64,000 nucleotides of DNA from Rhodanobacter panaciterrae. GTDB lineage: Bacteria; Pseudomonadota; Gammaproteobacteria; Xanthomonadales; Rhodanobacteraceae. The stretch covers positions 1,674,001-1,738,000 of the forward strand of contig NZ_BMXT01000001.1 in NCBI RefSeq assembly GCF_014651895.1, in the 5' to 3' direction. Positions 1 to 64,000 of the stretch are shown in pieces. The notes beneath the pieces are model-generated. The model saw only the letters and a program-made list of their open reading frames with translations. It did no database searches and was not told the DNA's origin. How positions within the stretch are numbered: position 1 is the first letter of the stretch; each line of letters opens with the position of its first letter. The position numbers were made by a program, and so were the translations under genes.

Positions 1-1011
1 CAGCGCGATGCCGGCCGAACGCAGCAACGGATCGCTCGCCTCCACCGCGAACAGTTCCTCGATGCTGCGCCACTCGATCTCGAAATCGGTGCCGGCATGA
101 CCCATCACGCGGGTGGTCTTGAGGTGCAAAAAGGTCGGTCGGCGCGTCGTGCGGCAATGCTCCACCGCGCGCTGCACCTGCGCGTAGCCCTCGGCCAGAT
201 CGAGGCCGTCGGCGAAGAAATAATCGAGGTTGGAACGATGCTGGAAATTGCTGGCGACCCAGCCGCTCGGCGTTTTCACCGAGATGCCGATGCCGTTGTC
301 CTCGCACACGAACAACACCGGCGCAGGCAGCTTCTGGTACGCCGTCCACGCGGCGGTGTTGAACGCGGTCTGCGCGGTGGCATGGTTGCTGGAGGCGTCG
401 CCGAACGAGCAGATCGTGATCGAGTCATCAGGAATCGGCAGCTGATGACCGATCCGCCGTGCCTGCTCGATAGCCACAGCGGTACCGAGTGCCTTGGGCA
501 GGTGCGAGGCGATCGTCGAGGTCTGCGGCAATACCCACAACGGCTTGCTGCCCCACACCTTGTGACGACCGCCGGAAGCCGGATCGTCCTTGCTGGCGGC
601 AAAGCTCAGCGCCGAATCCATCACCGCATCCATGCCCGGCAACTTGCGGAAACGCTCGGCCATGAAACCGCCGCTGCGGTAATGCAGGAACGCCGGATCG
701 GTATGCCGCGTGAGCCGCGCCACCATCGCGTTGCCTTCGTGACCGGACGAACCGATCGTGTAGAACACCTTGTTCTGCACGCGCAGCACGCGCGCCATCA
801 GGTCGAGGTGACGCGAGATCAGCTGCGATTCCAACAGCTCACGAAAACCGCGTGCATCCAGTGCACTGCCCGGCAACACGGCTTCGTTGTCGCGCGGTGC
901 GGTGTGCACTTCGCCCTGCCACAACTGCACGAACTCGACGAAGTTCTGATCGACGATCTCGGCGCGGTTGAAGCCCTTGTGGCGGGCGCTGATGGCAAAC
1001 GGAATGGACAT
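1..1011 (-). CDS. 2-oxoacid (2-oxoisovalerate-type) dehydrogenase E1, partial
   Basis: The open frame runs off the left edge, so only the first 337 residues are visible, starting from the ATG at 1011. The visible part is the thiamine-diphosphate-binding alpha-like domain of a 2-oxoacid dehydrogenase E1. Supporting motifs are GSSGHEGN (about 88-94), a substrate-channel HYRSGG (110-115), and GDASSNHAT (204-212), which matches the GDG...N diphosphate/Mg motif of E1 alpha subunits. HLKTTRVMGHAGTD near the end fits the activation-loop region. In Xanthomonadales this protein is usually a single alpha-beta fusion of about 750 residues, so the beta-like half should lie outside the window. The GST gene ends 43 bp upstream on the same strand. 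The exact 2-oxoacid substrate cannot be read from this fragment. Confidence 0.85.
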   Translation of the reverse strand, partial: MSIPFAISARHKGFNRAEIVDQNFVEFVQLWQGEVHTAPRDNEAVLPGSALDARGFRELLESQLISRHLDLMARVLRVQNKVFYTIGSSGHEGNAMVARLTRHTDPAFLHYRSGGFMAERFRKLPGMDAVMDSALSFAASKDDPASGGRHKVWGSKPLWVLPQTSTIASHLPKALGTAVAIEQARRIGHQLPIPDDSITICSFGDASSNHATAQTAFNTAAWTAYQKLPAPVLFVCEDNGIGISVKTPSGWVASNFQHRSNLDYFFADGLDLAEGYAQVQRAVEHCRTTRRPTFLHLKTTRVMGHAGTDFEIEWRSIEELFAVEASDPLLRSAGIAL

Positions 1012-1054
1012 GGGCTCGGTATCGAAAAGTGGGAGATGGGGTTGTTGAACGATT

Positions 1055-1657
1055 TCAGCGCTGCATCGGGGTATGACCAGGCTGCGCCTGCACGCGAGCG
1101 AGCCAGGTACGGATATTCGGAAAATCGGCCAGTTCGAAGCCGCCGTCGCCGGCACAATGGGTATAGGCGTACAGCGCGATGTCAGCGATGCCGTAGTGCT
1201 CGCCGACGAACCACTCGCGCCCGGCCAGATGCTGCTCCATCACCGCCAGCACCTGCGCGCCTTTCTGCAACAACGCCGGCACTTCGGCCTGACGCGGATG
1301 CTCCGCCGGCAGCCAGCCGCGGATGAAGCGCGCCACCGCGATGCAAGGCTCATGACTGTACTGCTCGAAAAACAGCCACTGCAGCGTCTGTGCGCGCAAC
1401 CAGCTGTCGCTCGGCAGAAACGAGGTGCCTTCGGCGAGATAACACAGGATCGCATCGGACTCGGCCAGCCGGCGGCCATCGTCCAGTTCCAGCAAGGGCA
1501 CCTTGCCGTTCGGGTTCTTCGCGAGATAGTCGGGCGTGCGTGTCTCACCATGCGCACTGTCCACATCGACCCAGTGGTACTCCCGACCGAGCTGATCGAG
1601 CAGCAACTGCAGCTTGTAGCAGTTACCGGAAGCGCGCATGCCATAGATAGTCAGCAT
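1055..1657 (-). CDS. Glutathione S-transferase family protein
   Basis: A 200-residue protein with the thioredoxin-like N-terminal domain of GSTs: it opens MLTIYGMRASGNCYK, and the glutathione-contacting NPNGKVPLLEL and LAESDAILCYLAE stretches follow at about 45-75. The remainder is an alpha-helical C-terminal domain. Cytosolic GSTs conjugate glutathione to electrophiles or act as peroxidases; the substrate is unknown. The in-frame GTG at 1666 and ATG at 1663 are possible starts, but the ATG at 1657 gives the usual family N-terminus and a GAG at suitable spacing. The GNAT gene stops 9 bp upstream, so the pair is probably translated from one message. Confidence 0.88.
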   Translation of the reverse strand: MLTIYGMRASGNCYKLQLLLDQLGREYHWVDVDSAHGETRTPDYLAKNPNGKVPLLELDDGRRLAESDAILCYLAEGTSFLPSDSWLRAQTLQWLFFEQYSHEPCIAVARFIRGWLPAEHPRQAEVPALLQKGAQVLAVMEQHLAGREWFVGEHYGIADIALYAYTHCAGDGGFELADFPNIRTWLARVQAQPGHTPMQR

Positions 1658-1666
1658 CGTCATCAC

Positions 1667-2209
1667 TCAGCGTGGCCGCGCACGCCATTGCTCGCGCGTC
1701 TGCACCCAGATCTCGGTGGGCGAATCCTCGTACGGAGCGGGCAGCTTGCCCGGGCCGCGGCAGGTCGAGCCGAGCCGTTTCGCCAGCACCTGCGAAGCGT
1801 GGTTGTCGGGATGGATCGAGTGGATCATCTCGCTCCATCCCAGCTGGTCGAAGGTCCAGTTGATCGCCGCGATGCAGCCTTCCAGCGCGTAGCCATTGCC
1901 CCACGCCGCACGTGCCAGACCCCAGCCCACTTCGGTGCCGGGCCAGTCGACCGGATGCCATGGTCCGAGGCGGCCGATCCATTGACCACTGCTTTTCTCG
2001 ATCACCGAGAACATCGCGAAACCCTGCATCGACCAGGCGCCGGCCATGCTCAGAAACCCGCGCCAAGCGGCGGCGCGACTCTGTTGGCCGCCGATGAAGT
2101 GCGCAGCCTCAGCATCCGCCATGTTGGCCGCGTAGGCGTCGAAATCCTCCACTCGGGTGGGACGGAGGATCAGGCGATCGGTCTCGATGCGCAGCGAATC
2201 GGAATCCAT
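1667..2209 (-). CDS. GNAT-family (RimJ/RimL-like) N-acetyltransferase
   Basis: A 180-residue protein with the RimJ/RimL-type start ETDRLILRP and the acetyl-CoA-binding segment EVGWGLARAAWGNGYALEG (about 92-110). This is the Q/R-x-x-G-x-G/A region in this subfamily. The later SIHPDNHASQVLAKRLG motif is the usual 'N-x-x-S-x-x-x-x-x-k-l-G' helix. It would transfer acetyl groups to an amine of a protein or small molecule; the substrate is not evident. It starts 17 bp after the glutaryl-CoA dehydrogenase stop and ends 9 bp before the GST start, so it sits in a minus-strand run of three or four genes. Confidence 0.85.
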   Translation of the reverse strand: MDSDSLRIETDRLILRPTRVEDFDAYAANMADAEAAHFIGGQQSRAAAWRGFLSMAGAWSMQGFAMFSVIEKSSGQWIGRLGPWHPVDWPGTEVGWGLARAAWGNGYALEGCIAAINWTFDQLGWSEMIHSIHPDNHASQVLAKRLGSTCRGPGKLPAPYEDSPTEIWVQTREQWRARPR

Positions 2210-2226
2210 GTGCGCGACGCTCCGCT

Positions 2227-3396
2227 TCAGAATGCGTTGATGCCGGTCAGCTCGCGGCCGACCACCAACTCGTGCACGGTCTCGGTGCCTTCATAGGTGA
2301 TCACCGATTCCAGGTTCAGCGCATGGCGGATCGCGCCATGTTCGGTGGTGATGCCGGCGGCGCCGAGGATGTCGCGGCACTGGCGCGCGATATCGATCGC
2401 CATGCGGCAGTTGTTCCACTTCGCCAGCGAGACCTGGGTCGGCTGCATCTTGCCGGCATCCTTCAGGCGACCGAGCTGCAGCGATATCAGTTGCGCGCCA
2501 GTGATGCGACGGGCCATGTCAGCCATCTTCAGCTGCACCGCCTGGTTGGACGCGAGCGGACGACCGAACAGGATGCGCTCCTTGGTGTAATCGAGCACTT
2601 CCTTCAGGCAGGCCTGGGCAGCGCCGATCGGGCCCCAGGTGATGCCATAACGCGCCTGGGTGAGGCAGCCCAGCGGCCCCTTCAGGCCCTTCACGTTCGG
2701 CAGCCGCGCGCTGTCCGGCACGCGCACGTTGTCGAAGAACAGCGCGCTGGTGACCGAGGCGCGCAAGCTCATCTTCTTGTGGATTTCCTGTGCCTTGAAG
2801 CCGGCGCTGTCGGTCGGCACCACGAAGCCCTGGATGCCGTCCTCGGTCTGCGCCCACACGATCGCGATGTGCGCGAGGTTGCCGTTGGTAATCCACATCT
2901 TGGCGCCGTTGATGATCCAGTCGCCGCCGTCCTTCTTGGCATTGGTCTTCATGTTGGCCGGATCGGAGCCGCCGTGCGGTTCAGTCAGGCCGAAGCAGCC
3001 GATCACTTCGCCGGCCGACATCTGCGGCAGGTAGTGCTTCTTCTGCTCTTCGCTGCCGTAGGCGTAGATCGGATACATGCACAGCGAGCTCTGCACCGAG
3101 GCGAAGCTGCGCAGGCCCGAATCGCCGCGCTCCAGTTCCTGGCAGATCAGGCCGTAGCTGACCCCGTTCATGCCGGCGCCGCCGTACTCCTCGGGAATCG
3201 TCGCGCCGAGCAGGCCGAGACCGGCGATCTCCGGAATCAGCTCCGTCGGGAAACGCCCCTGGTCGAAGCAGTCGCCGATGATCGGAAGTACGCGTTCGTC
3301 GACGAAACGGCCAACCGAGTCCTGCACCATGCGCTCCTCGTCGGAGAGCAGCGAGCGGACATCGTACAGATCGAGCGGATTCAGACTGACAGCCAT
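2227..3396 (-). CDS. gcdH: Glutaryl-CoA dehydrogenase (acyl-CoA dehydrogenase family)
   Basis: 389 residues of the FAD-dependent acyl-CoA dehydrogenase fold. Features include CFGLTEPHGGSDPANM (FAD/substrate binding), WITNG, and the glutaryl-CoA dehydrogenase-like RYGITWGPIGAAQ arginine region. The C-terminal ITYEGTETVHELVVGR places the catalytic base at about Glu369. GcdH oxidises and decarboxylates glutaryl-CoA to crotonyl-CoA in lysine, tryptophan and aromatic catabolism. The ATG at 3396 is preferred over the upstream in-frame start at 3456 because a GGAGC Shine-Dalgarno precedes it and the protein then begins at the normal family N-terminus. It is the first gene of a minus-strand group with the GNAT and GST genes. 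Confidence 0.92.
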   Translation of the reverse strand: MAVSLNPLDLYDVRSLLSDEERMVQDSVGRFVDERVLPIIGDCFDQGRFPTELIPEIAGLGLLGATIPEEYGGAGMNGVSYGLICQELERGDSGLRSFASVQSSLCMYPIYAYGSEEQKKHYLPQMSAGEVIGCFGLTEPHGGSDPANMKTNAKKDGGDWIINGAKMWITNGNLAHIAIVWAQTEDGIQGFVVPTDSAGFKAQEIHKKMSLRASVTSALFFDNVRVPDSARLPNVKGLKGPLGCLTQARYGITWGPIGAAQACLKEVLDYTKERILFGRPLASNQAVQLKMADMARRITGAQLISLQLGRLKDAGKMQPTQVSLAKWNNCRMAIDIARQCRDILGAAGITTEHGAIRHALNLESVITYEGTETVHELVVGRELTGINAF

Positions 3397-3512
3397 GGAA
3401 GCTCCGGAGACGGGCGCGTAAAAACCGTTATTGTAGCGCGGGACCCGAGGACGCACAGGACCAAGTGTGGCGATTCCGGCATCCCCCGCCCATCCCCAAG
3501 TACCGGAAATTC

Positions 3513-4391
3513 ATGTTCAAAGGTGTACTTCTCGGCTTCATGGCATTCGCGGCCTATGCCCTCAGCGACGCCTTCGTGAAGTCGCTGAAAGGCTCGCTGC
3601 CGGCTTACGAGGCCGTGTTCTTTGGCGCCACGCTGGGGTTGTTCGCGCTGCCGTTCATCAAGACCCGCGGCGACCGCTGGCGCGAAGTGCTGGTCGCCCA
3701 GCGCCCCGGCCTGTACCTGGTGCGCGCCGTGGCCGGTGCCGTGGGCAGCATCGCCGCCGTGATCGCCTTCACTGCGCTGCCGATGGCCGAGGCATTTGCG
3801 CTGATCTTCCTGTTGCCGATCTTCGTGACCATCCTGTCCGTGGTGCTGCTGAAGGAACACGTCGGCTGGCGTCGCTGGTCGGCGGTGGTGGCCGGTTTCA
3901 TCGGAGTGCTGGTGGTGCTGCGTCCGGGTTTCCGCGCGCTCGGCATCGGTCACCTGGCCGCCGCCATCTGCGCGCTCGCCGGCGCCGTCTCGATGATCGC
4001 CCTGCGCGTGGCCGGCCCGCATGAGAAGCGCATCACCTTGTACAGCGCCGGCGTGATCGGCCCGATGCTGCTCACCGGCGTGCTGATGCTTGCCGATTTC
4101 CACTGGCCAGACATGCATGAGTGGCTGCTCCTGCTCGGCTACGGCCTGCTAGCGGCGCTCGCCGCTGTGCTGTTGATGCTGGCCACGCAGAAAGCCCCAG
4201 CCAACCACGTCGCGCCGACCCAGTACAGCCAGATGCTGTGGGCCGTGTTCCTGGGTTACGTGCTGTTCCACGACCAGCTCGACTGGCCGATGGCCGTCGG
4301 CATCGCGATCATTCTTGGCGCCGGGCTGTTTACCCTGGTGCGCGAAGAACAGGTCACCCTGTGGTGGAAGCGGGCCCGGATGATCCTGTAA
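3513..4391 (+). CDS. EamA/DMT-family inner-membrane transporter
   Basis: A 292-residue polytopic membrane protein with two tandem EamA repeats, about ten hydrophobic helices in all. Repeat one begins MFKGVLLGFMAFAAYALSD. Both repeats end in a typical hydrophobic segment (FVTILSVVLLKEHVGWRRW at about 106-124, and near the C-terminus VLFHDQLDWPMAVGIAII). The family exports small metabolites such as amino acids, nucleosides or toxic analogues; the cargo here is unknown. The ATG at 3513 is chosen because upstream in-frame residues are Arg/Pro-rich and not membrane-like. It is divergent from gcdH and convergent with the VOC gene. Confidence 0.88.
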   Translation: MFKGVLLGFMAFAAYALSDAFVKSLKGSLPAYEAVFFGATLGLFALPFIKTRGDRWREVLVAQRPGLYLVRAVAGAVGSIAAVIAFTALPMAEAFALIFLLPIFVTILSVVLLKEHVGWRRWSAVVAGFIGVLVVLRPGFRALGIGHLAAAICALAGAVSMIALRVAGPHEKRITLYSAGVIGPMLLTGVLMLADFHWPDMHEWLLLLGYGLLAALAAVLLMLATQKAPANHVAPTQYSQMLWAVFLGYVLFHDQLDWPMAVGIAIILGAGLFTLVREEQVTLWWKRARMIL

Positions 4392-4446
4392 CAAATCCAT
4401 CGAAGTCGTCGACTCGCGGCTCGATGCGATGACCTGGCCTGGCGAA

Positions 4447-4821
4447 TCAGTCCTTCGGCGAAATCATCTGCCCGATCATCAGACGGTGGCCATCCGTTGT
4501 CCTGATCCCGAACTCGCGCATGCCCCATGGCTTGTCTTCGATCCCGCCCAGACACTCGGCATCACGCGCCTTGCACTGCGCATACCAGGCATCCGCATCG
4601 TCGACCCGCAGGTAGGCGAAATAACTGTGGCAACCGAGCTCGGCCGGTGGCAGGTCGTCGGGGCATTCGCCCAGCATGATCATGCAGTTGTCCCGGCACA
4701 CAAAGATCCAGCCCGGTGGCTCGGCGACGATGCGAAAATCCAGCACGTCGACATAAAACGCTGCCGAAACGCGTACGTCGTGAACCGCCAGCACGTAATG
4801 GTTCTGCAGGATCGTGGTCAT
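4447..4821 (-). CDS. VOC (glyoxalase/bleomycin-resistance fold) protein
   Basis: A 124-residue single-module vicinal-oxygen-chelate protein. It starts MTTILQNHYVLAVHDV and has the typical FYVDVLDFRIV helix-strand and a C-terminal EFGIRTTDGHRLMIGQ strand carrying the usual acidic or His ligands. Such proteins are small metalloenzymes or binding proteins; no substrate can be assigned. The ATG at 4821 follows a GAGGT Shine-Dalgarno; the longer reading to 4839 would need a TTG start. It lies downstream of the 5'-nucleotidase on the same strand. Confidence 0.8.
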   Translation of the reverse strand: MTTILQNHYVLAVHDVRVSAAFYVDVLDFRIVAEPPGWIFVCRDNCMIMLGECPDDLPPAELGCHSYFAYLRVDDADAWYAQCKARDAECLGGIEDKPWGMREFGIRTTDGHRLMIGQMISPKD

Positions 4822-4882
4822 GTGGTGACCTCGGATCAATGCCGCGAACAGTTCAGCGCGTAGCTCGGACTCATCCGTGCGC

Positions 4883-5830
4883 TCACCGATTGCTCACTCC
4901 ATGCGGCACATGCCCCGTCGCCACATGCTTGCGCGCCGACTCCACGTTCGCCGGTGAGTCGTCGAAGAAGATATCGGCGCCGAACGCATCGAGAAACGGC
5001 CCCTTGTCGCGGCCACCGAGGAACAACGCCTCGTCGATGCGCACGCCCCACTTGCGCAGGGTGAGGATCACCCGCTTGTGCGCGGGCGCGGAACGCGCGG
5101 TGACCAGCGCGGTACGGATCGGTGAGTTCTCGGCCGGGAATGCCGCCTGCAGCCGATGCAAGGCGGTGAGAAAGCCACGGAACGGGCCGACCGACAGTGG
5201 TTCGGCGGCGTGTTCGGTTTCGCTGCGATGGAATGCTTCGAGTCCTTCCTCGCGCGACACGCGCTCGCCCTCGTCACCGAAGATCACCGCATCGCCGTCG
5301 AACGCGATGCGCAGTTGCTCGCTGGCGCGTGGCGGCGCTGTGCTGGGCAGGATCGTCGCGGCCGCCACACCGGCGGCGAGCGCGCGGCCGACGTCCTCTG
5401 CATTGGCGGAAAGGAAGAGGTCGGCCTTGAACGGCGCGATGTAGTCGGAGGTCGGTGCGCCGCTGGTGAACGCGGCGCGGCTGATCTCCAGTCCGTAGTG
5501 CTGGATCGCGTTGAAGATCCGCAGGCCGGTGTCGCCGGAGTTGCGCGACAGCAGGATCACCTCGACCGGTGGCACGTCGCCGGCCAGCTTGTTGAGTCCC
5601 AGCAGCTTCTGCACCAGCGGGAACGCCACGCCGGGTTTCAGGATTTCGTTCTCGTGATCGATCTGGAACGAGCGATAGGCGTCGAGGCCATCGCGCTCGA
5701 ACAGCGCATGGCTGTCGCCGAGGTCGAACAACGCACGCGAGGAGATCGCAACCACCAACCGCTGATCGCCAGCAGCGGCTGGATCTTGAGCGTCGGCAGA
5801 TGAGTTCAGCTTGTTCACAGGTAGTGTCAC
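4883..5830 (-). CDS. Cytosolic 5'-nucleotidase (NT5C1-like, HAD fold)
   Basis: A 315-residue protein matching the 5'-nucleotidase family that resembles eukaryotic cytosolic NT5C1. Seen are AISSRALFDLGDSHALFE near the N-terminus, VILLSRNSGDTGLRIFNA, the HAD-type aspartate strand IAFDGDAVIFGDEGERVS (about 174-191) and a late FFDDSPANVESA loop. The expected reaction is dephosphorylation of (d)NMPs in the cytoplasm. The start is uncertain: GTG at 5830 gives the full reading but has no strong Shine-Dalgarno, and a second GTG lies 12 bp inside. The NAD kinase gene lies 50 bp upstream on the same strand, so co-transcription is likely. Confidence 0.85.
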   Translation of the reverse strand: MTLPVNKLNSSADAQDPAAAGDQRLVVAISSRALFDLGDSHALFERDGLDAYRSFQIDHENEILKPGVAFPLVQKLLGLNKLAGDVPPVEVILLSRNSGDTGLRIFNAIQHYGLEISRAAFTSGAPTSDYIAPFKADLFLSANAEDVGRALAAGVAAATILPSTAPPRASEQLRIAFDGDAVIFGDEGERVSREEGLEAFHRSETEHAAEPLSVGPFRGFLTALHRLQAAFPAENSPIRTALVTARSAPAHKRVILTLRKWGVRIDEALFLGGRDKGPFLDAFGADIFFDDSPANVESARKHVATGHVPHGVSNR

Positions 5831-5880
5831 ATGCGGATCGTTGATGGATCGTTGCCGATCAATCTAGCACGCAGCCAATT

Positions 5881-6642
5881 TCATTCCGCCGCGAACTGCT
5901 CATCAAGAATGCGCTGCTCGAGGTTGTGCTCAGGATCGAACAGCAGGCGCACGCCCTGCCCACCGGACTGTCTGATCGATACCGTTTGCACGTCACGCAC
6001 TTCGTGAAAGTCGGCGGTCGCACTGACCGGGCGCTTGGCCGGATCGAGCACGCGCAGGATCACTTCGGTGCGATGCGGCAAGATCGCGCCGCGCCAGCGG
6101 CGCGGGCGAAACGGGCTGATCGGGGTGAGCGCCAGCACGTTCGCGTCCAGCGGCAGGATCGGCCCGTGCGCGGACAGGTTGTACGCGGTGGAGCCGGCCG
6201 GCGTGGACACGAGGATGCCATCGCAGACCAGGGTCGCCAGTTTCACGGTGTCGTTGAGCTGCACTTCGAGATGGGCCGCTTGGTTGCTCTGGCGCAGTAA
6301 CGACACCTCGTTGAAGGCCAGTGCCGTGTGCTCGTTGCCGGCCGCATCGGTGACCTGCATCTGCAGTGGGAACAACGACGCCGTATGCGCGCGTGCGACT
6401 CGCTCCGGCAAGCCGTCGAGCTTGTGCTTGTTCATCAAAAAACCGACCCGGCCCAGCTTCATGCCGTAAACCGGCACTTCCAGGGCCCGGTACGCATGCA
6501 GGGTGCGCAGCATGAAACCGTCGCCGCCCAGCGCCACGATCAACTCGGCCTGCTCCGGTGGCACATCACCGTAGCGGTCCACCAGTTTGCGCCGCGCCTG
6601 CTGGGCGACGCTGGTATCGCTGGCGACGAAGGCAAAGCGCAT
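5881..6642 (-). CDS. nadK: NAD kinase
   Basis: A 253-residue NAD kinase that phosphorylates NAD to NADP. The diagnostic GGDG motif is at 39-42 ([16 protein letters not shown]), followed by [11 protein letters not shown] and the Gly-rich [17 protein letters not shown] segment that binds the nicotinamide nucleotide. It is somewhat shorter than the E. coli enzyme but has all the family blocks. It lies 105 bp downstream of the NAD-glutamate dehydrogenase, with a possible terminator hairpin between them. Confidence 0.93.
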
Positions 6643-6682
6643 GCGCGAGGATCCGTGGCGAAGGTCAGCCGAGATTACACAG

Positions 6683-6722
6683 CATGAAGGCGCAAGACCA
6701 TGTCTGATCCTGCGCCTTCATG
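6683..6722 (-). terminator. Possible terminator after NAD-glutamate dehydrogenase
   Basis: A perfect 12-bp inverted repeat (CATGAAGGCGCA at 6683-6694 and its complement at 6711-6722) with a 16-nt loop lies just past the glutamate dehydrogenase stop. No clear T-run follows in the minus direction, so it may be a weak or Rho-assisted terminator, or a processing hairpin. Confidence 0.4.
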
Positions 6723-6747
6723 GTTCACACCCTCAACCCGCGTTGGC

Positions 6748-9700
6748 TCAGTTCACCGGCACCTGCGCCAGCTGGGCCAACCGGCGTACCGCGACCGAGG
6801 CGATCGGGTAGTCGGCGTTCTGGGTGAGGATTTCCGCCAGCATGCTGCGGGTGTACTGCAGCGTGGCATCGTCGCGCTGCAGCCACGCCTGCACCGGCGA
6901 GATGTCCTTGCGTTCGCCGGTCAGGCTCAGCACCTGCAGGGCCAACGCGCGGTGCTGGTGGTTGAGTTCATCCAGCAGCGAGCCGCGGGCCTGTGCGTGC
7001 CAATGACCTTCGACCGGCAGCACCTCGATCTGGCTGCGCAGCCATTCCAGATCAAGCGCTTCGCCCAGTTCGAAGAACACCGAAGCCACCTTCTCCATCG
7101 GCTGACCGCTCTGCTGCGCCACTTCAGCCATGTCCAGCGCGGCGCGCAGCTCCGGCAAGCGGGCCAGCCGCAGCGCCAGGTCGGCGGGCAGGTCGAGACC
7201 TTCCCACTTCTCCTGGGTGCATGAGAAATCACCCTTGCCGGTCGGCGTCAACACGTCCGGCAACGCCTTGCGCAGGGCCGACACGCCCGCCTGATAGCGC
7301 TCGACGTTGGCGGCGATGTCCAGCGAACCACCCGGACGATTCAGCAGCCAGCGGGTCAGATGACGCAGCAGCGACCAGACCTGCTTGATCGCGTCGAGCT
7401 GGGTGTCCTCGGCGACCTTGCTGTCGAGCGCTTCGATCTGCGTCCACAGCTCGCGCGCCTCGATGATCTCGCGCGCCGCGGTATACGCCTTGGCGATCGC
7501 CGCCGGACCCTGGCCGGTATCTTCCTGCATGCGCATCATGAAGGTGGCGCCCATGCGGTTGATCGTCGAGTTGGTCACCGCAGTGGCGATGATCTCGCGC
7601 TTGAGGCGATGGCGCTGCATGTGCTCGGCGTACTTCACGTGCAACGGCTCCGGGAAGTAACGCACCAGCTCCTTGGACAGGTACGGGTCTTCCGGCACGT
7701 CGGAATCCAGCAGCTGCTGGAACAGGCGCATCTTGTCGTACGACAGCAGCACCGCCAGCTCCGGCCGGGTCAGGCCCAGACCGCGCGTCTTGCGCTCGGT
7801 CAGCTCGGCTTCGGACGGCAGGTTCTCGACCTGGCGATCCAGCGTGCCTTCGGCTTCCAGCGTGCGGATGAAATGCGCCATCGAACCGAGGCGGCTCACC
7901 GACTGGTGCTCCATCAGGGTGATCGCCTGGTTCTGCCGGTAGTTGTCCCACAGCACCAGTTGGCCGACCTCGTCGGTCATCGCAGCGAGCTGGGTGTTGC
8001 GCGCATCGAAGCTCAGCTCACCACGCTGCACCGCATCGTTCAGCAGGATCTTGATGTTCACCTCGTGATCGGAGGTATCCACGCCGGCAGAGTTGTCGAT
8101 GAAGTCGGTGTTGAGCAGCACACCGTGCTGTGCTGCCTCGATGCGGCCCTTCTGGGTCATGCCCAGGTTGCCGCCCTCACCGACGATCTTGCAGCGCAGC
8201 TCGCCGCCGTTGACGCGCAGTGCGTTGTTGGCGCGATCGCCTACATCGGCATGCGTCTCGGCAGTCGACTTCACGTAGGTACCGATACCGCCGTTCCACA
8301 GCAGGTCGACCGGCGCCTTGAGGATCGCGCTGAGCAGGTCGGTCGGCGCCAGCTGCGTCACCTCGGGCTTGAGGCCCAGCACCGCGCGCACTTCCGGCGA
8401 GATCGGGATCGACTTGGCGCTGCGCGGGTAGATGCCACCGCCGGCGGAGATCAGCGACTTGTCGTAATCGTCCCAGCTCGAACGCGGCAGCTTGAACATG
8501 CGCGCGCGCTCGGCGAACGAACGTGCGGTATCCGGATTCGGATCGAGGAACACATGACGATGATCGAACGCGGCCAGCAGTCGGGTGTGCTCGGACAGCA
8601 GCATGCCGTTGCCGAACACGTCGCCGGACATGTCGCCGATACCGACGCAGGTGAAGTCCTGCGTCTGGCAATCGCGGTTGAGCGAACGGAAGTGGCGCTT
8701 GACCGACTCCCACGCGCCGCGCGCGGTGATGCCCATGCCCTTGTGGTCGTAGCCGTGCGAGCCGCCGGAAGCGAACGCATCGCCGAGCCAGTAGTTGTGC
8801 TCGATCGAGATCGCGTTGGCAATGTCGGAGAATGTGGCGGTGCCCTTGTCGGCAGCGACGACCAGGTAGGGATCGTCCGCATCGTGGCGCACCACGTCGA
8901 GCGGGTTCACCACCTTGCCTTCGACCAGATTGTCGGTGATGTCGAGCAGGCCGCTGATGAACAGGCGGTAGCAGGCAATGCCCTCGGCCAGCTGCGCATC
9001 GCGATCACCCCCGACCGGCGCCTTCTTGACGAAGAAGCCACCCTTGGAGCCAACCGGCACGATCACCGTGTTCTTGACCATCTGCGCCTTGACCAGGCCC
9101 AGCACCTCGGTACGGAAATCCTCGCGACGATCGGACCAGCGCAGACCGCCACGCGCCACCGCACCGAAGCGCAGGTGGATGCCTTCGACGCGCGGTGCGC
9201 AGACCCAGATCTCGCGGTACGGCACCGGCTTGGGCAGCTCGGGCACCATGTGCGAGTCAAGCTTGTAGCTGATGTAGTCGCGATACGCGCCGTCCCACTT
9301 CTGGAAGAAGCTGGTGCGCAGGGTGCCGCGAATCAGCCCCACGAAGCTGCGCAGGATGCGGTCCTCGTCGAGGCTGGCGACGTTCTCCAGCAGCACGCCG
9401 ATCGCGCTCTCGACGATCTGGATCTGCTCGTCGCGCGGCTTGGACAACGCCGCGCTCAGACCATCGATCAGCGCCGGCTGCGCAGCCTGCACATTGGCCG
9501 GGATCAGCGCCTGCATCTCGGCCGCAAGGGTGGCGCCCGCCGCCTTCAATTCGTCCGCGGACAACGCCTCGCGGCGCGGATCGAACTTGGCCAGGAACAG
9601 CTCCACCAGCAGTCCGGCGACCGCCGGATAACGGTTGAGGGTTTCTTCCATGTAGGTCTGCGAGAACGTGGCACCGGTCTGCAGCAGGTACTTGCAGTAA

Positions 9701-11676
9701 CCGCGCAGCATCGCCACCTGACGCCAGTTGAGCTTGGCGCCGAGAATCAGCCGGTTGAAACCGTCGTTCTCGGCATTGCCGCGCCAGATCTGCTCGAACG
9801 CATCCTCGAACAACGCACCGACCTGCTCGACGCTGAAGGTGAGCTTGCCGACCGGCTGCACTTCGAAATCCTGGATCGAGCGCGGCGCGTCGCCGGGAAT
9901 GTCGTAGACATGCTCGGTGAGCACGCGCAGGCCGAGGTTCTCCAGCTGCGGCAACACCTCGGACAGTGCGATGTCGCCACCCGAGCGGTAGACCTTGAAG
10001 CGCAAGCTCTCCGGCGCTTTCGGCGGGTGATAGAACGACATCCGCAACGCATTGTCGCCATCCAGCAGCGACAGCTGATGCACGTCCTCGGCCGCCACCG
10101 CCGGACTCACCTCTTCGACGTAACCGGCCGGCAGCGACTTCGCAAAACGATTGGCCAGCACCACGCCTTCATGATCGCCGCGCTGCTGTACCAGGGCATC
10201 GCGCACCTCGTCGTGCCAGTTGCGCACGATGCTGGCGACACCCTGCTCCAGCTCCGCCAGGTCGTACGTGGGCTGGTCGCCGATCTTCGGGCGCACCACG
10301 ATGGTCAGTCGCGCCAGCGCAGCCTCGCCCATCTGCACCGACGAATCGCTCTGCTCGGCATGCAGGGCCGTGCCCAGCAGGTTCTCGATGCGCTCGCGCA
10401 CCGAGGTGTTGAAGCGGTCGCGCGGCACGAACACCATGCAGCTGAAGAAACGACCGTAGCGGTCACGCCGCATGAACAGCCGCGTGTGCGCACGCTGGCG
10501 CAGTTCGAGGATGCCCATCGCGGTGGCGAACAACTCGTCCTCGTTGCTCTGCTGCAGTTCCTCGCGCGGCAGCGTCTCCAGGATATGGCGCAGCGACTTG
10601 CCGGAATACGAGTCGCGCTTGAGGCCCGAACGTGCCAGCACCGCCTCGACCTTGTGCCGCACCAGCGGCACGTCCTGCGGACGCGCCATGTAGGCATTGG
10701 AGGAAAACAGGCCGAGGAAGCGCTGCTCGGCCACCGCGCGGCCGTTCGCACCGAACTGAAGCACGCCGATGTAATCCATGTAGCCGGCGCGGTGCACGTG
10801 CGAACGCGCGTTGGTCTTGGTCAGGATGATCGCGTCGGTCGAACCGGACTGCGGCAACTCGCTGGCAGCCAGGGTGCGCAACGAGCGCGGCGCCATCGAA
10901 CTCTCGCTGTTGCGCAGAATGCCCAGGCCTGAGTTATCGACCGCGCGCAGCACGCGATCACCATCGGCATCGGCGACTTCGTATTCGCGATAGCCGAGGA
11001 AAGTGAAGTTGTCGTCGGCGAGCCAGCGCATGAACTCGCTGGCTTCCTGCACCGATGCGGCATCCAGCGGCAGCTGGCGCTGCGGTAGTTCGTTGGCGAT
11101 CGCCAGCGCCTTGTTGCGGATCGCGGCCCAGTCGTCCACCGCCAACCGCACGTCTTCCAGCGCGGTCTCGACCTGCGCCTTCAGCTGCGCCTGTTCGGCG
11201 GCGTCGGCGACCCGGTCGATCTCGAAATGCATGATGGATTCGGATGCGCCCGCTTCGTCGCCGAGACCCTGCAGCTGGCCAGATGCATCGCGCGCCACCT
11301 TCAACACCGGATGGATCACTGCATGGATCTGCAGCTTCGCCGACACGATCATGCTGACCGTGTCGATCAGGAACGGCATGTCGTCGGTGACGATCTGCAG
11401 CAGGCTGCGGCCGGCATTGACGTCCGCCGGGCTGAGCACGCGCACCGTGGCGCGCGCAGGCTCGCGCTGTTGCATGAACTCCAGCAGGCTGCCGACCAGT
11501 GCCGCCCATTGCATCGTCGTATGCAGGGTCGCATCGCTGCTGCTGACGCGCGCGAAGAATGCCTGGCTGAAAACCTGTGCCTCGCTCAGACGCTGGGGCG
11601 ACAAACCGCCCTTTTTCAGCTCTGCAAGTACTACAGACGGAAGGGAGGAATCGTTCGCCGCATGGGTCGCATTCAT
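6748..11676 (-). CDS. gdhB: NAD-specific glutamate dehydrogenase, large (about 180 kDa) type
   Basis: 1642 residues, the length of the large bacterial NAD-GDH family, which oxidatively deaminates glutamate to 2-oxoglutarate for catabolism. The long N-terminal half contains ACT-like regulatory regions (for example [18 protein letters not shown]). The catalytic core has [20 protein letters not shown] followed by [13 protein letters not shown] with the substrate-binding lysines, and the nucleotide-binding region ending in [19 protein letters not shown]. The long C-terminal helical region is also typical. It starts at the ATG at 11676 and has no disruption. The 560-bp region upstream would hold its promoter. 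Confidence 0.93.
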   Translation of the reverse strand: [1642 protein letters not shown]

Positions 11677-12237
11677 GGCATCTACTGGTCAGTGGAGACA
11701 AGGTTTGAGAATGGAGCTAAAAAGCCTTGAAAGGATACGCTGCGAGGCAAGGCGAATCCACCCGCGCAGCCCGATCTGCACCATGCCCACGCGCATGGAT
11801 CGGATGAATCGCGATGCCTTTCGCGGATCACGCAACAACTTCTCGACGAGGCCATGCCGATACGCTGCGCGATGCCTCCGACGCGTCATGACCATCGCGA
11901 TGGCACCGACACATTTCGGACCTTGCGCATCGGCGACAGCTCCGACGCAACATCGGAAAAATGCCTTCGACTGGTGTGCCCACAGCTTCGGCATGCGTGT
12001 CAATGGCTGGATTCCTGTCGCCGATAAAATGTAAACTGGTCGGTATAGTCTGATGACCGGGCGCCTGGCCGCATGCTTTTCGTGGCCGCACCGGCATTGA
12101 ATTTCGCGGACTTTCGATGGTCCGGCCAACCTATGACACAAGACACCAAGGTCGCGATGCGGTATCTGGTTTCCTGAATTGCCGTAGCGCTTCCCGCCTC
12201 ACCCCCATTCCCCGATCAAGCAAGTCCTGGAGCTCCC
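11677..12237. other. Intergenic region between gdhB and the RND operon
   Basis: About 560 bp between two divergent genes. Frames of up to 150 codons exist on the minus strand, but their Arg/Cys-rich translations resemble no family I recognise, and I do not call a gene. The region should contain the promoters of both flanking genes and one operator-like imperfect palindrome near 12032-12047. The TetR-family repressor gene often adjacent to such pumps is not present here. Confidence 0.5.
12032..12047. promoter_or_regulatory. Operator-like imperfect palindrome upstream of RND operon
   Basis: TAAACTG-GT-CGGTATA forms two 7-bp half-sites matching at 5 of 7 positions. It resembles the GACCGGTCGGTATA-like operators of TetR-family repressors of efflux pumps. 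It lies about 190 bp before the adaptor start. Inference only; no cognate regulator is encoded in the window. Confidence 0.3.
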
Positions 12238-13422
12238 ATGAAGTCCTCATCACTGCGCACACCCTTGTTGTGCCTGAGCCTGCTGGTGCTGGCTGCCTGC
12301 AGCAAGGAACAAGGACCGCCGCAGATGCCGCCGCCGGAAGTGGGCGTGTTCACGGCACAGCCGCAAAATTCGCCACTGACCCGCGACTTGGTCGGCCGCT
12401 TGTCGTCGTATCGCAGCGCCGACGTGCGTGCCCGCGTGCCGGGCGTGCTGCTCAAGCGCAATTACGACGAAGGCACCGACGTAAAGAAAGGCCAGCTGCT
12501 GTTCCAGATCGATCCGGCGCCGCTGAAAGCCGCATTGAATGCCAGCATGGCAGCGCAGGCGCAGGCGCAGGCGACCTATACCAACAACAAGATCACCGCG
12601 CAGCGCGTACGCGAGCTGGCGCCGAAGGGCTACGTTTCCAAGTCGGATCTGGATAACGCGCTGGCCGCCGAACGCACCTCCGCCGCCGCGGTGCAGGCGG
12701 CACAAGCCAATGTGCAGAGCGCCCGCATCAACCTGGGCTATGCCGACGTGACTGCGCCGATTGATGGTCGCGCCGGCCAGCAGCAGGTCACCGAGGGCGC
12801 ACTGGTCGGCAACGGTGAAGCAACCCTGCTCACCACCATCGACCAGATCGACCCGCTGTACGTGAATTTCACCATGAGCGTGGCCTCGATGGAGCAGATG
12901 CGCCATGCGCAGAGCAGTGGCAACGTCACTCTCGCCGAACCGGACCAGGCCAGCGTGCAGGTCACCCTGCCCGACGGCAGCGCGTACGGCGAGCCGGGCG
13001 TGTTGAATTTCTCCGATACCACGGTCAACCCGGCCACCGGCTCGGTCAACCTGCGCGCGACCATTCCGAACCCGAAACACAGCCTGTTGCCCGGCATGTA
13101 TGTGACGCTGAAAGCGAACCTCGGCCAGCAGAACAAGGTGTTCCTGATTCCGCAGCTGGCGTTGCAGCGCGACACCGTGGGCGCCTATGTGATGACTGTC
13201 GGCAACGACGGCAAGGTGGCGCGCAAGAATGTCACCACGACCGACATGAGCGGTGGCAACTGGGTGGTCACCGACGGTCTCAGCGCTGGCGATCAGGTGG
13301 TGGTGTCGGGCATCCAGAACGTGAAGGATGGCGCGCCGGCCAAGGCCAGCCCGTGGCATGCCGCGCCTGCCAGCGGCACTTCCTCCGCCACTGCTCCGGG
13401 CTCCGCCCCGAGCAGCAAGTAA
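12238..13422 (+). CDS. RND efflux periplasmic adaptor (AcrA/MexA family), lipoprotein
   Basis: A 394-residue membrane-fusion protein. The N-terminus MKSSSLRTPLLCLSLLVLAAC ends in an LAAC lipobox, so it should be a lipoprotein anchored in the inner membrane. The barrel/lipoyl halves are visible: RARVPGVLLKRNYDEGTDVKKG (about 63-84), LGYADVTAPIDGRAG (about 168-182), and the C-terminal beta-barrel with LLPGMYVTLKA. A coiled-coil hairpin with AQAQAQATYTNN lies between them. It would link the RND pump to an outer-membrane channel. GGAG precedes the ATG at good spacing. The pump gene starts 13 bp downstream. Confidence 0.93.
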   Translation: MKSSSLRTPLLCLSLLVLAACSKEQGPPQMPPPEVGVFTAQPQNSPLTRDLVGRLSSYRSADVRARVPGVLLKRNYDEGTDVKKGQLLFQIDPAPLKAALNASMAAQAQAQATYTNNKITAQRVRELAPKGYVSKSDLDNALAAERTSAAAVQAAQANVQSARINLGYADVTAPIDGRAGQQQVTEGALVGNGEATLLTTIDQIDPLYVNFTMSVASMEQMRHAQSSGNVTLAEPDQASVQVTLPDGSAYGEPGVLNFSDTTVNPATGSVNLRATIPNPKHSLLPGMYVTLKANLGQQNKVFLIPQLALQRDTVGAYVMTVGNDGKVARKNVTTTDMSGGNWVVTDGLSAGDQVVVSGIQNVKDGAPAKASPWHAAPASGTSSATAPGSAPSSK

Positions 13423-13435
13423 CGGAGCGCAGACC

Positions 13436-16400
13436 ATGCCGAGTTTCTTCATCGACCGCCCGATCTTCGCCTGGGTGGTCGCCATCCTGATCTCGTTGGG
13501 CGGCGTACTCGCCATCCTCAATCTGGGCGTGGAGTCGTACCCCAACATCGCCCCCCCGTCGGTGACGGTGAGTGCGACCTACCCCGGCGCCAGCGCCGAC
13601 ACCACCGAGAAAACCGTCACCCAGGTGATCGAGCAGCAGCTCACCGGCATCGATCACCTGCTGTATTTCAATTCGTCGTCCAGCGCCAACGGCCGCTCCA
13701 GCATCACGCTGACCTTCGAAACCGGTACCAACCCGGACATCGCCCAGGTGCAGGTGCAGAACAAGGTCGCCCTGGCCACGCCGCGCCTGCCATCCGATGT
13801 GACCCAGCAAGGCGTGGTGGTGGCCAAGGCCAATGCCGGCTTCCTGATGGTGGTGGCACTGAAATCGGACAATCCAAGCATCAACCGCGACCGCCTCAAC
13901 GACATCGTCGGCGCGCAGGTGCTCGATCAGATCTCACGCGTGCCCGGCGTCGGCAGCACCCAGCAGTTCGGTGCCGAATACGCGATGCGAATCTGGCTGA
14001 ACCCAGACAAATTGCAGGGTTACGGCTTGTCCGCCACCCAGGTGCTCGCTGCGATCCAGGCGCAAAACGTGCAGTTCGCCGCCGGTTCGCTCGGTGCCGA
14101 CCCAGCCCCGGCCGGGCAGGGTTTCACCGCTACGGTCTCGACCGAGGGCCGCTTCACAACGCCTGACCAGTTCGCCGGCATCATCCTGCGCGCCAATGCG
14201 GATGGCACCACGGTCAAGCTTGGCGACGTGGCGAAAATCGACTTCGGTCCTGGCAACTACGGCTTCGACACCCAGTGGGACGGCAAGCCGATCGGCGCGT
14301 TCGCGATCCAGTTGCTGCCCGGCGCCAACGCACTAGACGTGGCCACCGCCGTGCGTTCCAAGATGGACGAGCTCGCCCCCAGCTTCCCGCAAGGTGTGAG
14401 CTGGTTCAGTCCGTACGACAGCACCAGCTTCGTCAAGATCTCGATCGACGAGGTGGTGCACACCCTAGTCGAGGCGATCGTCCTGGTGTTCCTGGTGATG
14501 CTGCTGTTCCTGCAGAACATCCGCGCCACGATCATCCCGACCCTGGTGATACCGGTCGCCCTGCTCGGTACCTTCCTCGGCATGCTGGTGCTCGGCTTCA
14601 CCATCAACCAGCTGACCCTGTTCGGCATGGTGCTGGCGATCGGCATCGTGGTGGATGACGCGATCGTGGTGATCGAGAACGTCGAACGCATCATGACCGA
14701 GGAACACCTGTCGCCGAAGGAAGCCACGCGCAAGGCGATGGGCCAGATTACCGGCGCCATCGTGGCGATCACCGTGGTGCTGGCAGCGGTGTTCGTGCCG
14801 TCGTCGCTGCAGCCAGGCGCCTCGGGTGTGATCTACAAGCAGTTCGCGCTGACCATCGCCGTGTCGATGGGTTTCTCCGCGCTCCTCGCGCTGTCGTTCA
14901 CGCCGGCGCTGTGCGCCAGCTTCCTGCAGCCGGAACATCACAAGAAAAAGAACATCGTCTATCGCAAGTTCAACGAGTTCTTCAGCTGGGTCACGCACAC
15001 CTATACCGGCCACGTCGGCGGCGCGGTGCGGCATGCTCCGCGCTGGATGCTGGCCTTCGTGCTGGTCGCGGTGCTCGGCGGCTTCCTGTTCACCCGCCTG
15101 CCCGGCAGCTTCCTGCCGGAAGAAGATCAGGGTTATGCGCTGTCGGTGATCCAGCTGCCACCGGGTGCCACCAAGCAGCGCACCAGCGAAGTGATGAAAC
15201 AGATGCGTGACATCCTCAACAAGGACAGCGCGGTGGAAGGCGTGCTGCAGGTCACGGGTTTCAGCTTCATCGGCTCGGGCGAGAACGCCGGCATGGCCTT
15301 CATCAAGCTCAAGGATTGGGCCAAGCGCGACGTGACTGCCGCGCAGTTCATCCAGCGCGCGAACGGCGAGATGCAGCAGGTACACGATGCCCGCATCTTC
15401 GTGGCCAACATCCCCACGGTGCAGGGTCTGGGCCAGTTCGGCGGCTTCGACATGTACCTGCAGGACCGTAGCGGCGCAGGTCGCGACGTGCTCACCCAGG
15501 CGCGCAACACGCTGCTCAGCAAGGCCAGCCAAAACAAGGTGTTGACCGGCGTACGTCCCAACTCGCTGGAAGACTCGCCGCAGCTGCACCTCGACGTGGA
15601 TCGCGTGCAGGCGCAGGCGATGGGCCTGCAAGTCGGCGATATTTACAACGCGATCGGCCTGATGCTGGCACCAATCTACGTCAACGACTTCACCTACGGC
15701 GGCCGCGTCAAGCGCGTCATCATGCAGGCCGATGCCTCCTACCGCATGGGCCCGGAAGCGTTGGAGCACATTTTCACGCCAGGCCCGACAGCCACCGGCA
15801 GCAGCACGCCGCAAATGATCCCGCTGTCGAATGTGGTACACACACGCTGGGATGTCGCTTCACCTTCGCTGACCCGCTACAACGGTTATTCGGCGGTCGA
15901 GATCGTCGGCTCGCCGGCACCGGGACACGCCTCCGGTGAAGCGATGAACGAGATGCAGAAGATCGTCAGCGACGACCTGCCCAAGGGCTTCGGCTCCGAC
16001 TGGACCGGCCAGTCCTACCAGGAAATCCTGTCCGGCAATGCGGCCACACTGTTGATGGTGCTGTCGATCGTGATCGTGTTCCTGGCGCTGGCCGCCCTGT
16101 ACGAAAGCTGGTCGATTCCGGTCGCGGTCTTGCTGGTGGTGCCGCTGGGCCTGCTCGGCACGGTGGTGTTCACCCTGCTGCGCGGGCTGCCCGACGACAT
16201 CTATTTCAAGATCGGCCTGATCACGGTGATCGGACTCGCCGCGAAGAACGCGATCCTGATCGTCGAGTTCGCGGTGGAGCAGCAACAGGGCGGCAAGAGC
16301 CTGCGCGACGCCGTGGTCACCGCAGCTCGACTGCGGCTGCGTCCGATCCTGATGACCTCGCTGGCCTTCATCCTCGGCGTGTTCCCGCTGTTCATCTCCA

Positions 16401-16612
16401 GCGGCGCCGGCGCCAACGCACGCCACGCCATCGGTACCGGCGTGATCGGCGGCATGCTGTTCGCCACCTTCCTTGGCGTGCTGCTGATCCCGGTGTTCTA
16501 CGTGGTGGTGCGGCGCCTGCTCGGTGACAAGCTGGACGGCAATGCACCGCCTGCCACGCAAAGTAATAACGGCATGCAGTCGTTCAATTCGGATCCGCAT
16601 CGCGAGCATTGA
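13436..16612 (+). CDS. RND multidrug efflux pump (AcrB/MexB, HAE1 family)
   Basis: A 1058-residue inner-membrane proton/drug antiporter. It begins with the family-typical MPSFFIDRPIFAWVVAI, and the TM4 proton-relay pair is visible in GIVVDDAIVVIENVERIM (about 404-421). Periplasmic porter segments such as GVGSTQQFGAEYAMRIWL, and the late VIGLAAKNAILIVEFA helix of the second half, are intact. The ATG at 13436 is preceded by GGAG; the longer in-frame reading overlaps the adaptor gene and is rejected. No outer-membrane factor (OprM/TolC-like) gene follows, so the pump must borrow one encoded elsewhere. The terminator at 16671-16710 ends the operon. Confidence 0.95.
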   Translation: MPSFFIDRPIFAWVVAILISLGGVLAILNLGVESYPNIAPPSVTVSATYPGASADTTEKTVTQVIEQQLTGIDHLLYFNSSSSANGRSSITLTFETGTNPDIAQVQVQNKVALATPRLPSDVTQQGVVVAKANAGFLMVVALKSDNPSINRDRLNDIVGAQVLDQISRVPGVGSTQQFGAEYAMRIWLNPDKLQGYGLSATQVLAAIQAQNVQFAAGSLGADPAPAGQGFTATVSTEGRFTTPDQFAGIILRANADGTTVKLGDVAKIDFGPGNYGFDTQWDGKPIGAFAIQLLPGANALDVATAVRSKMDELAPSFPQGVSWFSPYDSTSFVKISIDEVVHTLVEAIVLVFLVMLLFLQNIRATIIPTLVIPVALLGTFLGMLVLGFTINQLTLFGMVLAIGIVVDDAIVVIENVERIMTEEHLSPKEATRKAMGQITGAIVAITVVLAAVFVPSSLQPGASGVIYKQFALTIAVSMGFSALLALSFTPALCASFLQPEHHKKKNIVYRKFNEFFSWVTHTYTGHVGGAVRHAPRWMLAFVLVAVLGGFLFTRLPGSFLPEEDQGYALSVIQLPPGATKQRTSEVMKQMRDILNKDSAVEGVLQVTGFSFIGSGENAGMAFIKLKDWAKRDVTAAQFIQRANGEMQQVHDARIFVANIPTVQGLGQFGGFDMYLQDRSGAGRDVLTQARNTLLSKASQNKVLTGVRPNSLEDSPQLHLDVDRVQAQAMGLQVGDIYNAIGLMLAPIYVNDFTYGGRVKRVIMQADASYRMGPEALEHIFTPGPTATGSSTPQMIPLSNVVHTRWDVASPSLTRYNGYSAVEIVGSPAPGHASGEAMNEMQKIVSDDLPKGFGSDWTGQSYQEILSGNAATLLMVLSIVIVFLALAALYESWSIPVAVLLVVPLGLLGTVVFTLLRGLPDDIYFKIGLITVIGLAAKNAILIVEFAVEQQQGGKSLRDAVVTAARLRLRPILMTSLAFILGVFPLFISSGAGANARHAIGTGVIGGMLFATFLGVLLIPVFYVVVRRLLGDKLDGNAPPATQSNNGMQSFNSDPHREH

Positions 16613-16621
16613 GTCATGACG

Positions 16622-16644
16622 CCCTCTCCCTGCCTGGGAGAGGG
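16622..16644. repeat. Small inverted repeat, REP-like
   Basis: CCCTCTCCC and GGGAGAGGG (9-bp perfect arms) with a 5-nt loop just after the RND pump stop. Similar CCCTCTCC/GGAGAGGG palindromes are common dispersed repeats in Xanthomonadales genomes. It lies between the stop codon and the strong terminator. Confidence 0.4.
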
Positions 16645-16670
16645 TTGAGCTCGTAAACGGATAGAGACAA

Positions 16671-16710
16671 ACAAAAAGCCCGGACGGGTTTCCCCGTCCG
16701 GGCTTTTTGT
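16671..16710. terminator. Bidirectional Rho-independent terminator
   Basis: A perfect 18-bp stem (ACAAAAAGCCCGGACGGG at 16671-16688 and its complement at 16693-16710) with a TTTC loop. It has an A-run on one side and a T-run on the other, so it can stop transcription of both the RND operon (plus) and the convergent acyl-CoA dehydrogenase gene (minus). Confidence 0.92.
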
Positions 16711-16725
16711 TGAGCCGATGGCGGC

Positions 16726-17886
<1,161 letters not shown>

Positions 17887-18164
17887 GTATTACTCCCAAG
17901 CGCCGCGAACAGGCGACTATCAAGACAGAAACGGGTGGCCCCACCGGGCCAGCCGGCTATTCTAGCGACCCGCGCAGCCGGCGTCGTGCCTGCCCGCGAT
18001 ACCGCAGGAGCGCAGCCAGTGCGCGATGCTCTTGATCGGGTTCCTCCAACCCATCGCGCACGTCCACAGGAAGTCCCTTGTGGACAAGCTGCGCCTCTTC
18101 AAAAAATCAAAAGCCTGCGCACCCTTGACGGCCCGGCAAACCAAGGCCAGACTTGTTATCTCTT

Positions 18165-18174
18165 TATCGCGATA
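18165..18174. promoter_or_regulatory. Palindrome TATCGCGATA, candidate operator of the ArsR-methyltransferase
   Basis: A perfect 10-bp palindrome lies 12 nt before the ATG at 18187 and next to the AAGGA Shine-Dalgarno. A TTGACG box at 18126-18131, followed 17 nt later by a weak CAGACT, could be the promoter. A repressor bound at the palindrome would sit just downstream of the start point. The rest of the roughly 300-bp gap (17887-18186) shows no gene. Autoregulation is inferred. Confidence 0.4.
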
Positions 18175-18186
18175 CAAGGATGCCCG

Positions 18187-19116
18187 ATGGACTTGGCGAC
18201 CGCCTCCAGCGTGCTCCGGCTGCTGGCCGACCCCACCCGCGTGCGCCTGCTGGCGCTGCTTGAACATGAGGAACTCACCGTGGCTGAACTGGCTGCGGTG
18301 TTGCATCTCGCCCAGCCACGCGTCTCCACGCACCTGGCCAAACTGAAGGAAGCCGGCCTGGTGCGCGACCGCCGCGCCGGCGTATCCGCCTATTACCGCG
18401 CCAACAACGAAGGCGACGAGGCCCAGCACAGCCTGCTCGTCTCGCTGCGCGAAAGCATCGACGACGCCTTGTTGCGCGAGGACAGCGCACGCCTGCCCGG
18501 CGTGCTGGCGAACCGTGCGCGTGAGGAAGGTTGGGCGGATACCGTCGCCGGCGACATGGAGCGCCACTACTCGCCCGGCCGCACGTGGGAAACGCTGGCG
18601 CGTTCGCTGTTGCAATTGCTGGGTACCGGCGACGTGCTCGACATCGCCTCCGGCGATGGCATCACGGCCGAATTGCTGGCACCACACGCCCACTCCATCG
18701 TCTGCATCGACTCAAGCGAGCGCGTGGTCGAAGCTGCGGCAAAGCGACTCAAATCATTCGCCAACGTCGAGGTACGCCAAGGCGACATGCATGCGCTGGA
18801 ATTGGGCGAGCAGCGTTTCGATCTGGTGTTGATGCTGCATGCGCTGACCTATGCCGAGCATCCGGTGCAGGCCGTGGCCGAAGCCGCGCGACTGCTGCGT
18901 CCTGGCGGTCGCCTGCTCGCCGTGACACTGGGCCAGCACGACCATCGCGCCGCGGTCGAGCCGTTCGACCATCGCAACCTCGGCTTCAGCGGCGAACAGC
19001 TCGATGGCTACGCGCGCGCCGCCGGCCTCGACGTCATCAGCTGCAACCGGCTCAGCCGCGAGCGCAAGGCGCCGCATTTCGAAGTGATCAGCCTGCTCGC
19101 GCGCAAGCCGGCCTGA
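18187..19116 (+). CDS. ArsR-family regulator fused to SAM-dependent methyltransferase domain (SahR-like)
   Basis: 309 residues. Residues 1-90 are an ArsR winged helix: LRLLADPTRVRLLALLEHEELTV, recognition helix QPRVSTHLAKLKEAGLV, and the wing DRRAGVSAYY. The ArsR metal-site ELCVCDL motif is replaced by ELTVAELA, so no metal sensing is expected. Residues from about 145 form a class I methyltransferase fold, with VLDIASGDGITAELLA as the SAM-binding loop and LRPGGRLLAVTL. ArsR proteins with such a domain are known next to methionine-cycle genes in Proteobacteria (SahR type), where S-adenosylhomocysteine is thought to be the ligand. The split metH genes immediately follow, which fits that role. 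AAGG precedes the chosen ATG; the longer open frame upstream is a shadow of the acyl-CoA dehydrogenase gene. Confidence 0.87.
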   Translation: MDLATASSVLRLLADPTRVRLLALLEHEELTVAELAAVLHLAQPRVSTHLAKLKEAGLVRDRRAGVSAYYRANNEGDEAQHSLLVSLRESIDDALLREDSARLPGVLANRAREEGWADTVAGDMERHYSPGRTWETLARSLLQLLGTGDVLDIASGDGITAELLAPHAHSIVCIDSSERVVEAAAKRLKSFANVEVRQGDMHALELGEQRFDLVLMLHALTYAEHPVQAVAEAARLLRPGGRLLAVTLGQHDHRAAVEPFDHRNLGFSGEQLDGYARAAGLDVISCNRLSRERKAPHFEVISLLARKPA

Positions 19117-19149
19117 ACACCGCTGCACCGCATAACCAAAGGAAGTTTG

Positions 19150-20241
19150 ATGAGTACGTTGCCCTGGCTCCACCCCGATCGCGTCGCCCTGCTGGAACAG
19201 GCGCTGCGTCGGCGCATCCTGATCCTCGACGGCGGCATGGGCACCATGCTGCAGGCGCATGAACTGGACGAAGGTGGTTTTCGCGGCGAGCGTTTCGAGC
19301 ATGGTCACGACGGTCACGCGCAGGTGCACGACAACCATGCCCATCCGGGTGGTTGCGACCTCAAGGGCAATAACGACCTGCTCACCCTGACCAAGCCGGA
19401 GATCATCCGCGGCGTGCACGATGCTTACCTGGAAGCCGGCGCCGACCTGATCGAGACCAACACCTTCAACTCGACCCGGATCAGCCAGGCCGATTACAAG
19501 CTGCAGCATCTGGCGCACGAGTTGAACCTGGAAGGTGCACGTCTGGCCCGCGCCGCCTGCGACGCGATGACCGCAAAAACGCCACACCAGCCACGCTTTG
19601 TGATCGGCGTGCTCGGCCCGACCAGCCGCACCGCCTCGCTGTCACCGGACGTCAACGATCCGGGTTTCCGCAACGTCACGTTCGAGGAGCTGGCGGAGAA
19701 TTACACCGAATCCGCCAATGGCCTGATCGACGGCGGCGCCGACGTGATCATGGTCGAGACGATCTTCGATACCTTGAATGCCAAGGCCGCGCTGTTCGCG
19801 CTGAGCGAGCTGTTCCACCAGCGTGGTGCACGCATGCCGGTGATGATCTCCGGCACCATCACCGATCGCTCCGGCCGCACCCTGTCGGGGCAGACTGCCG
19901 AAGCGTTCTATTACTCGGTGCGCCACGCGCGGCCGTTGTCGGTAGGCTTCAACTGCGCGCTCGGTGCGGATGACCTGCGCCCGCACATCCAGACGCTGGC
20001 AAACCTCGCCGAGAGTTATGTCAGCACGCATCCGAACGCCGGTCTGCCGAACGCGTTCGGCGAATACGACGAGACGCCCGAACACATGGCCGACGTGATC
20101 GGCGGCTTCGCCCGCGACGGCCTGCTGAACCTGGTCGGCGGTTGTTGCGGCACCACCCCAGCCCACATCAAGGCGATCTCCGAGGCCGTGCGCAACCATC
20201 CGCCGCGCGCATTGCCTTCACTCGACGCGGAGGCCGCATGA
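19150..20241 (+). CDS. metH: Methionine synthase, homocysteine-binding subunit (split MetH N-terminal half)
   Basis: A 363-residue homocysteine S-methyltransferase domain equivalent to the first module of E. coli MetH. It has the [19 protein letters not shown] start, [38 protein letters not shown] and the zinc-ligand pair [11 protein letters not shown] near the C-terminus. The upstream zinc Cys is in GFNCA. Between RGERF and CDLKG (about residues 46-64) there is an unusual His-rich insert with six histidines; E. coli has only four residues there. AAAGGAAG precedes the ATG at 19150. The cobalamin half follows as a separate ORF at 20378, as is usual in Xanthomonadales. Confidence 0.93.
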
Positions 20242-20254
20242 CCGCGCTTTTACT

Positions 20255-20368
20255 CCTCCCCCTGCATGCAGGGGGAGGCTGGGAGGGGGTAAAGCTCTTG
20301 CCGAACATCTCGAAAACCAGATCAAAAGCGTTACCCCTCCCCAGCCCTCCCCTGCATGCAGGGGAGGG
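20255..20368. repeat. Pair of inverted REP-like palindromes between the metH halves
   Basis: Two 24-bp perfect palindromes, both centred on TGCATGCA, lie at 20255-20278 and 20345-20368. Each is flanked on its inner side by a tail, CTGGGAGGGGGTAA in one and its near-complement TTACCCCTCCCCAG in the other. The whole is thus an inverted pair (BIME-like) around a spacer of about 39 bp. The right palindrome overlaps the purine-rich Shine-Dalgarno of the second MetH gene. This fills the gap between the two metH genes. Confidence 0.85.
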
Positions 20369-20377
20369 AGCAACTGC

Positions 20378-23086
<2,709 letters not shown>

Positions 23087-23098
23087 CTATCGTTATCC

Positions 23099-23122
23099 CG
23101 AGCGAGCTTGCAGGCTCGCTCG
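23099..23122 (+). terminator. Hairpin after metH
   Basis: A 9-bp perfect stem (CGAGCGAGC at 23099-23107, GCTCGCTCG at 23114-23122) with a 6-nt loop, 12 bp after the metH stop. It is not followed by a T-run, so it may be a 3' stabilising hairpin rather than a strong intrinsic terminator. Confidence 0.45.
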
Positions 23123-23129
23123 ATCTGAG

Positions 23130-23471
23130 TCACTCAATCGTGTCGCCGGTAATGCTGTTCTTGTGATGGCGCATATGCACGATCAGGTTGTAGACCGAGA
23201 CGAAGGCCGGAAAGAAATTCGAGATGATGCCCACCGAATCGTTCTTGCCGACCGTGAAATAAGCCAGCAACAACGCACTGCCCACCACCGACAGCCACCA
23301 GAACGACAGCGGCATCACCACCCGCTTGTGCTTGCGCGTGTAGTACAGCTGCACGAACCAGCGACTGGTGAACATCACCGAGCCGAGCAGGCCGACGATC
23401 TTCCACGGCGTCAGCTGGAAATTCTGCAGCGCTTGCAGAATGTGGGCAAATTGAGTGCTCAGAAAGTCCAT
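23130..23471 (-). CDS. Small LAB_N-domain membrane protein (lipid-A-disaccharide-synthase N-terminal-like)
   Basis: A 113-residue membrane protein with three hydrophobic helices and the LAB_N signature: WKIVGLLGSVMFTSRWFVQL, then YYTRKHKRVVMPLSFWWLS, and a C-terminal SVYNLIVHMRH. This domain is found alone or at the N-terminus of some lipid A disaccharide synthase-like proteins; no enzymatic role is established. It ends convergently with metH and starts upstream of the divergent tRNA-Val. Confidence 0.82.
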   Translation of the reverse strand: MDFLSTQFAHILQALQNFQLTPWKIVGLLGSVMFTSRWFVQLYYTRKHKRVVMPLSFWWLSVVGSALLLAYFTVGKNDSVGIISNFFPAFVSVYNLIVHMRHHKNSITGDTIE

Positions 23472-23632
23472 GGTCAGGTGCTTTGGCTTTGGAAGAGCGG
23501 CGAGTTTACAACCCCCACGTGCACCGCCGCCCAGCCAGCCCGCAACCCGCTACAACGCCCTGTCCCGGGACTCAAATCAGCGACAACCATTGACCTGCCC
23601 CGCCACTCCCCCTAGAATTCCGCGTTCTCGGC

Positions 23633-23707
23633 GGGCGATTAGCTCAGCGGTAGAGCACTGCCTTCACACGGCAGGTGTCGCAAGTTCGATCCTTGCATCG
23701 CCCACCA
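23633..23707 (+). tRNA. tRNA-Val (anticodon CAC)
   Basis: A 75-nt cloverleaf with encoded CCA. The acceptor stem pairs GGGCGAT with ATCGCCC, the D-stem is GCTC/GAGC, the anticodon stem CTGCC/GGCAG encloses loop TTCACAC giving anticodon CAC, and the T-stem GCAAG/CTTGC encloses TTCGATC. It decodes the valine codon GUG. Its 3' 55 nt recur in degenerate form at 25844-25898. Confidence 0.95.
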
Positions 23708-23714
23708 ACAGATT

Positions 23715-23750
23715 CAGCAAAAAGCCACCTTCGCGGGTGGCTTTTTGCTG
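23715..23750 (+). terminator. Rho-independent terminator of tRNA-Val
   Basis: A perfect 15-bp stem (CAGCAAAAAGCCACC at 23715-23729, complement at 23736-23750) with a 6-nt loop and a T-run inside the descending arm, starting 8 nt after the tRNA. Confidence 0.9.
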
Positions 23751-23845
23751 GGCTCGGCCGGCAGTACGGAAAAAGCATCCGGTTACCGGCAGAATCATGT
23801 CAGCCGGGATCGGTCACGAACACGCCAGCGAGCGCCGTGATCTTT

Positions 23846-25732
23846 CTACGGCTCCGATTCCACCCGGTTGTTGCCACCGTGTTTGGCCCGATAAAGGGCC
23901 ACATCGGCGCGCCTGATCATCGCGTCTGCACTCGTTTCGCCGGGCCGTATACGCGAGATGCCCACACTGACGGATACCCGCAATTGCGGACAGATGTCAT
24001 CCATGTTCAGTGCCTCGACATTGCCGCGCAACCGCTCCGCCACCAGCACACTGCCATCTGCCCCGGTATTCGGCAGCACGACATAGAACTCATCGCCACC
24101 CCAGCGCCCCAGCTGGTCGAACTGTCGCAAGGCATCCTTGCAGGCAGCGACAATCCGCAACAATGCCCAGTCGCCCAGCTGGTGGCCATGACTGTCGTTG
24201 ATTTCCTTGAAATCATCGACATCGAGATGCAGCAGACTCAGTTCATGCCCAGCTCCATGGGCACGCTTGACCTCCTCGGCCAGTACCTTCTCGATACCGC
24301 GGCGATTGGCCACCCCGGTGAGGACATCGGTCATCGCCATTCGCTTGTAGCGACGCAGATGCTGGATCTGCCGCATCACCAGCCACGCCAGCAGCAGCGT
24401 CAGCACGCCACCGAGCAACAGTGCAAGGCGCTGCCAGCGGCGCACCTGTTCCAGCGAGTCGATCTGCGTCCTGCTTAATGCGGCGTCGGCAGCGAGGCGA
24501 CGATTCTCCAGATCACGTCGCGTGGTATCGAACTGATAGCTCATCAGGATCGTTTCCTGTCGGCGTGCCATCAGATCGAGCTCGGCATTCGCATTGATCG
24601 TGCGCTGAAGGTCTTCGATGGTGGCCTGCAGCAGACCCAGCGCATAGTCACTCCTGGCGCGGGCAGCGTAGAGCTGCGCCAGATAACGGATGTTTCTGTC
24701 CGCGGTGATGCCTGTCTCGGCCGTGGCGTAATCGGTCAACGCCACTTTGTGCTGGCCCACGCCGGCGTGCGCAATACCGTATTGCAGGTGCATCATGGCC
24801 ATCGATGACTGATCGGATACTGATGCAAATGCCGTTCCGGCCTGCCCCAGTGCATCCAGGGCCGGCTGGTACTCGTGCTGGCCGTTGTACACCTCGGCCA
24901 GACCCAGCTGAGCCGTAGCTTCGCTTTGCCGATCCGACATCTGTTTGGCCAGTGCCAAGGCCTGCTTCAGCTCCTGGATCGCCTCGCCGGAATTGCCACT
25001 ATCGTCATCCAGGTAGCCCAGCTCCATGTGCACCTGGAGCTGACTGCCGTTGTCGTGCCGCTGTTCGGCCCAGGCCCTGGACTGTTCGAGATAAGCCCGT
25101 GCCTTGTCGTACTCACCGAGGCGCCGATACGCACCAGCAATATCGAGCAGGTTGCCTTCCGCGAGAATATGCTTTCCAGCACTGGTATAGCTGCGATTGG
25201 CTTCCAGCAAGTCCACCAGTGCCAGCGCCTGCTCGCCCTGCAGCGACTCCACCGAGCCACGCAAGCTGAGCCCGTCGCCGATGCGTTCCGCATCGTTGAC
25301 CTGCCGTGCCAGCAACAGGCCGGCGTTGTAATCGACAAGAGCATCCGCGCTGGTCGTGGTCAGCGCCTGATACTGACCTCGACAGTAATGGAAGTCGATC
25401 TGTGCATGGACATCGGCAGCATGCATGGCATCGGCAAGCGCCGACGAGGCATAGGCGAGTCCGGTACGCGCGTTGTTGGTGAATGACATCTCGCAATAGA
25501 GTGCGCGATAGACACGCTCACGTCGCGCGTCACCCGGTGGCAGCAATGCATGGAGCTGTGCCAGTACCCGATTCGTTTCGGCAGTATCGACCGGAACCAG
25601 TTCGTTGCTGTCCAACTGATCTGCCAGACGATCAAATGCGGATGCCGAAGGCGTTGACGCGGCGCAAACGCCGACGCTGGCCAGCACCAGGCTGGCTCCA
25701 AAAAGCAACGATATGGCCCGCCCCCCAAACAT
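23846..25732 (-). CDS. Periplasmic-TPR diguanylate cyclase (GGDEF)
   Basis: 628 residues. A signal peptide (about 1-25, LVLASVGVCAA) precedes a helical repeat region (about 40-400) with TPR-like units such as GEYDKARAYLEQSRAWAEQ and GEAIQELKQALALAKQM. A membrane helix LALLLGGVLTLLLAWLVM (about 420-437) leads to a cytoplasmic GGDEF domain. The active site reads RWGGDEF at 543-549. The inhibitory I-site RQFD sits exactly five residues before it, so the protein should make c-di-GMP with product inhibition. The TPR region would sense a periplasmic or protein signal. It is the only gene between tRNA-Val and the tRNA fragment, and the signal it senses is unknown. Confidence 0.92.
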   Translation of the reverse strand: MFGGRAISLLFGASLVLASVGVCAASTPSASAFDRLADQLDSNELVPVDTAETNRVLAQLHALLPPGDARRERVYRALYCEMSFTNNARTGLAYASSALADAMHAADVHAQIDFHYCRGQYQALTTTSADALVDYNAGLLLARQVNDAERIGDGLSLRGSVESLQGEQALALVDLLEANRSYTSAGKHILAEGNLLDIAGAYRRLGEYDKARAYLEQSRAWAEQRHDNGSQLQVHMELGYLDDDSGNSGEAIQELKQALALAKQMSDRQSEATAQLGLAEVYNGQHEYQPALDALGQAGTAFASVSDQSSMAMMHLQYGIAHAGVGQHKVALTDYATAETGITADRNIRYLAQLYAARARSDYALGLLQATIEDLQRTINANAELDLMARRQETILMSYQFDTTRRDLENRRLAADAALSRTQIDSLEQVRRWQRLALLLGGVLTLLLAWLVMRQIQHLRRYKRMAMTDVLTGVANRRGIEKVLAEEVKRAHGAGHELSLLHLDVDDFKEINDSHGHQLGDWALLRIVAACKDALRQFDQLGRWGGDEFYVVLPNTGADGSVLVAERLRGNVEALNMDDICPQLRVSVSVGISRIRPGETSADAMIRRADVALYRAKHGGNNRVESEP

Positions 25733-25843
25733 GCTCAGATCCCTCCCCCAAGGTCACCAGCAACCTGCAGCATACAGGGACGCATGGCGCTACGGGCTTT
25801 CCATCCATGAGCGTTGAGGGATAGCTTTCTGGTTCTGTCCTCG

Positions 25844-25898
25844 GAGCACTGCCTTCACACGGCAGGCATCACAAGTTCGACTCTTGCATCGCCTACCA
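25844..25898 (+). repeat. Degenerate 3' fragment of tRNA-Val (att-like direct repeat)
   Basis: 55 nt aligned without gaps to 23653-23707 of tRNA-Val, 49 identical, including anticodon loop, T-loop and an intact CCA-like end. All six differences are transitions. The D-arm and 5' acceptor half are missing, so it is not a functional tRNA. It is a direct repeat of the tRNA 3' part, as left by tyrosine-recombinase integration into a tRNA gene. It ends 1 bp before the stop codon of the ABC transporter gene. Confidence 0.88.
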
Positions 25899-25899
25899 G

Positions 25900-27654
25900 C
25901 TAAGACTTGAAGCGATCCGATGAACCAAACAAAGGCGTTGCGCGCGGAAGATCCGCTTTCCCGGCCACCGTCGTGACGAGATTGTTGCCGATATTCAGGC
26001 ATTGGTCCGCGATCGTCGCCACGCCGGTCCGGTGCGACACGACGATCAGGATCGTCTGCGGCAAGCGGCGCTTTAGTGCTGCAAGAACCACGATCTCGGA
26101 AGCGGCATCGAGCGCACTCGTCGCCTCATCCAGCAAGGCCAGGAAAGGCTGCCGCAGGATGACCTGGGCCAGCAGCAGTCGCTGCAACTCGCCTCCGGAA
26201 AGCCGACTCGAAGAATTGTGCAGTGCCGTATCGAGTCCGTGCGGCGAACTCGCCAGTCGCTTGTCGAGCCCCACGTCCGTCAACACACTGCGCAACATCT
26301 CATCGGCGGCTTCGGGCGCCGCCCACAACAGGCACTCGCGTACAGAATGCTGCCAGGGCCGGACACTCTGGCTGACATAGGCGCCATGCCGCACCAGCTC
26401 GCGGTACTCGTCAAAATCGATAGTCCGTTCGCCGGCACGTGCGACAAAAGTCTCGGGCGTCATCATCCCTGCGAGGACATCGATCAGGCTGCTCTTGCCG
26501 ATACCGGAATCGCCCGAAATCAGGGTCAGCTCGCCGGGCACCAGAACCAGATCGCCGACATCGAGACCGGTCGCTGGCGGTATCAACCGCATCCGCTCGA
26601 TATGCAACACGTCACTGGAAGTCGTCTTGCGCGACGACGCAACTGACGAACGATCAGGTTCGAGGTGCATGTACCGCTGCCACAGTTCGAATGCCGGAGC
26701 GGCCGAACGCAACTGCTGAAAACTCTGCCGGGTTGTGACCAGATAGGGCAACAAGCGCCCGAGCAACAGACACACCGCGATCAGCGACGCCTGGTCGATG
26801 CCGCGCCAGCGATGGGCGAGCACGAACAGCGCCGCGATCCCCGCCGCCGCCAGCAGCTCCATCAGCAGCCGCCCGGAAGCCACCAGCTCCAGTTGACGCC
26901 GGTAGCCGTGGCACAGCCGGGCGGAAACGGCGCCGTAGCTTTCCTTCTCCACCTCCTCCTTGCCGAACGAACGGATGTGGCGCAGGCGCCGCGGAAAATC
27001 CTCGCTGTGCCAGAACAGTCGCGTCATGTCTTCGACGTACTGGCGACTGACCAGCGATTGCTCGCGCCCATAGGCACGTGACGCCAGCAGTCCAAGACCT
27101 GCGAGCAACGGCGCCGCCAGCATCAAGGGTGGCGACACCCAGAACGCGAAACCGAGACTGACGGCAGCAGTGACGCCGGCGATCAGCAATTGCTGCAGGG
27201 CGCTGAAACCCTGCACGATGAGCTCGACGCTACGGATGAGGACATTGGCGATCTCTGCGGACGTCGAATTCGCCAGCGACTTCAATGGAGCGTCGACCAG
27301 GCGTGCATGCACCCGGCGACGCAGGCTCATGCCGTAACGACCTAACAGGCGCGCTCCCAAGCGCGCTGTCTGCCAACGCAACAGGGCGAAGGCAACCATC
27401 GCGGCGGCGAAGACGGCCGCCTGCATTTCGACGCTGCGTCCTGCGCCGAACAGCACATTGCCAAACGGCAGCGTGTGCCCCGGCTGGACCAGCGGCACCA
27501 GCAACACCGCCGCGAGACTCCCGGCAAAAGCCACCCCCAGCGACAGCAGCACATACGCCGCTGTTTCCACCAGTTCGGCGTGCGTAAGCGTACGCACAAG
27601 CGAACGCAGCAGGCCGTGGACTCGATCAGGTGCTGGCGACGGCTCGCCTGACAT
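25900..27654 (-). CDS. ABC transporter, fused permease and ATPase (exporter)
   Basis: 584 residues. The N-terminal permease domain has about six hydrophobic segments between residues 30 and 305. The ATPase domain follows, with Walker A GDSGIGKSS (381-389), the signature SRLSGGELQRLLLAQVIL, Walker B FLALLDEATSALD, and the H-loop in VVSHRTGVATIA. It is a half-size exporter likely acting as a homodimer in the inner membrane. The substrate is unknown; the place at the left end of the cluster suggests export of the cluster's product or precursor. No peptidase C39 domain is present at the N-terminus. The C-terminal stop abuts the tRNA fragment. Confidence 0.87.
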   Translation of the reverse strand: MSGEPSPAPDRVHGLLRSLVRTLTHAELVETAAYVLLSLGVAFAGSLAAVLLVPLVQPGHTLPFGNVLFGAGRSVEMQAAVFAAAMVAFALLRWQTARLGARLLGRYGMSLRRRVHARLVDAPLKSLANSTSAEIANVLIRSVELIVQGFSALQQLLIAGVTAAVSLGFAFWVSPPLMLAAPLLAGLGLLASRAYGREQSLVSRQYVEDMTRLFWHSEDFPRRLRHIRSFGKEEVEKESYGAVSARLCHGYRRQLELVASGRLLMELLAAAGIAALFVLAHRWRGIDQASLIAVCLLLGRLLPYLVTTRQSFQQLRSAAPAFELWQRYMHLEPDRSSVASSRKTTSSDVLHIERMRLIPPATGLDVGDLVLVPGELTLISGDSGIGKSSLIDVLAGMMTPETFVARAGERTIDFDEYRELVRHGAYVSQSVRPWQHSVRECLLWAAPEAADEMLRSVLTDVGLDKRLASSPHGLDTALHNSSSRLSGGELQRLLLAQVILRQPFLALLDEATSALDAASEIVVLAALKRRLPQTILIVVSHRTGVATIADQCLNIGNNLVTTVAGKADLPRATPLFGSSDRFKS

Positions 27655-27846
27655 CTTTACGAGCCCGCGCCGCAGGCCAGCAGCATGGACCGTGGCTTCG
27701 ATGACACTTCATGGCGATTCAGAACGCGTTACTCCCGGGCCGGATTTCCCATGTCGGTAAGTGCGGCCGACACAGGAAAAGGTTGCGCGACATCGCCGCA
27801 CTGCTTCATCTATTGCTTGAAGCGCAGACGGCCCGAAAACACTTGG

Positions 27847-27882
27847 CTACGGCGTCTTGCCTGACTACGGCGTCTTGTCTGC
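27847..27882. repeat. 18-bp tandem duplication at the 3' end of the peroxiredoxin gene
   Basis: Two adjacent 18-bp copies (27847-27864 and 27865-27882), 16 of 18 identical. The gene-proximal copy encodes the last codons plus TAG, and the distal copy repeats them beyond the stop. A small recent slippage event with no obvious coding effect. Confidence 0.7.
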
Positions 27883-28491
27883 CTGCAGGCCTTGCACGAT
27901 GGCCAGCGACCGTTTCACATGTTCGTCCGGCCGAAGGTGATCGCTCTCAGAGGAAAGCGTAGCGACGATCTTGCCGTTGCCGGCGATGACGAAAGTTGTG
28001 CGAGAGATAAAGGCATGATCGATCGCCACGCCGCGCACATCGTTCATGCCTGGCTGTGCCGCCTCGGCTTTCAGATCATAGGAGAGCGCGATCTTGACGT
28101 CGGCATCGGAGGCAACCGGAAACTTTCCGGCGCAGTACTTCGGGTCCGCCGAGAAGGCGTTGAGGCGTCCGATGCTGTCGGCCGATACGCCGATGATGGT
28201 CGCGCCGGCCGCGTCGAACTTGTCCCGGTTGGCTGCAAAGGTATGTGCTTCCAGATCGCAGCCTCCCGTGTAGGCCGACGGGTAGAAGTACACCACCACC
28301 GGCCCTTTCTTGAGGGCATCGGCAAGCGAGAAGGTGAATTCCTTGCCTGCCTGGCTGGCCTGCGCCGTGAATGTGGGTGCCGTGGCACCCGGCGCGAGTG
28401 CAGCAAAGGCCGGCATCGCCGCAGCCAGCGCCACCAGCGCACCTAGTGCCATCGATCCTGCAAGACGTTTTTTCATTTTCGCGACCCTCAT
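27865..28491 (-). CDS. Exported peroxiredoxin (AhpC/TSA, BCP-like)
   Basis: A 208-residue peroxiredoxin with an N-terminal signal peptide (basic start, then SMALGALVALAAAMPAFA). The thioredoxin-fold core shows VVVYFYPSAYTGGCDLEAH, in which TGGC holds the peroxidatic Cys, as in BCP/PrxQ proteins (TPGC). A late ARG-like contact lies in DHAFISRTTFVI. It would reduce hydrogen peroxide or organic peroxides in the periplasm. The ATG at 28491 has GGAAAGGG at good spacing; ATG 28476 is an alternative. It lies between the ABC exporter and the HPr-kinase-like gene, an unusual place for a housekeeping peroxidase. Confidence 0.87.
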   Translation of the reverse strand: MRVAKMKKRLAGSMALGALVALAAAMPAFAALAPGATAPTFTAQASQAGKEFTFSLADALKKGPVVVYFYPSAYTGGCDLEAHTFAANRDKFDAAGATIIGVSADSIGRLNAFSADPKYCAGKFPVASDADVKIALSYDLKAEAAQPGMNDVRGVAIDHAFISRTTFVIAGNGKIVATLSSESDHLRPDEHVKRSLAIVQGLQADKTP

Positions 28492-28534
28492 GAAGTAACC
28501 CTTTCCAAGTGTGACACGGACGCGATCGACGGCA

Positions 28535-29683
28535 TCAGTCGAGCAGTTGGCGCAGTGCATTGGCAGAATCCCGCGGATGGCGCCCGCGGCGTAGCAGGTG
28601 GACGCCCTGCTGCATCATTCGCTGTTCGAAGCGGTGCCAGCCCGGCTGTCCTGACGCATACGCCTGATCAGCGGACAGCCGGGCGGCAATTTCATCCGGA
28701 GGGATAACGCTCAACAGGACATCGGGATCATCGGCCGATTGAGCGGAAACGAACACCGCGCCGACCAGCTCCAGCGGAGCCGCCGCGAGCCGGCCGTGGC
28801 CTAGCCGTAAATCGGCTTCGAACTTCTCTACACCGCTACGCCGACGGATGATGGGCGCCTGATTGATCCAGCGCCGGGTTGCATCGTCATCGATGAGACA
28901 CAACGCATCGGCCTGCACATGCAGGTAATTGGCGACGCCGGTGGCGAGCATGCTCTCCGGCTGCACGAAGACCGCATCTTCGGCGAGAAAGTCCAGCCCC
29001 TGCAGCAAGCTGTGCAAGGCCAAGGTCGATTTGCCCGAGCCGCTGGCTCCCAGCAGCAGGATGCCGCGTCCTTCCCGGCCGACGCAGGCGCCATGCAGGG
29101 GGACCAGGCCCAGTCCGCGCGTCGCCAGGGTGAATACGGCAAATTCGATGAGCTCGTAGCGCAGATGGTAGCGATGACTGAGCATGTCCTCCGACGCCAC
29201 TACCAAGGCGCGACGCTGCTCGGGAGCCAGCACCACATAGTTCGACGCATCCATCACGCCGCAGAGCAGGCCCGCACCGGATTGCACGCGCATCGGTGGT
29301 GGCTCCGCAGCGCTCGGGGAAAGCTGGCGCGGCAGCAGGCGCAGTTCGATGCGGAACTCCGGCGTGCCCATCATCAATTGGTGTGGTGGCAGACCGGCGT
29401 AAGCGGCCTCGACAAGATCCAGCAGCGCCTCGCTGGTGCTTTCGAAGCGGAAGCATCCGCCCAGGATCTGCCGACACACCGAGAAGCGGCGATCGGAGCG
29501 CCGCTCGCAAAAAGGGTCTGCACCGGCGTCTTGAACGCCAGCGCAGAAGCCAAGGCCATCATCGTCGATCAAAAGTGTCAGCCGTCTGATTGCCGCGCAC
29601 CGCACGGTGCGGATACGAAAAGAATGCCCAGTAAGTACCGCCGCGCTGGAAAAAGGTTGCGTCCGCCCCTCGATGCACGACAT
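28535..29683 (-). CDS. HPr-kinase-like P-loop protein
   Basis: 382 residues. The C-terminal half is related to the HPr kinase/phosphorylase C-terminal domain: GACVGREGRGILLLGASGSGKSTLALH with the P-loop at 212-220, then FLAEDAVFVQPES, resembling the HprK 'L-x-x-D-D' block. The N-terminal about 190 residues do not resemble the HprK sensor domain. Such truncated HprK-like proteins occur in polysaccharide and modified-peptide gene clusters, often with PqqD and nucleotidyltransferase-like partners; their substrate is not known. It is divergent from the radical SAM gene, and the 139-bp gap between them is the likely shared promoter. Confidence 0.72.
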   Translation of the reverse strand: MSCIEGRTQPFSSAAVLTGHSFRIRTVRCAAIRRLTLLIDDDGLGFCAGVQDAGADPFCERRSDRRFSVCRQILGGCFRFESTSEALLDLVEAAYAGLPPHQLMMGTPEFRIELRLLPRQLSPSAAEPPPMRVQSGAGLLCGVMDASNYVVLAPEQRRALVVASEDMLSHRYHLRYELIEFAVFTLATRGLGLVPLHGACVGREGRGILLLGASGSGKSTLALHSLLQGLDFLAEDAVFVQPESMLATGVANYLHVQADALCLIDDDATRRWINQAPIIRRRSGVEKFEADLRLGHGRLAAAPLELVGAVFVSAQSADDPDVLLSVIPPDEIAARLSADQAYASGQPGWHRFEQRMMQQGVHLLRRGRHPRDSANALRQLLD

Positions 29684-29822
29684 CCGACTATTTTGCCGCG
29701 CGAGGCAACCGAAGCCCGCCGCTCAGGCACTCACGTCCAGTCAACGTCAATCGCTGGAGCCGGGCCGGCCCGGCACCGATGCGCTGCTGCAGTTTGCCCC
29801 ACGGCTTACGAGACCCTTTGCG

Positions 29823-31334
29823 ATGCTGAATATCCAGGTTGGCCACTCCTACTTTCTGAGTTACGACCGGAAGCAGTGGGAACGCGGCAAGCCCTATCCC
29901 CCGCTCGCCACGATCCAGGTCGCCGCGCTGCTGAGGGAGATGGGGCACGTCACCAGCCTGTTCGACGCGATGCTGGCCTATGGCGTCGAGGACTATCAGG
30001 CATCGCTGCAGGTCGCACGACCGGACGTGGTCGTCATCTACGAGGACAACTTCAACTACCTGACCAAGATGTGCCTCGGCCGCATGCGCGAAGCGGCCTG
30101 CCAGATGATCGCCGAGGCGCGCGCGCACGGCGCACGAGTGATCGTTGCGGGCTCCGACGCGTCCGACCATCCGGATGCGTTTCTCGCGGCGGGCGCAGAC
30201 GCCGTGCTGATCGGCGAAGGCATCGCGGCGCTGGTCGAATTGATCGAGCGGCTGGATCACGATCCACAGATCGCCACTTTGCAGTGGACATCTGGCATCG
30301 CCGGCGCCGCGACGCTGGTGGACGGACAGACGCAGCTGCTGCGCCTGGGCGCACAGCCGCCGGATCCGCGACTGGCCGGGCGGCCTGCGTGGGATCTGGT
30401 CGATATCGAACGCTATCGCACGATGTGGAACGAGCGGCACGGCTACTTCAGCCTCAACATGGCCGCGTCGCGCGGCTGCCCGTTCCGCTGCAACTGGTGC
30501 GCCAAGCCGATCTGGGGCAACCACTACAAGCAGCGCGGTCCGCAGGACATCGCTGCGGAGATGACCTACCTGAAGCAGACGTTCCGTCCCGATCACATCT
30601 GGCTGGCCGACGACATCTTCGGCTTCCACGTCGACTGGGTCACGGAGTTCGCCGAGCACCTACGTGTAGCCGATGGGTCGGTACCGTTCACCATCCAGAC
30701 CCGCGCCGACCTGATCAGCGAACGCATGGCCAGCGCGCTCGAGCAAGCCGGATGCATGGAAGCGTGGATCGGTGCGGAAAGCGGCAGCCAGCGCGTGCTG
30801 GATGCGATGACCAAGGGCACCAAGGTCGCCGACTTGATCACAGCCCGCATGCGCTTGGGCGAACACGGCATCCGCGTGGGCTTCTTCATCCAGCTCGGCT
30901 ATCTGGGCGAGCAACTGGCCGATCTTCTGGCCACCCGTGAACTGGTCGCACAGGCCGCGCCGGACGACATCGGTGTCAGCGTTTCCTATCCGTTGCCCGG
31001 CACGAAATTCTACGAGAAGGTCAAGGCTCAGCTTGGCGCGAAGACGAACTGGCAGGACAGCGGCGATCTGGCCATGATGTTTCGCGGTGCCTACGACTCG
31101 GACTTCTATCGCCGCGTGCGCGACCTGCTGCATGAGCAAGTCACCCTGCAGCAAGCGAAGGCCGCCATGGAGCCGGAGCGCTATCGCCAGGACGGTGCCG
31201 CGCTCGATGCGCGATGGGATGCGTTGATCGCCTGCGAGCAGGCGCACCGCAACGAAGACGCCACATCGCTGCTCACGGCAGCGCAAGACAACCCCGAGAC
31301 GCTGCGCCATGCTGCCACCGCTCAAAACCGTTAG
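29823..31334 (+). CDS. B12-binding domain radical SAM protein (first copy)
   Basis: 503 residues. Residues about 25-185 form a cobalamin-binding-like Rossmann domain (PPLATIQVAALLREMG, VIVAGSDASDHPDAFLAAGAD, GEGIAALVELIE). The radical SAM core begins at SRGCPFRCNWC, with cluster cysteines 219, 223 and 226 in CX3CX2C spacing. Typical core strands follow (IQTRADLISERMASAL, EAWIGAESGSQRVLDAM). Class B members methylate unactivated carbons or rearrange substrates. The chosen ATG at 29823 starts MLNIQVGHSYFLSYDR; the upstream in-frame extension to 29607 overlaps the divergent gene and lacks domain similarity. It overlaps the next gene by 26 bp. A second copy of the same length and layout lies at 38485-39996. 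Confidence 0.9.
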   Translation: MLNIQVGHSYFLSYDRKQWERGKPYPPLATIQVAALLREMGHVTSLFDAMLAYGVEDYQASLQVARPDVVVIYEDNFNYLTKMCLGRMREAACQMIAEARAHGARVIVAGSDASDHPDAFLAAGADAVLIGEGIAALVELIERLDHDPQIATLQWTSGIAGAATLVDGQTQLLRLGAQPPDPRLAGRPAWDLVDIERYRTMWNERHGYFSLNMAASRGCPFRCNWCAKPIWGNHYKQRGPQDIAAEMTYLKQTFRPDHIWLADDIFGFHVDWVTEFAEHLRVADGSVPFTIQTRADLISERMASALEQAGCMEAWIGAESGSQRVLDAMTKGTKVADLITARMRLGEHGIRVGFFIQLGYLGEQLADLLATRELVAQAAPDDIGVSVSYPLPGTKFYEKVKAQLGAKTNWQDSGDLAMMFRGAYDSDFYRRVRDLLHEQVTLQQAKAAMEPERYRQDGAALDARWDALIACEQAHRNEDATSLLTAAQDNPETLRHAATAQNR

Positions 31335-32526
31335 AGACGGCTTGCGCCGCACCACCGAAGCGCTGGCCATGGAACTGGTGCGGCCGGGCAGCGCGACGCC
31401 AGAGTGGAGCGATCTCGAGTGGCGCTTGGCGGCGGCGGCCGCCGCCGCACATGGCGTGTCGCCGCTGCTTTCCAAATCTGCCCGCTGGCAAAACCCGGCA
31501 TGGAGACAGTTTCTCGCGAGCCAGCGCGAACACGTCGAGCTTCGCCATCGACGCATCGCGTCATTGCTGGAATGCATCGACGCCGGTGCACGCGCCGCCG
31601 GGGTGACCATCGTTGCGCTGAAGGGTTCCGCATTGCACGCGTTGGGCATCTACGTGCCGGGCGAGCGTCCGATGGCCGATATCGATTTGCTGGTCCGCGA
31701 GAACGATGCCGCGCCCGTGATCAAGTTGCTGCAAGAACTCGGCTACGTGGAGTCGTTCGTTGCGTGGAAGCATCGGGTCTTCAAGCCGGCGACGGGCCAG
31801 CCCTCCGCAGGGCTGGGCGAACACCGCGACACCCCGGTCAATATCGAGCTGCATACGCGCATCCAGGAACGGCTGCCTGTCTCGGCAATCGATATCACCG
31901 AGCGTATCTATCCGCGCAACCCAACGCCCGGCCTGAATCCGTATCCATCGAACGGCGCCTTGATGAGCCACCTGCTGCTGCATGCGGCAGGCAACATCTG
32001 TGGCCGCAGCCTGCGCTTGCTGCACCTGAACGACATCGCCCTGCTGGCCAAGCGCATGAGCGCAGACGACTGGAGCGTCTTGTGGGATGAACATGCCGCC
32101 GACTCTCCCTGGTGGGCGTTGCCGCCGCTGCGTCTGCTCGCACGCTACTACCCGGGTGCGATACCCGACGCCGTGCTCGCCAGGCTCGAACGCGACTGCC
32201 CTCCCCTGTTGCGGACGATTTCGCGTCATCAGACGCTGACCCAGGTCTCGTGCTCGGAACTATGGTTGCACGCGCTAGCCGGCATCGAATGGTCGCGCTC
32301 CTTCCGTGAAGTGGGGCACTACGTCAGGAATCGTGTCAGGCCTCCGCAAGAAGCCGTCAAGGAGCGCGCCGATATGGTGCGGACACAGTTGTGGCTGCAG
32401 GGACAAAGCTGGGTCAGGCAGAAACAGGGTCGGCGCATCCTCACCATGCTCACCCGACACGTGCCACGGATGGACACGCTCTACGTGGTGCGCGCGGCAC
32501 TGGACGTGCCGGCATCCGCAACCTGA
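31309..32526 (+). CDS. Nucleotidyltransferase-like family protein
   Basis: 405 residues of the Uncharacterised-nucleotidyltransferase family (Pfam NTP_transf_5). The diagnostic block is VALKGSALHALGIY...GERPMADIDLLV, with the paired aspartates at about 124 and 126 that would bind metal. An Ala/Arg-rich helical N-terminus precedes it, and a helical C-terminal part includes HLLLHAAGNICGRSLRLLHLNDIALL. The family resembles nucleotidyltransferases in fold, but no reaction is established; members recur with HprK-like proteins in surface-glycan and natural-product clusters. It starts inside the end of the radical SAM gene (26-bp overlap), implying coupled translation. Confidence 0.75.
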   Translation: MLPPLKTVRDGLRRTTEALAMELVRPGSATPEWSDLEWRLAAAAAAAHGVSPLLSKSARWQNPAWRQFLASQREHVELRHRRIASLLECIDAGARAAGVTIVALKGSALHALGIYVPGERPMADIDLLVRENDAAPVIKLLQELGYVESFVAWKHRVFKPATGQPSAGLGEHRDTPVNIELHTRIQERLPVSAIDITERIYPRNPTPGLNPYPSNGALMSHLLLHAAGNICGRSLRLLHLNDIALLAKRMSADDWSVLWDEHAADSPWWALPPLRLLARYYPGAIPDAVLARLERDCPPLLRTISRHQTLTQVSCSELWLHALAGIEWSRSFREVGHYVRNRVRPPQEAVKERADMVRTQLWLQGQSWVRQKQGRRILTMLTRHVPRMDTLYVVRAALDVPASAT

Positions 32527-32537
32527 CCGGCCCGTCA

Positions 32538-33521
32538 ATGACTCGACACGCAACGGGAGAGCGACGGGCGATGGGCGCGCAGCACGCTTGCCCTGGCGCC
32601 GATGATTCAGCGCTGTCAGACATCCGGTTGCGTTGCCCCCGCTGCGGAACTGACATCGACAGACTGGATTGCCCCGCATGCTGGTTCTCCATCGTGATCG
32701 ACGACGGCATCGCGCATGCACTACCGCCGGAGTCGATCGCGCAACATGCCCGCTTCATGGCGGATTACGAGCGGATACGGCAGTCGGAAGGTCGCGGCAG
32801 CGAAAGCGCAGACTTCTACCTCGGCCTTCCCTACCGGGATACGTCGGGTAGAAACCGCGAACAGTGGCAAATGAGGGCGCGCAGCTACGATTACCTTGTC
32901 CGGCATCTGCTGGATGGCACCGATCGTGACGGCAGGATTCTGGATCTTGGCGCGGGCAACGGCTGGATGAGTTATCGCCTGGCACTGGCAGGGTATCGAC
33001 CTTGTGCTGTCGACCTGCTCACCAACGATCAGGATGGACTGGGCGCCGCCCGACATTACCGGACACGCCTGCCGAAACTCTTCCCGCGCTTCCAGGCCGA
33101 GATCCGCCGGCTTCCGTTTGCGGACGAACAATTCGACGCTGCTGTGTTCAATGCCTCGTTCCACTACGCCGAAAACTACGAGGCCAGCCTGCGCGAGACG
33201 CTGCGCTGCGTGAAAGTGGGTGGCGTGGTGATCATCAGCGATACGCCGTGGTACGCCCGCGAGGAAAGCGGCAGACAGATGCTCGCCGAACGTCGCGCGG
33301 CTTTCCTGCAGAGTCATGGCATAGCTGCCGACTCCATTGCCACGCTTGGATACCTTACCGACGAACGGCTGCACCGAATGGAAGACGCGCTGTCGATCCA
33401 CTGGGACGTGCGTCGTCCATGGTACGGCCTGACATGGGCTGTGCGCCCTCTTGTGGCCACGCTTCGCGGCAAGAGAGAGCCTTCAAAGTTTCGGCTTTAC
33501 GTGGCGCGCAAAGGCGCATGA
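32538..33521 (+). CDS. Class I SAM methyltransferase with N-terminal zinc ribbon
   Basis: 327 residues. A CPRC...CPAC pair (Cys 33, 36, 45, 48) forms a short zinc-ribbon-like segment. A methyltransferase domain follows, with RILDLGAGNGWMSYRLALAG (motif I, about 133-152), AVDLLTND, FDAAVFNASFHYAENYE and VKVGGVVIISDTPW. The arrangement recalls RlmA, but the cluster context suggests a small-molecule or glycan substrate. The start is uncertain: ATG 32538 gives the longest sensible reading, and ATG 32571 has a better purine-rich site (GGGAGAG) and would keep the zinc ribbon. Confidence 0.82.
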   Translation: MTRHATGERRAMGAQHACPGADDSALSDIRLRCPRCGTDIDRLDCPACWFSIVIDDGIAHALPPESIAQHARFMADYERIRQSEGRGSESADFYLGLPYRDTSGRNREQWQMRARSYDYLVRHLLDGTDRDGRILDLGAGNGWMSYRLALAGYRPCAVDLLTNDQDGLGAARHYRTRLPKLFPRFQAEIRRLPFADEQFDAAVFNASFHYAENYEASLRETLRCVKVGGVVIISDTPWYAREESGRQMLAERRAAFLQSHGIAADSIATLGYLTDERLHRMEDALSIHWDVRRPWYGLTWAVRPLVATLRGKREPSKFRLYVARKGA

Positions 33522-33564
33522 CCGTGGCGAAGACAACGAGTGGATCAGCGAGGTAGTCGACGAC

Positions 33565-34194
33565 GTGCATACCGGAGAGCAGTACCACCAATTCATGCTT
33601 GCATCGCAGCGAGACCGACTGGTGCGCGACAGGTTTCAGAAGCTGGCGTTGGACCTGCTGCCCTCGGGAGCTGACGTGCTCGATTTTGGTGCTGGCACCG
33701 GTATCGATGCCAAGGTCTATGCCGCCAACGGACACCTGACTTTCGTGCATGAACCTTCGGCAGCGATGTGCGAGTACATGACGCAGTACTGCCGCGATGA
33801 AATCGCCTGCAAAACGATCATCACGGCGGCGTCGCCGCTCACCTGCAAGGTGCAGGCCGTCACGGCCAACTTCGCCGTGCTCAACCATTTCGCGGATCAC
33901 ACCGCGCTTTTCGAAGAATTGTCGCTCGTGGTCCAGCAGGACGGCTTTGTCCTGGCCAACATGCTCAATCCTTATTACCTCGGTGATGCGCGTTACGGCT
34001 GGTGGCGGGCGAACATCATGAATCTTGTACGCCGGGGTCATTACGCCATCGCCAGTGAAAGCCACATCCACCGCTTTTCGCCACACGTCGTGACGCGGGC
34101 AGCAGCACCGTATTTCCGGCTGGAACGCCTCATTCCGCGTGGTTTCGGATGGGCTACCGATCTCTACATGTTCTTGCTGTTTCGGCGGACCTGA
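33565..34194 (+). CDS. Class I SAM methyltransferase
   Basis: About 209 residues. Motif I is VLDFGAGTGIDAKVYAANG, followed by VTANFAVLNHFADHTALFEEL and QDGFVLANMLNPYYLGD. The C-terminal part YFRLERLIPRGFGWATDLYMF is hydrophobic. The start is hard to place: the open frame extends back to a TTG at 33451 inside the previous gene with coding-like residues, but the only GTG with a plausible AGGT site is at 33565, with ATG 33595 as a further option. The stop is 1 bp before the next ATG. Confidence 0.78.
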   Translation: MHTGEQYHQFMLASQRDRLVRDRFQKLALDLLPSGADVLDFGAGTGIDAKVYAANGHLTFVHEPSAAMCEYMTQYCRDEIACKTIITAASPLTCKVQAVTANFAVLNHFADHTALFEELSLVVQQDGFVLANMLNPYYLGDARYGWWRANIMNLVRRGHYAIASESHIHRFSPHVVTRAAAPYFRLERLIPRGFGWATDLYMFLLFRRT

Positions 34195-34195
34195 C

Positions 34196-35119
34196 ATGTG
34201 GAAGGACTGGATAAGACCGTTCGTACGCCCACTGCCGCAATGGTCCACGGTGGCCGTGGCTCCTCCGCAGCAAGTGGTCAACGCCACCTTGCACTGGGAT
34301 GGTCAGTCGGCAGATGTCACGACGGATCACACGGTGGCTTCGCTGGTGCCACTGGTCATCGCGACCAGCCTCGATGCCGGCCAACATCCGGTACTCGAGT
34401 ACCGGGACAGCGCTACCGGAAAGCTGCTCGGCGTTTTGCGCCTGACGCAGACAGCATCAGTCGCTGCCGCAGAGACATCCATCACTCTCTACCGCGTCGC
34501 AACGGGCGAACAGCGTTGTCTCGGCTGGCCGCTGCGCCCGTGGAACGCGTGGTTGCAGAATCGCCTCATGCTGAAAAATCGCTCGCCGCAGCACTTCGCT
34601 CCGGAGCCTGCCGCGGTACAGCAACTCATGATTGCCTATCTGTGTCCGCGGCCGGTCATCCTTGTCTCGATCGACACGCCAGGCCACCGGAATATCTTCC
34701 CGATGGATTTGATCGGGCCGCTGCAGCGGAGCGGACTTTTTTCGCTGGCGCTACGCAGCAACAACGTTTCCGTGCCCATCATGCGCGAAGTGCGCCAGGT
34801 TGCCCTGTCCAGCATCCCTGCGACGATGAAGGCGGTCGTTTACAAGCTCGCCGAGTATCACAAGCACCCGCTCCAGGACTGGAACGCGCTGCCGTTCCCT
34901 GCTCGGCCGTCGCGGCAGTTCGGCATCCCCGCCGCTGCTGCGGCGCTACGCATTCAGGAGTTGGCCATCGTGCATAGCGAGGAGGTGGGCTCGCACACGT
35001 TGTTCCTTGGCCGTATCGTTTCTGACGAAAATCTGACGGAAGGCACCCAGCTGCATCACACGGCAGGCTTTCATCAGGCCTATCGCCGCAGGCGAGGAAC
35101 GCCGTTTGCGGAAATGTAA
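34196..35119 (+). CDS. Flavin-reductase-like (FMN-binding split barrel) protein
   Basis: 307 residues. The C-terminal two-thirds resembles the flavin reductase-like split barrel: PVILVSIDTPGHRNIFPMDLIGP, FSLALRSNNVSVPIM, VALSSIPATMKAVVYKLAEYH, and a final SHTLFLGRIVSDE, equivalent to the usual D-H-x-l-f-v-G-x-V-x strand. The N-terminal about 140 residues, including a WPLRPWNAWLQNRL stretch, match nothing I recognise. These proteins bind FMN and reduce flavin for a partner or act as flavoenzymes. No flavin-dependent monooxygenase is encoded nearby, so its role in the cluster is open. Confidence 0.65.
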   Translation: MWKDWIRPFVRPLPQWSTVAVAPPQQVVNATLHWDGQSADVTTDHTVASLVPLVIATSLDAGQHPVLEYRDSATGKLLGVLRLTQTASVAAAETSITLYRVATGEQRCLGWPLRPWNAWLQNRLMLKNRSPQHFAPEPAAVQQLMIAYLCPRPVILVSIDTPGHRNIFPMDLIGPLQRSGLFSLALRSNNVSVPIMREVRQVALSSIPATMKAVVYKLAEYHKHPLQDWNALPFPARPSRQFGIPAAAAALRIQELAIVHSEEVGSHTLFLGRIVSDENLTEGTQLHHTAGFHQAYRRRRGTPFAEM

Positions 35120-35204
35120 TGCTCCGGTTCATCACTAACTTCACTGCTGAACAGGCTTGGCTGGCAAGGGGTAGTATGCGCGAGCGGAATCACGCGGATC
35201 GTCG

Positions 35205-36146
35205 ATGACAGAAGCCATGAACGAGCGCTCGGTTGGCAGAACGCCGGTGGTTTCGGTCGTCCTGCCCACCTACAACCGCTTGCCGCTGCTGCGCAAAGCT
35301 ATTGCATCGATAGTCGGACAAACATTCGGCGACTGGGAGCTCATCGTCGCCGACGACGGCTCCACCGACGACACGCGTGGTTATCTCGAAGCGATCGATG
35401 ATCCAAGAGTCCGGCCACTCTGGATGGAGCACCGCGGCGATCTCACTTCAGCACGCAGCGCCGGCCTCAAGCACGCGCGCAGCAAGTGGGTGGCATTTCT
35501 TGATTCGGACGACTTGTGGCTGCCCGGAAAACTGGAATTGCAACTGCGCCGGCTCGCCGCGCAGCCTGAATGCAGGTGGAGCTACACGGGATACTCGCTG
35601 ATTGACACGGAGGGAACATCGCTGCCGGAGCGGTCGGACCTTCTGCCTCGGCCGGTTTCCGGGTACATCCTCGAACCATTGCTTCGGTTCAAGCTCTCGA
35701 CACCGGTCCCGACCATGCTCGTGCAGCGATCGCTGATCGAGGAGATCGGCGGGTTCGACGAAACAATCCCCATCCATTCCGACTACGACTTCGCGCTGCG
35801 ACTCGCTGCACGTAGCGAGGTCCTCGCGTTACCCGATATCTTGACTCTGGTTCGCGAACACCCGGACAGGACCACCGCGCGCTTGCGCCTCGCGGAACTT
35901 TACGCCGATCAGGAGCGCGTATTCCGCAAAACCGCGGCGGCCACGACGGACCGAAAAATACGGGCGCTGTGCCTGCACCAGTGCGTAATGCAACTGGCCG
36001 GACAGGCGGCGGCATTGTCGCGGGAAAGGTCGCACAGGGCCGCGTTCGCGGCACTGGTCCGCGCCGCCCACATCGCACCTTTCAAAGGAGTGGTCTGGAG
36101 AACCGCCGCAGGATGCGCAGTGCGGGCGTTGGGAGTGTTCACATAA
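35205..36146 (+). CDS. Family 2 glycosyltransferase
   Basis: 313 residues with a GT-A fold. VVSVVLPTYNRLPLLRKAI is the nucleotide-sugar-binding start (about 11-29), DWELIVADDGSTDDT follows, and KWVAFLDSDDLWLPGKLE gives the D-x-D metal motif at about 100. ETIPIHSDYDFALRLAAR contains the catalytic-base region. It transfers a sugar to an acceptor with inversion. It is the last gene of the plus-strand group, 85 bp after the flavin-reductase-like gene, and is convergent with the GT4 gene. Confidence 0.9.
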   Translation: MTEAMNERSVGRTPVVSVVLPTYNRLPLLRKAIASIVGQTFGDWELIVADDGSTDDTRGYLEAIDDPRVRPLWMEHRGDLTSARSAGLKHARSKWVAFLDSDDLWLPGKLELQLRRLAAQPECRWSYTGYSLIDTEGTSLPERSDLLPRPVSGYILEPLLRFKLSTPVPTMLVQRSLIEEIGGFDETIPIHSDYDFALRLAARSEVLALPDILTLVREHPDRTTARLRLAELYADQERVFRKTAAATTDRKIRALCLHQCVMQLAGQAAALSRERSHRAAFAALVRAAHIAPFKGVVWRTAAGCAVRALGVFT

Positions 36147-36239
36147 AGACGTGCATCACGATCAAGCTGGACGCCGCATCGCCGCCTGCTGCAGCGCACC
36201 GGCTGGCGTATGGACCATGCGGGGGGCGACACGCTCGCT

Positions 36240-37349
36240 TCACCGTGCCGCAAGAGGGGTGTGCTGAAGATACAAAGCATGGAACGCCTGAACGGTGCAA
36301 TCGGCATCCTCCAGCATCGCGCGACGCTGCGCTGCCCTAGCCAGTCGGAGCCGCAGTTCCTCATCGGCAAGCATTCGTTGGATGGCGTTCGCCAATGCAT
36401 CCCAGTCCTTGACCGGCACGGCCAGGGCCGCCGAGGGCGACCACTCCGCGAAATGCCCGACCGCGGTACCGACCGCAGGCACGCCTGCCACCGCGGCTTC
36501 CAGCAGGATCAGCGGGCCAGCCTCGTGCAACGAAGACATCACCAGCAGATCGGCGGACTCCATCATCGGGCGCAATTCGCGCTGCGTCTTGAATCCATGA
36601 AAGCGCACGTGCTGTTCCAGCCCAAGGTGGCAAGCCAGCCGTTGCATCTCGCCCTGTAGCGTGTCCACGCCAATGATGTCCATCTCGAAATCCGGCCCTG
36701 TCTCGGCCAAGGCTGCCAGCGCCCGCAGCAGCGTCGGCTGATCCTTGACGCGATTGAGGCTGGCGACGTGGATCAGCCGTGCCGGCTTCGCGCTGCGCTC
36801 GCGCGGCGCGAGCGGCGGCCATGCCTGCAGGTCGACGCCGAACGACACGCGCTGCGCCTTCAGACCGAGTGCCTGCAGCGATTCGATGATCGGCGCGCTG
36901 GCTGCCGTGATGACATTGGCGCCGCGCAGCACTACCGCTTCGCGCAGCCGCCCTTTCCACAGCCGTCGTCCGCCGTAGTCGATCTCGTGCAAGGCGACCA
37001 GTTCGCCACCGGCGATATGCACCAGGCTCGGCAGCCGCAGCAGCTTGGCCGCGGCGACGGCGACCAGGCTGCAGGAACCGGAGAAGATTGCGTGGGTCAG
37101 ATCGAACGGTGCACGGCGATGTTCGGCCAGGATCGCGGCGATCGAGCGCAGCCGCGTCCAGCGGTTGCCGATGTTGTGGATGGTAGCGCCGGCGAGCTCC
37201 CAACGACCCGCGACCGCTTCCTGCTGCAGCGCGAAAACATGAACCTCATGCGTCCGTGCCAGTCGCTCGATCAAGGCCAGCAGCACCGGGATCACACGGA
37301 ACTCGCCGGTGCGATCCACACCACCCGGCACCACCAGCGCGAGCTTCAC
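36240..37349 (-). CDS. Family 4 glycosyltransferase
   Basis: 369 residues with a GT-B fold. The N-terminal domain begins KLALVVPGGVDRTGEFRVIP. The C-terminal domain has LIHVASLNRVKDQPTLLRALA (about 195-215), VRFHGFKTQRELRPMM, and the nucleotide-sugar contact SSLHEAGPLILLEAAVAGVPAVGT, the E-x7-E-type motif. A GTG start at 37349 is chosen: it has a GGAGG site and forms a GTGA overlap with the stop of the preceding GT4 gene, and the upstream in-frame residues are non-family. It is the terminal gene of the long minus-strand operon. Confidence 0.88.
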   Translation of the reverse strand: MKLALVVPGGVDRTGEFRVIPVLLALIERLARTHEVHVFALQQEAVAGRWELAGATIHNIGNRWTRLRSIAAILAEHRRAPFDLTHAIFSGSCSLVAVAAAKLLRLPSLVHIAGGELVALHEIDYGGRRLWKGRLREAVVLRGANVITAASAPIIESLQALGLKAQRVSFGVDLQAWPPLAPRERSAKPARLIHVASLNRVKDQPTLLRALAALAETGPDFEMDIIGVDTLQGEMQRLACHLGLEQHVRFHGFKTQRELRPMMESADLLVMSSLHEAGPLILLEAAVAGVPAVGTAVGHFAEWSPSAALAVPVKDWDALANAIQRMLADEELRLRLARAAQRRAMLEDADCTVQAFHALYLQHTPLAAR

Positions 37350-38482
37350 CCTGCCCTCCGTCGCCGGTCTTCGTGGACCTGTGCATAAGCGGCGGCCCAC
37401 TGACGTCCCACAGCGGCGAACGACAACGTGGCGTCGAAGTGCGCGCGCACCTGTTCCGGCGACGGCCGGTTGGTCGCGGCATCGATCAACGCATCGGCCA
37501 TCTGCGCCGCGTCACCGCAAGGCCACAGCTTGCCGATACGGCCATCGCCGATCAGCGCGCGAAAGGAGGGAATATCCGTGACCACCGGCGTCACGCCGCA
37601 GGCCAGCGCTTCCAGCACGACATATCCGCAACTCTCGGCATGACTGCCCGAGACGAACAGGTCCGCGGCGCGCATCAATGTCTCGACGCGCGTGTGCTCT
37701 ACCTTGCCCAGCAGATGCACGCGCCCCTTGAGTTGCGGATCGTGCTCGATGCGGCGCTGCACTTCGCCGAGCAGCGGCGCGCTGCCGAACGCGCACCACA
37801 GCTGCAGATCTGGCAACTGCTTCACGGCGCGCGCCACGCCGTCGAGCACGGTCAGCGGGTCTTTGCCGGCATTCAGATGCCCCACCCACAGCACGCAAGG
37901 ATCGCCATGCAATCCGGTTTCAGCGCGCGCCTGATCGCGATGGCCAGGCGTGAAGCGGCAGCTGGATTCCGGTATGGCGAACACATGCGCCAACGGATCG
38001 AACAGGCGCGCGCGGGTGAACGGTTGCGCCTGTTCGGGTGCAGTGAAGGCAATACCGGAGATGGCTGCATACCAGCGCCGCCACTGCGGCCGTCGCCACC
38101 AGCGTGGCGGCCGGTCGGCGTGGTCCTGCATGAGAATCGGCAGCTGCGGCAAGCATTGCGACACGGCAAACGCCTCTTCGACAAAACCCAAGCCGTGCCC
38201 ATGCAGCACGTCTACCTTGAGGTCGTCGAGCAGACTGGCGAAGCGACGACCGCGATTTCTCGCCACTTCCAGTCCACGGACATCGATGAAGTGGTAGTCG
38301 ATGCCGTTGCGCGTGATCAGGTCCTCGCGTGCCGCCGCCTGGATCACCGAAACCCGGGTTCCTGAACTGCCGACCGCTTCGGCGATATCCCCCAGCGAAT
38401 GCCATTGCTCAAGCACCTGGATCGGCGTGAGATCTTCGGGCGCCGGCAGGAAGTTGATCTGCGCGACGTGCAAGGACGCCAT
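37346..38482 (-). CDS. Family 4 glycosyltransferase
   Basis: 378 residues with a GT-B fold: MASLHVAQINFLPAPED start, DVLHGHGLGFVEEAF, PCVLWVGHLNAGKDPLTVLDG (about 205-225), and GSHAESCGYVVLEALACGVTPVVTD at the donor site. The ATG at 38482 is 2 bp past the stop of the radical SAM gene, and its 3' end overlaps the next GT4 gene by 4 bp (GTGA). The longer frame upstream reads into the radical SAM gene and is a shadow. Two GT4 enzymes in tandem suggest consecutive sugars on one acceptor. Confidence 0.88.
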   Translation of the reverse strand: MASLHVAQINFLPAPEDLTPIQVLEQWHSLGDIAEAVGSSGTRVSVIQAAAREDLITRNGIDYHFIDVRGLEVARNRGRRFASLLDDLKVDVLHGHGLGFVEEAFAVSQCLPQLPILMQDHADRPPRWWRRPQWRRWYAAISGIAFTAPEQAQPFTRARLFDPLAHVFAIPESSCRFTPGHRDQARAETGLHGDPCVLWVGHLNAGKDPLTVLDGVARAVKQLPDLQLWCAFGSAPLLGEVQRRIEHDPQLKGRVHLLGKVEHTRVETLMRAADLFVSGSHAESCGYVVLEALACGVTPVVTDIPSFRALIGDGRIGKLWPCGDAAQMADALIDAATNRPSPEQVRAHFDATLSFAAVGRQWAAAYAQVHEDRRRRAG

Positions 38483-38484
38483 CG

Positions 38485-39996
38485 TTACGCGCCCGTGATT
38501 TGCGGCTTGCGCAGCTGCACGAAGCGATTGGCGATATTGAGTTCCCACGGATGGTTGTAGCGCCGATGGCGATAACGCCACGACGCCATGGCGCTCATGC
38601 CACGCTTGGCCCAATGCGGCGCACGCTGATCCTGCACGGTGGGAAAGCGGCAGCGCAGCACGGTAACGAAATCGTAGATGCGCCGACGCAGCTTGTCCGT
38701 GAGCCAGGGCGCATCGGCGTGGCAGGCATAGTCCACCCAACGACGCTCGGTCCATTCGTCCGGCGTCGAGGGAAATACCACCGGCTCGCCATTCACGTCG
38801 AGCAACGGCATCGATTCACGCTTGCCGCGATCCTTCTCGTGCTTGCTGCCCTCCGGCAACGGCGTGTAGATGTAGGTAATGATTTCCGAGGCTGGATTGA
38901 TGCGTTTCAGTTCGCGGATGAACTCGAACGTCAGCTCGGTTTCCGCTTCGGTATTGACCGGTGGCGCCAGCATGAAGGAGAACTCGGGGATGACCCCATG
39001 CCGCTGACACAGCGCGGCCACAGCCAGCGTCTGATCCGGGCGCGTGCCCTTGCGAATTTCCTTGAGCATCGCGCCACTTGGTGACTCGGCGCCGATATAC
39101 GCCATGCGCAGTTTGCTCTTGCGCACCAGCTCCCAGGTGCTTTCGGAAAGATTGAGCAGGGCATCGGCACGCGCAAAGCACCACCAGGGCATTTCGAGCC
39201 TGGCCATGATCTTGAGCATCGGGATCATGTCCTGCTCGCGGTCGAAGAAGTTGTGGTCGTAGAACAGGATGGAATCGGCGCCCAGCTCGTACTTGAGGTA
39301 GCTCAGCTCGCGCTCCAGCCGTTCGACCGGCGGCAGCGACGTGGCGCCGCCAAACATCGCCGCCACACCGCAGAACGTGCAGCGGAAGCGACATCCGATC
39401 GACGCCTGGTGCACCGCCGTACGCCGCCCGAGAAAGGTGCTCGCAAGATACTTGTCCGGGTCGCCCACCTTTTCATAAGGCAGTACCAGCGCAGAATCGC
39501 CGCGCTCGAAATGGCGGTTGGGGTTATGCACGATCTCGCCATCGCGACGCCAGGACAGACCGCCGATCCGGGCCAGCGCCTCATTACCGCCACCGCGACC
39601 CAAGGCCGAAACCAGCTCGACCAGACTTTCCTCGCCCTGCCCGCGCACCGCGTAGTCCACATACGGCGCCGCCAGCGTGGTATCGGTATACAGCGTGGGG
39701 AAGTAACCGCCCCAGATGATCGGCATCGACGGATAACGCTCGCGTATCGCCTTGGACACGGCAATCGCCGGCGCCACCTGCGGGCCGCCCATGATGCCGA
39801 TGCCGAGGGCGTCGTAGTGTTGCTTTTCAGCGGCGGCCAGGGTCGCGCTCACCAGATCCCGATCGATGTTGCCGTCCACGATATGGCTGTCGCCGAAGCG
39901 GTCCAGTGCCGCCGCCAGATTCAGCAACGCCAGCGGAAAGCGTGGATTCGTGGTGACGGTCGGGTTGACCAGCAGCGTGTTGGGACGATGAGTCAT
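38485..39996 (-). CDS. B12-binding domain radical SAM protein (second copy)
   Basis: 503 residues. An N-terminal B12-binding-like domain (LGIGIMGGPQVAPAIAVSKA, MPIIWGGYFPTLYTD, VRGQGEESLVELV) precedes a radical SAM core with IGCRFRCTFCG, cysteines 202, 206 and 209. Core strands include ILFYDHNFFDREQDMIPML and AYIGAESPSGAMLKEIRKG. No D-x-H-x-x-G cobalamin ligand motif is evident in the B12 domain, as is common in class B enzymes. The ATG at 39996 gives a standard N-terminus; the in-frame upstream extension is a shadow of the methyltransferase gene. Substrate and reaction are unknown. Confidence 0.9.
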   Translation of the reverse strand: MTHRPNTLLVNPTVTTNPRFPLALLNLAAALDRFGDSHIVDGNIDRDLVSATLAAAEKQHYDALGIGIMGGPQVAPAIAVSKAIRERYPSMPIIWGGYFPTLYTDTTLAAPYVDYAVRGQGEESLVELVSALGRGGGNEALARIGGLSWRRDGEIVHNPNRHFERGDSALVLPYEKVGDPDKYLASTFLGRRTAVHQASIGCRFRCTFCGVAAMFGGATSLPPVERLERELSYLKYELGADSILFYDHNFFDREQDMIPMLKIMARLEMPWWCFARADALLNLSESTWELVRKSKLRMAYIGAESPSGAMLKEIRKGTRPDQTLAVAALCQRHGVIPEFSFMLAPPVNTEAETELTFEFIRELKRINPASEIITYIYTPLPEGSKHEKDRGKRESMPLLDVNGEPVVFPSTPDEWTERRWVDYACHADAPWLTDKLRRRIYDFVTVLRCRFPTVQDQRAPHWAKRGMSAMASWRYRHRRYNHPWELNIANRFVQLRKPQITGA

Positions 39997-40012
39997 CGGA
40001 CGTCTCTGAAAT

Positions 40013-40717
40013 TCAGGCCTGGCGCCGCAGCTGGAACACCAGCGCCACCGGCACTTCCAGCGCCATGCGGTCGAAACGCGCGCCGGCGGGGATGTCGACT
40101 GGATCAAGCATCGGCTCCAGCACCTGTTCGATCTGCAGCCCGAGCGCCGCGCAGGCGGCATGCCAATCGCTGTAGAGGTGCTGCGTATGCCGCACGGCGT
40201 AGCGCTGGTTGCCGGACTTGAAGTCGCGCAGCCAGCCGAGCGCATGCCCGATCGGATGCACGTCGCTGCACAACAGTATGCCGCCGGGCCGGGTCACCCG
40301 ACGCAGTTCGGCCAGCGCCTGTTGCAGATTCTCGAGGTGCCCGACGACCAGACCACAGACGGTCAAATCCGCCAGCGCATCCGGTATCGGCAAAGCCGCC
40401 AGGCTGCCCTGCACCAGCTCGACTTCGGCAGCCGCATCGGATTGCAACACGCCAAGCTCCGCGACAGCGCATTGCAACATCTCCGGCGAAAGATCCACGC
40501 CGGTCAAGCGCGCCGCGCCACGCCGCAACGCATGCAGCATGTAGCGCCCGCTGCCGCAACCGGCGTCGAGCACAGCCTGTCCTTGCAGCGTGGCCGGCAT
40601 CAGCCCGAGCATGGCGCGCTCTTCGGCCTGCATGACCGGATTGTGCGCATGCGCCGGATAACTGTGCGCCCACAACGCGTAAGCCTCCGCCGGATTGAGA
40701 ATCGAGGGGCGAGACAT
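40013..40717 (-). CDS. Class I SAM methyltransferase (BioC/UbiE-like)
   Basis: 234 residues: AVLDAGCGSGRYMLHALRRGA (motif I), LTGVDLSPEMLQCA (motif II), DLTVCGLVVGHLENLQQALAE, and VTRPGGILLCSDVHPIGHAL (post-motif III). The ATG at 40717 overlaps the amidohydrolase stop in a TGATG arrangement, so translation is probably coupled. The target is not known; it lies between the second radical SAM gene and the amidohydrolase. Confidence 0.87.
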   Translation of the reverse strand: MSRPSILNPAEAYALWAHSYPAHAHNPVMQAEERAMLGLMPATLQGQAVLDAGCGSGRYMLHALRRGAARLTGVDLSPEMLQCAVAELGVLQSDAAAEVELVQGSLAALPIPDALADLTVCGLVVGHLENLQQALAELRRVTRPGGILLCSDVHPIGHALGWLRDFKSGNQRYAVRHTQHLYSDWHAACAALGLQIEQVLEPMLDPVDIPAGARFDRMALEVPVALVFQLRRQA

Positions 40718-41949
40718 CAGTAGCACCGCGCTTCAATGCCGGGATCACGCTCGCACTCGTTCCGGCCAGCGATCAGTTCGAGCCCGGGTTCGAGCGCAAC
40801 CAGTGCCGGCTCGGCCAGCGGCCTGGCCAGCAACTTCGGCTTGCCATCCAGCGTCACCGGCACGGCTTCCATGCCGGCGACGGCAAACCATTCGGCGAAA
40901 TCGGTATCGGCAATGCAAGGGACGCCGTTGCGCACCACGGCGCGGACCTGGCTGCGTTCAATACCGGCCAGACTGTGCCCCTCATCGCCACCGCGATCCT
41001 CGACGATCACCAAGTCCGCCGGTACGCCCGGCGCAAGGCTGCCGCGCGAAGGCAGACGCAGGATGCGCGCGGCCTGAGTCGTGACCAGTCCCAATAGCTC
41101 TCTGGGACTGAGCTCGCCGCGTGCTGCGATACCACGCATTTCCTCGAGCAGGTCGCGGGCTCCGCTGAGCCGCGAGTCGCTGCCCAGCGCAAGCCGGCCC
41201 GCAGCGCACAGGCGCTGCGGATCGAGTGAGCGTCCGAGCAGGGTATGGTTGCTGGTCGGACACCAGACCACCGCGGCGCCACGGTCGATCACCCGATCGA
41301 TGTCCGGCTCGCGCAGACCCACGCCATGGATCAGCACGCTGTTCGCCGCCAGACATCCCAGTTGATCCAGTTGCGCCAGTTCTGCCTGCGCCGTCGCATC
41401 GGTGCCCTCGGCCAGGTGGATCAACCAGGGTCGGTCGGCGGGCGTGGTGGTAAAACTCTGCTGGACCGGCGGACCGTAACCAGGCCAGCCCAGCGCGTAG
41501 CTCCAGCCGTAATCACGCAGCAAGGCGACTGGAAAATTCGTCGCATCGAGCGCCGGATGCCAGGGGTCGTGATGCGCCACGCAGGTGGTCCCGGCGAGCA
41601 GGTTCTTCAGTGCACCGTGCCGCAGCCGCAATTCTTTCGGCACCTGCAGCGCGGCGACCACAGCGGGTTCCTTGAAATGCGCCTGAAACGCCGCAATCCA
41701 CGCGTAGCTGTTGGGAAAGGGCGCATCGGTTTTCAGCGACGGCACGGCATTGACGTGCAGATGCTCGTGCGCGTTGATCAGGCCGGGGAAGATCAGATGG
41801 TCGCGCAGATCGACCCGATACGCCCGCGCGGCCAGCGATGAGCCGATCCGCCCTGCCCTGATCGGCAGCGGTACGCGCGAACTGGCTTCCGTCGTGACCG
41901 ACACCGCACGACACAAGCTGACGTCCATCGCTGCCTGAAGTATGTCCAT
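40717..41949 (-). CDS. Amidohydrolase-superfamily protein (TatD/ATZ-like metal hydrolase)
   Basis: 410 residues. It has the strand-1 H-x-H motif in FPGLINAHEHLHVN (His 61 and 63), VAHHDPWHPA, WLIHLAEGTD (third metal/catalytic His), VLIHGVGLREPD (fourth His) and the aspartate in ALGSDSRLSGARDLLEEM. The layout matches the cytosine-deaminase/chlorohydrolase (SsnA/AtzA-like) branch, which hydrolyses C-N bonds or deaminates. The C-terminal part contains the small beta-sandwich (LAPGVPADLVIVEDR). It is embedded between two methyltransferase genes in the operon; the substrate is probably a cluster intermediate. Confidence 0.85.
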   Translation of the reverse strand: MDILQAAMDVSLCRAVSVTTEASSRVPLPIRAGRIGSSLAARAYRVDLRDHLIFPGLINAHEHLHVNAVPSLKTDAPFPNSYAWIAAFQAHFKEPAVVAALQVPKELRLRHGALKNLLAGTTCVAHHDPWHPALDATNFPVALLRDYGWSYALGWPGYGPPVQQSFTTTPADRPWLIHLAEGTDATAQAELAQLDQLGCLAANSVLIHGVGLREPDIDRVIDRGAAVVWCPTSNHTLLGRSLDPQRLCAAGRLALGSDSRLSGARDLLEEMRGIAARGELSPRELLGLVTTQAARILRLPSRGSLAPGVPADLVIVEDRGGDEGHSLAGIERSQVRAVVRNGVPCIADTDFAEWFAVAGMEAVPVTLDGKPKLLARPLAEPALVALEPGLELIAGRNECERDPGIEARCY

Positions 41950-41953
41950 GGAC

Positions 41954-42838
41954 TCAGCGCCGCCGCATCACGATCAGGAAGTGGTCGCCCATGTCGCGCA
42001 GCAGCGGCAGGCCGCCCAGACGGTCATCGAGCCGACCCAGCCGTTCGCACCAGTCGCGTCGACGCCGGTAGAAATCCACCAGATAAGGCGGTGGCAGGAA
42101 CAGGCTCAGCGCGCGATAGCTCTGCAGTGAAAAGTGTTCGGCGAAGGCACGGTAGAACTCGCGCGGCAGGTAGTAATGAGTCCAGATCGTGTGGCGGTTC
42201 ATCCCTACCGCCGTCGCGCCTCGCGCGGCGCGCACGCCGGCCCGCTTGAAGCGGCCGCGCAGTACGTAGTGGCCCAGCTCCCACGGGCAGATCCGGCCCA
42301 TCACCGAAAAAACCAGGCTGCCGCCGGGGCGAAGCAGACGCGCACATTCGGCGGCGACAGCACCGAGGTCTGGGGCGCAATTCAACGGACCGAAGTTCGA
42401 ATAGATGGCGTCGAACTCGCCGTCGAGTTCTTCCAGCTGCTGGACGCCCAGATGCGTGGCGGTGACACGGGATTGCAGACCCGCCGCGGCGACGCGCGCC
42501 TGCGTGCGTTCGACCATCTGTGGCGACCAATCGGAGGCGACCACATGGAAGCCGCGTCGCGCGAACTCGAGTGCATCGAGGCCGGTGCCACAGCCCAGAT
42601 CAAGCAGCCGGGCGCCTGCCGGGACCTCGCTATGCACGGTATCCCACAAGGTCAGCCGCATGCGCTGGATCAGCTCGTTATTGCCGCGCGGGCCGTCATA
42701 GTCGGCGGCAACACTGTCGAAGGCGCGTTGCGTATCGAGCAGTTGCGCCTCGTCCAGTGGCGCACTCCGCGGGCGCTGGCGAGCGCTCACGTCGGGTGCC
42801 GCCTGGCGCACGATTTCAAACTTGTGTTGCCCACTCAT
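41954..42838 (-). CDS. Class I SAM methyltransferase
   Basis: 294 residues: RLLDLGCGTGLDALEFARRGF (motif I, about 80-100), VVASDWSPQMVERTQARV, FDAIYSNFGPLNCAPDLG and LLRPGGSLVFSVMGR. After the Rossmann core, a C-terminal section RHTIWTHYYLPREFYRAF probably shapes the substrate pocket. The ATG at 42838 follows GGAG at 6 nt; the longer frame upstream is not family-like. It ends 4 bp before the amidohydrolase ATG. A 159-bp gap separates it from the Wzz-like gene, the only clear break in the long minus-strand gene run. Confidence 0.87.
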   Translation of the reverse strand: MSGQHKFEIVRQAAPDVSARQRPRSAPLDEAQLLDTQRAFDSVAADYDGPRGNNELIQRMRLTLWDTVHSEVPAGARLLDLGCGTGLDALEFARRGFHVVASDWSPQMVERTQARVAAAGLQSRVTATHLGVQQLEELDGEFDAIYSNFGPLNCAPDLGAVAAECARLLRPGGSLVFSVMGRICPWELGHYVLRGRFKRAGVRAARGATAVGMNRHTIWTHYYLPREFYRAFAEHFSLQSYRALSLFLPPPYLVDFYRRRRDWCERLGRLDDRLGGLPLLRDMGDHFLIVMRRR

Positions 42839-42997
42839 ATCGATCTCCGTTCGACCGGAAGGCAGTCCATGATTCGCCATGACATCCAGGACGAAACTCC
42901 GGCCGATCCGTGGTGTCGGCCACGGCCCTTTCATTCATCTGTTTCGTGAGTGCCGCTCTCGCCCGCTTTGGTTGAATGCAGCTGGTCGGCAACGGCA

Positions 42998-43843
42998 CTA
43001 CGCGCGTACCCGGCGGCGCCGCAAGGCGTCTCTCGCCAGCGCCGTCAATCCCGCCAGGAAAGCCCCGAACAGGATGCCGGCGCCCCATATCAACACCAGG
43101 TTTGGGGATACCTTCTTGTCGGGGGCATAGATGGATCCCAGCAGCGACGTCTCATACGTATACGTGGCGCTGAGGCGATCGACGAGATCGCTTTTGGACA
43201 ATTCCAGGCCGCGAATCTCCGCGTCCTTGCTGGTCAGCAACACACTGGCGAGCAACGGATCCTGGATACCCTTGCCTCCCGCGCCGTCCTTGCCTGCGGG
43301 CGTGACGGCCTGCTGCAGGCGATCCCTTTCAACCTGCGCATCGCGCAGATCCGCCTGGATCTGATCAAGACGTGCACGAGCCAACTTCAGCGGCGTTGCC
43401 TCAAGCTGTTCATGAATGGCATGCAGCTGGTTGACCGTCGCCAGAGCGAATTGACGGGCCTGCTGCGCTGAATAGCCTCGCAGACTCATCCGGATCAGCG
43501 GACCGGCGTAAGGCAGCGGATCCAGTTTCATGCTCTTGCGGTAAAGCGCAGCTTCGGGTGAATCGGGCAAAAAGCCGAGGCTGTTCATCACCTCGTTTTC
43601 GAACGGCACCATCTGCAGGCGCTCGATAACCCTGGCCAGCGACTCGGTCTTTGGATCCTGACCCGATGGCACCTGCCCGACCTGCCCGATCTGGATCCAG
43701 GCGGTCGCCTCCCATTGGTTCCTTGCCCGATGCGCGAAGACATAGGTGCAGGCCAGGATCACGACCAGCACGGCCGCAAACCATTTCCACTCGCGCGAGA
43801 AGATCCGCCAGAGATCGATCAGGTAGATTTCGTCTTGTTCCAT
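42998..43843 (-). CDS. Wzz-like polysaccharide chain-length determinant
   Basis: 281 residues with two membrane helices flanking a periplasmic coiled-coil-rich domain. TM1 is about residues 21-38 (FAAVLVVILACTYVFAH) and TM2 about 252-272 (NLVLIWGAGILFGAFLAGL) after a Pro-containing segment. The N-terminus DEIYLIDLWRIFSREWKW is typical of Wzz domains (PF02706), and helices such as LEATPLKLARARLDQIQADLRD form the core. It would set the length of the polymer made by the Wzy-like protein encoded next. There is no C-terminal tyrosine-kinase domain. The start is the ATG at 43843; the extension is rejected. Confidence 0.82.
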   Translation of the reverse strand: MEQDEIYLIDLWRIFSREWKWFAAVLVVILACTYVFAHRARNQWEATAWIQIGQVGQVPSGQDPKTESLARVIERLQMVPFENEVMNSLGFLPDSPEAALYRKSMKLDPLPYAGPLIRMSLRGYSAQQARQFALATVNQLHAIHEQLEATPLKLARARLDQIQADLRDAQVERDRLQQAVTPAGKDGAGGKGIQDPLLASVLLTSKDAEIRGLELSKSDLVDRLSATYTYETSLLGSIYAPDKKVSPNLVLIWGAGILFGAFLAGLTALARDALRRRRVRA

Positions 43844-43853
43844 GGTTCTGTAC

Positions 43854-45044
43854 TCACTGGAAAGAGGGTGGAGACATGGCTTGCACGGTCGTCGCGGAGG
43901 CATTTCCCTGCCCGTCGCCTATCGGCTCCCGCAACCTCCTGTTCGGCAGCCATGCCACGAGAACCTGCATGACAAGACAAAGGCCGATGAAGCCGACATT
44001 CGTCCATATGAAAGCCTGTGGCGCGAACGGCGACATCACGCACACATAGGAAACACGCAGGAAAATAAGCAAGGAAAACAGCGGCACGGTCGGGCGCAGG
44101 CGCCGCACGCTCCAGCGCAGCAAGCCGTACAACACGAAGATCGCCGCCACCGCGCCAACCGGACCCAGCGCCATGAGAAACGGGAAAAACTCCGTACCCA
44201 CGTTGATCGTCGGTGCGTCCAGCGGAATATCCGTCCCGGCGGTCACGACGGACCCCTTCATGGGAACCACCTGGTTGATGAGAAAGCTGGCGTTGGAGTA
44301 ATGCTTGGCCAGGATCGCGCTGAAGTTGTAGGGGCCGGCGCTGCCGTAAAGCAGCAGCCACTTGAAGCCCAATGGCAACGCCCGGTACATGGCACTGAAA
44401 GGCAGCGTGATGTTCTCCAGCGGCCCGGATCGCAAGATGCCGAGAATCGAGAAAACGCTGCTGCCGGCGAGCGCCAGAAAGCCAACGCTTTTCCACGGCA
44501 GCGGCCTCGCCTCGTCGCGTCGCAGCATGATGACGAGTGCAAACGAGAACACGCTGGCGAATAGACGATTCCGGTCGATCACCAGCACCGGGAACAGAAA
44601 GCCGATGACGATGAGCATGTTGCGCAACCACTTGCTCCTGGCGCAGAGCAGCCCGATCGGAGGAAGCACCCAGCACATGTCGGAAACATGCCGGACGTGT
44701 TCGCGGCCACCTTCCATCAAGGCATAGGACGACGGCTTGTCGAGCAGTGGAATCGGGAACAGCGTGAGATCGATCAGGCAGAAGAAAGCGACCATGCCCG
44801 CAAAGGCCAGCGCGACAAACCCATCGCGGGTACCGACGTAATGACGCGCGCGGAATCGCGTGGGCTCGGGAATCCTGACGTTCGTATGCACATCGAACCA
44901 CACGATGACCGTTGCGCTCGCTGCCAGCAGAAGCAGGCCCTTCAGGTAATCCGCCGGAAGATCGTAGGTGAGCAAGGTAAGCCCACATGCCAGCAGGATC
45001 GGCAGTCCGAGATAGCTTGAGGGGAGACACAGCAACCGCTTCAT
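43854..45044 (-). CDS. Wzy-like O-antigen/repeat-unit polymerase
   Basis: 396 residues with about ten to eleven hydrophobic helices, for example LLCLPSSYLGLPILLACGL and FVALAFAGMVAFFCLIDL, and a large periplasmic loop around 220-290 (ILRSGPLENITLPFSAMY). This is the pattern of Wzy/oligosaccharide repeat-unit polymerases. Sequence similarity in this family is poor, so the call leans on topology and the Wzz, GT2 and Wzx neighbours. Its ATG overlaps the stop of the GT2 gene (ATGA). Confidence 0.75.
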   Translation of the reverse strand: MKRLLCLPSSYLGLPILLACGLTLLTYDLPADYLKGLLLLAASATVIVWFDVHTNVRIPEPTRFRARHYVGTRDGFVALAFAGMVAFFCLIDLTLFPIPLLDKPSSYALMEGGREHVRHVSDMCWVLPPIGLLCARSKWLRNMLIVIGFLFPVLVIDRNRLFASVFSFALVIMLRRDEARPLPWKSVGFLALAGSSVFSILGILRSGPLENITLPFSAMYRALPLGFKWLLLYGSAGPYNFSAILAKHYSNASFLINQVVPMKGSVVTAGTDIPLDAPTINVGTEFFPFLMALGPVGAVAAIFVLYGLLRWSVRRLRPTVPLFSLLIFLRVSYVCVMSPFAPQAFIWTNVGFIGLCLVMQVLVAWLPNRRLREPIGDGQGNASATTVQAMSPPSFQ

Positions 45045-45991
45045 GTCGCCTCCGCGCGTGGGTTTGTGGATGGAACCCGGAGCTTTGACAGAACCACCAG
45101 CGACAGATACGCCAGCAGGTGGAATACCAACGGCGAGGGCTGTCTCTGCAGGAACGCGATCTTGGCGCCGATGTAATGCGACTGCGCCCTGAGCAAGGTC
45201 CGGTACGGCTCATCGAACAGACAGGCCCGACGTAGCGCAACCTGCCTCGACTCGGCAAGATTGATGACACGGGTTGGCGTGTGCCGCGTCTTGCTCAGGT
45301 TGGCGCCGTGGATGCGGTATGCACAGACACTGACGTCAATGAAGCCCAGCGCATCACGCGCCGCCAACCGAAGAAACAGATCCCAGTCCTCGATCCGCAG
45401 GCCTTCGCTCCAGCGGTCGACCGTGTCGAGTGCGCTCCTTCTCATCAAGGCGACCGGGCCACCGATCGCCCACTGGCTGATGATGGCGCGCCGTATGCCG
45501 TCATCGGATCGATAGAGATGCTTGTTGGCACGGTGAAGATCACGCATGCCGCTCTCGTGAATTTTTTTGTCGTCCTGATCGACGACGACCGAATCACCGA
45601 TCACCGCCCCTTTGCCCGGATGCGTCAGCAGGTAACGGACCTGCGCATCGAGACCTCCAGGCAACAGATAGTCATCGCTGGCGCCGGGCCGGAGGAACTC
45701 TCCGCTGGCACGCGCCACCAGTTCGTTCAAGGTCGCCGCGATGCCCCGGTTCTCCCGACGCACGTACTCGATCGGAAGATCCATGCAATGCGTCGCCACC
45801 CAATCGGCGATCCTGTCCGCGGTTTTGTCGGTCGAGCCGTCATCGATGATGATGAGCTCCTTGGCCGGGTACGGATCTTCCAGCACGCTGTCAAGGCAGC
45901 GCTGCACGAAACGCTCGTGGTTGAACGCGGGTATGAGCACGGAGACCAGTGGCAGCGTCTCCGTATTATTCGATACGTCGAAGGCCATCAT
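45041..45991 (-). CDS. Family 2 glycosyltransferase
   Basis: 316 residues: LVSVLIPAFNHERFVQRCLDS start, KELIIIDDGSTDKTADRI, FLRPGASDDYLLPGGLDAQ with the D-x-D-like metal site, and GLRIEDWDLFLRLAAR around the catalytic base. The C-terminal part has a membrane-associating hydrophobic run (LVFHLLAYLSLVVLSKL). Its ATG (45991) overlaps the flippase stop and its stop overlaps the Wzy-like start, each as ATGA. It would build the repeat unit on undecaprenyl phosphate. Confidence 0.9.
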   Translation of the reverse strand: MMAFDVSNNTETLPLVSVLIPAFNHERFVQRCLDSVLEDPYPAKELIIIDDGSTDKTADRIADWVATHCMDLPIEYVRRENRGIAATLNELVARASGEFLRPGASDDYLLPGGLDAQVRYLLTHPGKGAVIGDSVVVDQDDKKIHESGMRDLHRANKHLYRSDDGIRRAIISQWAIGGPVALMRRSALDTVDRWSEGLRIEDWDLFLRLAARDALGFIDVSVCAYRIHGANLSKTRHTPTRVINLAESRQVALRRACLFDEPYRTLLRAQSHYIGAKIAFLQRQPSPLVFHLLAYLSLVVLSKLRVPSTNPRAEAT

Positions 45992-47241
45992 CACAGCCCT
46001 CCCAGGTAACGTCGCACGACGAGCACATTGAACGCGAGGTAGATGAGATAGTTGATCGCGAAAGCATACATCGCGCCGACCAGGCCGAAGTTCGCGGTAA
46101 GCACATAGACCAACGCCAGATAGCTGACCGCAAACACGCACTCGGAGATCACGAACAGCCGCGTCATGGCCTTGGCCAGCATGACGTAGGACAGAATGAA
46201 GGAAGCGATCTTGACGACATCGCCCAGCAGCTGCGGTCCGTACAAGGCATTGGCGGACGCGAAGTCCGCACTGAACAGCAGACGTGTCACCCAGCTCCTC
46301 GAAACATAGACCACGGCCGCCAGAGCAGTGACCACGGGCATCAGGTAGCGGTAGGCATGGCGCAGTTCGAGCACGAGCGACGCACGCTCGTGCGTCGACG
46401 CCAGCTTGGGCAGGTAATAGATGTTGATCGCCGTGGTGAGGAACAACAGATAGGCGTCCGACACCTTGCTCACGGCCTGCCAGTAACCGACCTGCTCCCA
46501 GCCGAACTGGACCGCGAGGTGATCGCGAACCGCGATATTGATCAAGGGCGGCAACAAGGCCGAGCTGAGCGTCATCACCGAAAAGGCCGCGAGCCGCAAA
46601 GTCATTTCGCGGTCGAAATGCATCCGCAGCATGCTGCGCTGGAAATAGGGGCTTCGCCACCAGGCTGGCAAGCCGACGGCGAGGCACAGCAGCTGCCCCA
46701 GCACGAGCGCCAGCAGCGCGCCGTACAGATGCAGCCAGCGCGACAGCCCGAGCACCAACACGATGCTGCAAGCCGACCCCAGCACCTGGATGAAGGCGAG
46801 CCGGCGCACATCCATGAAGCCGTTGATCACGGCAAGGATGTAGTTGACCAGTGCAATGCCGAGCTGGGCCACGGCGAGTACGCGGATCAGGTTTGCATAG
46901 CCTGGGTCGCCCAGCAGCCAGAGCGCAATCTGCCCACTGAACAACAGCGCGACGCCTCCCATCAGGCAGGACGCGCAGAGTGCATACCAGAGCGCGGCGG
47001 CAAGCAGGCGCGACAATTTTTGCGCGTCGTGGCGATATTCGGCGACGTACTTCACGATGCCGGCACTGATGCCGCCACCAGCCAGCACGGCCAGCAGTGA
47101 CATCAGACTCATGAACTGGCCCAGCTTGCCCACCCCGGCGGGTCCGGCAAACCACGCCACCAGCTTGATCACGACCAGCGCCGCCAGCAAGCGTGCGGCG
47201 GTGGCAATCGTGGTGTAGAAGCCGGTGCGCACGATGTTCAT
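45991..47241 (-). CDS. WzxE-like lipid-linked oligosaccharide flippase
   Basis: 416 residues, about 12 TM helices of the MOP superfamily. It is visibly similar to E. coli WzxE (enterobacterial common antigen lipid III flippase) in several blocks: [52 protein letters not shown] and [11 protein letters not shown]. It moves undecaprenyl-PP-linked repeat units to the periplasmic face. The ATG at 47241 (ATGA overlap with the aminotransferase stop) is preferred to a GTG at 47250. WzxE substrates carry a 4-acetamido-4,6-dideoxygalactose; here the neighbouring FdtA/FdtB pair predicts a 3-amino-3,6-dideoxyhexose. Confidence 0.88.
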
Positions 47242-48350
47242 GGCGGACACTCGAACGCCTGACAGGCTGCGATCACCCGATCCACCGCATCGTCGCTCAG
47301 CGTGGGTCCGATCGGAAGGCTCAGCACTTCATCGTGCAATCGTTCCGTCAGCGGCAGATGGGCGTCCTGCAAGCCGGCATAGGCGGGTTGCTTGTGCGGC
47401 GGCACCGGATAGTGCACCTGGCTCTGGATGCCATGCGCCTGCAGATGCTGTTGCAAGGCATCCCGGCGAGAGCAGCGAACCACGAACAGATGCCAGGCGT
47501 GCTGTTCCTCGCGCGCCACCGCCGGCAACTGGATGTGCGGATGACGGATACCGTCGCGATAACGTTGTGCCACTTGGCGACGCCGTGCAATGTCCTCGTC
47601 GAGATACTTCAGCTTCACCCGCAGCATGGCGGCCTGGATTTCGTCGAGCCGCGAATTGAGGCCCTGGAACAAGTGGTGATACTTCACTGCGGAACCGTAG
47701 TTGCGCAGGGCCGCGATTCGCTCCGCCAGCACGTCGTTGCGGGTCACCACCGCGCCGCCATCACCCAGCGCACCAAGGTTCTTGGTGGGAAAAAAGCTGA
47801 AGGCTGCCGCTTCCCCGAACGCACCGGCCTTGTTTCCGGCGCTGGCCGCTCCATGCGCCTGCGCCGCATCTTCGATCAGCAACAGGTTGTGTCGCCGTGC
47901 CAGCGCAGCCAATGCAGGCATGTCGGCCAGCTGGCCATACAGATGCACTGCCATGATCGCGCGCGTACGTGGCCCGATGGCCGCCTCCACGCCAGCGGGA
48001 TCCATGTTGAAAGTAGCAGGATCGGGTTCCACCGGAACCGGCACAAGCCGGTTTTCGGTGATCGCAAGAAAGCTGGCAATGAAGGTATTGCCCGGCACGA
48101 TGACCTCGTCGCCCTCTTCGATGGCGCCGAGTTCCTTGTAGCCACGCAGGATCAGCGACAGCGCATCCAGTCCATTGCCCACGCCCACGGCATGACGCAC
48201 GCCGCAATAGTTCGCGAACTCGCGTTCGAAAGCCGCAAGCTCCTCGCCAAGCACATACCAACCCGAATCGATCACCCGCGCGGCGGCCGCCTTCAGCTCT
48301 TCGGCATACCGCGCATTGACATCCTTGAGACTGAGGAACGGGACATCCAT
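47238..48350 (-). CDS. DegT/DnrJ sugar aminotransferase (FdtB/QdtB-like)
   Basis: 370 residues, PLP-dependent. [13 protein letters not shown] start, [35 protein letters not shown] (phosphate site), [13 protein letters not shown] with the PLP-ring Asp161, and [15 protein letters not shown] with the Schiff-base Lys190. This lysine block is typical of FdtB/QdtB, which aminate a dTDP-3-keto-6-deoxyhexose using glutamate. The FdtA-like isomerase in the same operon supplies that substrate. Start choices include ATG 48377 and 48365; ATG 48350 has GGAG and gives the normal family N-terminus. Product stereochemistry (Fuc3N or Qui3N) is not resolved. Confidence 0.88.
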
Positions 48351-48364
48351 CAGGGCGATCTCCA

Positions 48365-49297
48365 TCAGAGCGTCCATTCATAGAAATCGTGCACGATGGC
48401 GCGCGCGCCGAAATATTCCTTTTGCGTGATCAGGCCGGCGTTAAGCGCCTGCCCTTCCCGTTCGGTGGAAATGCCGAAGGAAAAATAGAGCCTGTTCGCA
48501 TAGGTGTTGGTGATGAGCTCTGCCAAGAGCAGACTGAGCGCGCCCAAGTGCTGCCCTTCGTCTGATGCGGCCAGATATTGGGTATGCACGGTCGTGCCGA
48601 AATCGTAGACAAGGACGCCCGCCAGAAGAATGTCGTCGCGGCGAGCCTCATGCAGCACGATATGTTGCGGAAACCGGGTTTGCAGCAGGCGCAATTCCGG
48701 CAAGCTGTGGACTGGCACGACGCCATGTTTCTGCAACACCTGCGAAAGCAACGCATGGAAGTCTGCGGGATTGGTACCGGCCTGCAACGCGATACCCGCC
48801 TTGCTTGCCTTGTTGACGGCACGCCTGCGTCCGTCCGTGAAGTGAAACGGTTCCTGCAACGCAATCACCGAGGACATGTCGCGACGGGTCAGTCGCGCTC
48901 CCAATCGATGCAGGGCATACAGGTCTTCTTCCGCGGGATGCGCATGGAACACGTGCGGAACTGCCTTGTAGATGACGCGTTCCACACCCAGCGAGCGATA
49001 GTGGTTGCCCAAGCTCTCAAATACCGCAAGCGTCGACTCGGCGCGCAACGCGTGGGTCGAAACAAGCCCGGCATAAGTAAGGCCACCATGGCTCATCACC
49101 AGGCTGTCCTTGATGTTCGCGGGAAAAACCGCCACGGCCTCGTTATCCCGCTCAACCATCAACGAACAGTCGACGAAGCGATCCGCGTGGTAATCCATGT
49201 AGCCGCGTCGGTGCAGCAGGTTGCCGTTCCTGGAATGCTCCACCACGGCGTCCCAGGCTCCCGCATCGGCTGAAACGTAGGGTCTAACCGTGAGCAT
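48365..49297 (-). CDS. GNAT-fold acyl/aminoacyltransferase (FemAB-related)
   Basis: 310 residues with the two-lobed GNAT architecture of FemAB-related proteins in surface-glycan clusters. [25 protein letters not shown] (N-terminal lobe), [15 protein letters not shown] (hinge basic helix), and [24 protein letters not shown] with [13 protein letters not shown] in the C-terminal lobe. Members acylate sugars or peptides; a natural role would be N- or O-acylation of the repeat unit. The ATG at 49297 overlaps the upstream gene by 14 bp. Confidence 0.75.
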
Positions 49298-50237
49298 GTT
49301 CGTCACCGACAACACAGGCGCCACGGGCTTCGGCAACCCCGAATCCATCCACCCCCATGTCGTTGCCGTTGTAGAACATCAGCAGCTTGTCGCGTTGCCG
49401 GATCAGCGCGGGATAACAGATGACCCGCGAATCCCAGCCGCTGGCGGACAGCGTCAGTCCCAGTGCCTCGTCGTGACGCTCCCAGCGGATGCCGTCATCG
49501 CTGTATGCGATGCCGGGAAAGTATTCGCCGCCGACATTGCCGCGCGTGAAGTACATAATGTATCTGCCACCGAGCCGATACACGCGCGGACGGCCGATGC
49601 GATATTCGCTGCCGCGGGGTAGCAGGCAGACATGGTCTTCGCGCGGTATGGCATCAAGATCGTCCGTCTCGACATAGCGGATGTGATAGCGCGGAAAAGG
49701 TTGGCCGCCGATGGTTTCCCAATCGTCACCAGCCGCATACCAGATGCGCCAGCGGCCGTTTTCGTGGATGACCGAGTGCACCGCGCCGATGGTGCTGCGA
49801 CCGGGTGCGCGATCGAGGATCGGCGTTTCCTGCACACGCCGAAAATGATCGCCGCCATCGGTTGAAACAGCCAGGCCGGTAAACGCCAGGAACTTGGCCT
49901 TGGCCACACGCTGGAAGCCGACATAGAACATGTGCAGGCCACCCGGCGCATCGACGACATCGCCCAGGATCATGCCATTGTCGTCGAAGCAGCCGTTCCG
50001 CCCGATATCGAGCACCGGCTCGACACTGACCCGCACGATGGACGCAGGGTCGTCCGCCCGCACGTCGACGTAGCCGATCCGACTGACGCCATCGGCATCG
50101 CGAAACCCCGCGTAAACGCGGATGAGCTCATCGTCGATGCGATACGGCGTCGGCGTAAGCGCCGAGTGACGCATCCAGCCGCCCACGCCATGCCGCGCGG
50201 TTTCGAACACCAGCCCTTGCTTGCTCCACTCGAACAT
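49284..50237 (-). CDS. Beta-propeller glycosidase-like protein (GH43/GH32/GH130-like)
   Basis: 317 residues with the repeating aromatic/Gly/Asp blades of five-bladed glycosidase propellers: LIRVYAGFRDADGVSRIGYVD, RWRIWYAAGDDWE, YIMYFTRGNVGGEYFPGIAYSDDG and KLLMFYNGNDMGVDGFGVAEA. No signal peptide is present, so it should be cytoplasmic, which is odd for a hydrolase but compatible with a phosphorylase-like or scaffold role in glycan assembly. Related proteins are seen in O-antigen loci with unassigned function. The ATG at 50237 lies 7 bp after the acyltransferase stop. Confidence 0.72.
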   Translation of the reverse strand: MFEWSKQGLVFETARHGVGGWMRHSALTPTPYRIDDELIRVYAGFRDADGVSRIGYVDVRADDPASIVRVSVEPVLDIGRNGCFDDNGMILGDVVDAPGGLHMFYVGFQRVAKAKFLAFTGLAVSTDGGDHFRRVQETPILDRAPGRSTIGAVHSVIHENGRWRIWYAAGDDWETIGGQPFPRYHIRYVETDDLDAIPREDHVCLLPRGSEYRIGRPRVYRLGGRYIMYFTRGNVGGEYFPGIAYSDDGIRWERHDEALGLTLSASGWDSRVICYPALIRQRDKLLMFYNGNDMGVDGFGVAEARGACVVGDEHAHG

Positions 50238-50244
50238 GCGTTCT

Positions 50245-50910
50245 TCAAAGCCTCACGTCGAGGCTGGACTTGCCGGGCACCGGCTTGGCCGGCGAGCCGA
50301 CATAGATCCGTCCCGGCTCGGTATCGCGGGTGACCAGTGCGCCGGCGCCGATCACATTGTCGGGCGCCACTTTCACATGATCGTTGAAGGTGGCGTTCAC
50401 CCCGATGAAGCTGTTCTCGCCGATCTCGCAATAACCTGAAATGACCGCATGCGAGGTGACGAACACGTTGTCGTGCACGACCGTGCGATGCCCTACGTGA
50501 TTGCCGCTCCACAGGATGCAGTTGTTGCCGATGCGTACGAACGGCTGGATGACATTGCTTTCGAAGATGAAGCTGTTCTCGCCCACGCCGGCATTGCGCC
50601 ATACGAATGCGCGCGTGCTGACGTACGTGGCAAACCGGTAACCTCTGCGTTTGGCATCCAGGTAAAAGCGCGTGCGCAGGCGATTGAGCTGGCTGGCCGG
50701 GATGGCGACAAACACATCGACGTCAGCCGGTGGGTAGTGCGCTTCCAGTGTCTCGTAGGCCACCACCGGACGACCTGCCAGCGTCGACTGCGCGAGATAG
50801 TCGCGCTCGACGCTGAAAGCCACCACGTCATAGTCGCTGTCGTGTTCGAAGTATTCGCAGGCGATCTGCGCGAACTCGCCGGCTCCGATCAGGACTAGCG
50901 GCCTTGACAT
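50245..50910 (-). CDS. NeuD/PglD-like left-handed beta-helix acyltransferase
   Basis: 221 residues. An N-terminal Rossmann-like domain begins SRPLVLIGAGEFAQIACEYF. From about 95 the protein has hexapeptide (LbH) repeats: VGENSFIFESNVIQPFVRIG, CILWSGNHVGHRTVVHDN, FVTSHAVISGYCEIG and VIGAGALVTRD, ending in VGSPAKPVPGK. This matches NeuD/PglD-type sugar N- or O-acetyltransferases. In the FdtA-FdtB pathway an acetyltransferase (FdtC) N-acetylates the 3-amino sugar; this is a plausible functional counterpart. It overlaps the isomerase gene by 16 bp. Confidence 0.85.
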   Translation of the reverse strand: MSRPLVLIGAGEFAQIACEYFEHDSDYDVVAFSVERDYLAQSTLAGRPVVAYETLEAHYPPADVDVFVAIPASQLNRLRTRFYLDAKRRGYRFATYVSTRAFVWRNAGVGENSFIFESNVIQPFVRIGNNCILWSGNHVGHRTVVHDNVFVTSHAVISGYCEIGENSFIGVNATFNDHVKVAPDNVIGAGALVTRDTEPGRIYVGSPAKPVPGKSSLDVRL

Positions 50911-51332
50911 GCTGCCATGTCCTCCAGGTACATGGCGCCACTGACTTCGCGCATGAACTCGGCGTAGTCGGTGATGTAATCGCTCTGGTCGTACAACTGG
51001 TCGGCCAGCACCATCAACACGCAATCTTCGCTGAAGTCGTACAACTCGCGCCATACCATGCGGCCGAGCATCAGCCCCTGCGAGGGATCGTCGAGCACGA
51101 CCTCGACTGGCCCGCTGCCATCGTCCAGCAGAAAGGTGACCGAGCCGCGCACCGCTACTGCCAGTTGATGCAGGTGGCGGTGTGCGTGCTTGCCCCGATG
51201 CACATCGTTCTGCGTGGCGTAGATGTAATACACGCGCCGGATCACGAAGGGTACGTTTCGATCCTCCTCCAATGCGATGAGCATGCCGCCGTTGTCGCCA
51301 TGCTTCTGCAACTGGATTCGTTCGATTTCCAT
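50895..51332 (-). CDS. dTDP-4-keto-6-deoxyglucose 3,4-ketoisomerase (FdtA/QdtA family)
   Basis: A 145-residue cupin of the FdtA/QdtA/WxcM-C family. It has the conserved VPFVIRRVYYIYATQNDVHRGKHAHRHL core with the His-rich active site at about 45-55, LAVAVRGSVTFLLDDG, and GLMLGRMVWRELYDFSEDCVLMVLAD. It converts dTDP-4-keto-6-deoxyglucose to the 3-keto isomer for amination by the FdtB-like enzyme. It is the first gene of the long minus-strand operon. RmlA and RmlB, needed for the precursor, are not in the window. Confidence 0.9.
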   Translation of the reverse strand: MEIERIQLQKHGDNGGMLIALEEDRNVPFVIRRVYYIYATQNDVHRGKHAHRHLHQLAVAVRGSVTFLLDDGSGPVEVVLDDPSQGLMLGRMVWRELYDFSEDCVLMVLADQLYDQSDYITDYAEFMREVSGAMYLEDMAACQGR

Positions 51333-51585
51333 GTTCTGGACCCGGCTGTAGATTCTTGGAAGATGCCCCTCTTGCTTGAGTGCCGCGCCGGTGTGGAAAG
51401 GTTGCGTCGTGATCGGGACTGCTCAAAGCACCAGCTTCGCTCTGGATGGCAGGCCGACCTGCTCCTGCCGGAGTTGGGCATGAACGCAACCTTTCATGGC
51501 GCAACCGGCACCCAGTTACACCAGGCTCTCTACAGCATCACGCGCACGAGCCTCGCTTAGGCATGAAGCAAGCCATGGGGGATGC
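51333..51585. promoter_or_regulatory. Divergent promoter region between glycan operon and cytochrome operon
   Basis: About 250 bp with no gene I can support. It should carry the promoter of the glycan operon (minus) and of the decaheme-cytochrome operon (plus). I see no convincing -35/-10 pair or operator, and no terminator. Confidence 0.35.
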
Positions 51586-52788
51586 ATGGGGATCGGCTGG
51601 ATGACGGCAACGCGCAAAAGCAGCTTGGGTAGCCAGAGGACTCGTCGAACGACGGGTGTGATCGCACTGTCGCTGACGGTGTTGCTGGCCGTGATGACCG
51701 GGCTTGGTGGCGTGTTGCTATGGTCGTCCGGTGCGCAGGCGCAGCAAACTGACAATGCGAGTGCCGGCCAGGCCCCCGCCCATCAGCCGTCCAGTCGCCT
51801 GAGCGAGAGCGATATCGCACGCATGCTGCCCTCCACCGACATGGGTGCTGGCGCATCGATGCATGGCGACATGCACGCGCGCGCATTCGACGGCAGCCAA
51901 GCCACACCGTTCGATGCCGCGCCGATCCCGCAGAACCCGTTGGCGCCGGGCGCGGATGCGATCGGCGCGAAGAGCTGCGCCGTCTGCCATGCGCTGGAAA
52001 CCATCCAGGCCTCGCACAGCCTGCATGTGGCCTCGTTCCGTGCAGGCAGCGCCAACACTGGGCCACAGGCTTCCTGCGAAGCCTGTCATGGCCCCGGCTC
52101 GGCGCACGCGAAGAACCCCGCGGCCGCGGGCCTGATCATCGCCTTTACCCACGACGCCAAGACCCCGATCGAGACCCAGACGCGCACCTGTCTGAGCTGC
52201 CACGTCGGCGGCGCGCGCCAGCACTGGATCGGCTCGGCGCACCAGGAGCGCGGGCTCTCGTGCACCGACTGCCACAACCCGATGACTCGGTCGTCGGCCG
52301 AAGGCGTGCTGGCGAAGGATTCCATCAACCAGGTATGCGCGACCTGTCACCAGGATGTTCGCGCCCAGTTCAACCGCCGTTCGCACATGCCGCTGCCGGA
52401 GGGCCAGATCTCCTGCGTCGATTGCCACAACCCACACGGCAGCATTACCCAGCCGCTGCTGAAGACCGACACCGTCAACGAGACCTGCACCACTTGCCAT
52501 GCCGAGAAGCGCGGACCGTTCCTGTTCGAGCATGCGCCGGTGGGCGAGAACTGCCTCAACTGCCACAGTGCGCACGGCTCGAACCAGGAAAACCTGCTGG
52601 TACTGCCGGTGCCGATGCTGTGCCAGCAGTGCCACACGAATAGCCAGCACCCAAACGATCTGCTGACGCGTCAGAACCTGCGCAACGGATTGGTGCCGGA
52701 CGAACGCGTGATGGAGCGCAGTTGCCTGAACTGCCACAGCAACATCCACGGCTCCAACAACCCCAATGGCGCCAAGTTCCACCAGTGA
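51586..52788 (+). CDS. Decaheme c-type cytochrome, MtrA/PioA/DmsE family
   Basis: 400 residues with exactly ten CXXCH heme motifs, with first cysteines at about 131, 164, 202, 226, 251, 277, 301, 323, 346 and 380. The signal sequence is unusually long (about 52 residues, RTTGVIALSLTVLLAVMTGL, ending GAQA). A heme-free segment of about 75 residues, longer than in MtrA and reminiscent of PioA, precedes the first heme. In MtrA/MtoA/PioA systems this protein sits inside the MtrB-type barrel and carries electrons across the outer membrane; DmsE is the relative in extracellular DMSO reduction. Starts at ATG 51586 or 51601 are both possible. The barrel gene follows 25 bp downstream. Confidence 0.93.
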   Translation: MGIGWMTATRKSSLGSQRTRRTTGVIALSLTVLLAVMTGLGGVLLWSSGAQAQQTDNASAGQAPAHQPSSRLSESDIARMLPSTDMGAGASMHGDMHARAFDGSQATPFDAAPIPQNPLAPGADAIGAKSCAVCHALETIQASHSLHVASFRAGSANTGPQASCEACHGPGSAHAKNPAAAGLIIAFTHDAKTPIETQTRTCLSCHVGGARQHWIGSAHQERGLSCTDCHNPMTRSSAEGVLAKDSINQVCATCHQDVRAQFNRRSHMPLPEGQISCVDCHNPHGSITQPLLKTDTVNETCTTCHAEKRGPFLFEHAPVGENCLNCHSAHGSNQENLLVLPVPMLCQQCHTNSQHPNDLLTRQNLRNGLVPDERVMERSCLNCHSNIHGSNNPNGAKFHQ

Positions 52789-52813
52789 ATGGCCATCGGC
52801 GAGAGGCGGCGAG

Positions 52814-55444
52814 ATGCTGAAGCGTAAACCTCTGACTGCGCTGCTGGGCCTGACACTTGGTCTGGCCAGCCCGTTGCCGCTGCTGGCGCAGACCGATGCC
52901 AGCGACAGCCAACGCGTGGGCAACATCCAGTTCGGCAACAGCCTCGATCCCACTGGTTGGGGCGCATATGCCGTGCCGGATCCGGTGGGCATGTCCTACC
53001 TGCATGCCGGCCAGCTGCGCACGCCGACCGGCGTGCTCTACCCCTGGCCCCACCAGATACCCGACGAGGCCCCGCTCGGCACGGGCGACTGGACGTATAC
53101 GTGGCTGGCTCAATTCGGCTACATCCACACCAGCGGCGATCGCAATGACGAACTCCTCCGCATGTATTCGGGCTGGAAGGATGGCGCCGCGCTGGGCATG
53201 TTCGCGTTCTCCGCCCTGAACCACAAGACCGGCCAATACATCGACTTCCGCGGCAGCCGGATCAGCAGCCAGGATCAGTACTACCGCATGCGCGCGGGCC
53301 GCTACGGCGACTATCACATCGAGGTGTTTTATCGGGATATCCCGCATACCCTGAGCACCACAGCCTTTCCGCTATGGAATGGCGTGGGCTCCACCAACCT
53401 GACTCTACCCAACGGTCTGGCCACCGGCAGCACGCCGGCCCAGGTGCAGGCCGTGGAGGCAAACCGGCCACGCCAGACTTTGTCGGTAACGCGCCAGAGC
53501 GAGGGCGTCAGCTGGGAAAGCGCGCTTTCCCGGAACTGGATCGGCTACGCCGGCGTGACCCATGAGAAACGCACGGGTGACCGCGACTGGGGCGGCCCGA
53601 TGTACCTGACCTACTTCTTCGGAGCTCCGGGGCCCGGTGGTCCCGGCACGCCGAACATTCCGGGCACCTACGGCGGCCAGTACGACACGGTGCGACCGGT
53701 CGACTTCACCACCACCGACGTCAACCTTGGCCTGCGCAACAAGGGCGGCGCCTCGGGCTGGCTGTTCAACTTCACCATGACCGGCTCGTTCTTCCGCGAC
53801 AACAAAAGCACCTTGAACTATGCGGTCCCGTTTGCCGTGGCGCCGGGCTCCACCTCGGTGGCCACCGGCGGCACCTGGTCGCTGGAGCCGGACAACAACT
53901 ACTACAACGTGCGGCTGGAAGCGTCGCATCCGCTGAAGCTCTGGCACGGCGAGTTTTCCATCTCGGCGGCCTACAGCAGCATGCGGCAGAACGATGCGCT
54001 GCAGGCGCCACTCAGTCCGATGTATTGCCCGAGCGGACAGTTCCTCGGCACGACCGGCATTGCCTGCGCGGACTGGAACACCACGGCTGCGCTGTCGCGG
54101 CAGGACGGCGATGCGCGCATCGACAGCGGCCTGCTCAACCTGCGCCTGGATTTCCGTCCCAGCGCGAAATTCAGCTGGCACCTCAATCTGCGCCAGCGCG
54201 ACGAAGACAACATGACGCGCTACACCATGTACAACCCGTTGACCGGACAGTACGGCTATGTCCCCGAGAACGGCGCGGAGCCGGTCGTTACCGGGCAGAC
54301 CGAACTGTTCCAGCCCGGCAGCCCGCTTTACCAGTCGAACTTCGCGCAGATCGCCAGCATTCCCTTCAGCTACAACGACCGCAAGACGGAGCTGGGCGGC
54401 AGCTACCGGGTCAACCAGAACAACACGCTGAGCGCGAGCTACCTGCTCGACCATCAGACGCCGCACCCGCGCGAACGTACTTACATCAACGACCAGCACC
54501 TCAAGCTGAGTTGGGATACCCGATCGCTCGGCAGCGCCACTCTGCGCCTCAGCTACGAATACCAGAAGCGCAGCGGCGGCCCCTACAACCCCGACCCGTA
54601 TCTCGCCGCGTATTCGCCCTCCATGCCCGGGTACGTGCCGCTTGCCGTCGGCGATACCGCGTTCACCGTCGCCCAGATGTACAAGTACGACATGAGCAAC
54701 CTCGAGGCGAGCAAGCTCAAGGCGATCCTGACCGAGCCGCTGGGCACCACGGCCACCTTCACCGCCACGCTGTATGGCAACCGCCTTCGCTACGGCGCGG
54801 ATATCGGGCGGCAGTCTTACGACACGACCGGCGCCGACTTGTCCTGGGACTGGGAGCCGACGGCATCGACCTCGATGAGCGTTTATGCCGGCATCGAATC
54901 GAGCCGGCTCAAGCAGGGCAATGTCAATGACAACGAGGCATTGGCCTTTTCCTCGCCGGAACAGGCCGACACGCAATTCGGTGGCCCGTTTTTCCCGTAC
55001 GCCAATTTCTGGACGGCGACGGACAACGAGCGCGACGTCGATGCCGGCGCGCATTTCAACCACGTCTTTTCACCGCGTGTCAGGCTCGATCTCAACTACG
55101 ACTACACCTATTCGCGCGGGCTCAACAGCTACAACTACGCCAGCCTGGCGGCGATCTCGTCGGTTTACCTGCCGTTCCTGACCGCGGCAGATATCGGCAA
55201 CAGTTTCCCGCCCAACGTCTATCGCATGCAGACGCTCACGGCCAATCTGAATCTCGGGCTGACCCGCAGAGTAGGCGTGCGTCTGTATGGCAAATACGAG
55301 TTCGGCAATTACGCCGACTGGCACTACGCCGGTTTCGGCATGCCTGCCGATCTCATCGTCGGCAACCGCGTCTTCACCGAGTTGGGTCCGCAGCCGCACT
55401 GGCATGCCATGGTCGTGGGCGTATTCATGACCGTGAAGCTCTGA
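52814..55444 (+). CDS. MtrB/PioB-family outer-membrane beta-barrel
   Basis: 876 residues with a signal peptide ([17 protein letters not shown]) and a long series of amphipathic strands rich in Tyr and alternating polar residues, ending at KL after [13 protein letters not shown]. Length, partner gene and repeated blocks ([59 protein letters not shown]) fit the MtrB/PioB decaheme-associated porins, which sheathe the MtrA-type cytochrome. The N-terminal CXXC of Shewanella MtrB is not seen. The ATG at 52814 has a GAGG site; the ORF extension overlaps the cytochrome gene. Confidence 0.9.
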
Positions 55445-55457
55445 GGAGAACGCCGCC

Positions 55458-56165
55458 ATGTCTTCTACGCATCGTGTTCTTCATCTGGTGGCGGCCGTCA
55501 TCCTGTGGCTTCCCGCGTTTTCCATCGCCGCGGCCGAGGGCCCTCCAGCACACACGCCGGCGACATGGACCGACCTGCGCCAGCAGCAGCCCATCACCGG
55601 CGACGTCCAAGCCGGCCAAGCGAAGTCGGCCGTATGCGCCGCCTGCCACGGGCCGCAGGGCCTGGCCATCGTGCCGATCTTTCCGAACCTAGCCGGGCAG
55701 TCGGCGACCTATCTCTACGTGCAATTGATGACGTTCAAGAACGGCCAGCGCAACGACCTGGTCATGAGCGGCCAGGCCGCCGCGCTAAGCGACGCCGACA
55801 TGCGCAACCTCGCCGCCTATTACGCCTCGCTCCCGGCCAAGCCGGCTGGCCAGGCCGATGCCGCCTCCCGCGGCGGACGGCTGTTCCTCGACGGCGACCC
55901 GGCCCAGGGCGTACCACCCTGCCAGGGTTGCCATGGCCCGACCGGGCAAGGACCGCGGGTGTACCCCAGCAATACGCCACAACCGCCTTGGTCGACTTTC
56001 CCGCGATTGCACGGCCAATCGGCGATCTACGTGACCAAGGCGCTGGGCGATTTCAGCAACGGCACGCGCAGTGGCACGAGCAACGCGCAGATCATGCACA
56101 ACGTGGCGCAGACGCTCGGCGATGCCGACATACAGGCGCTGTCGACCTACATCGCGACGCAGTGA
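55458..56165 (+). CDS. Diheme c-type cytochrome (c4/c553-like)
   Basis: 235 residues with an N-terminal signal peptide and two class I cytochrome c domains. The heme motifs are CAACH (60-64) and CQGCH (155-159). Each is followed by a proline-rich segment and axial-Met candidates ([21 protein letters not shown] in the first, [24 protein letters not shown] in the second). It starts 13 bp after the barrel gene, preceded by GAGGAG. It probably shuttles electrons in the periplasm between the decaheme conduit and inner-membrane complexes, a role played by PioC, MtoD or FccA/STC in other systems. Confidence 0.9.
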
Positions 56166-56523
56166 GCGAACAAGGCTTCCTGACCCAGCTGCGCACCCGG
56201 AATGGCGAACCCTCTGGCTGCGCCGGTGCAATCCGCCCCGGGTACACTCCACCTTGAATCACGAAATGACGTCGAGCCCGTGTCGGTTCGAAACGCGTTG
56301 CCGGATCCATCAAGCGTGGGCAGCCATCTCATGACCAGGGTCAACGATATGAAATCTGGACCAAGTCACCTCGTCATGACTCTGCCCGCTCCCGCGACGC
56401 GATTTCGTGCGTCATAAACAGGTAGGCGCCATGGCGGAGCATCACACTCTGCAGATCAAAGCCGGCCTGCACCGATACCGCGCCTGGCGGCATCACCCTG
56501 ATTGCCTAATCAGCGGAACTTCC
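56166..56523. other. Intergenic region after the cytochrome operon
   Basis: About 360 bp. Short overlapping frames (for example 56202-56417) have no recognisable coding character. The open frame of the next gene extends into this stretch, but its residues there are not signal-like. No terminator hairpin was found by eye. Confidence 0.4.
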
Positions 56524-57324
56524 GTGACCCGCACCCTCCTTGGCTACATCTCATTGGCCTTTGTGGCATGCCTTTCCATGCCGCTGCATGCCCAATCAAG
56601 CACCTTCAACGGTACCGCAGCGCTCAGTTCGCAATTGGTTGACCGGGGCCAGGCGATTACCGGCGATACACCCATCTTGCAGGGAGCCGCCTCCTGGACG
56701 TTTCCGACCGAGGGCACTGCATCCCAGTCCCTTCCATCAGGTTGGTCGCTGGGCCTGTCGGGGAGTGCGGAGGTGCGCTCCCTGGACCGTCTGGTGGAAG
56801 CCATGGCTCAGGCATCCCGCTATTGGTCCCTTTCAAGTGACTGGCAGATGCAGGTGAGCCTGCTCTACTACCGATATCCCGGCAGTACCGGCGGGTCAAA
56901 AGCCTTTGATCGAGCCGAAACGGGGATCAACTGGAGCTACCGGGACGTGCTGACCGCTGGCCTGTCGGCGATCCACGTCATCGGCGCCAAGAACCAGCGG
57001 CTGCGCGGTGCTGCCGACATCAACCTCCATTGGCCATTGACGCGGCACTTCTCCCTTTCCGCCGGCGCGGGCATCACCCAATCCCTCACGGCTCCCTATC
57101 GCCCCTACCGTCGCGTTTATGCCAGCTCCTACAGCCACGCCTACGCCAACTATTCCGACTCCACCCGCGCAAACCATTACAGCTATGGCCACGTGGGGTT
57201 ATTGTGGAGCAACGGACCTTGGCGGATAGAACTCGACCGCATCGTGACGGCCCCGGAAACACAGCAGCAATGGGCCAATCTGGACGCCTCACGCTGGGTC
57301 GCAACAATTTCGTGGTCCTTTTGA
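56524..57324 (+). CDS. Outer-membrane beta-strand protein, TorF-like putative porin
   Basis: About 266 residues. A signal peptide (TRTLLGYISLAFVACLSMPLHA, cleavage before QSS) leads to strands typical of small TorF/Gcw_chp porins: FNGTAALSSQLVDRGQAITGD at the N-terminus, alternating GWSLGLSGSAEVRSL and WQMQVSLLYYRYPG segments, and a terminal aromatic strand WVATISWSF. A GTG start at 56524 with GGA upstream is chosen over ATGs at 56407 or 56431 because it alone puts the signal peptide at the N-terminus. Its function is unknown. Confidence 0.68.
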   Translation: MTRTLLGYISLAFVACLSMPLHAQSSTFNGTAALSSQLVDRGQAITGDTPILQGAASWTFPTEGTASQSLPSGWSLGLSGSAEVRSLDRLVEAMAQASRYWSLSSDWQMQVSLLYYRYPGSTGGSKAFDRAETGINWSYRDVLTAGLSAIHVIGAKNQRLRGAADINLHWPLTRHFSLSAGAGITQSLTAPYRPYRRVYASSYSHAYANYSDSTRANHYSYGHVGLLWSNGPWRIELDRIVTAPETQQQWANLDASRWVATISWSF

Positions 57325-57330
57325 TGCAGA

Positions 57331-57365
57331 GGCAACCTTTTTGCGTTGGTTGGGTACTTACGTAG
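57331..57365 (+). promoter_or_regulatory. Candidate ECF-type promoter upstream of the sigma/anti-sigma operon
   Basis: GGCAACC at 57331-57337 resembles the AAC-containing -35 of ECF sigma promoters. A GTACTTACGTA segment lies 16 bp downstream, leaving about 35 bp to the sigma ATG. Autoregulation of the sigma operon through this site is inferred, not shown. Confidence 0.38.
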
Positions 57366-57400
57366 CGAACCCGCCGTAGTCCGATTACCCCCACCGAGCC

Positions 57401-57985
57401 ATGAACGACGACGATATCGACGCTGACGTCACCGACCGCATGCTGCTTCAACGCATGTCGACGGGTGATCGCGCCGCGCTGAGCGTGCTGTATCGCAGTT
57501 ATCACGGCAGGTTGTGTCGTTTCCTGTCCCGCCTGACGCGGCGCCCCGATGTCATCGAGGAAGTCATCAACGACTGCTTCTGGGTGGCCTGGCAAAAAGC
57601 CGGCAGCTTCCACGGCGACTCACGTGTTTCCACATGGCTGATGGGCATTGCCTATCGCTGTGGGCTGAAGGCGCTGCGGCAACACGGTGACGAACCGGTC
57701 GAAGACGACCCTCAGTCGGAACAGCGCACCGCTGACAATGACCTGGATGAAGATCGCGAATTGCGCGACTGGCTGAGCAAGGGGCTCGATCATCTGTCCG
57801 TGGATCAACGCGTGGTGATCGAACTGGTCTATGGCGTGGGTCATACCCTGGACGATGTTGCCGTCATCATGCAGTGCCCCGTAGGCACGGTGAAGGCGCG
57901 CCTGTTCCACGCGCGAGTCAAGCTGCGCAATGTGCTTCCGGCGCTGGCAGGCGACTCGCCCAAGCACAAGGAGGGCGCGCCATGA
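57401..57985 (+). CDS. ECF RNA polymerase sigma factor
   Basis: 194 residues with sigma region 2 (LSVLYRSYHGRLCRFLSRLT, VIEEVINDCFWVAWQKAGSF, VSTWLMGIAYRCGLKAL) and region 4 (LDHLSVDQRVVIELVYGVGHTLDDVAVIMQ, GTVKARLFHARVKLRNVL). There is no region 1 or 3, as expected for ECF factors. The stop overlaps the anti-sigma ATG (ATGA). The target genes are not known, but its own operon is a candidate. Confidence 0.92.
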   Translation: MNDDDIDADVTDRMLLQRMSTGDRAALSVLYRSYHGRLCRFLSRLTRRPDVIEEVINDCFWVAWQKAGSFHGDSRVSTWLMGIAYRCGLKALRQHGDEPVEDDPQSEQRTADNDLDEDRELRDWLSKGLDHLSVDQRVVIELVYGVGHTLDDVAVIMQCPVGTVKARLFHARVKLRNVLPALAGDSPKHKEGAP

Positions 57986-58614
57986 CGTTCCCGAAGCATT
58001 CCGGCCGCGACTGCGTCCGTGCCTGGGATGCGATGCCCTGGGTACTGCAGAACAGCGCCACGCCAGAGCAAGGCGCGTGGCTGGAAGGTCATCTGGCGCA
58101 GTGCGAGTCGTGCCGTACGGAATTCGCCCAACAAAGTCGCTTGCGGCAAGCCATGTCGCTACCCACGGATATTTCGATCGATGCGAATGTCGGATTGCGG
58201 CGCTTGCTGGGTCGCCTTGATGCGCCCGATGCCGTGGAAGCGCCCTATCGTTCGCGTTCGCGAAACTGGCTGAGCCGGGCGCTGGTCGCCGTGGTGCTGA
58301 TCCAGGCGCTCAGTATCGGTGCGCTGGGCGTGAAGTTGTGGTCGACCGGCGGCAGCCCTGCGTATCGCACACTCAGTCAGGAGTCTGCGCCCGCAGCCCC
58401 AGGCACGATTCGTGTCGTGCCCGATGCGGCCATGACCCTGGCCGATTGGAACGCGCTGCTGCATACCCTCCGGTTGCAGGTCGTTGGCGGCCCCAACGAT
58501 GTGGGTGCCTATACGGTCGCCCCCATGAGCTCCACGTCAACAACTCAAGCATTGCAACAGCTGCGCACCACTCGTGGCATCCGCCTGGCGGAGCCCGTTG
58601 CCGTCACGCCATGA
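57982..58614 (+). CDS. Membrane-bound zinc anti-sigma factor
   Basis: 210 residues. The cytoplasmic part carries EGHLAQCESCRTEF, an H-x3-C-x2-C motif of zinc-binding anti-sigma domains (about 36-47). A membrane helix ALVAVVLIQALSIGALGVKL (about 96-115) is followed by a periplasmic domain of about 90 residues. It is translationally coupled with the upstream sigma gene and the downstream subtilase-like gene (ATGA at both ends). It would hold the sigma factor inactive until a periplasmic signal is received. Confidence 0.88.
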   Translation: MTFPKHSGRDCVRAWDAMPWVLQNSATPEQGAWLEGHLAQCESCRTEFAQQSRLRQAMSLPTDISIDANVGLRRLLGRLDAPDAVEAPYRSRSRNWLSRALVAVVLIQALSIGALGVKLWSTGGSPAYRTLSQESAPAAPGTIRVVPDAAMTLADWNALLHTLRLQVVGGPNDVGAYTVAPMSSTSTTQALQQLRTTRGIRLAEPVAVTP

Positions 58615-59912
58615 AATACGGCTTTCTCACCCTTGTCGCAATCGCGGCTTTGAGCGCGTGCGCATCATCGCGCCTCATGGCGGCAACGGAAAACCACGCC
58701 AACCTAGACCACGCATCGACCACCAGCGCGTCCTCCATGGACAGCCAGCGCGACATCGTACTGGCTGTCGCCAACCCGCTTGAGTCACCCTCCACAAACG
58801 CTGGCTCCAGTCTGCTGGGTTATGCCGCACCACGGTATTACGGCGCCGGTCAGCGCGCGGTTTCCGTCCTGGCCGCATTGAAGAAAAGTTACGGACTGCG
58901 CGAGGTCACCGGTTGGCCGATCAAGGCCCTCGGCGTGTACTGCGTCGTGTTCGAGCCACCTTCAGGCGTGACCCAGGATGCCTTGCTCAAGGCGCTCGCC
59001 AAGGACGATCGAGTGCAACTTGCGCAGCCACTGCACGAGTATTCCGTCTACTCGGAAAGATCGCAGGACGCACACCAATACAACGATCCTTACGTCAATC
59101 TGCAACGCGGCTTCGTGGAAACCGATGCCGCCCTTGCGCAGAACATCAGCCAGGGCAATGGGGTGCATGTCGCGATCGTCGACACAGGCGCCGACACGAC
59201 GCATCTCGATCTGCAGGGGCGCATTCGTGATACGCACAACCTGGTTGATGACGATGCATCAGCGTTCAATCACGATAGCCATGGCACGGAAGTCGCGGGT
59301 GTCATCGCCGCAAATGCCGACAATCATCAGGGGATTGTGGGGATCGCACCCAAGGCCATGCTCAGTGTTTACAAGGCATGCTGGTATCAGCCGGCTCCAA
59401 ACGCCGGCGCGCGCTGCAACTCGTTCACCCTCGCCAAAGCGCTGGCAGCGGTTCTTGATACGGATGCCCGTATCGTCAATCTGAGTCTGGGCGGTCCGCC
59501 AGATCCGCTGCTCAATTTGCTGCTCGCCAAATTGCTGAGCCAGGATCGCATCGTGATCGCGGCCATGCCACCGGATGGGACTGTCGGCGGGTTTCCCAAC
59601 AATGTGCCAGGGGTCATTGTTGTTCGCGTAAGTGATCCATCGGCAGCACCGCCTGGCGTTTTGAGCGCACCCGGTAACGACATCCTGACAACCCAGCCCG
59701 GTGGGGGGTATGACTTCACTTCCGGATCATCCATGGCTGCCGCGCATGTGAGCGGCATTGCCGCTTTATTGTTGTCTCTCACCCCAGGCCTGGATGCGCG
59801 CGCCATCCATGATTTTTTGCTACGAAGCAGCAAAGTCTCCAACGGGACACTCCAGGTAAACGCAGCATCGGCGGTGGAGACATTACGCAGCGCGCAAAAA
59901 ACCATCCCATGA
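58611..59912 (+). CDS. Subtilisin-like (S8) protease lipoprotein with altered oxyanion region
   Basis: 433 residues. The N-terminus has a lipobox (IAALSAC, Cys 17). The catalytic blocks are VAIVDTGAD (Asp191), HDSHGTEVAG (His224) and TSGSSMAAAHVSG (Ser374). In canonical subtilases the oxyanion Asn lies in an AAGN-type segment and the serine block reads GTSMAAPH; here the corresponding segment reads IVIAAMPPDG and the serine block GSSMAAAH. The triad is intact, but the oxyanion Asn appears to be absent, so activity could be low or specialised. It is the third gene of the ECF operon and could act on the anti-sigma factor or on a cell-surface target. Confidence 0.88.
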   Translation: MKYGFLTLVAIAALSACASSRLMAATENHANLDHASTTSASSMDSQRDIVLAVANPLESPSTNAGSSLLGYAAPRYYGAGQRAVSVLAALKKSYGLREVTGWPIKALGVYCVVFEPPSGVTQDALLKALAKDDRVQLAQPLHEYSVYSERSQDAHQYNDPYVNLQRGFVETDAALAQNISQGNGVHVAIVDTGADTTHLDLQGRIRDTHNLVDDDASAFNHDSHGTEVAGVIAANADNHQGIVGIAPKAMLSVYKACWYQPAPNAGARCNSFTLAKALAAVLDTDARIVNLSLGGPPDPLLNLLLAKLLSQDRIVIAAMPPDGTVGGFPNNVPGVIVVRVSDPSAAPPGVLSAPGNDILTTQPGGGYDFTSGSSMAAAHVSGIAALLLSLTPGLDARAIHDFLLRSSKVSNGTLQVNAASAVETLRSAQKTIP

Positions 59913-59941
59913 GTCGGATGAGATGAAGCGCGCCGCTTGCC

Positions 59942-61228
59942 TCATCGCCCGGATGAAGGTGTCGTCCCATCCGCGCATGCGCGTGCACGCTCCAGCAGCA
60001 GTTCGCGCTCGCGCATGTTTTGCGTGAGCCCGGCCGCTCGCTCGAATTCGACGAGGGCCTCGTAAGGGCGACCCAGCTTGATCAGCAGATCGCCGCGCAC
60101 GGTCGGCAGCAGGTGATAGTTCGCCAGCGCCGGCTCCGCGACCAGCGTATCGACCCGTGCGAGGCCGGCAGCAGGGCCGAATGCCATGGCAACGGCTACC
60201 GCACGATTCAACTCAACGACGGGAGAGGGAGCGACTTGCGCAAGCACCGCATACAGCGCCGCGATACGGCTCCAGTCCGTGTCTTCCGCCACCAGGGCGC
60301 GTGCATGACAAGCGGCAATCGCCGCCTGCAGCGCGTACGGGCCACGCGCACCGCCCAGTTTTTCGGCATAATCGAGCGCCGTCAGGCCACGGCGGATCAG
60401 CAATCGATCCCACTGCGCACGGTTCTGCTCCAGCAGCAGGATCGGCTCGCCGTGGCCATTGACGCGGGCACGCGAACGCGAGGCCTGAATTTCCATCAAC
60501 GCGACCAGGCCGTGTACCTCCGGCTCGCGCGGTGCAAGCCCGACCAGCACGCGGCCGAGACGCAGCGCCTCCTCGCATAGCGCCGGCCGCATCCAGTCGC
60601 CGCCAGCCGTCGCGGAATAGCCTTCATTGAACACGAGGTAGATCACCTCGAGCACCGACGACAGACGCGCCGCCAGTTCCTCGGCGCGCGGCACCTCGAA
60701 CGGCACCTCGGCCTTGGCCAGACTGCGCTTGGCGCGCACGATGCGCTGCGCGATCGTCGGCTCCGGCACCAGGAACGCGCGGGCGATCTCCTCGGTGGTC
60801 AGGCCACCGAGCAGGCGCAACGTGAGCGCCACGCGCGCCTCGACCGACAACACCGGATGACAGGCAGTGAACATCAGGCGCAGCAGATCGTCGCCGATCG
60901 GATCGTCCAGAGCTGCCTCCACCTGTGACACGGCGTGTTCCTGCTCGCTCTCGAGCTCGTACATCAACTCCACGTGCTTGCGCACAAGCAGCTTGCTGCG
61001 GCGCAGGCGATCGATAGCGCGGCGCTTGGCGGTGGTCATCAGCCACGCGCCGGGATTGTCCGGCACGCCCGATTGCGGCCACTGCTCCAGTGCAACGACC
61101 AGCGCATCCTGCGCCAGCTCCTCGGCCAGCCCGACGTCGCGCACCATCCGTGCGAGACCGGCGATGAGCCTGGCCGATTCGATTCGCCAGACGGCGTCGA
61201 TGGCGCGGTGGGTATCGGTCGCTGTCAT
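59942..61228 (-). CDS. ECF42-type sigma factor with C-terminal helical domain
   Basis: 428 residues, much longer than simple ECF factors. Region 2 is at about 20-90 (GLAEELAQDALVVALEQWPQ, NPGAWLMTTAKRRAIDRLRR) and region 4 at about 130-175 (ARVALTLRLLGGLTTEEIARAFLV, TIAQRIVRAKRSL). A roughly 230-residue helical C-terminal domain with DUF6596/TPR-like character follows (YLVFNEGYSATAGGDWMRP). This layout, with a DGPF-domain neighbour at 62335-62754, defines the ECF42 group, which lacks a classical anti-sigma factor. It starts at the ATG at 61228. Confidence 0.92.
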   Translation of the reverse strand: MTATDTHRAIDAVWRIESARLIAGLARMVRDVGLAEELAQDALVVALEQWPQSGVPDNPGAWLMTTAKRRAIDRLRRSKLLVRKHVELMYELESEQEHAVSQVEAALDDPIGDDLLRLMFTACHPVLSVEARVALTLRLLGGLTTEEIARAFLVPEPTIAQRIVRAKRSLAKAEVPFEVPRAEELAARLSSVLEVIYLVFNEGYSATAGGDWMRPALCEEALRLGRVLVGLAPREPEVHGLVALMEIQASRSRARVNGHGEPILLLEQNRAQWDRLLIRRGLTALDYAEKLGGARGPYALQAAIAACHARALVAEDTDWSRIAALYAVLAQVAPSPVVELNRAVAVAMAFGPAAGLARVDTLVAEPALANYHLLPTVRGDLLIKLGRPYEALVEFERAAGLTQNMRERELLLERARACADGTTPSSGR

Positions 61229-61273
61229 AGCAACCGATCACACCATCTGCCTCCCGTCGACGCAAGGGGCGGA

Positions 61274-61801
61274 TCAGTTTCCCTCGGCCGCTGCCTTCAG
61301 GTTGGCCAGCCCACGCTCGAAGTCGCCGCCGACCAGCTTGTCCATGTTGAAAAACATATGCATGAGCTTCGCCATGTAAGGTTTCGGACCATGCATCGCC
61401 CAGGTGAGCACGGTCGAGTCGCCCTGCGGCAGCAGCGTGAAATCGGCGATATTGTGGGCTTCGAACGGCTTGATAAAATCCAGCTTGATCGTCGTCGCAG
61501 AGGGTGACGACGCCAGGATCTCCATGCGACCCTGGCCCACCTTGTTGTTGCCCTGCCACGCGTAGACAGCGCCCGGACCACTTGCCGCACCGCTGTAGCT
61601 ACGTTCGAGCGCCGGATCGAGCTTTTCCCACGGCGACCAGACGGCCCATCGCCTGAAGTCGTTGATCAGCGCGAGGATTTTTTCGGGCGGGGCCTTGATC
61701 GCCGCCGCACGCTCCACCTTGAACGTGCCGGGCTGAGTTGCCGCAAAAACAAGCACCGCGACGATCAGGACGACAACGATGATGAGGATAATCTTGAACA
61801 T
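61274..61801 (-). CDS. SRPBCC-family protein with N-terminal membrane helix
   Basis: 175 residues. An N-terminal hydrophobic helix (IILIIVVVLIVAVLVFA) precedes a START/SRPBCC ligand-binding fold: FKVERAAAIKAPPEKILALINDF, WAVWSPWEKLDPALE and STVLTWAMHGP. It probably binds a small hydrophobic ligand; function unknown. It sits between the ECF42 sigma gene and VOC/YciI genes, and such SRPBCC, VOC and YciI companions are typical of ECF42 loci. Confidence 0.82.
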   Translation of the reverse strand: MFKIILIIVVVLIVAVLVFAATQPGTFKVERAAAIKAPPEKILALINDFRRWAVWSPWEKLDPALERSYSGAASGPGAVYAWQGNNKVGQGRMEILASSPSATTIKLDFIKPFEAHNIADFTLLPQGDSTVLTWAMHGPKPYMAKLMHMFFNMDKLVGGDFERGLANLKAAAEGN

Positions 61802-61874
61802 GGATCGCTCCGGTCAGGGCGTTGAAGTGCGGCGGTGCCAACGACCGCCGGGGGTGGAAGCCTGAAGCGGCCAG

Positions 61875-62288
61875 CTACAGGCCCTTCTCGCAATTGATCA
61901 TCCACGGCACACCGAACTGGTCGACCAGCATGCCGAAGCGCTCGGCCCAGAAAGTCTTCTCGTATGGCATCTGCACCGTGCCGCCGTCCTTCAGTGCATT
62001 GAAGATGCGCTCCCCTTCCGCCTGGTCGTGAATCTGGATCGACACCGAGCAGCCCTTGATGCCGTCGTACGGACGGTCGGGCGGACAGTCGGAGGCCATC
62101 AACACCTGGTCGCCGATTTCCAGCCGCACGTGGATCAGCATGTCACGAGTTTCCGCCGGCATGTTCTCGCAGCCAGGCGCTTCGCCGAAGCGCATCATCG
62201 TGGTGATCTTGCCGCGCAGGCACTGCTCGTAGAACTTGAATGCCGCTTCGGCCTTGCCGTCGAAGATGAGGTAGCTGGTCAGTTGCAT
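61875..62288 (-). CDS. PhnB-like VOC protein
   Basis: 137 residues of the PhnB/'3-demethylubiquinone-9 3-methyltransferase-like' VOC branch: MQLTSYLIFDGKAEAAFKFYE start, GDQVLMASDCPPDRP, and FWAERFGMLVDQFGVPWMIN at the C-terminus. The ATG at 62288 is chosen because the in-frame extension to 62456 is a shadow of the YciI gene. Reaction unknown; it is part of the ECF42 neighbourhood. Confidence 0.88.
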   Translation of the reverse strand: MQLTSYLIFDGKAEAAFKFYEQCLRGKITTMMRFGEAPGCENMPAETRDMLIHVRLEIGDQVLMASDCPPDRPYDGIKGCSVSIQIHDQAEGERIFNALKDGGTVQMPYEKTFWAERFGMLVDQFGVPWMINCEKGL

Positions 62289-62334
62289 GGGAATGCTCCG
62301 TCGGTTTTGCGTCGAGGCCGGATCGAGACCCGGC

Positions 62335-62754
62335 TCATGATTTGGCAGCGACCTGCGCGCGCAAACGCTCTTCCCGCTCGCGCAGCTCGGGCGTGAGCTC
62401 GGCGCCGAAATCCTCCGCCTCGAACACCTGGCGCAATTCGATCTCGGTGCCGCCATCGAACGGGGCGCGTTTGAGCCACTCGATCGCCTCGTCCTTCGAC
62501 TTCACCTGCCACAGCCAGAAGCCGGCGATCAACTCCTTGCTTTCGGTGAACGGCCCGTCGATCACCGTGCGCTGATGGCCGGAGAATTTCACCCGCACGC
62601 CCTTCGAGCTCGGCTGCAGGCCCTCGCCCGCCAGCATGATGCCGGCCTTCACCAGCTCCTCGTTGTAGTTGCCCATCTCGGTCAGCAGCTGCTCGCTCGG
62701 CATCACGCCGGCTTCCGTGTCCTTGTCCGCTTTCACTATCACCATGAATCGCAT
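62335..62754 (-). CDS. YciI/DGPF-domain protein of the ECF42 module
   Basis: 139 residues: MRFMVIVKADKDTEAG start, GEGLQPSSKGVRVKF, the diagnostic DGPFTESKELIAGFWLW (about 70-86) and KSKDEAIEWLKRAPF. DGPF/YCII proteins are genetically linked to ECF42 sigma factors and are thought to be involved in their function, with no confirmed enzymatic role. It is the likely first gene of the minus-strand group that runs through VOC and SRPBCC to the sigma gene. Confidence 0.9.
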   Translation of the reverse strand: MRFMVIVKADKDTEAGVMPSEQLLTEMGNYNEELVKAGIMLAGEGLQPSSKGVRVKFSGHQRTVIDGPFTESKELIAGFWLWQVKSKDEAIEWLKRAPFDGGTEIELRQVFEAEDFGAELTPELREREERLRAQVAAKS

Positions 62755-62953
62755 CGTCGTGTCTCCTCTGCATCGTGGGTTGGAAGTCTCGGCCGACGGA
62801 TAGACATGGCCCGCCGAAACCCCTGGTTCTGTCCAGACGACGAACGAATCATCGTCGAATCGACATCTCCGGCATCAATATCTGGAAATATTCTCAGGTT
62901 ACGGGACAGCGCGTCGCTATGCTGTGCGCATGGCGTCATCAGGACAGCAAGGC

Positions 62954-64000
62954 ATGAAGGAAAACCCAGGCGGACTGATCGTCCATCGCGGCAGCCGCAC
63001 CGAGCGGCTGGCCGACGAACTGGCGCAGCAGCTTGAGGCGCAACGACCCGCCAATCCGCTGGCCAAGCAGACGGTCGTGGTAGCGCATCCAGGCCTGCAG
63101 CGCTGGCTGCTCGGCCGTTTCGCACAGCGCCATGGTGCGCATGGCGGCCATGGCATTGCCGCCAATTACGACATGATCCTGCCGTGGCAGTGGTTCGAGC
63201 GTACCGCCCGCTGCGTGCTGGGCGACGAGGCCTTGGTCGGCGGTGCGTATCGGCATGAAGTGCTGCGCTGGCGTCTGCTGATGGCGCTGCCGTCACTGAA
63301 GGCCGCGGAAGTCACCACTTACCTGGCAGGCGACGATGCCGCGCGGCGAAGCTTTCAACTGGCCGAACATCTGGCCGGGCTGTACACGCAGTACCTGATC
63401 TATCGGCCGGACTGGATTCTCGACTGGGAGCAGCATCCCGGCCAGCACGGCCGCGACTGGCAGGCGACGCTGTGGCGGTCACTGCAGACATCCATCAACC
63501 GCCCACACCGCGCCCAGCGTAGTGCGGTACTGCTCGATGCGCTGCGTGCGGGTCGCGATCTGGCCAACGACGCGCCGCTGCACGTGTTCGGCGTCAGCCA
63601 CTTGCCACCGGATGTGCTGCAGGCCCTGCAGGCCACCGCGCTGCATACACCCGTGCATCTGTATTTCCCCGATCCCTGCCGCGAGCACTGGGTCTACCTG
63701 CGCAAGCAGCGCTTCCTGCTGACCCACGCCGACGACCCGGAAGCGCTGTATTACGAGGTCGGCCATCCGCTGCTGGTGGCGCTGGGTCGCATCGCGCAGG
63801 ATTTCTGCCTGACCCTAGACGAATGCGACGCGATCGACGAACGCGATCCGCTCGACGACGCCGAGCCGCTGCCCGGCGAAACCTCGCTGCTGGCACAACT
63901 GCAGTCCAGCATCCGCTGCCTGCAGCCGGAACTGGTCGGCGCAACGCTGCGCGAACAGGTCGCCGATGGCGCCAAGGTGGAAGCACTCCTGCCCGCCTTG
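62954..64000 (+). CDS. recC: Exodeoxyribonuclease V gamma subunit (RecC), 5' part
   Basis: The first 349 residues of RecC, running off the right edge with no stop. The RecC N-terminal family blocks are clear: LIVHRGSRTERLADELAQQL, QTVVVAHPGLQRWLLGRFAQRHG, IAANYDMILPWQWFERTA, LAEHLAGLYTQYLIYRPDWI, and HVFGVSHLPPDVLQAL. RecC recognises Chi and holds the RecBCD nuclease-helicase together during double-strand break repair. AGGA at about 9 nt precedes the ATG at 62954. recB and recD should lie downstream, outside the window. Confidence 0.93.
   Translation, partial: MKENPGGLIVHRGSRTERLADELAQQLEAQRPANPLAKQTVVVAHPGLQRWLLGRFAQRHGAHGGHGIAANYDMILPWQWFERTARCVLGDEALVGGAYRHEVLRWRLLMALPSLKAAEVTTYLAGDDAARRSFQLAEHLAGLYTQYLIYRPDWILDWEQHPGQHGRDWQATLWRSLQTSINRPHRAQRSAVLLDALRAGRDLANDAPLHVFGVSHLPPDVLQALQATALHTPVHLYFPDPCREHWVYLRKQRFLLTHADDPEALYYEVGHPLLVALGRIAQDFCLTLDECDAIDERDPLDDAEPLPGETSLLAQLQSSIRCLQPELVGATLREQVADGAKVEALLPAL

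Follow-up and report, generated by a model that had tools for sequence, protein, structure and literature searches.

The described systems closest to the locus studied here are MtrCAB with PdsA, PioABC of Rhodopseudomonas, MtoAB(D)-CymA of Sideroxydans, and the rus pathway of Acidithiobacillus. In PMC8805035, MtrCAB with PdsA covers Group 2 together with the majority of the gammaproteobacteria placed in Group 3. It has a decaheme cytochrome, a barrel, and a periplasmic diheme cytochrome in common with a locus in the 64,000-nucleotide stretch of Rhodanobacter panaciterrae DNA analyzed here (the window). The host differs in that no MtrC is adjacent, no NapC-type CymA was found, and the diheme protein scored far below the PdsA cut-off. 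PioABC likewise combines a decaheme and a barrel without an adjacent surface cytochrome gene, and a HiPIP, as in PioABC, is also present after c4 in some relatives of the window locus. However, the third gene of PioABC encodes this HiPIP, whereas c4 comes third in the window and the host HiPIP lies elsewhere; no named PioA sequence was in our tree. The decaheme and the barrel are also common to MtoAB(D)-CymA, but the window locus is without MtoD or CymA, and its decaheme stood apart from loci with Mto-type partners in a tree that contained no named Sideroxydans MtoA. The rus pathway, given as Cyc2, rusticyanin, Cyc1, and aa3 (table in PMC10654088), resembles the locus in having an outer-membrane cytochrome and a c4-type cytochrome, and a blue-copper protein occurs in some relatives of the window locus; with Cyc2 there and MtrAB here, the likeness is one of layout only.

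The sequence-only reading had named a ten-CXXCH cytochrome, an 876-residue barrel, and a two-CXXCH cytochrome in the window, and the open reading frames agreed with it, as did the gaps of 25 bp (decaheme–barrel) and 13 bp (barrel–diheme). The CXXCH motifs of the decaheme ran from residue 131 (first) to residue 380 (last). In profile searches this protein passed TIGR03508 (258.8 bits, cut-off 192.2), its broad NCBIfam name being 'DmsE family', and it could be aligned to MtrA over all hemes (solved structure 6r2q_A, residues 117–396, E 1.9e-60). A long N-terminal extension with a few invariant residues preceded heme 1 in the alignment. The barrel passed PF11854 (251.1 bits, cut-off 23) and failed the stricter TIGR03509 (181.5 bits, cut-off 240.05). 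Its sequence matched the solved 6r2q_B with E 2.2e-12. The predicted structure had the MtrB shape, and its best match was MtrB of the solved Mtr complex (6r2q_B, E 9.9e-37, TM 0.89 by target). The family and structure matches of the three proteins are far beyond chance. Neither of the outcomes named in advance as refuting the reading was seen: the barrel, modeled by itself, has 26 long strands and the form of MtrB, and the tree puts the decaheme at a distance from Shewanella DmsE. Export signals of all three proteins were read by eye. No genes for an MtrC-type surface cytochrome, HiPIP, MtoD, or CymA were seen among the genes neighboring the conduit, in accordance with the earlier statement that no surface multiheme cytochrome or CymA is nearby, and no reductase gene was recognized among them. 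Taken together, the data support a porin-cytochrome conduit of the MtrAB/PioAB-like kind, as had been proposed, ending in a small carrier, the c4-like third protein. The remark that such operons are not a textbook trait of the Xanthomonadales needs a correction, as the barrel is not rare in the host family: PF11854 barrels above the cut-off were found in 87 of 233 host-family genomes (a count that includes Mto-type loci), and parts of PMC11366258 report Cyc2- and MtoAB-like proteins in Rhodanobacter. The conduit is followed on its strand by another four genes (56407–59912) that seem to belong with it and that the sequence-only reading left unmentioned.

Table 1. Features of the window (positions in the 64,000-nucleotide stretch; A and B are the two versions of the motif pattern scored at window sites)
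Feature	Position	Strand	Remarks
Motif before ABC-transporter gene (25900–27654)	27758..27786	-	2 mismatches in A, 1 in B; about 100 bp before the gene
Motif before HPr-kinase-like gene (28535 to about 29605)	29632..29660	-	1 mismatch in A, 0 in B
FdtA/WxcM-like gene	50895..51332	-	First of divergent polysaccharide run
Motif, divergent	51377..51405	-	0 mismatches; 44 bp before FdtA-like gene
Motif	51486..51514	+	0 mismatches; 71 bp before decaheme start
Decaheme cytochrome, MtrA-type, c4-partnered clade	51586..52788	+	400 aa
MtrB/PioB-type outer-membrane barrel	52814..55444	+	876 aa; 26 long strands in model
Diheme cytochrome c4	55458..56165	+	235 aa; CXXCH at 60 and 155
TorF-family-like putative porin	56407..57324	+	TIGR02001 39.4 bits, below cut-off 47.15
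Motif before sigma gene	57332..57360	+	1 mismatch in A, 0 in B
ECF-type sigma factor	57401..57985	+	194 aa
Anti-sigma factor	57982..58614	+	zf-HC2-like N-terminus, long helix, C-terminal subtilase-prodomain-like domain
S8 subtilase with own prodomain	58611..59912	+	Overlaps anti-sigma gene by 4 bp

The diheme protein passed PF00034 (60.4 bits, cut-off 21.3) and matched the solved cytochrome c4 6q2u over residues 48–232 with two class-I domains (E 2.3e-38); it is thus c4-like, as first read, and not an MtrC, HiPIP, or MtoD. A Met was aligned to each heme in nearly all of 24 rows (M213 invariant, M103 nearly invariant), which suggests His/Met ligation of both hemes. The PdsA model NF049874 was failed clearly (47.4 bits, cut-off 330).

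The decaheme fell into a strongly supported clade, separate from Shewanella MtrA and DmsE and also from those loci whose partners are of the Mto type. The first tree was built after removal of four near-duplicates (L075, L077, and two rows of L090). In the second tree, for which 47 of 108 rows were used, the c4-type clade formed one split with 100/100 support; when a tree uniting the c4 type with the Shewanella rows was put to the AU test, the result was borderline against it (p 0.045). The window decaheme was also in a different clade from loci whose partners are mono- and tetraheme proteins; a number of these loci (L035–L038) come from the host's own family. A diheme c4-like gene was located downstream in 48 of 50 testable loci inside the clade of the window decaheme and in 1 of 42 outside it, after 7 of 57 rows from within the clade and 8 of 50 from elsewhere had been left out for having less than 4.2 kb of downstream sequence. 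The data indicate that porin-cytochrome conduits include a separate branch with cytochrome c4 at its core. HiPIP or blue-copper genes were present in the conduit operons of some relatives; a HiPIP followed c4 in L040, L048, L071, L072, and L082. The HiPIP, copper, and azurin models were each built from four relatives, which match by construction (L083 and L087 among them). Further matches lay near the conduit in L044, L072, L081, and L092 (the last one weak, E 1.9e-12) and away from it in L065, L067, and L089, and these narrow models gave no match in loci outside the c4 clade.

The host's family is known mainly for aerobic and denitrifying heterotrophs. Cytochrome c4, HiPIP, and blue-copper proteins are high-potential carriers. 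The host genome encodes cbb3 and aa3 oxidases, and its single HiPIP match (C1:1573365) is away from the conduit. A Cyc2-like cytochrome-porin followed by a c4-like gene is encoded elsewhere in the genome (published motif: PMC8406198). No RuBisCO large subunit was matched in the host genome, and therefore the host is probably not a classic lithoautotroph. The search for a quinol dehydrogenase was confined to the NapC/NirT family; PF03264 gave no match at E 0.001 in the host genome, and a strong NapC/NirT match was lacking in 67 of 84 host-family genomes with a strong barrel match. The c4-built branch thus appears to work mostly without a NapC-type CymA in this family. The extracellular electron pathway had been left as either oxidizing or reducing; the conduit itself was confirmed, and as to direction, inward flow is favored by the gene content, because HiPIP and blue-copper genes occur in some relatives and NapC/CymA is absent. 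The diheme partner does not fix the direction, since PdsA is described in PMC8805035 as a diheme shuttle of outward MtrCAB pathways. A published model of culture KS, described in PMC12622760, gives Rhodanobacter the part of a mixotrophic Fe(II) oxidizer, which speaks for inward flow. Against it, a Rhodanobacter isolate from this culture was unable to oxidize Fe(II) alone according to PMC11366258. At the molecular level, a c4-built conduit may underlie what Rhodanobacter does in nitrate-reducing Fe(II)-oxidizing cultures, where its role is disputed.

RpoE and RseA are an ECF sigma/anti-sigma pair released by regulated proteolysis. A comparable module, which the sequence-only reading did not mention, nor the promoter motif shared with the conduit, lies downstream of the conduit on the same strand (57401–59912). 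The sigma factor passed TIGR02937 (72.1 bits vs. 42.9). The anti-sigma factor scored 22.1 bits against zf-HC2 (cut-off 22.2), which four of five relatives tried passed and L054 did not; its long helix is probably a membrane helix. The domain behind it, which would be periplasmic, weakly resembles a subtilase prodomain. The prodomain model PF22148 gave 15.2 bits with the fragment (cut-off 21, E 0.03), E 0.19 with the whole protein, and no Pfam match in the anti-sigma factors of five relatives tried. In hhalign, the anti-sigma profile aligned to a subtilase profile with E 0.0035 and a probability of only 9%, against E 0.68, 0.55, and 0.052 for three control profiles. The modeled fold order of the domain was beta-alpha-beta-beta-alpha-beta, and prodomains were among its best Foldseek matches, none of them under E 0.001. 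The Asp, His, and Ser motifs of the subtilase were invariant across 12 aligned sequences, including that of the window. The module resembles RpoE-RseA-like pairs in its ECF sigma factor, zinc-finger-like anti-sigma N-terminus, probable membrane helix, and coupled genes, but adds a subtilase gene as a third member and a prodomain-like anti-sigma end. A defense-gene scan of the subtilase yielded general subtilase and weak IetS matches.

The motif GCAACCTTT-N12-GGYAC was present upstream of the genes for the sigma factor and the decaheme and of the divergent polysaccharide operon. Its N12 spacing was measured from alignments, so that the counts in the window and the host genome come from a pattern already fitted to these sites; of six sites in the genome with no more than one mismatch, five were within the 64-kb window. 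A more independent test is the family-wide comparison: 83 of 112 host-family genomes with a strong anti-sigma match contained the exact motif (absent from the other 29), compared with 4 of 121 others, kinship not being corrected for. A reversed control pattern was also mildly commoner with the anti-sigma gene (19/112 vs. 9/121, Fisher p 0.028). The motif preceded the sigma gene in 17/17 loci with a loose pattern and in 15/17 with a stricter one; the site before the sigma gene of the window suggests autoregulation. The stricter pattern preceded none of 13 TorF genes. Upstream of mtrA, the motif was found in 10 of 112 scanned rows (p 0.005 to 0.009, conservative values since the background windows contain real sites), a scan that missed loci whose decaheme gene went uncalled, L056 among them. 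The conduit thus appears to be switched on with surface-sugar genes by the adjacent protease-linked sigma factor. Of the 58 genomes with both module and barrel, 28 had the module less than 10 kb from the barrel gene, in several gene orders. Sigma control of the conduit is probably a lineage trait, because the module was apart from the conduit in the remaining 30, the anti-sigma gene also occurred in many genomes without a conduit, and the mtrA site was limited to the rows mentioned. No description of such a control circuit was found in the literature.

The best explanation, to which we assign a probability of about 0.55, is an inward conduit that feeds c4 and whose expression depends on the neighboring ECF sigma factor, released via the subtilase. 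The decaheme would sit in the 26-strand barrel as an electron wire across the outer membrane, linking an extracellular redox partner with the periplasmic c4. A reduced extracellular donor, with dissolved, mineral, or organically complexed Fe(II) as the first candidate, would give electrons, and c4 would pass them to the cbb3 or aa3 oxidase as a supplement to organotrophic growth. Of this reading, the genes, the barrel fold, the clade, the c4 partnership, and the shared motif with its link to the anti-sigma gene come from the computations; heme ligation, location in the cell, direction, donor, and the protease step are deduced. The conduit may instead export electrons, with c4, reduced through a bc1 branch or another donor, delivering them to oxidants in biofilm or soil, which could aid survival when oxygen is short inside the polysaccharide matrix. 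MtrAB homologues are able to run both ways (PMC10734462), PdsA serves an outward pathway, the Rhodanobacter in the culture studied in PMC11366258 had CymA- and MtrB-like proteins, and the apparent co-control with the polysaccharide operon would fit an oxygen-limited biofilm. We nevertheless regard export as unlikely, given a host without a detectable NapC/CymA, partners whose high potential suits oxidases better than metal-oxide reduction, and a conduit with no adjoining MtrC-type gene. A plain MtrCAB system was rejected: PF09699 found only the window decaheme in the whole genome, and NapC/CymA gave no match. It is very improbable that the decaheme belongs to a DmsE-type system for a terminal reductase. 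Its NCBIfam name speaks for this, but the tree sets the protein apart from Shewanella loci with a DmsA-sized neighbor, and neither DmsA nor another recognizable reductase is encoded beside it, so that a DmsE function was rejected.

With regard to control, the best explanation has an envelope signal that would act through the subtilase: the membrane-bound anti-sigma factor would let go of the sigma factor, which would then transcribe its own gene, the conduit, and the divergent operon from one promoter type. A bolder reading is more tentative, somewhat short of even odds: conduit and surface polysaccharide would form one subtilase-gated ECF sigma regulon. The anti-sigma factor would show a decoy prodomain in the periplasm, and an envelope or redox event would free or activate the protease, so that the anti-sigma factor is removed and electron exchange and matrix come on together. 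That the module controls only the polysaccharide genes and lies near the conduit by chance is improbable. The anti-sigma gene is indeed commoner than the barrel (133 vs. 90 of 233 genomes, both at E 0.001) and is away from it in more than half of the genomes with both (30/58). Against this stand the perfect site upstream of the window mtrA, mtrA sites in G147 and G037, where the module lies 1.6 Mb off and on another contig of the draft, respectively, and five loci (L040, L048, L070, L080, and L081) in which the three module genes lead straight on into the conduit genes without a change of strand. We give similarly little credence to the idea that the subtilase serves conduit maturation rather than anti-sigma removal; it might, for instance, cut back the stretch of the decaheme that precedes heme 1. 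A subtilisin-like protease trims a Geobacter cytochrome, the subtilase adjoins the cytochrome gene in five loci, and the N-terminal extension has a few invariant residues; however, the subtilase gene of the window overlaps the anti-sigma gene, whose product bears the prodomain-like domain. Release of the sigma factor via the subtilase, as preferred here, implies a defined circuit of control and a defined promoter, both of them testable in ordinary isolates, and the motif is usable as a marker of the regulon.

The sequence-only reading had proposed a three-gene run encoding a porin-cytochrome conduit, and this arrangement was borne out on the plus strand, with spacings of 25 bp and then 13 bp. 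The barrel fell short of the TIGR03509 cut-off in the NCBIfam model search. Its structural model, built on a 38-sequence alignment (mean pLDDT 80.6), had 26 strands of at least 10 residues by our own count. Structurally this model best matched the Mtr complex, chain B (E 9.9e-37, with a TM of 0.89 by target length), followed much more weakly by TonB-dependent-type outer-membrane barrels. We regard the conduit in the window as real. The diheme protein, judged from its sequence, is a cytochrome c4; in the alignment, Met residues were conserved at the positions expected for c4 ligands.

Features of the conduit locus and other regions of the window
Feature	Position	Strand	Remark
Decaheme cytochrome (mtrA)	51586-52788	+	Family and structure matches clear
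Barrel, 876 residues	52814-55444	+	Family and structure matches clear, save TIGR03509
Diheme cytochrome	55458-56165	+	Family and structure matches clear
Motif site, 0 mismatches	51377	divergent	Before FdtA-like gene
Motif site	29632		Before HPr-kinase-like gene
Motif site	27758		Before ABC transporter gene
HPr-kinase-like/radical-SAM cluster	25900-32526		
Polysaccharide-rich run	36240-51332 and 23846-25732	-	
Second sigma factor region	59942-62754	opposite	

Scanning of named genomes matched at least 588 stretches, at least 399 of them encoding relatives, and the best 80 were used. Together with 40 loci from genomes of the same bacterial family and the window itself, they gave 112 decaheme rows, or 108 once four near-duplicates were removed. 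In the 108-row tree the decaheme of the window fell into a clade of 58 rows (SH-aLRT 100), which included loci titled Dyella, Dokdonella, Pseudoxanthomonas, Stenotrophomonas, Thauera, Thiorhodococcus, Thiococcus, Methylobacter, and Ca. Ferrigenium straubiae. Outside it were Shewanella loci in which a surface-type decaheme cytochrome (MtrCAB-like) or a gene the size of DmsA lay adjacent, as well as loci with mono- or tetraheme partners. For rows whose downstream sequence reached 4.2 kb or more, a c4-like partner was scored when a frame with two CXXCH motifs in c4-like spacing lay within 5.2 kb; one was present in 48 of 50 rows inside the clade vs. 1 of 42 outside. The exceptions were L091 and L092 inside and L142 outside. 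A carefully built 47-row tree recovered the c4 type as a single split (support 100/100). Four loci of the same family as the window (L035-L038) had mono- or tetraheme partners and stood apart from the c4 type. The decaheme-barrel-c4 set was doubled in tandem within L072 and L073, and in Chromatiaceae and betaproteobacterial relatives (L094-L097, L101, L104) the barrel was followed by two successive diheme c4-like genes.

Downstream (3') of the conduit lie genes for a TorF-like porin, an ECF sigma factor, an anti-sigma factor, and an S8 subtilase, the last three joined by 4-bp overlaps. This trio adjoined the conduit in 18 sequences, the window included, of which 17 were distinct, since L055 and L078 are apparently one contig; the partial decaheme of L078 was 92% identical to that of the window over residues 171-400. 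The trio followed the conduit in the window, L055-L058, L060-L062, L068, and L078, immediately preceded it on the same strand in L040, L048, L070, L080, and L081, preceded it with one intervening gene in L054, and was divergent in L051 and L064. Barrel and anti-sigma genes were within 10 kb of each other in 28 of the 58 genomes with strong matches to both and were not in the other 30. Farther along, a second sigma factor with DUF6596 was accompanied by polyketide-cyclase-like, glyoxalase-like, and YCII proteins.

The modeled anti-sigma factor was helical at its N-terminus, followed by a long helix (residues 94-121, pLDDT about 46-61) and a C-terminal domain with a predicted beta-alpha-beta-beta-alpha-beta order (block pLDDT 81-91, end 74). 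Profile comparison aligned this domain with the prodomain of the partner subtilase at E 0.0035 and a probability of 9%; three control profiles gave E 0.052-0.68. The sole Pfam match of the anti-sigma fragment was a subtilase prodomain, under the cut-off. Foldseek top matches included subtilisin and PC1/3 prodomains, mostly with TM 0.62-0.75 by target, alongside other ferredoxin-like folds, all with E ≥ 0.001. The domain probably resembles a subtilase prodomain.

Alignment revealed a pattern, GCAACCTTT-N12-GGYAC, common to the regions upstream of the sigma gene and mtrA. Six sites at up to three mismatches were found in the window vs. 0.47 expected, a count equalled in 0 of 100 shuffles. At up to one mismatch the host genome held six sites, five inside the window, and none of the reversed control pattern. 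The exact motif occurred in 87 of 233 family genomes: 83 of the 112 with a strong anti-sigma match vs. 4 of the 121 without. A weight matrix trained on sigma-upstream sites alone and then applied to mtrA-upstream regions found a site in 10 of 112 rows. In genome G147 such a site was present though the module lay 1.6 Mb off on the same contig; G037 had one too, its module being on a separate contig of a draft genome and so perhaps still linked. Since most rows beyond the close relatives of the window had no mtrA-upstream site, control of the conduit through the motif is not clade-wide. The FdtA-like gene leads a minus-strand run of hexapeptide-transferase, acetyltransferase, aminotransferase, flippase, glycosyltransferase, and Wzz genes, part of a long stretch rich in polysaccharide genes with a GGDEF protein farther along. 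Another region, where HPr-kinase-like, redoxin, ABC-transporter, B12-binding radical-SAM, and NTP_transf_5 genes cluster with motif sites (the redoxin gene between the first and the third), looks like a small peptide or natural-product cluster. Among the open-access papers listed in literature searches, none appeared to deal with control of MtrAB-type genes by an ECF sigma factor or with a c4-partnered MtrAB clade, and we did not find an earlier description of the proposed control circuit.

Arguing from known families, we favor a direction of flow that would be electron uptake into the oxidase branch, because several relatives carry HiPIP or blue-copper carriers and a NapC-type CymA is missing. 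A HiPIP gene (PF01355) followed c4 in L040, L048, L071, and L082 by Pfam and in L072 by a custom model. A plastocyanin/azurin-family gene (PF00127) was inside the operon or directly after it in L040, L048, L070, L080, L085, and L088 by Pfam, and in L044, L081, L083, and L087 by custom models, to which L083 and L087 themselves contributed; L092 matched these models weakly. The operon of the window contained neither. Apparent cytochrome c maturation genes were seen by eye downstream in L083 and L085. The host genome (3.46 Mb) had one barrel gene, one paired-CXXCH protein, one HiPIP match away from the conduit, an aa3-type CtaD, a cbb3 set, and a NorB-like protein; it gave zero matches to NapC/NirT/CymA (PF03264) and to the RuBisCO large subunit. 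Among the 233 family genomes, 87 exceeded the PF11854 cut-off and 30 had a strong NapC/NirT match (E < 1e-30). Of the 84 genomes that matched the barrel strongly, 17 had such a match and 67 lacked one; some weak PF03264 matches (E ~1e-4) coincided in position with the decaheme gene. In the genus of the window, 0 of 23 barrel-bearing genomes had a strong NapC/NirT match, contrary to the CymA-like proteins mentioned for Rhodanobacter in PMC11366258. According to the same paper, Rhodanobacter also has proteins like Cyc2 and MtoAB, and a culture KS isolate was unable to oxidize Fe(II) alone; PMC12622760 describes a model with Rhodanobacter as a mixotrophic Fe(II) oxidizer.

Elsewhere in the host (C1, L167:2422-4483), a 461-aa protein with a single CXXCH agreed with the Cyc2 signature as published in PMC8406198. 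This Cyc2-like cytochrome-porin had no Pfam match at E 0.01 and no NCBIfam match at E 1e-8. The gene after it encodes a c4-like diheme protein, and the pair is a possible second entry for extracellular electrons.
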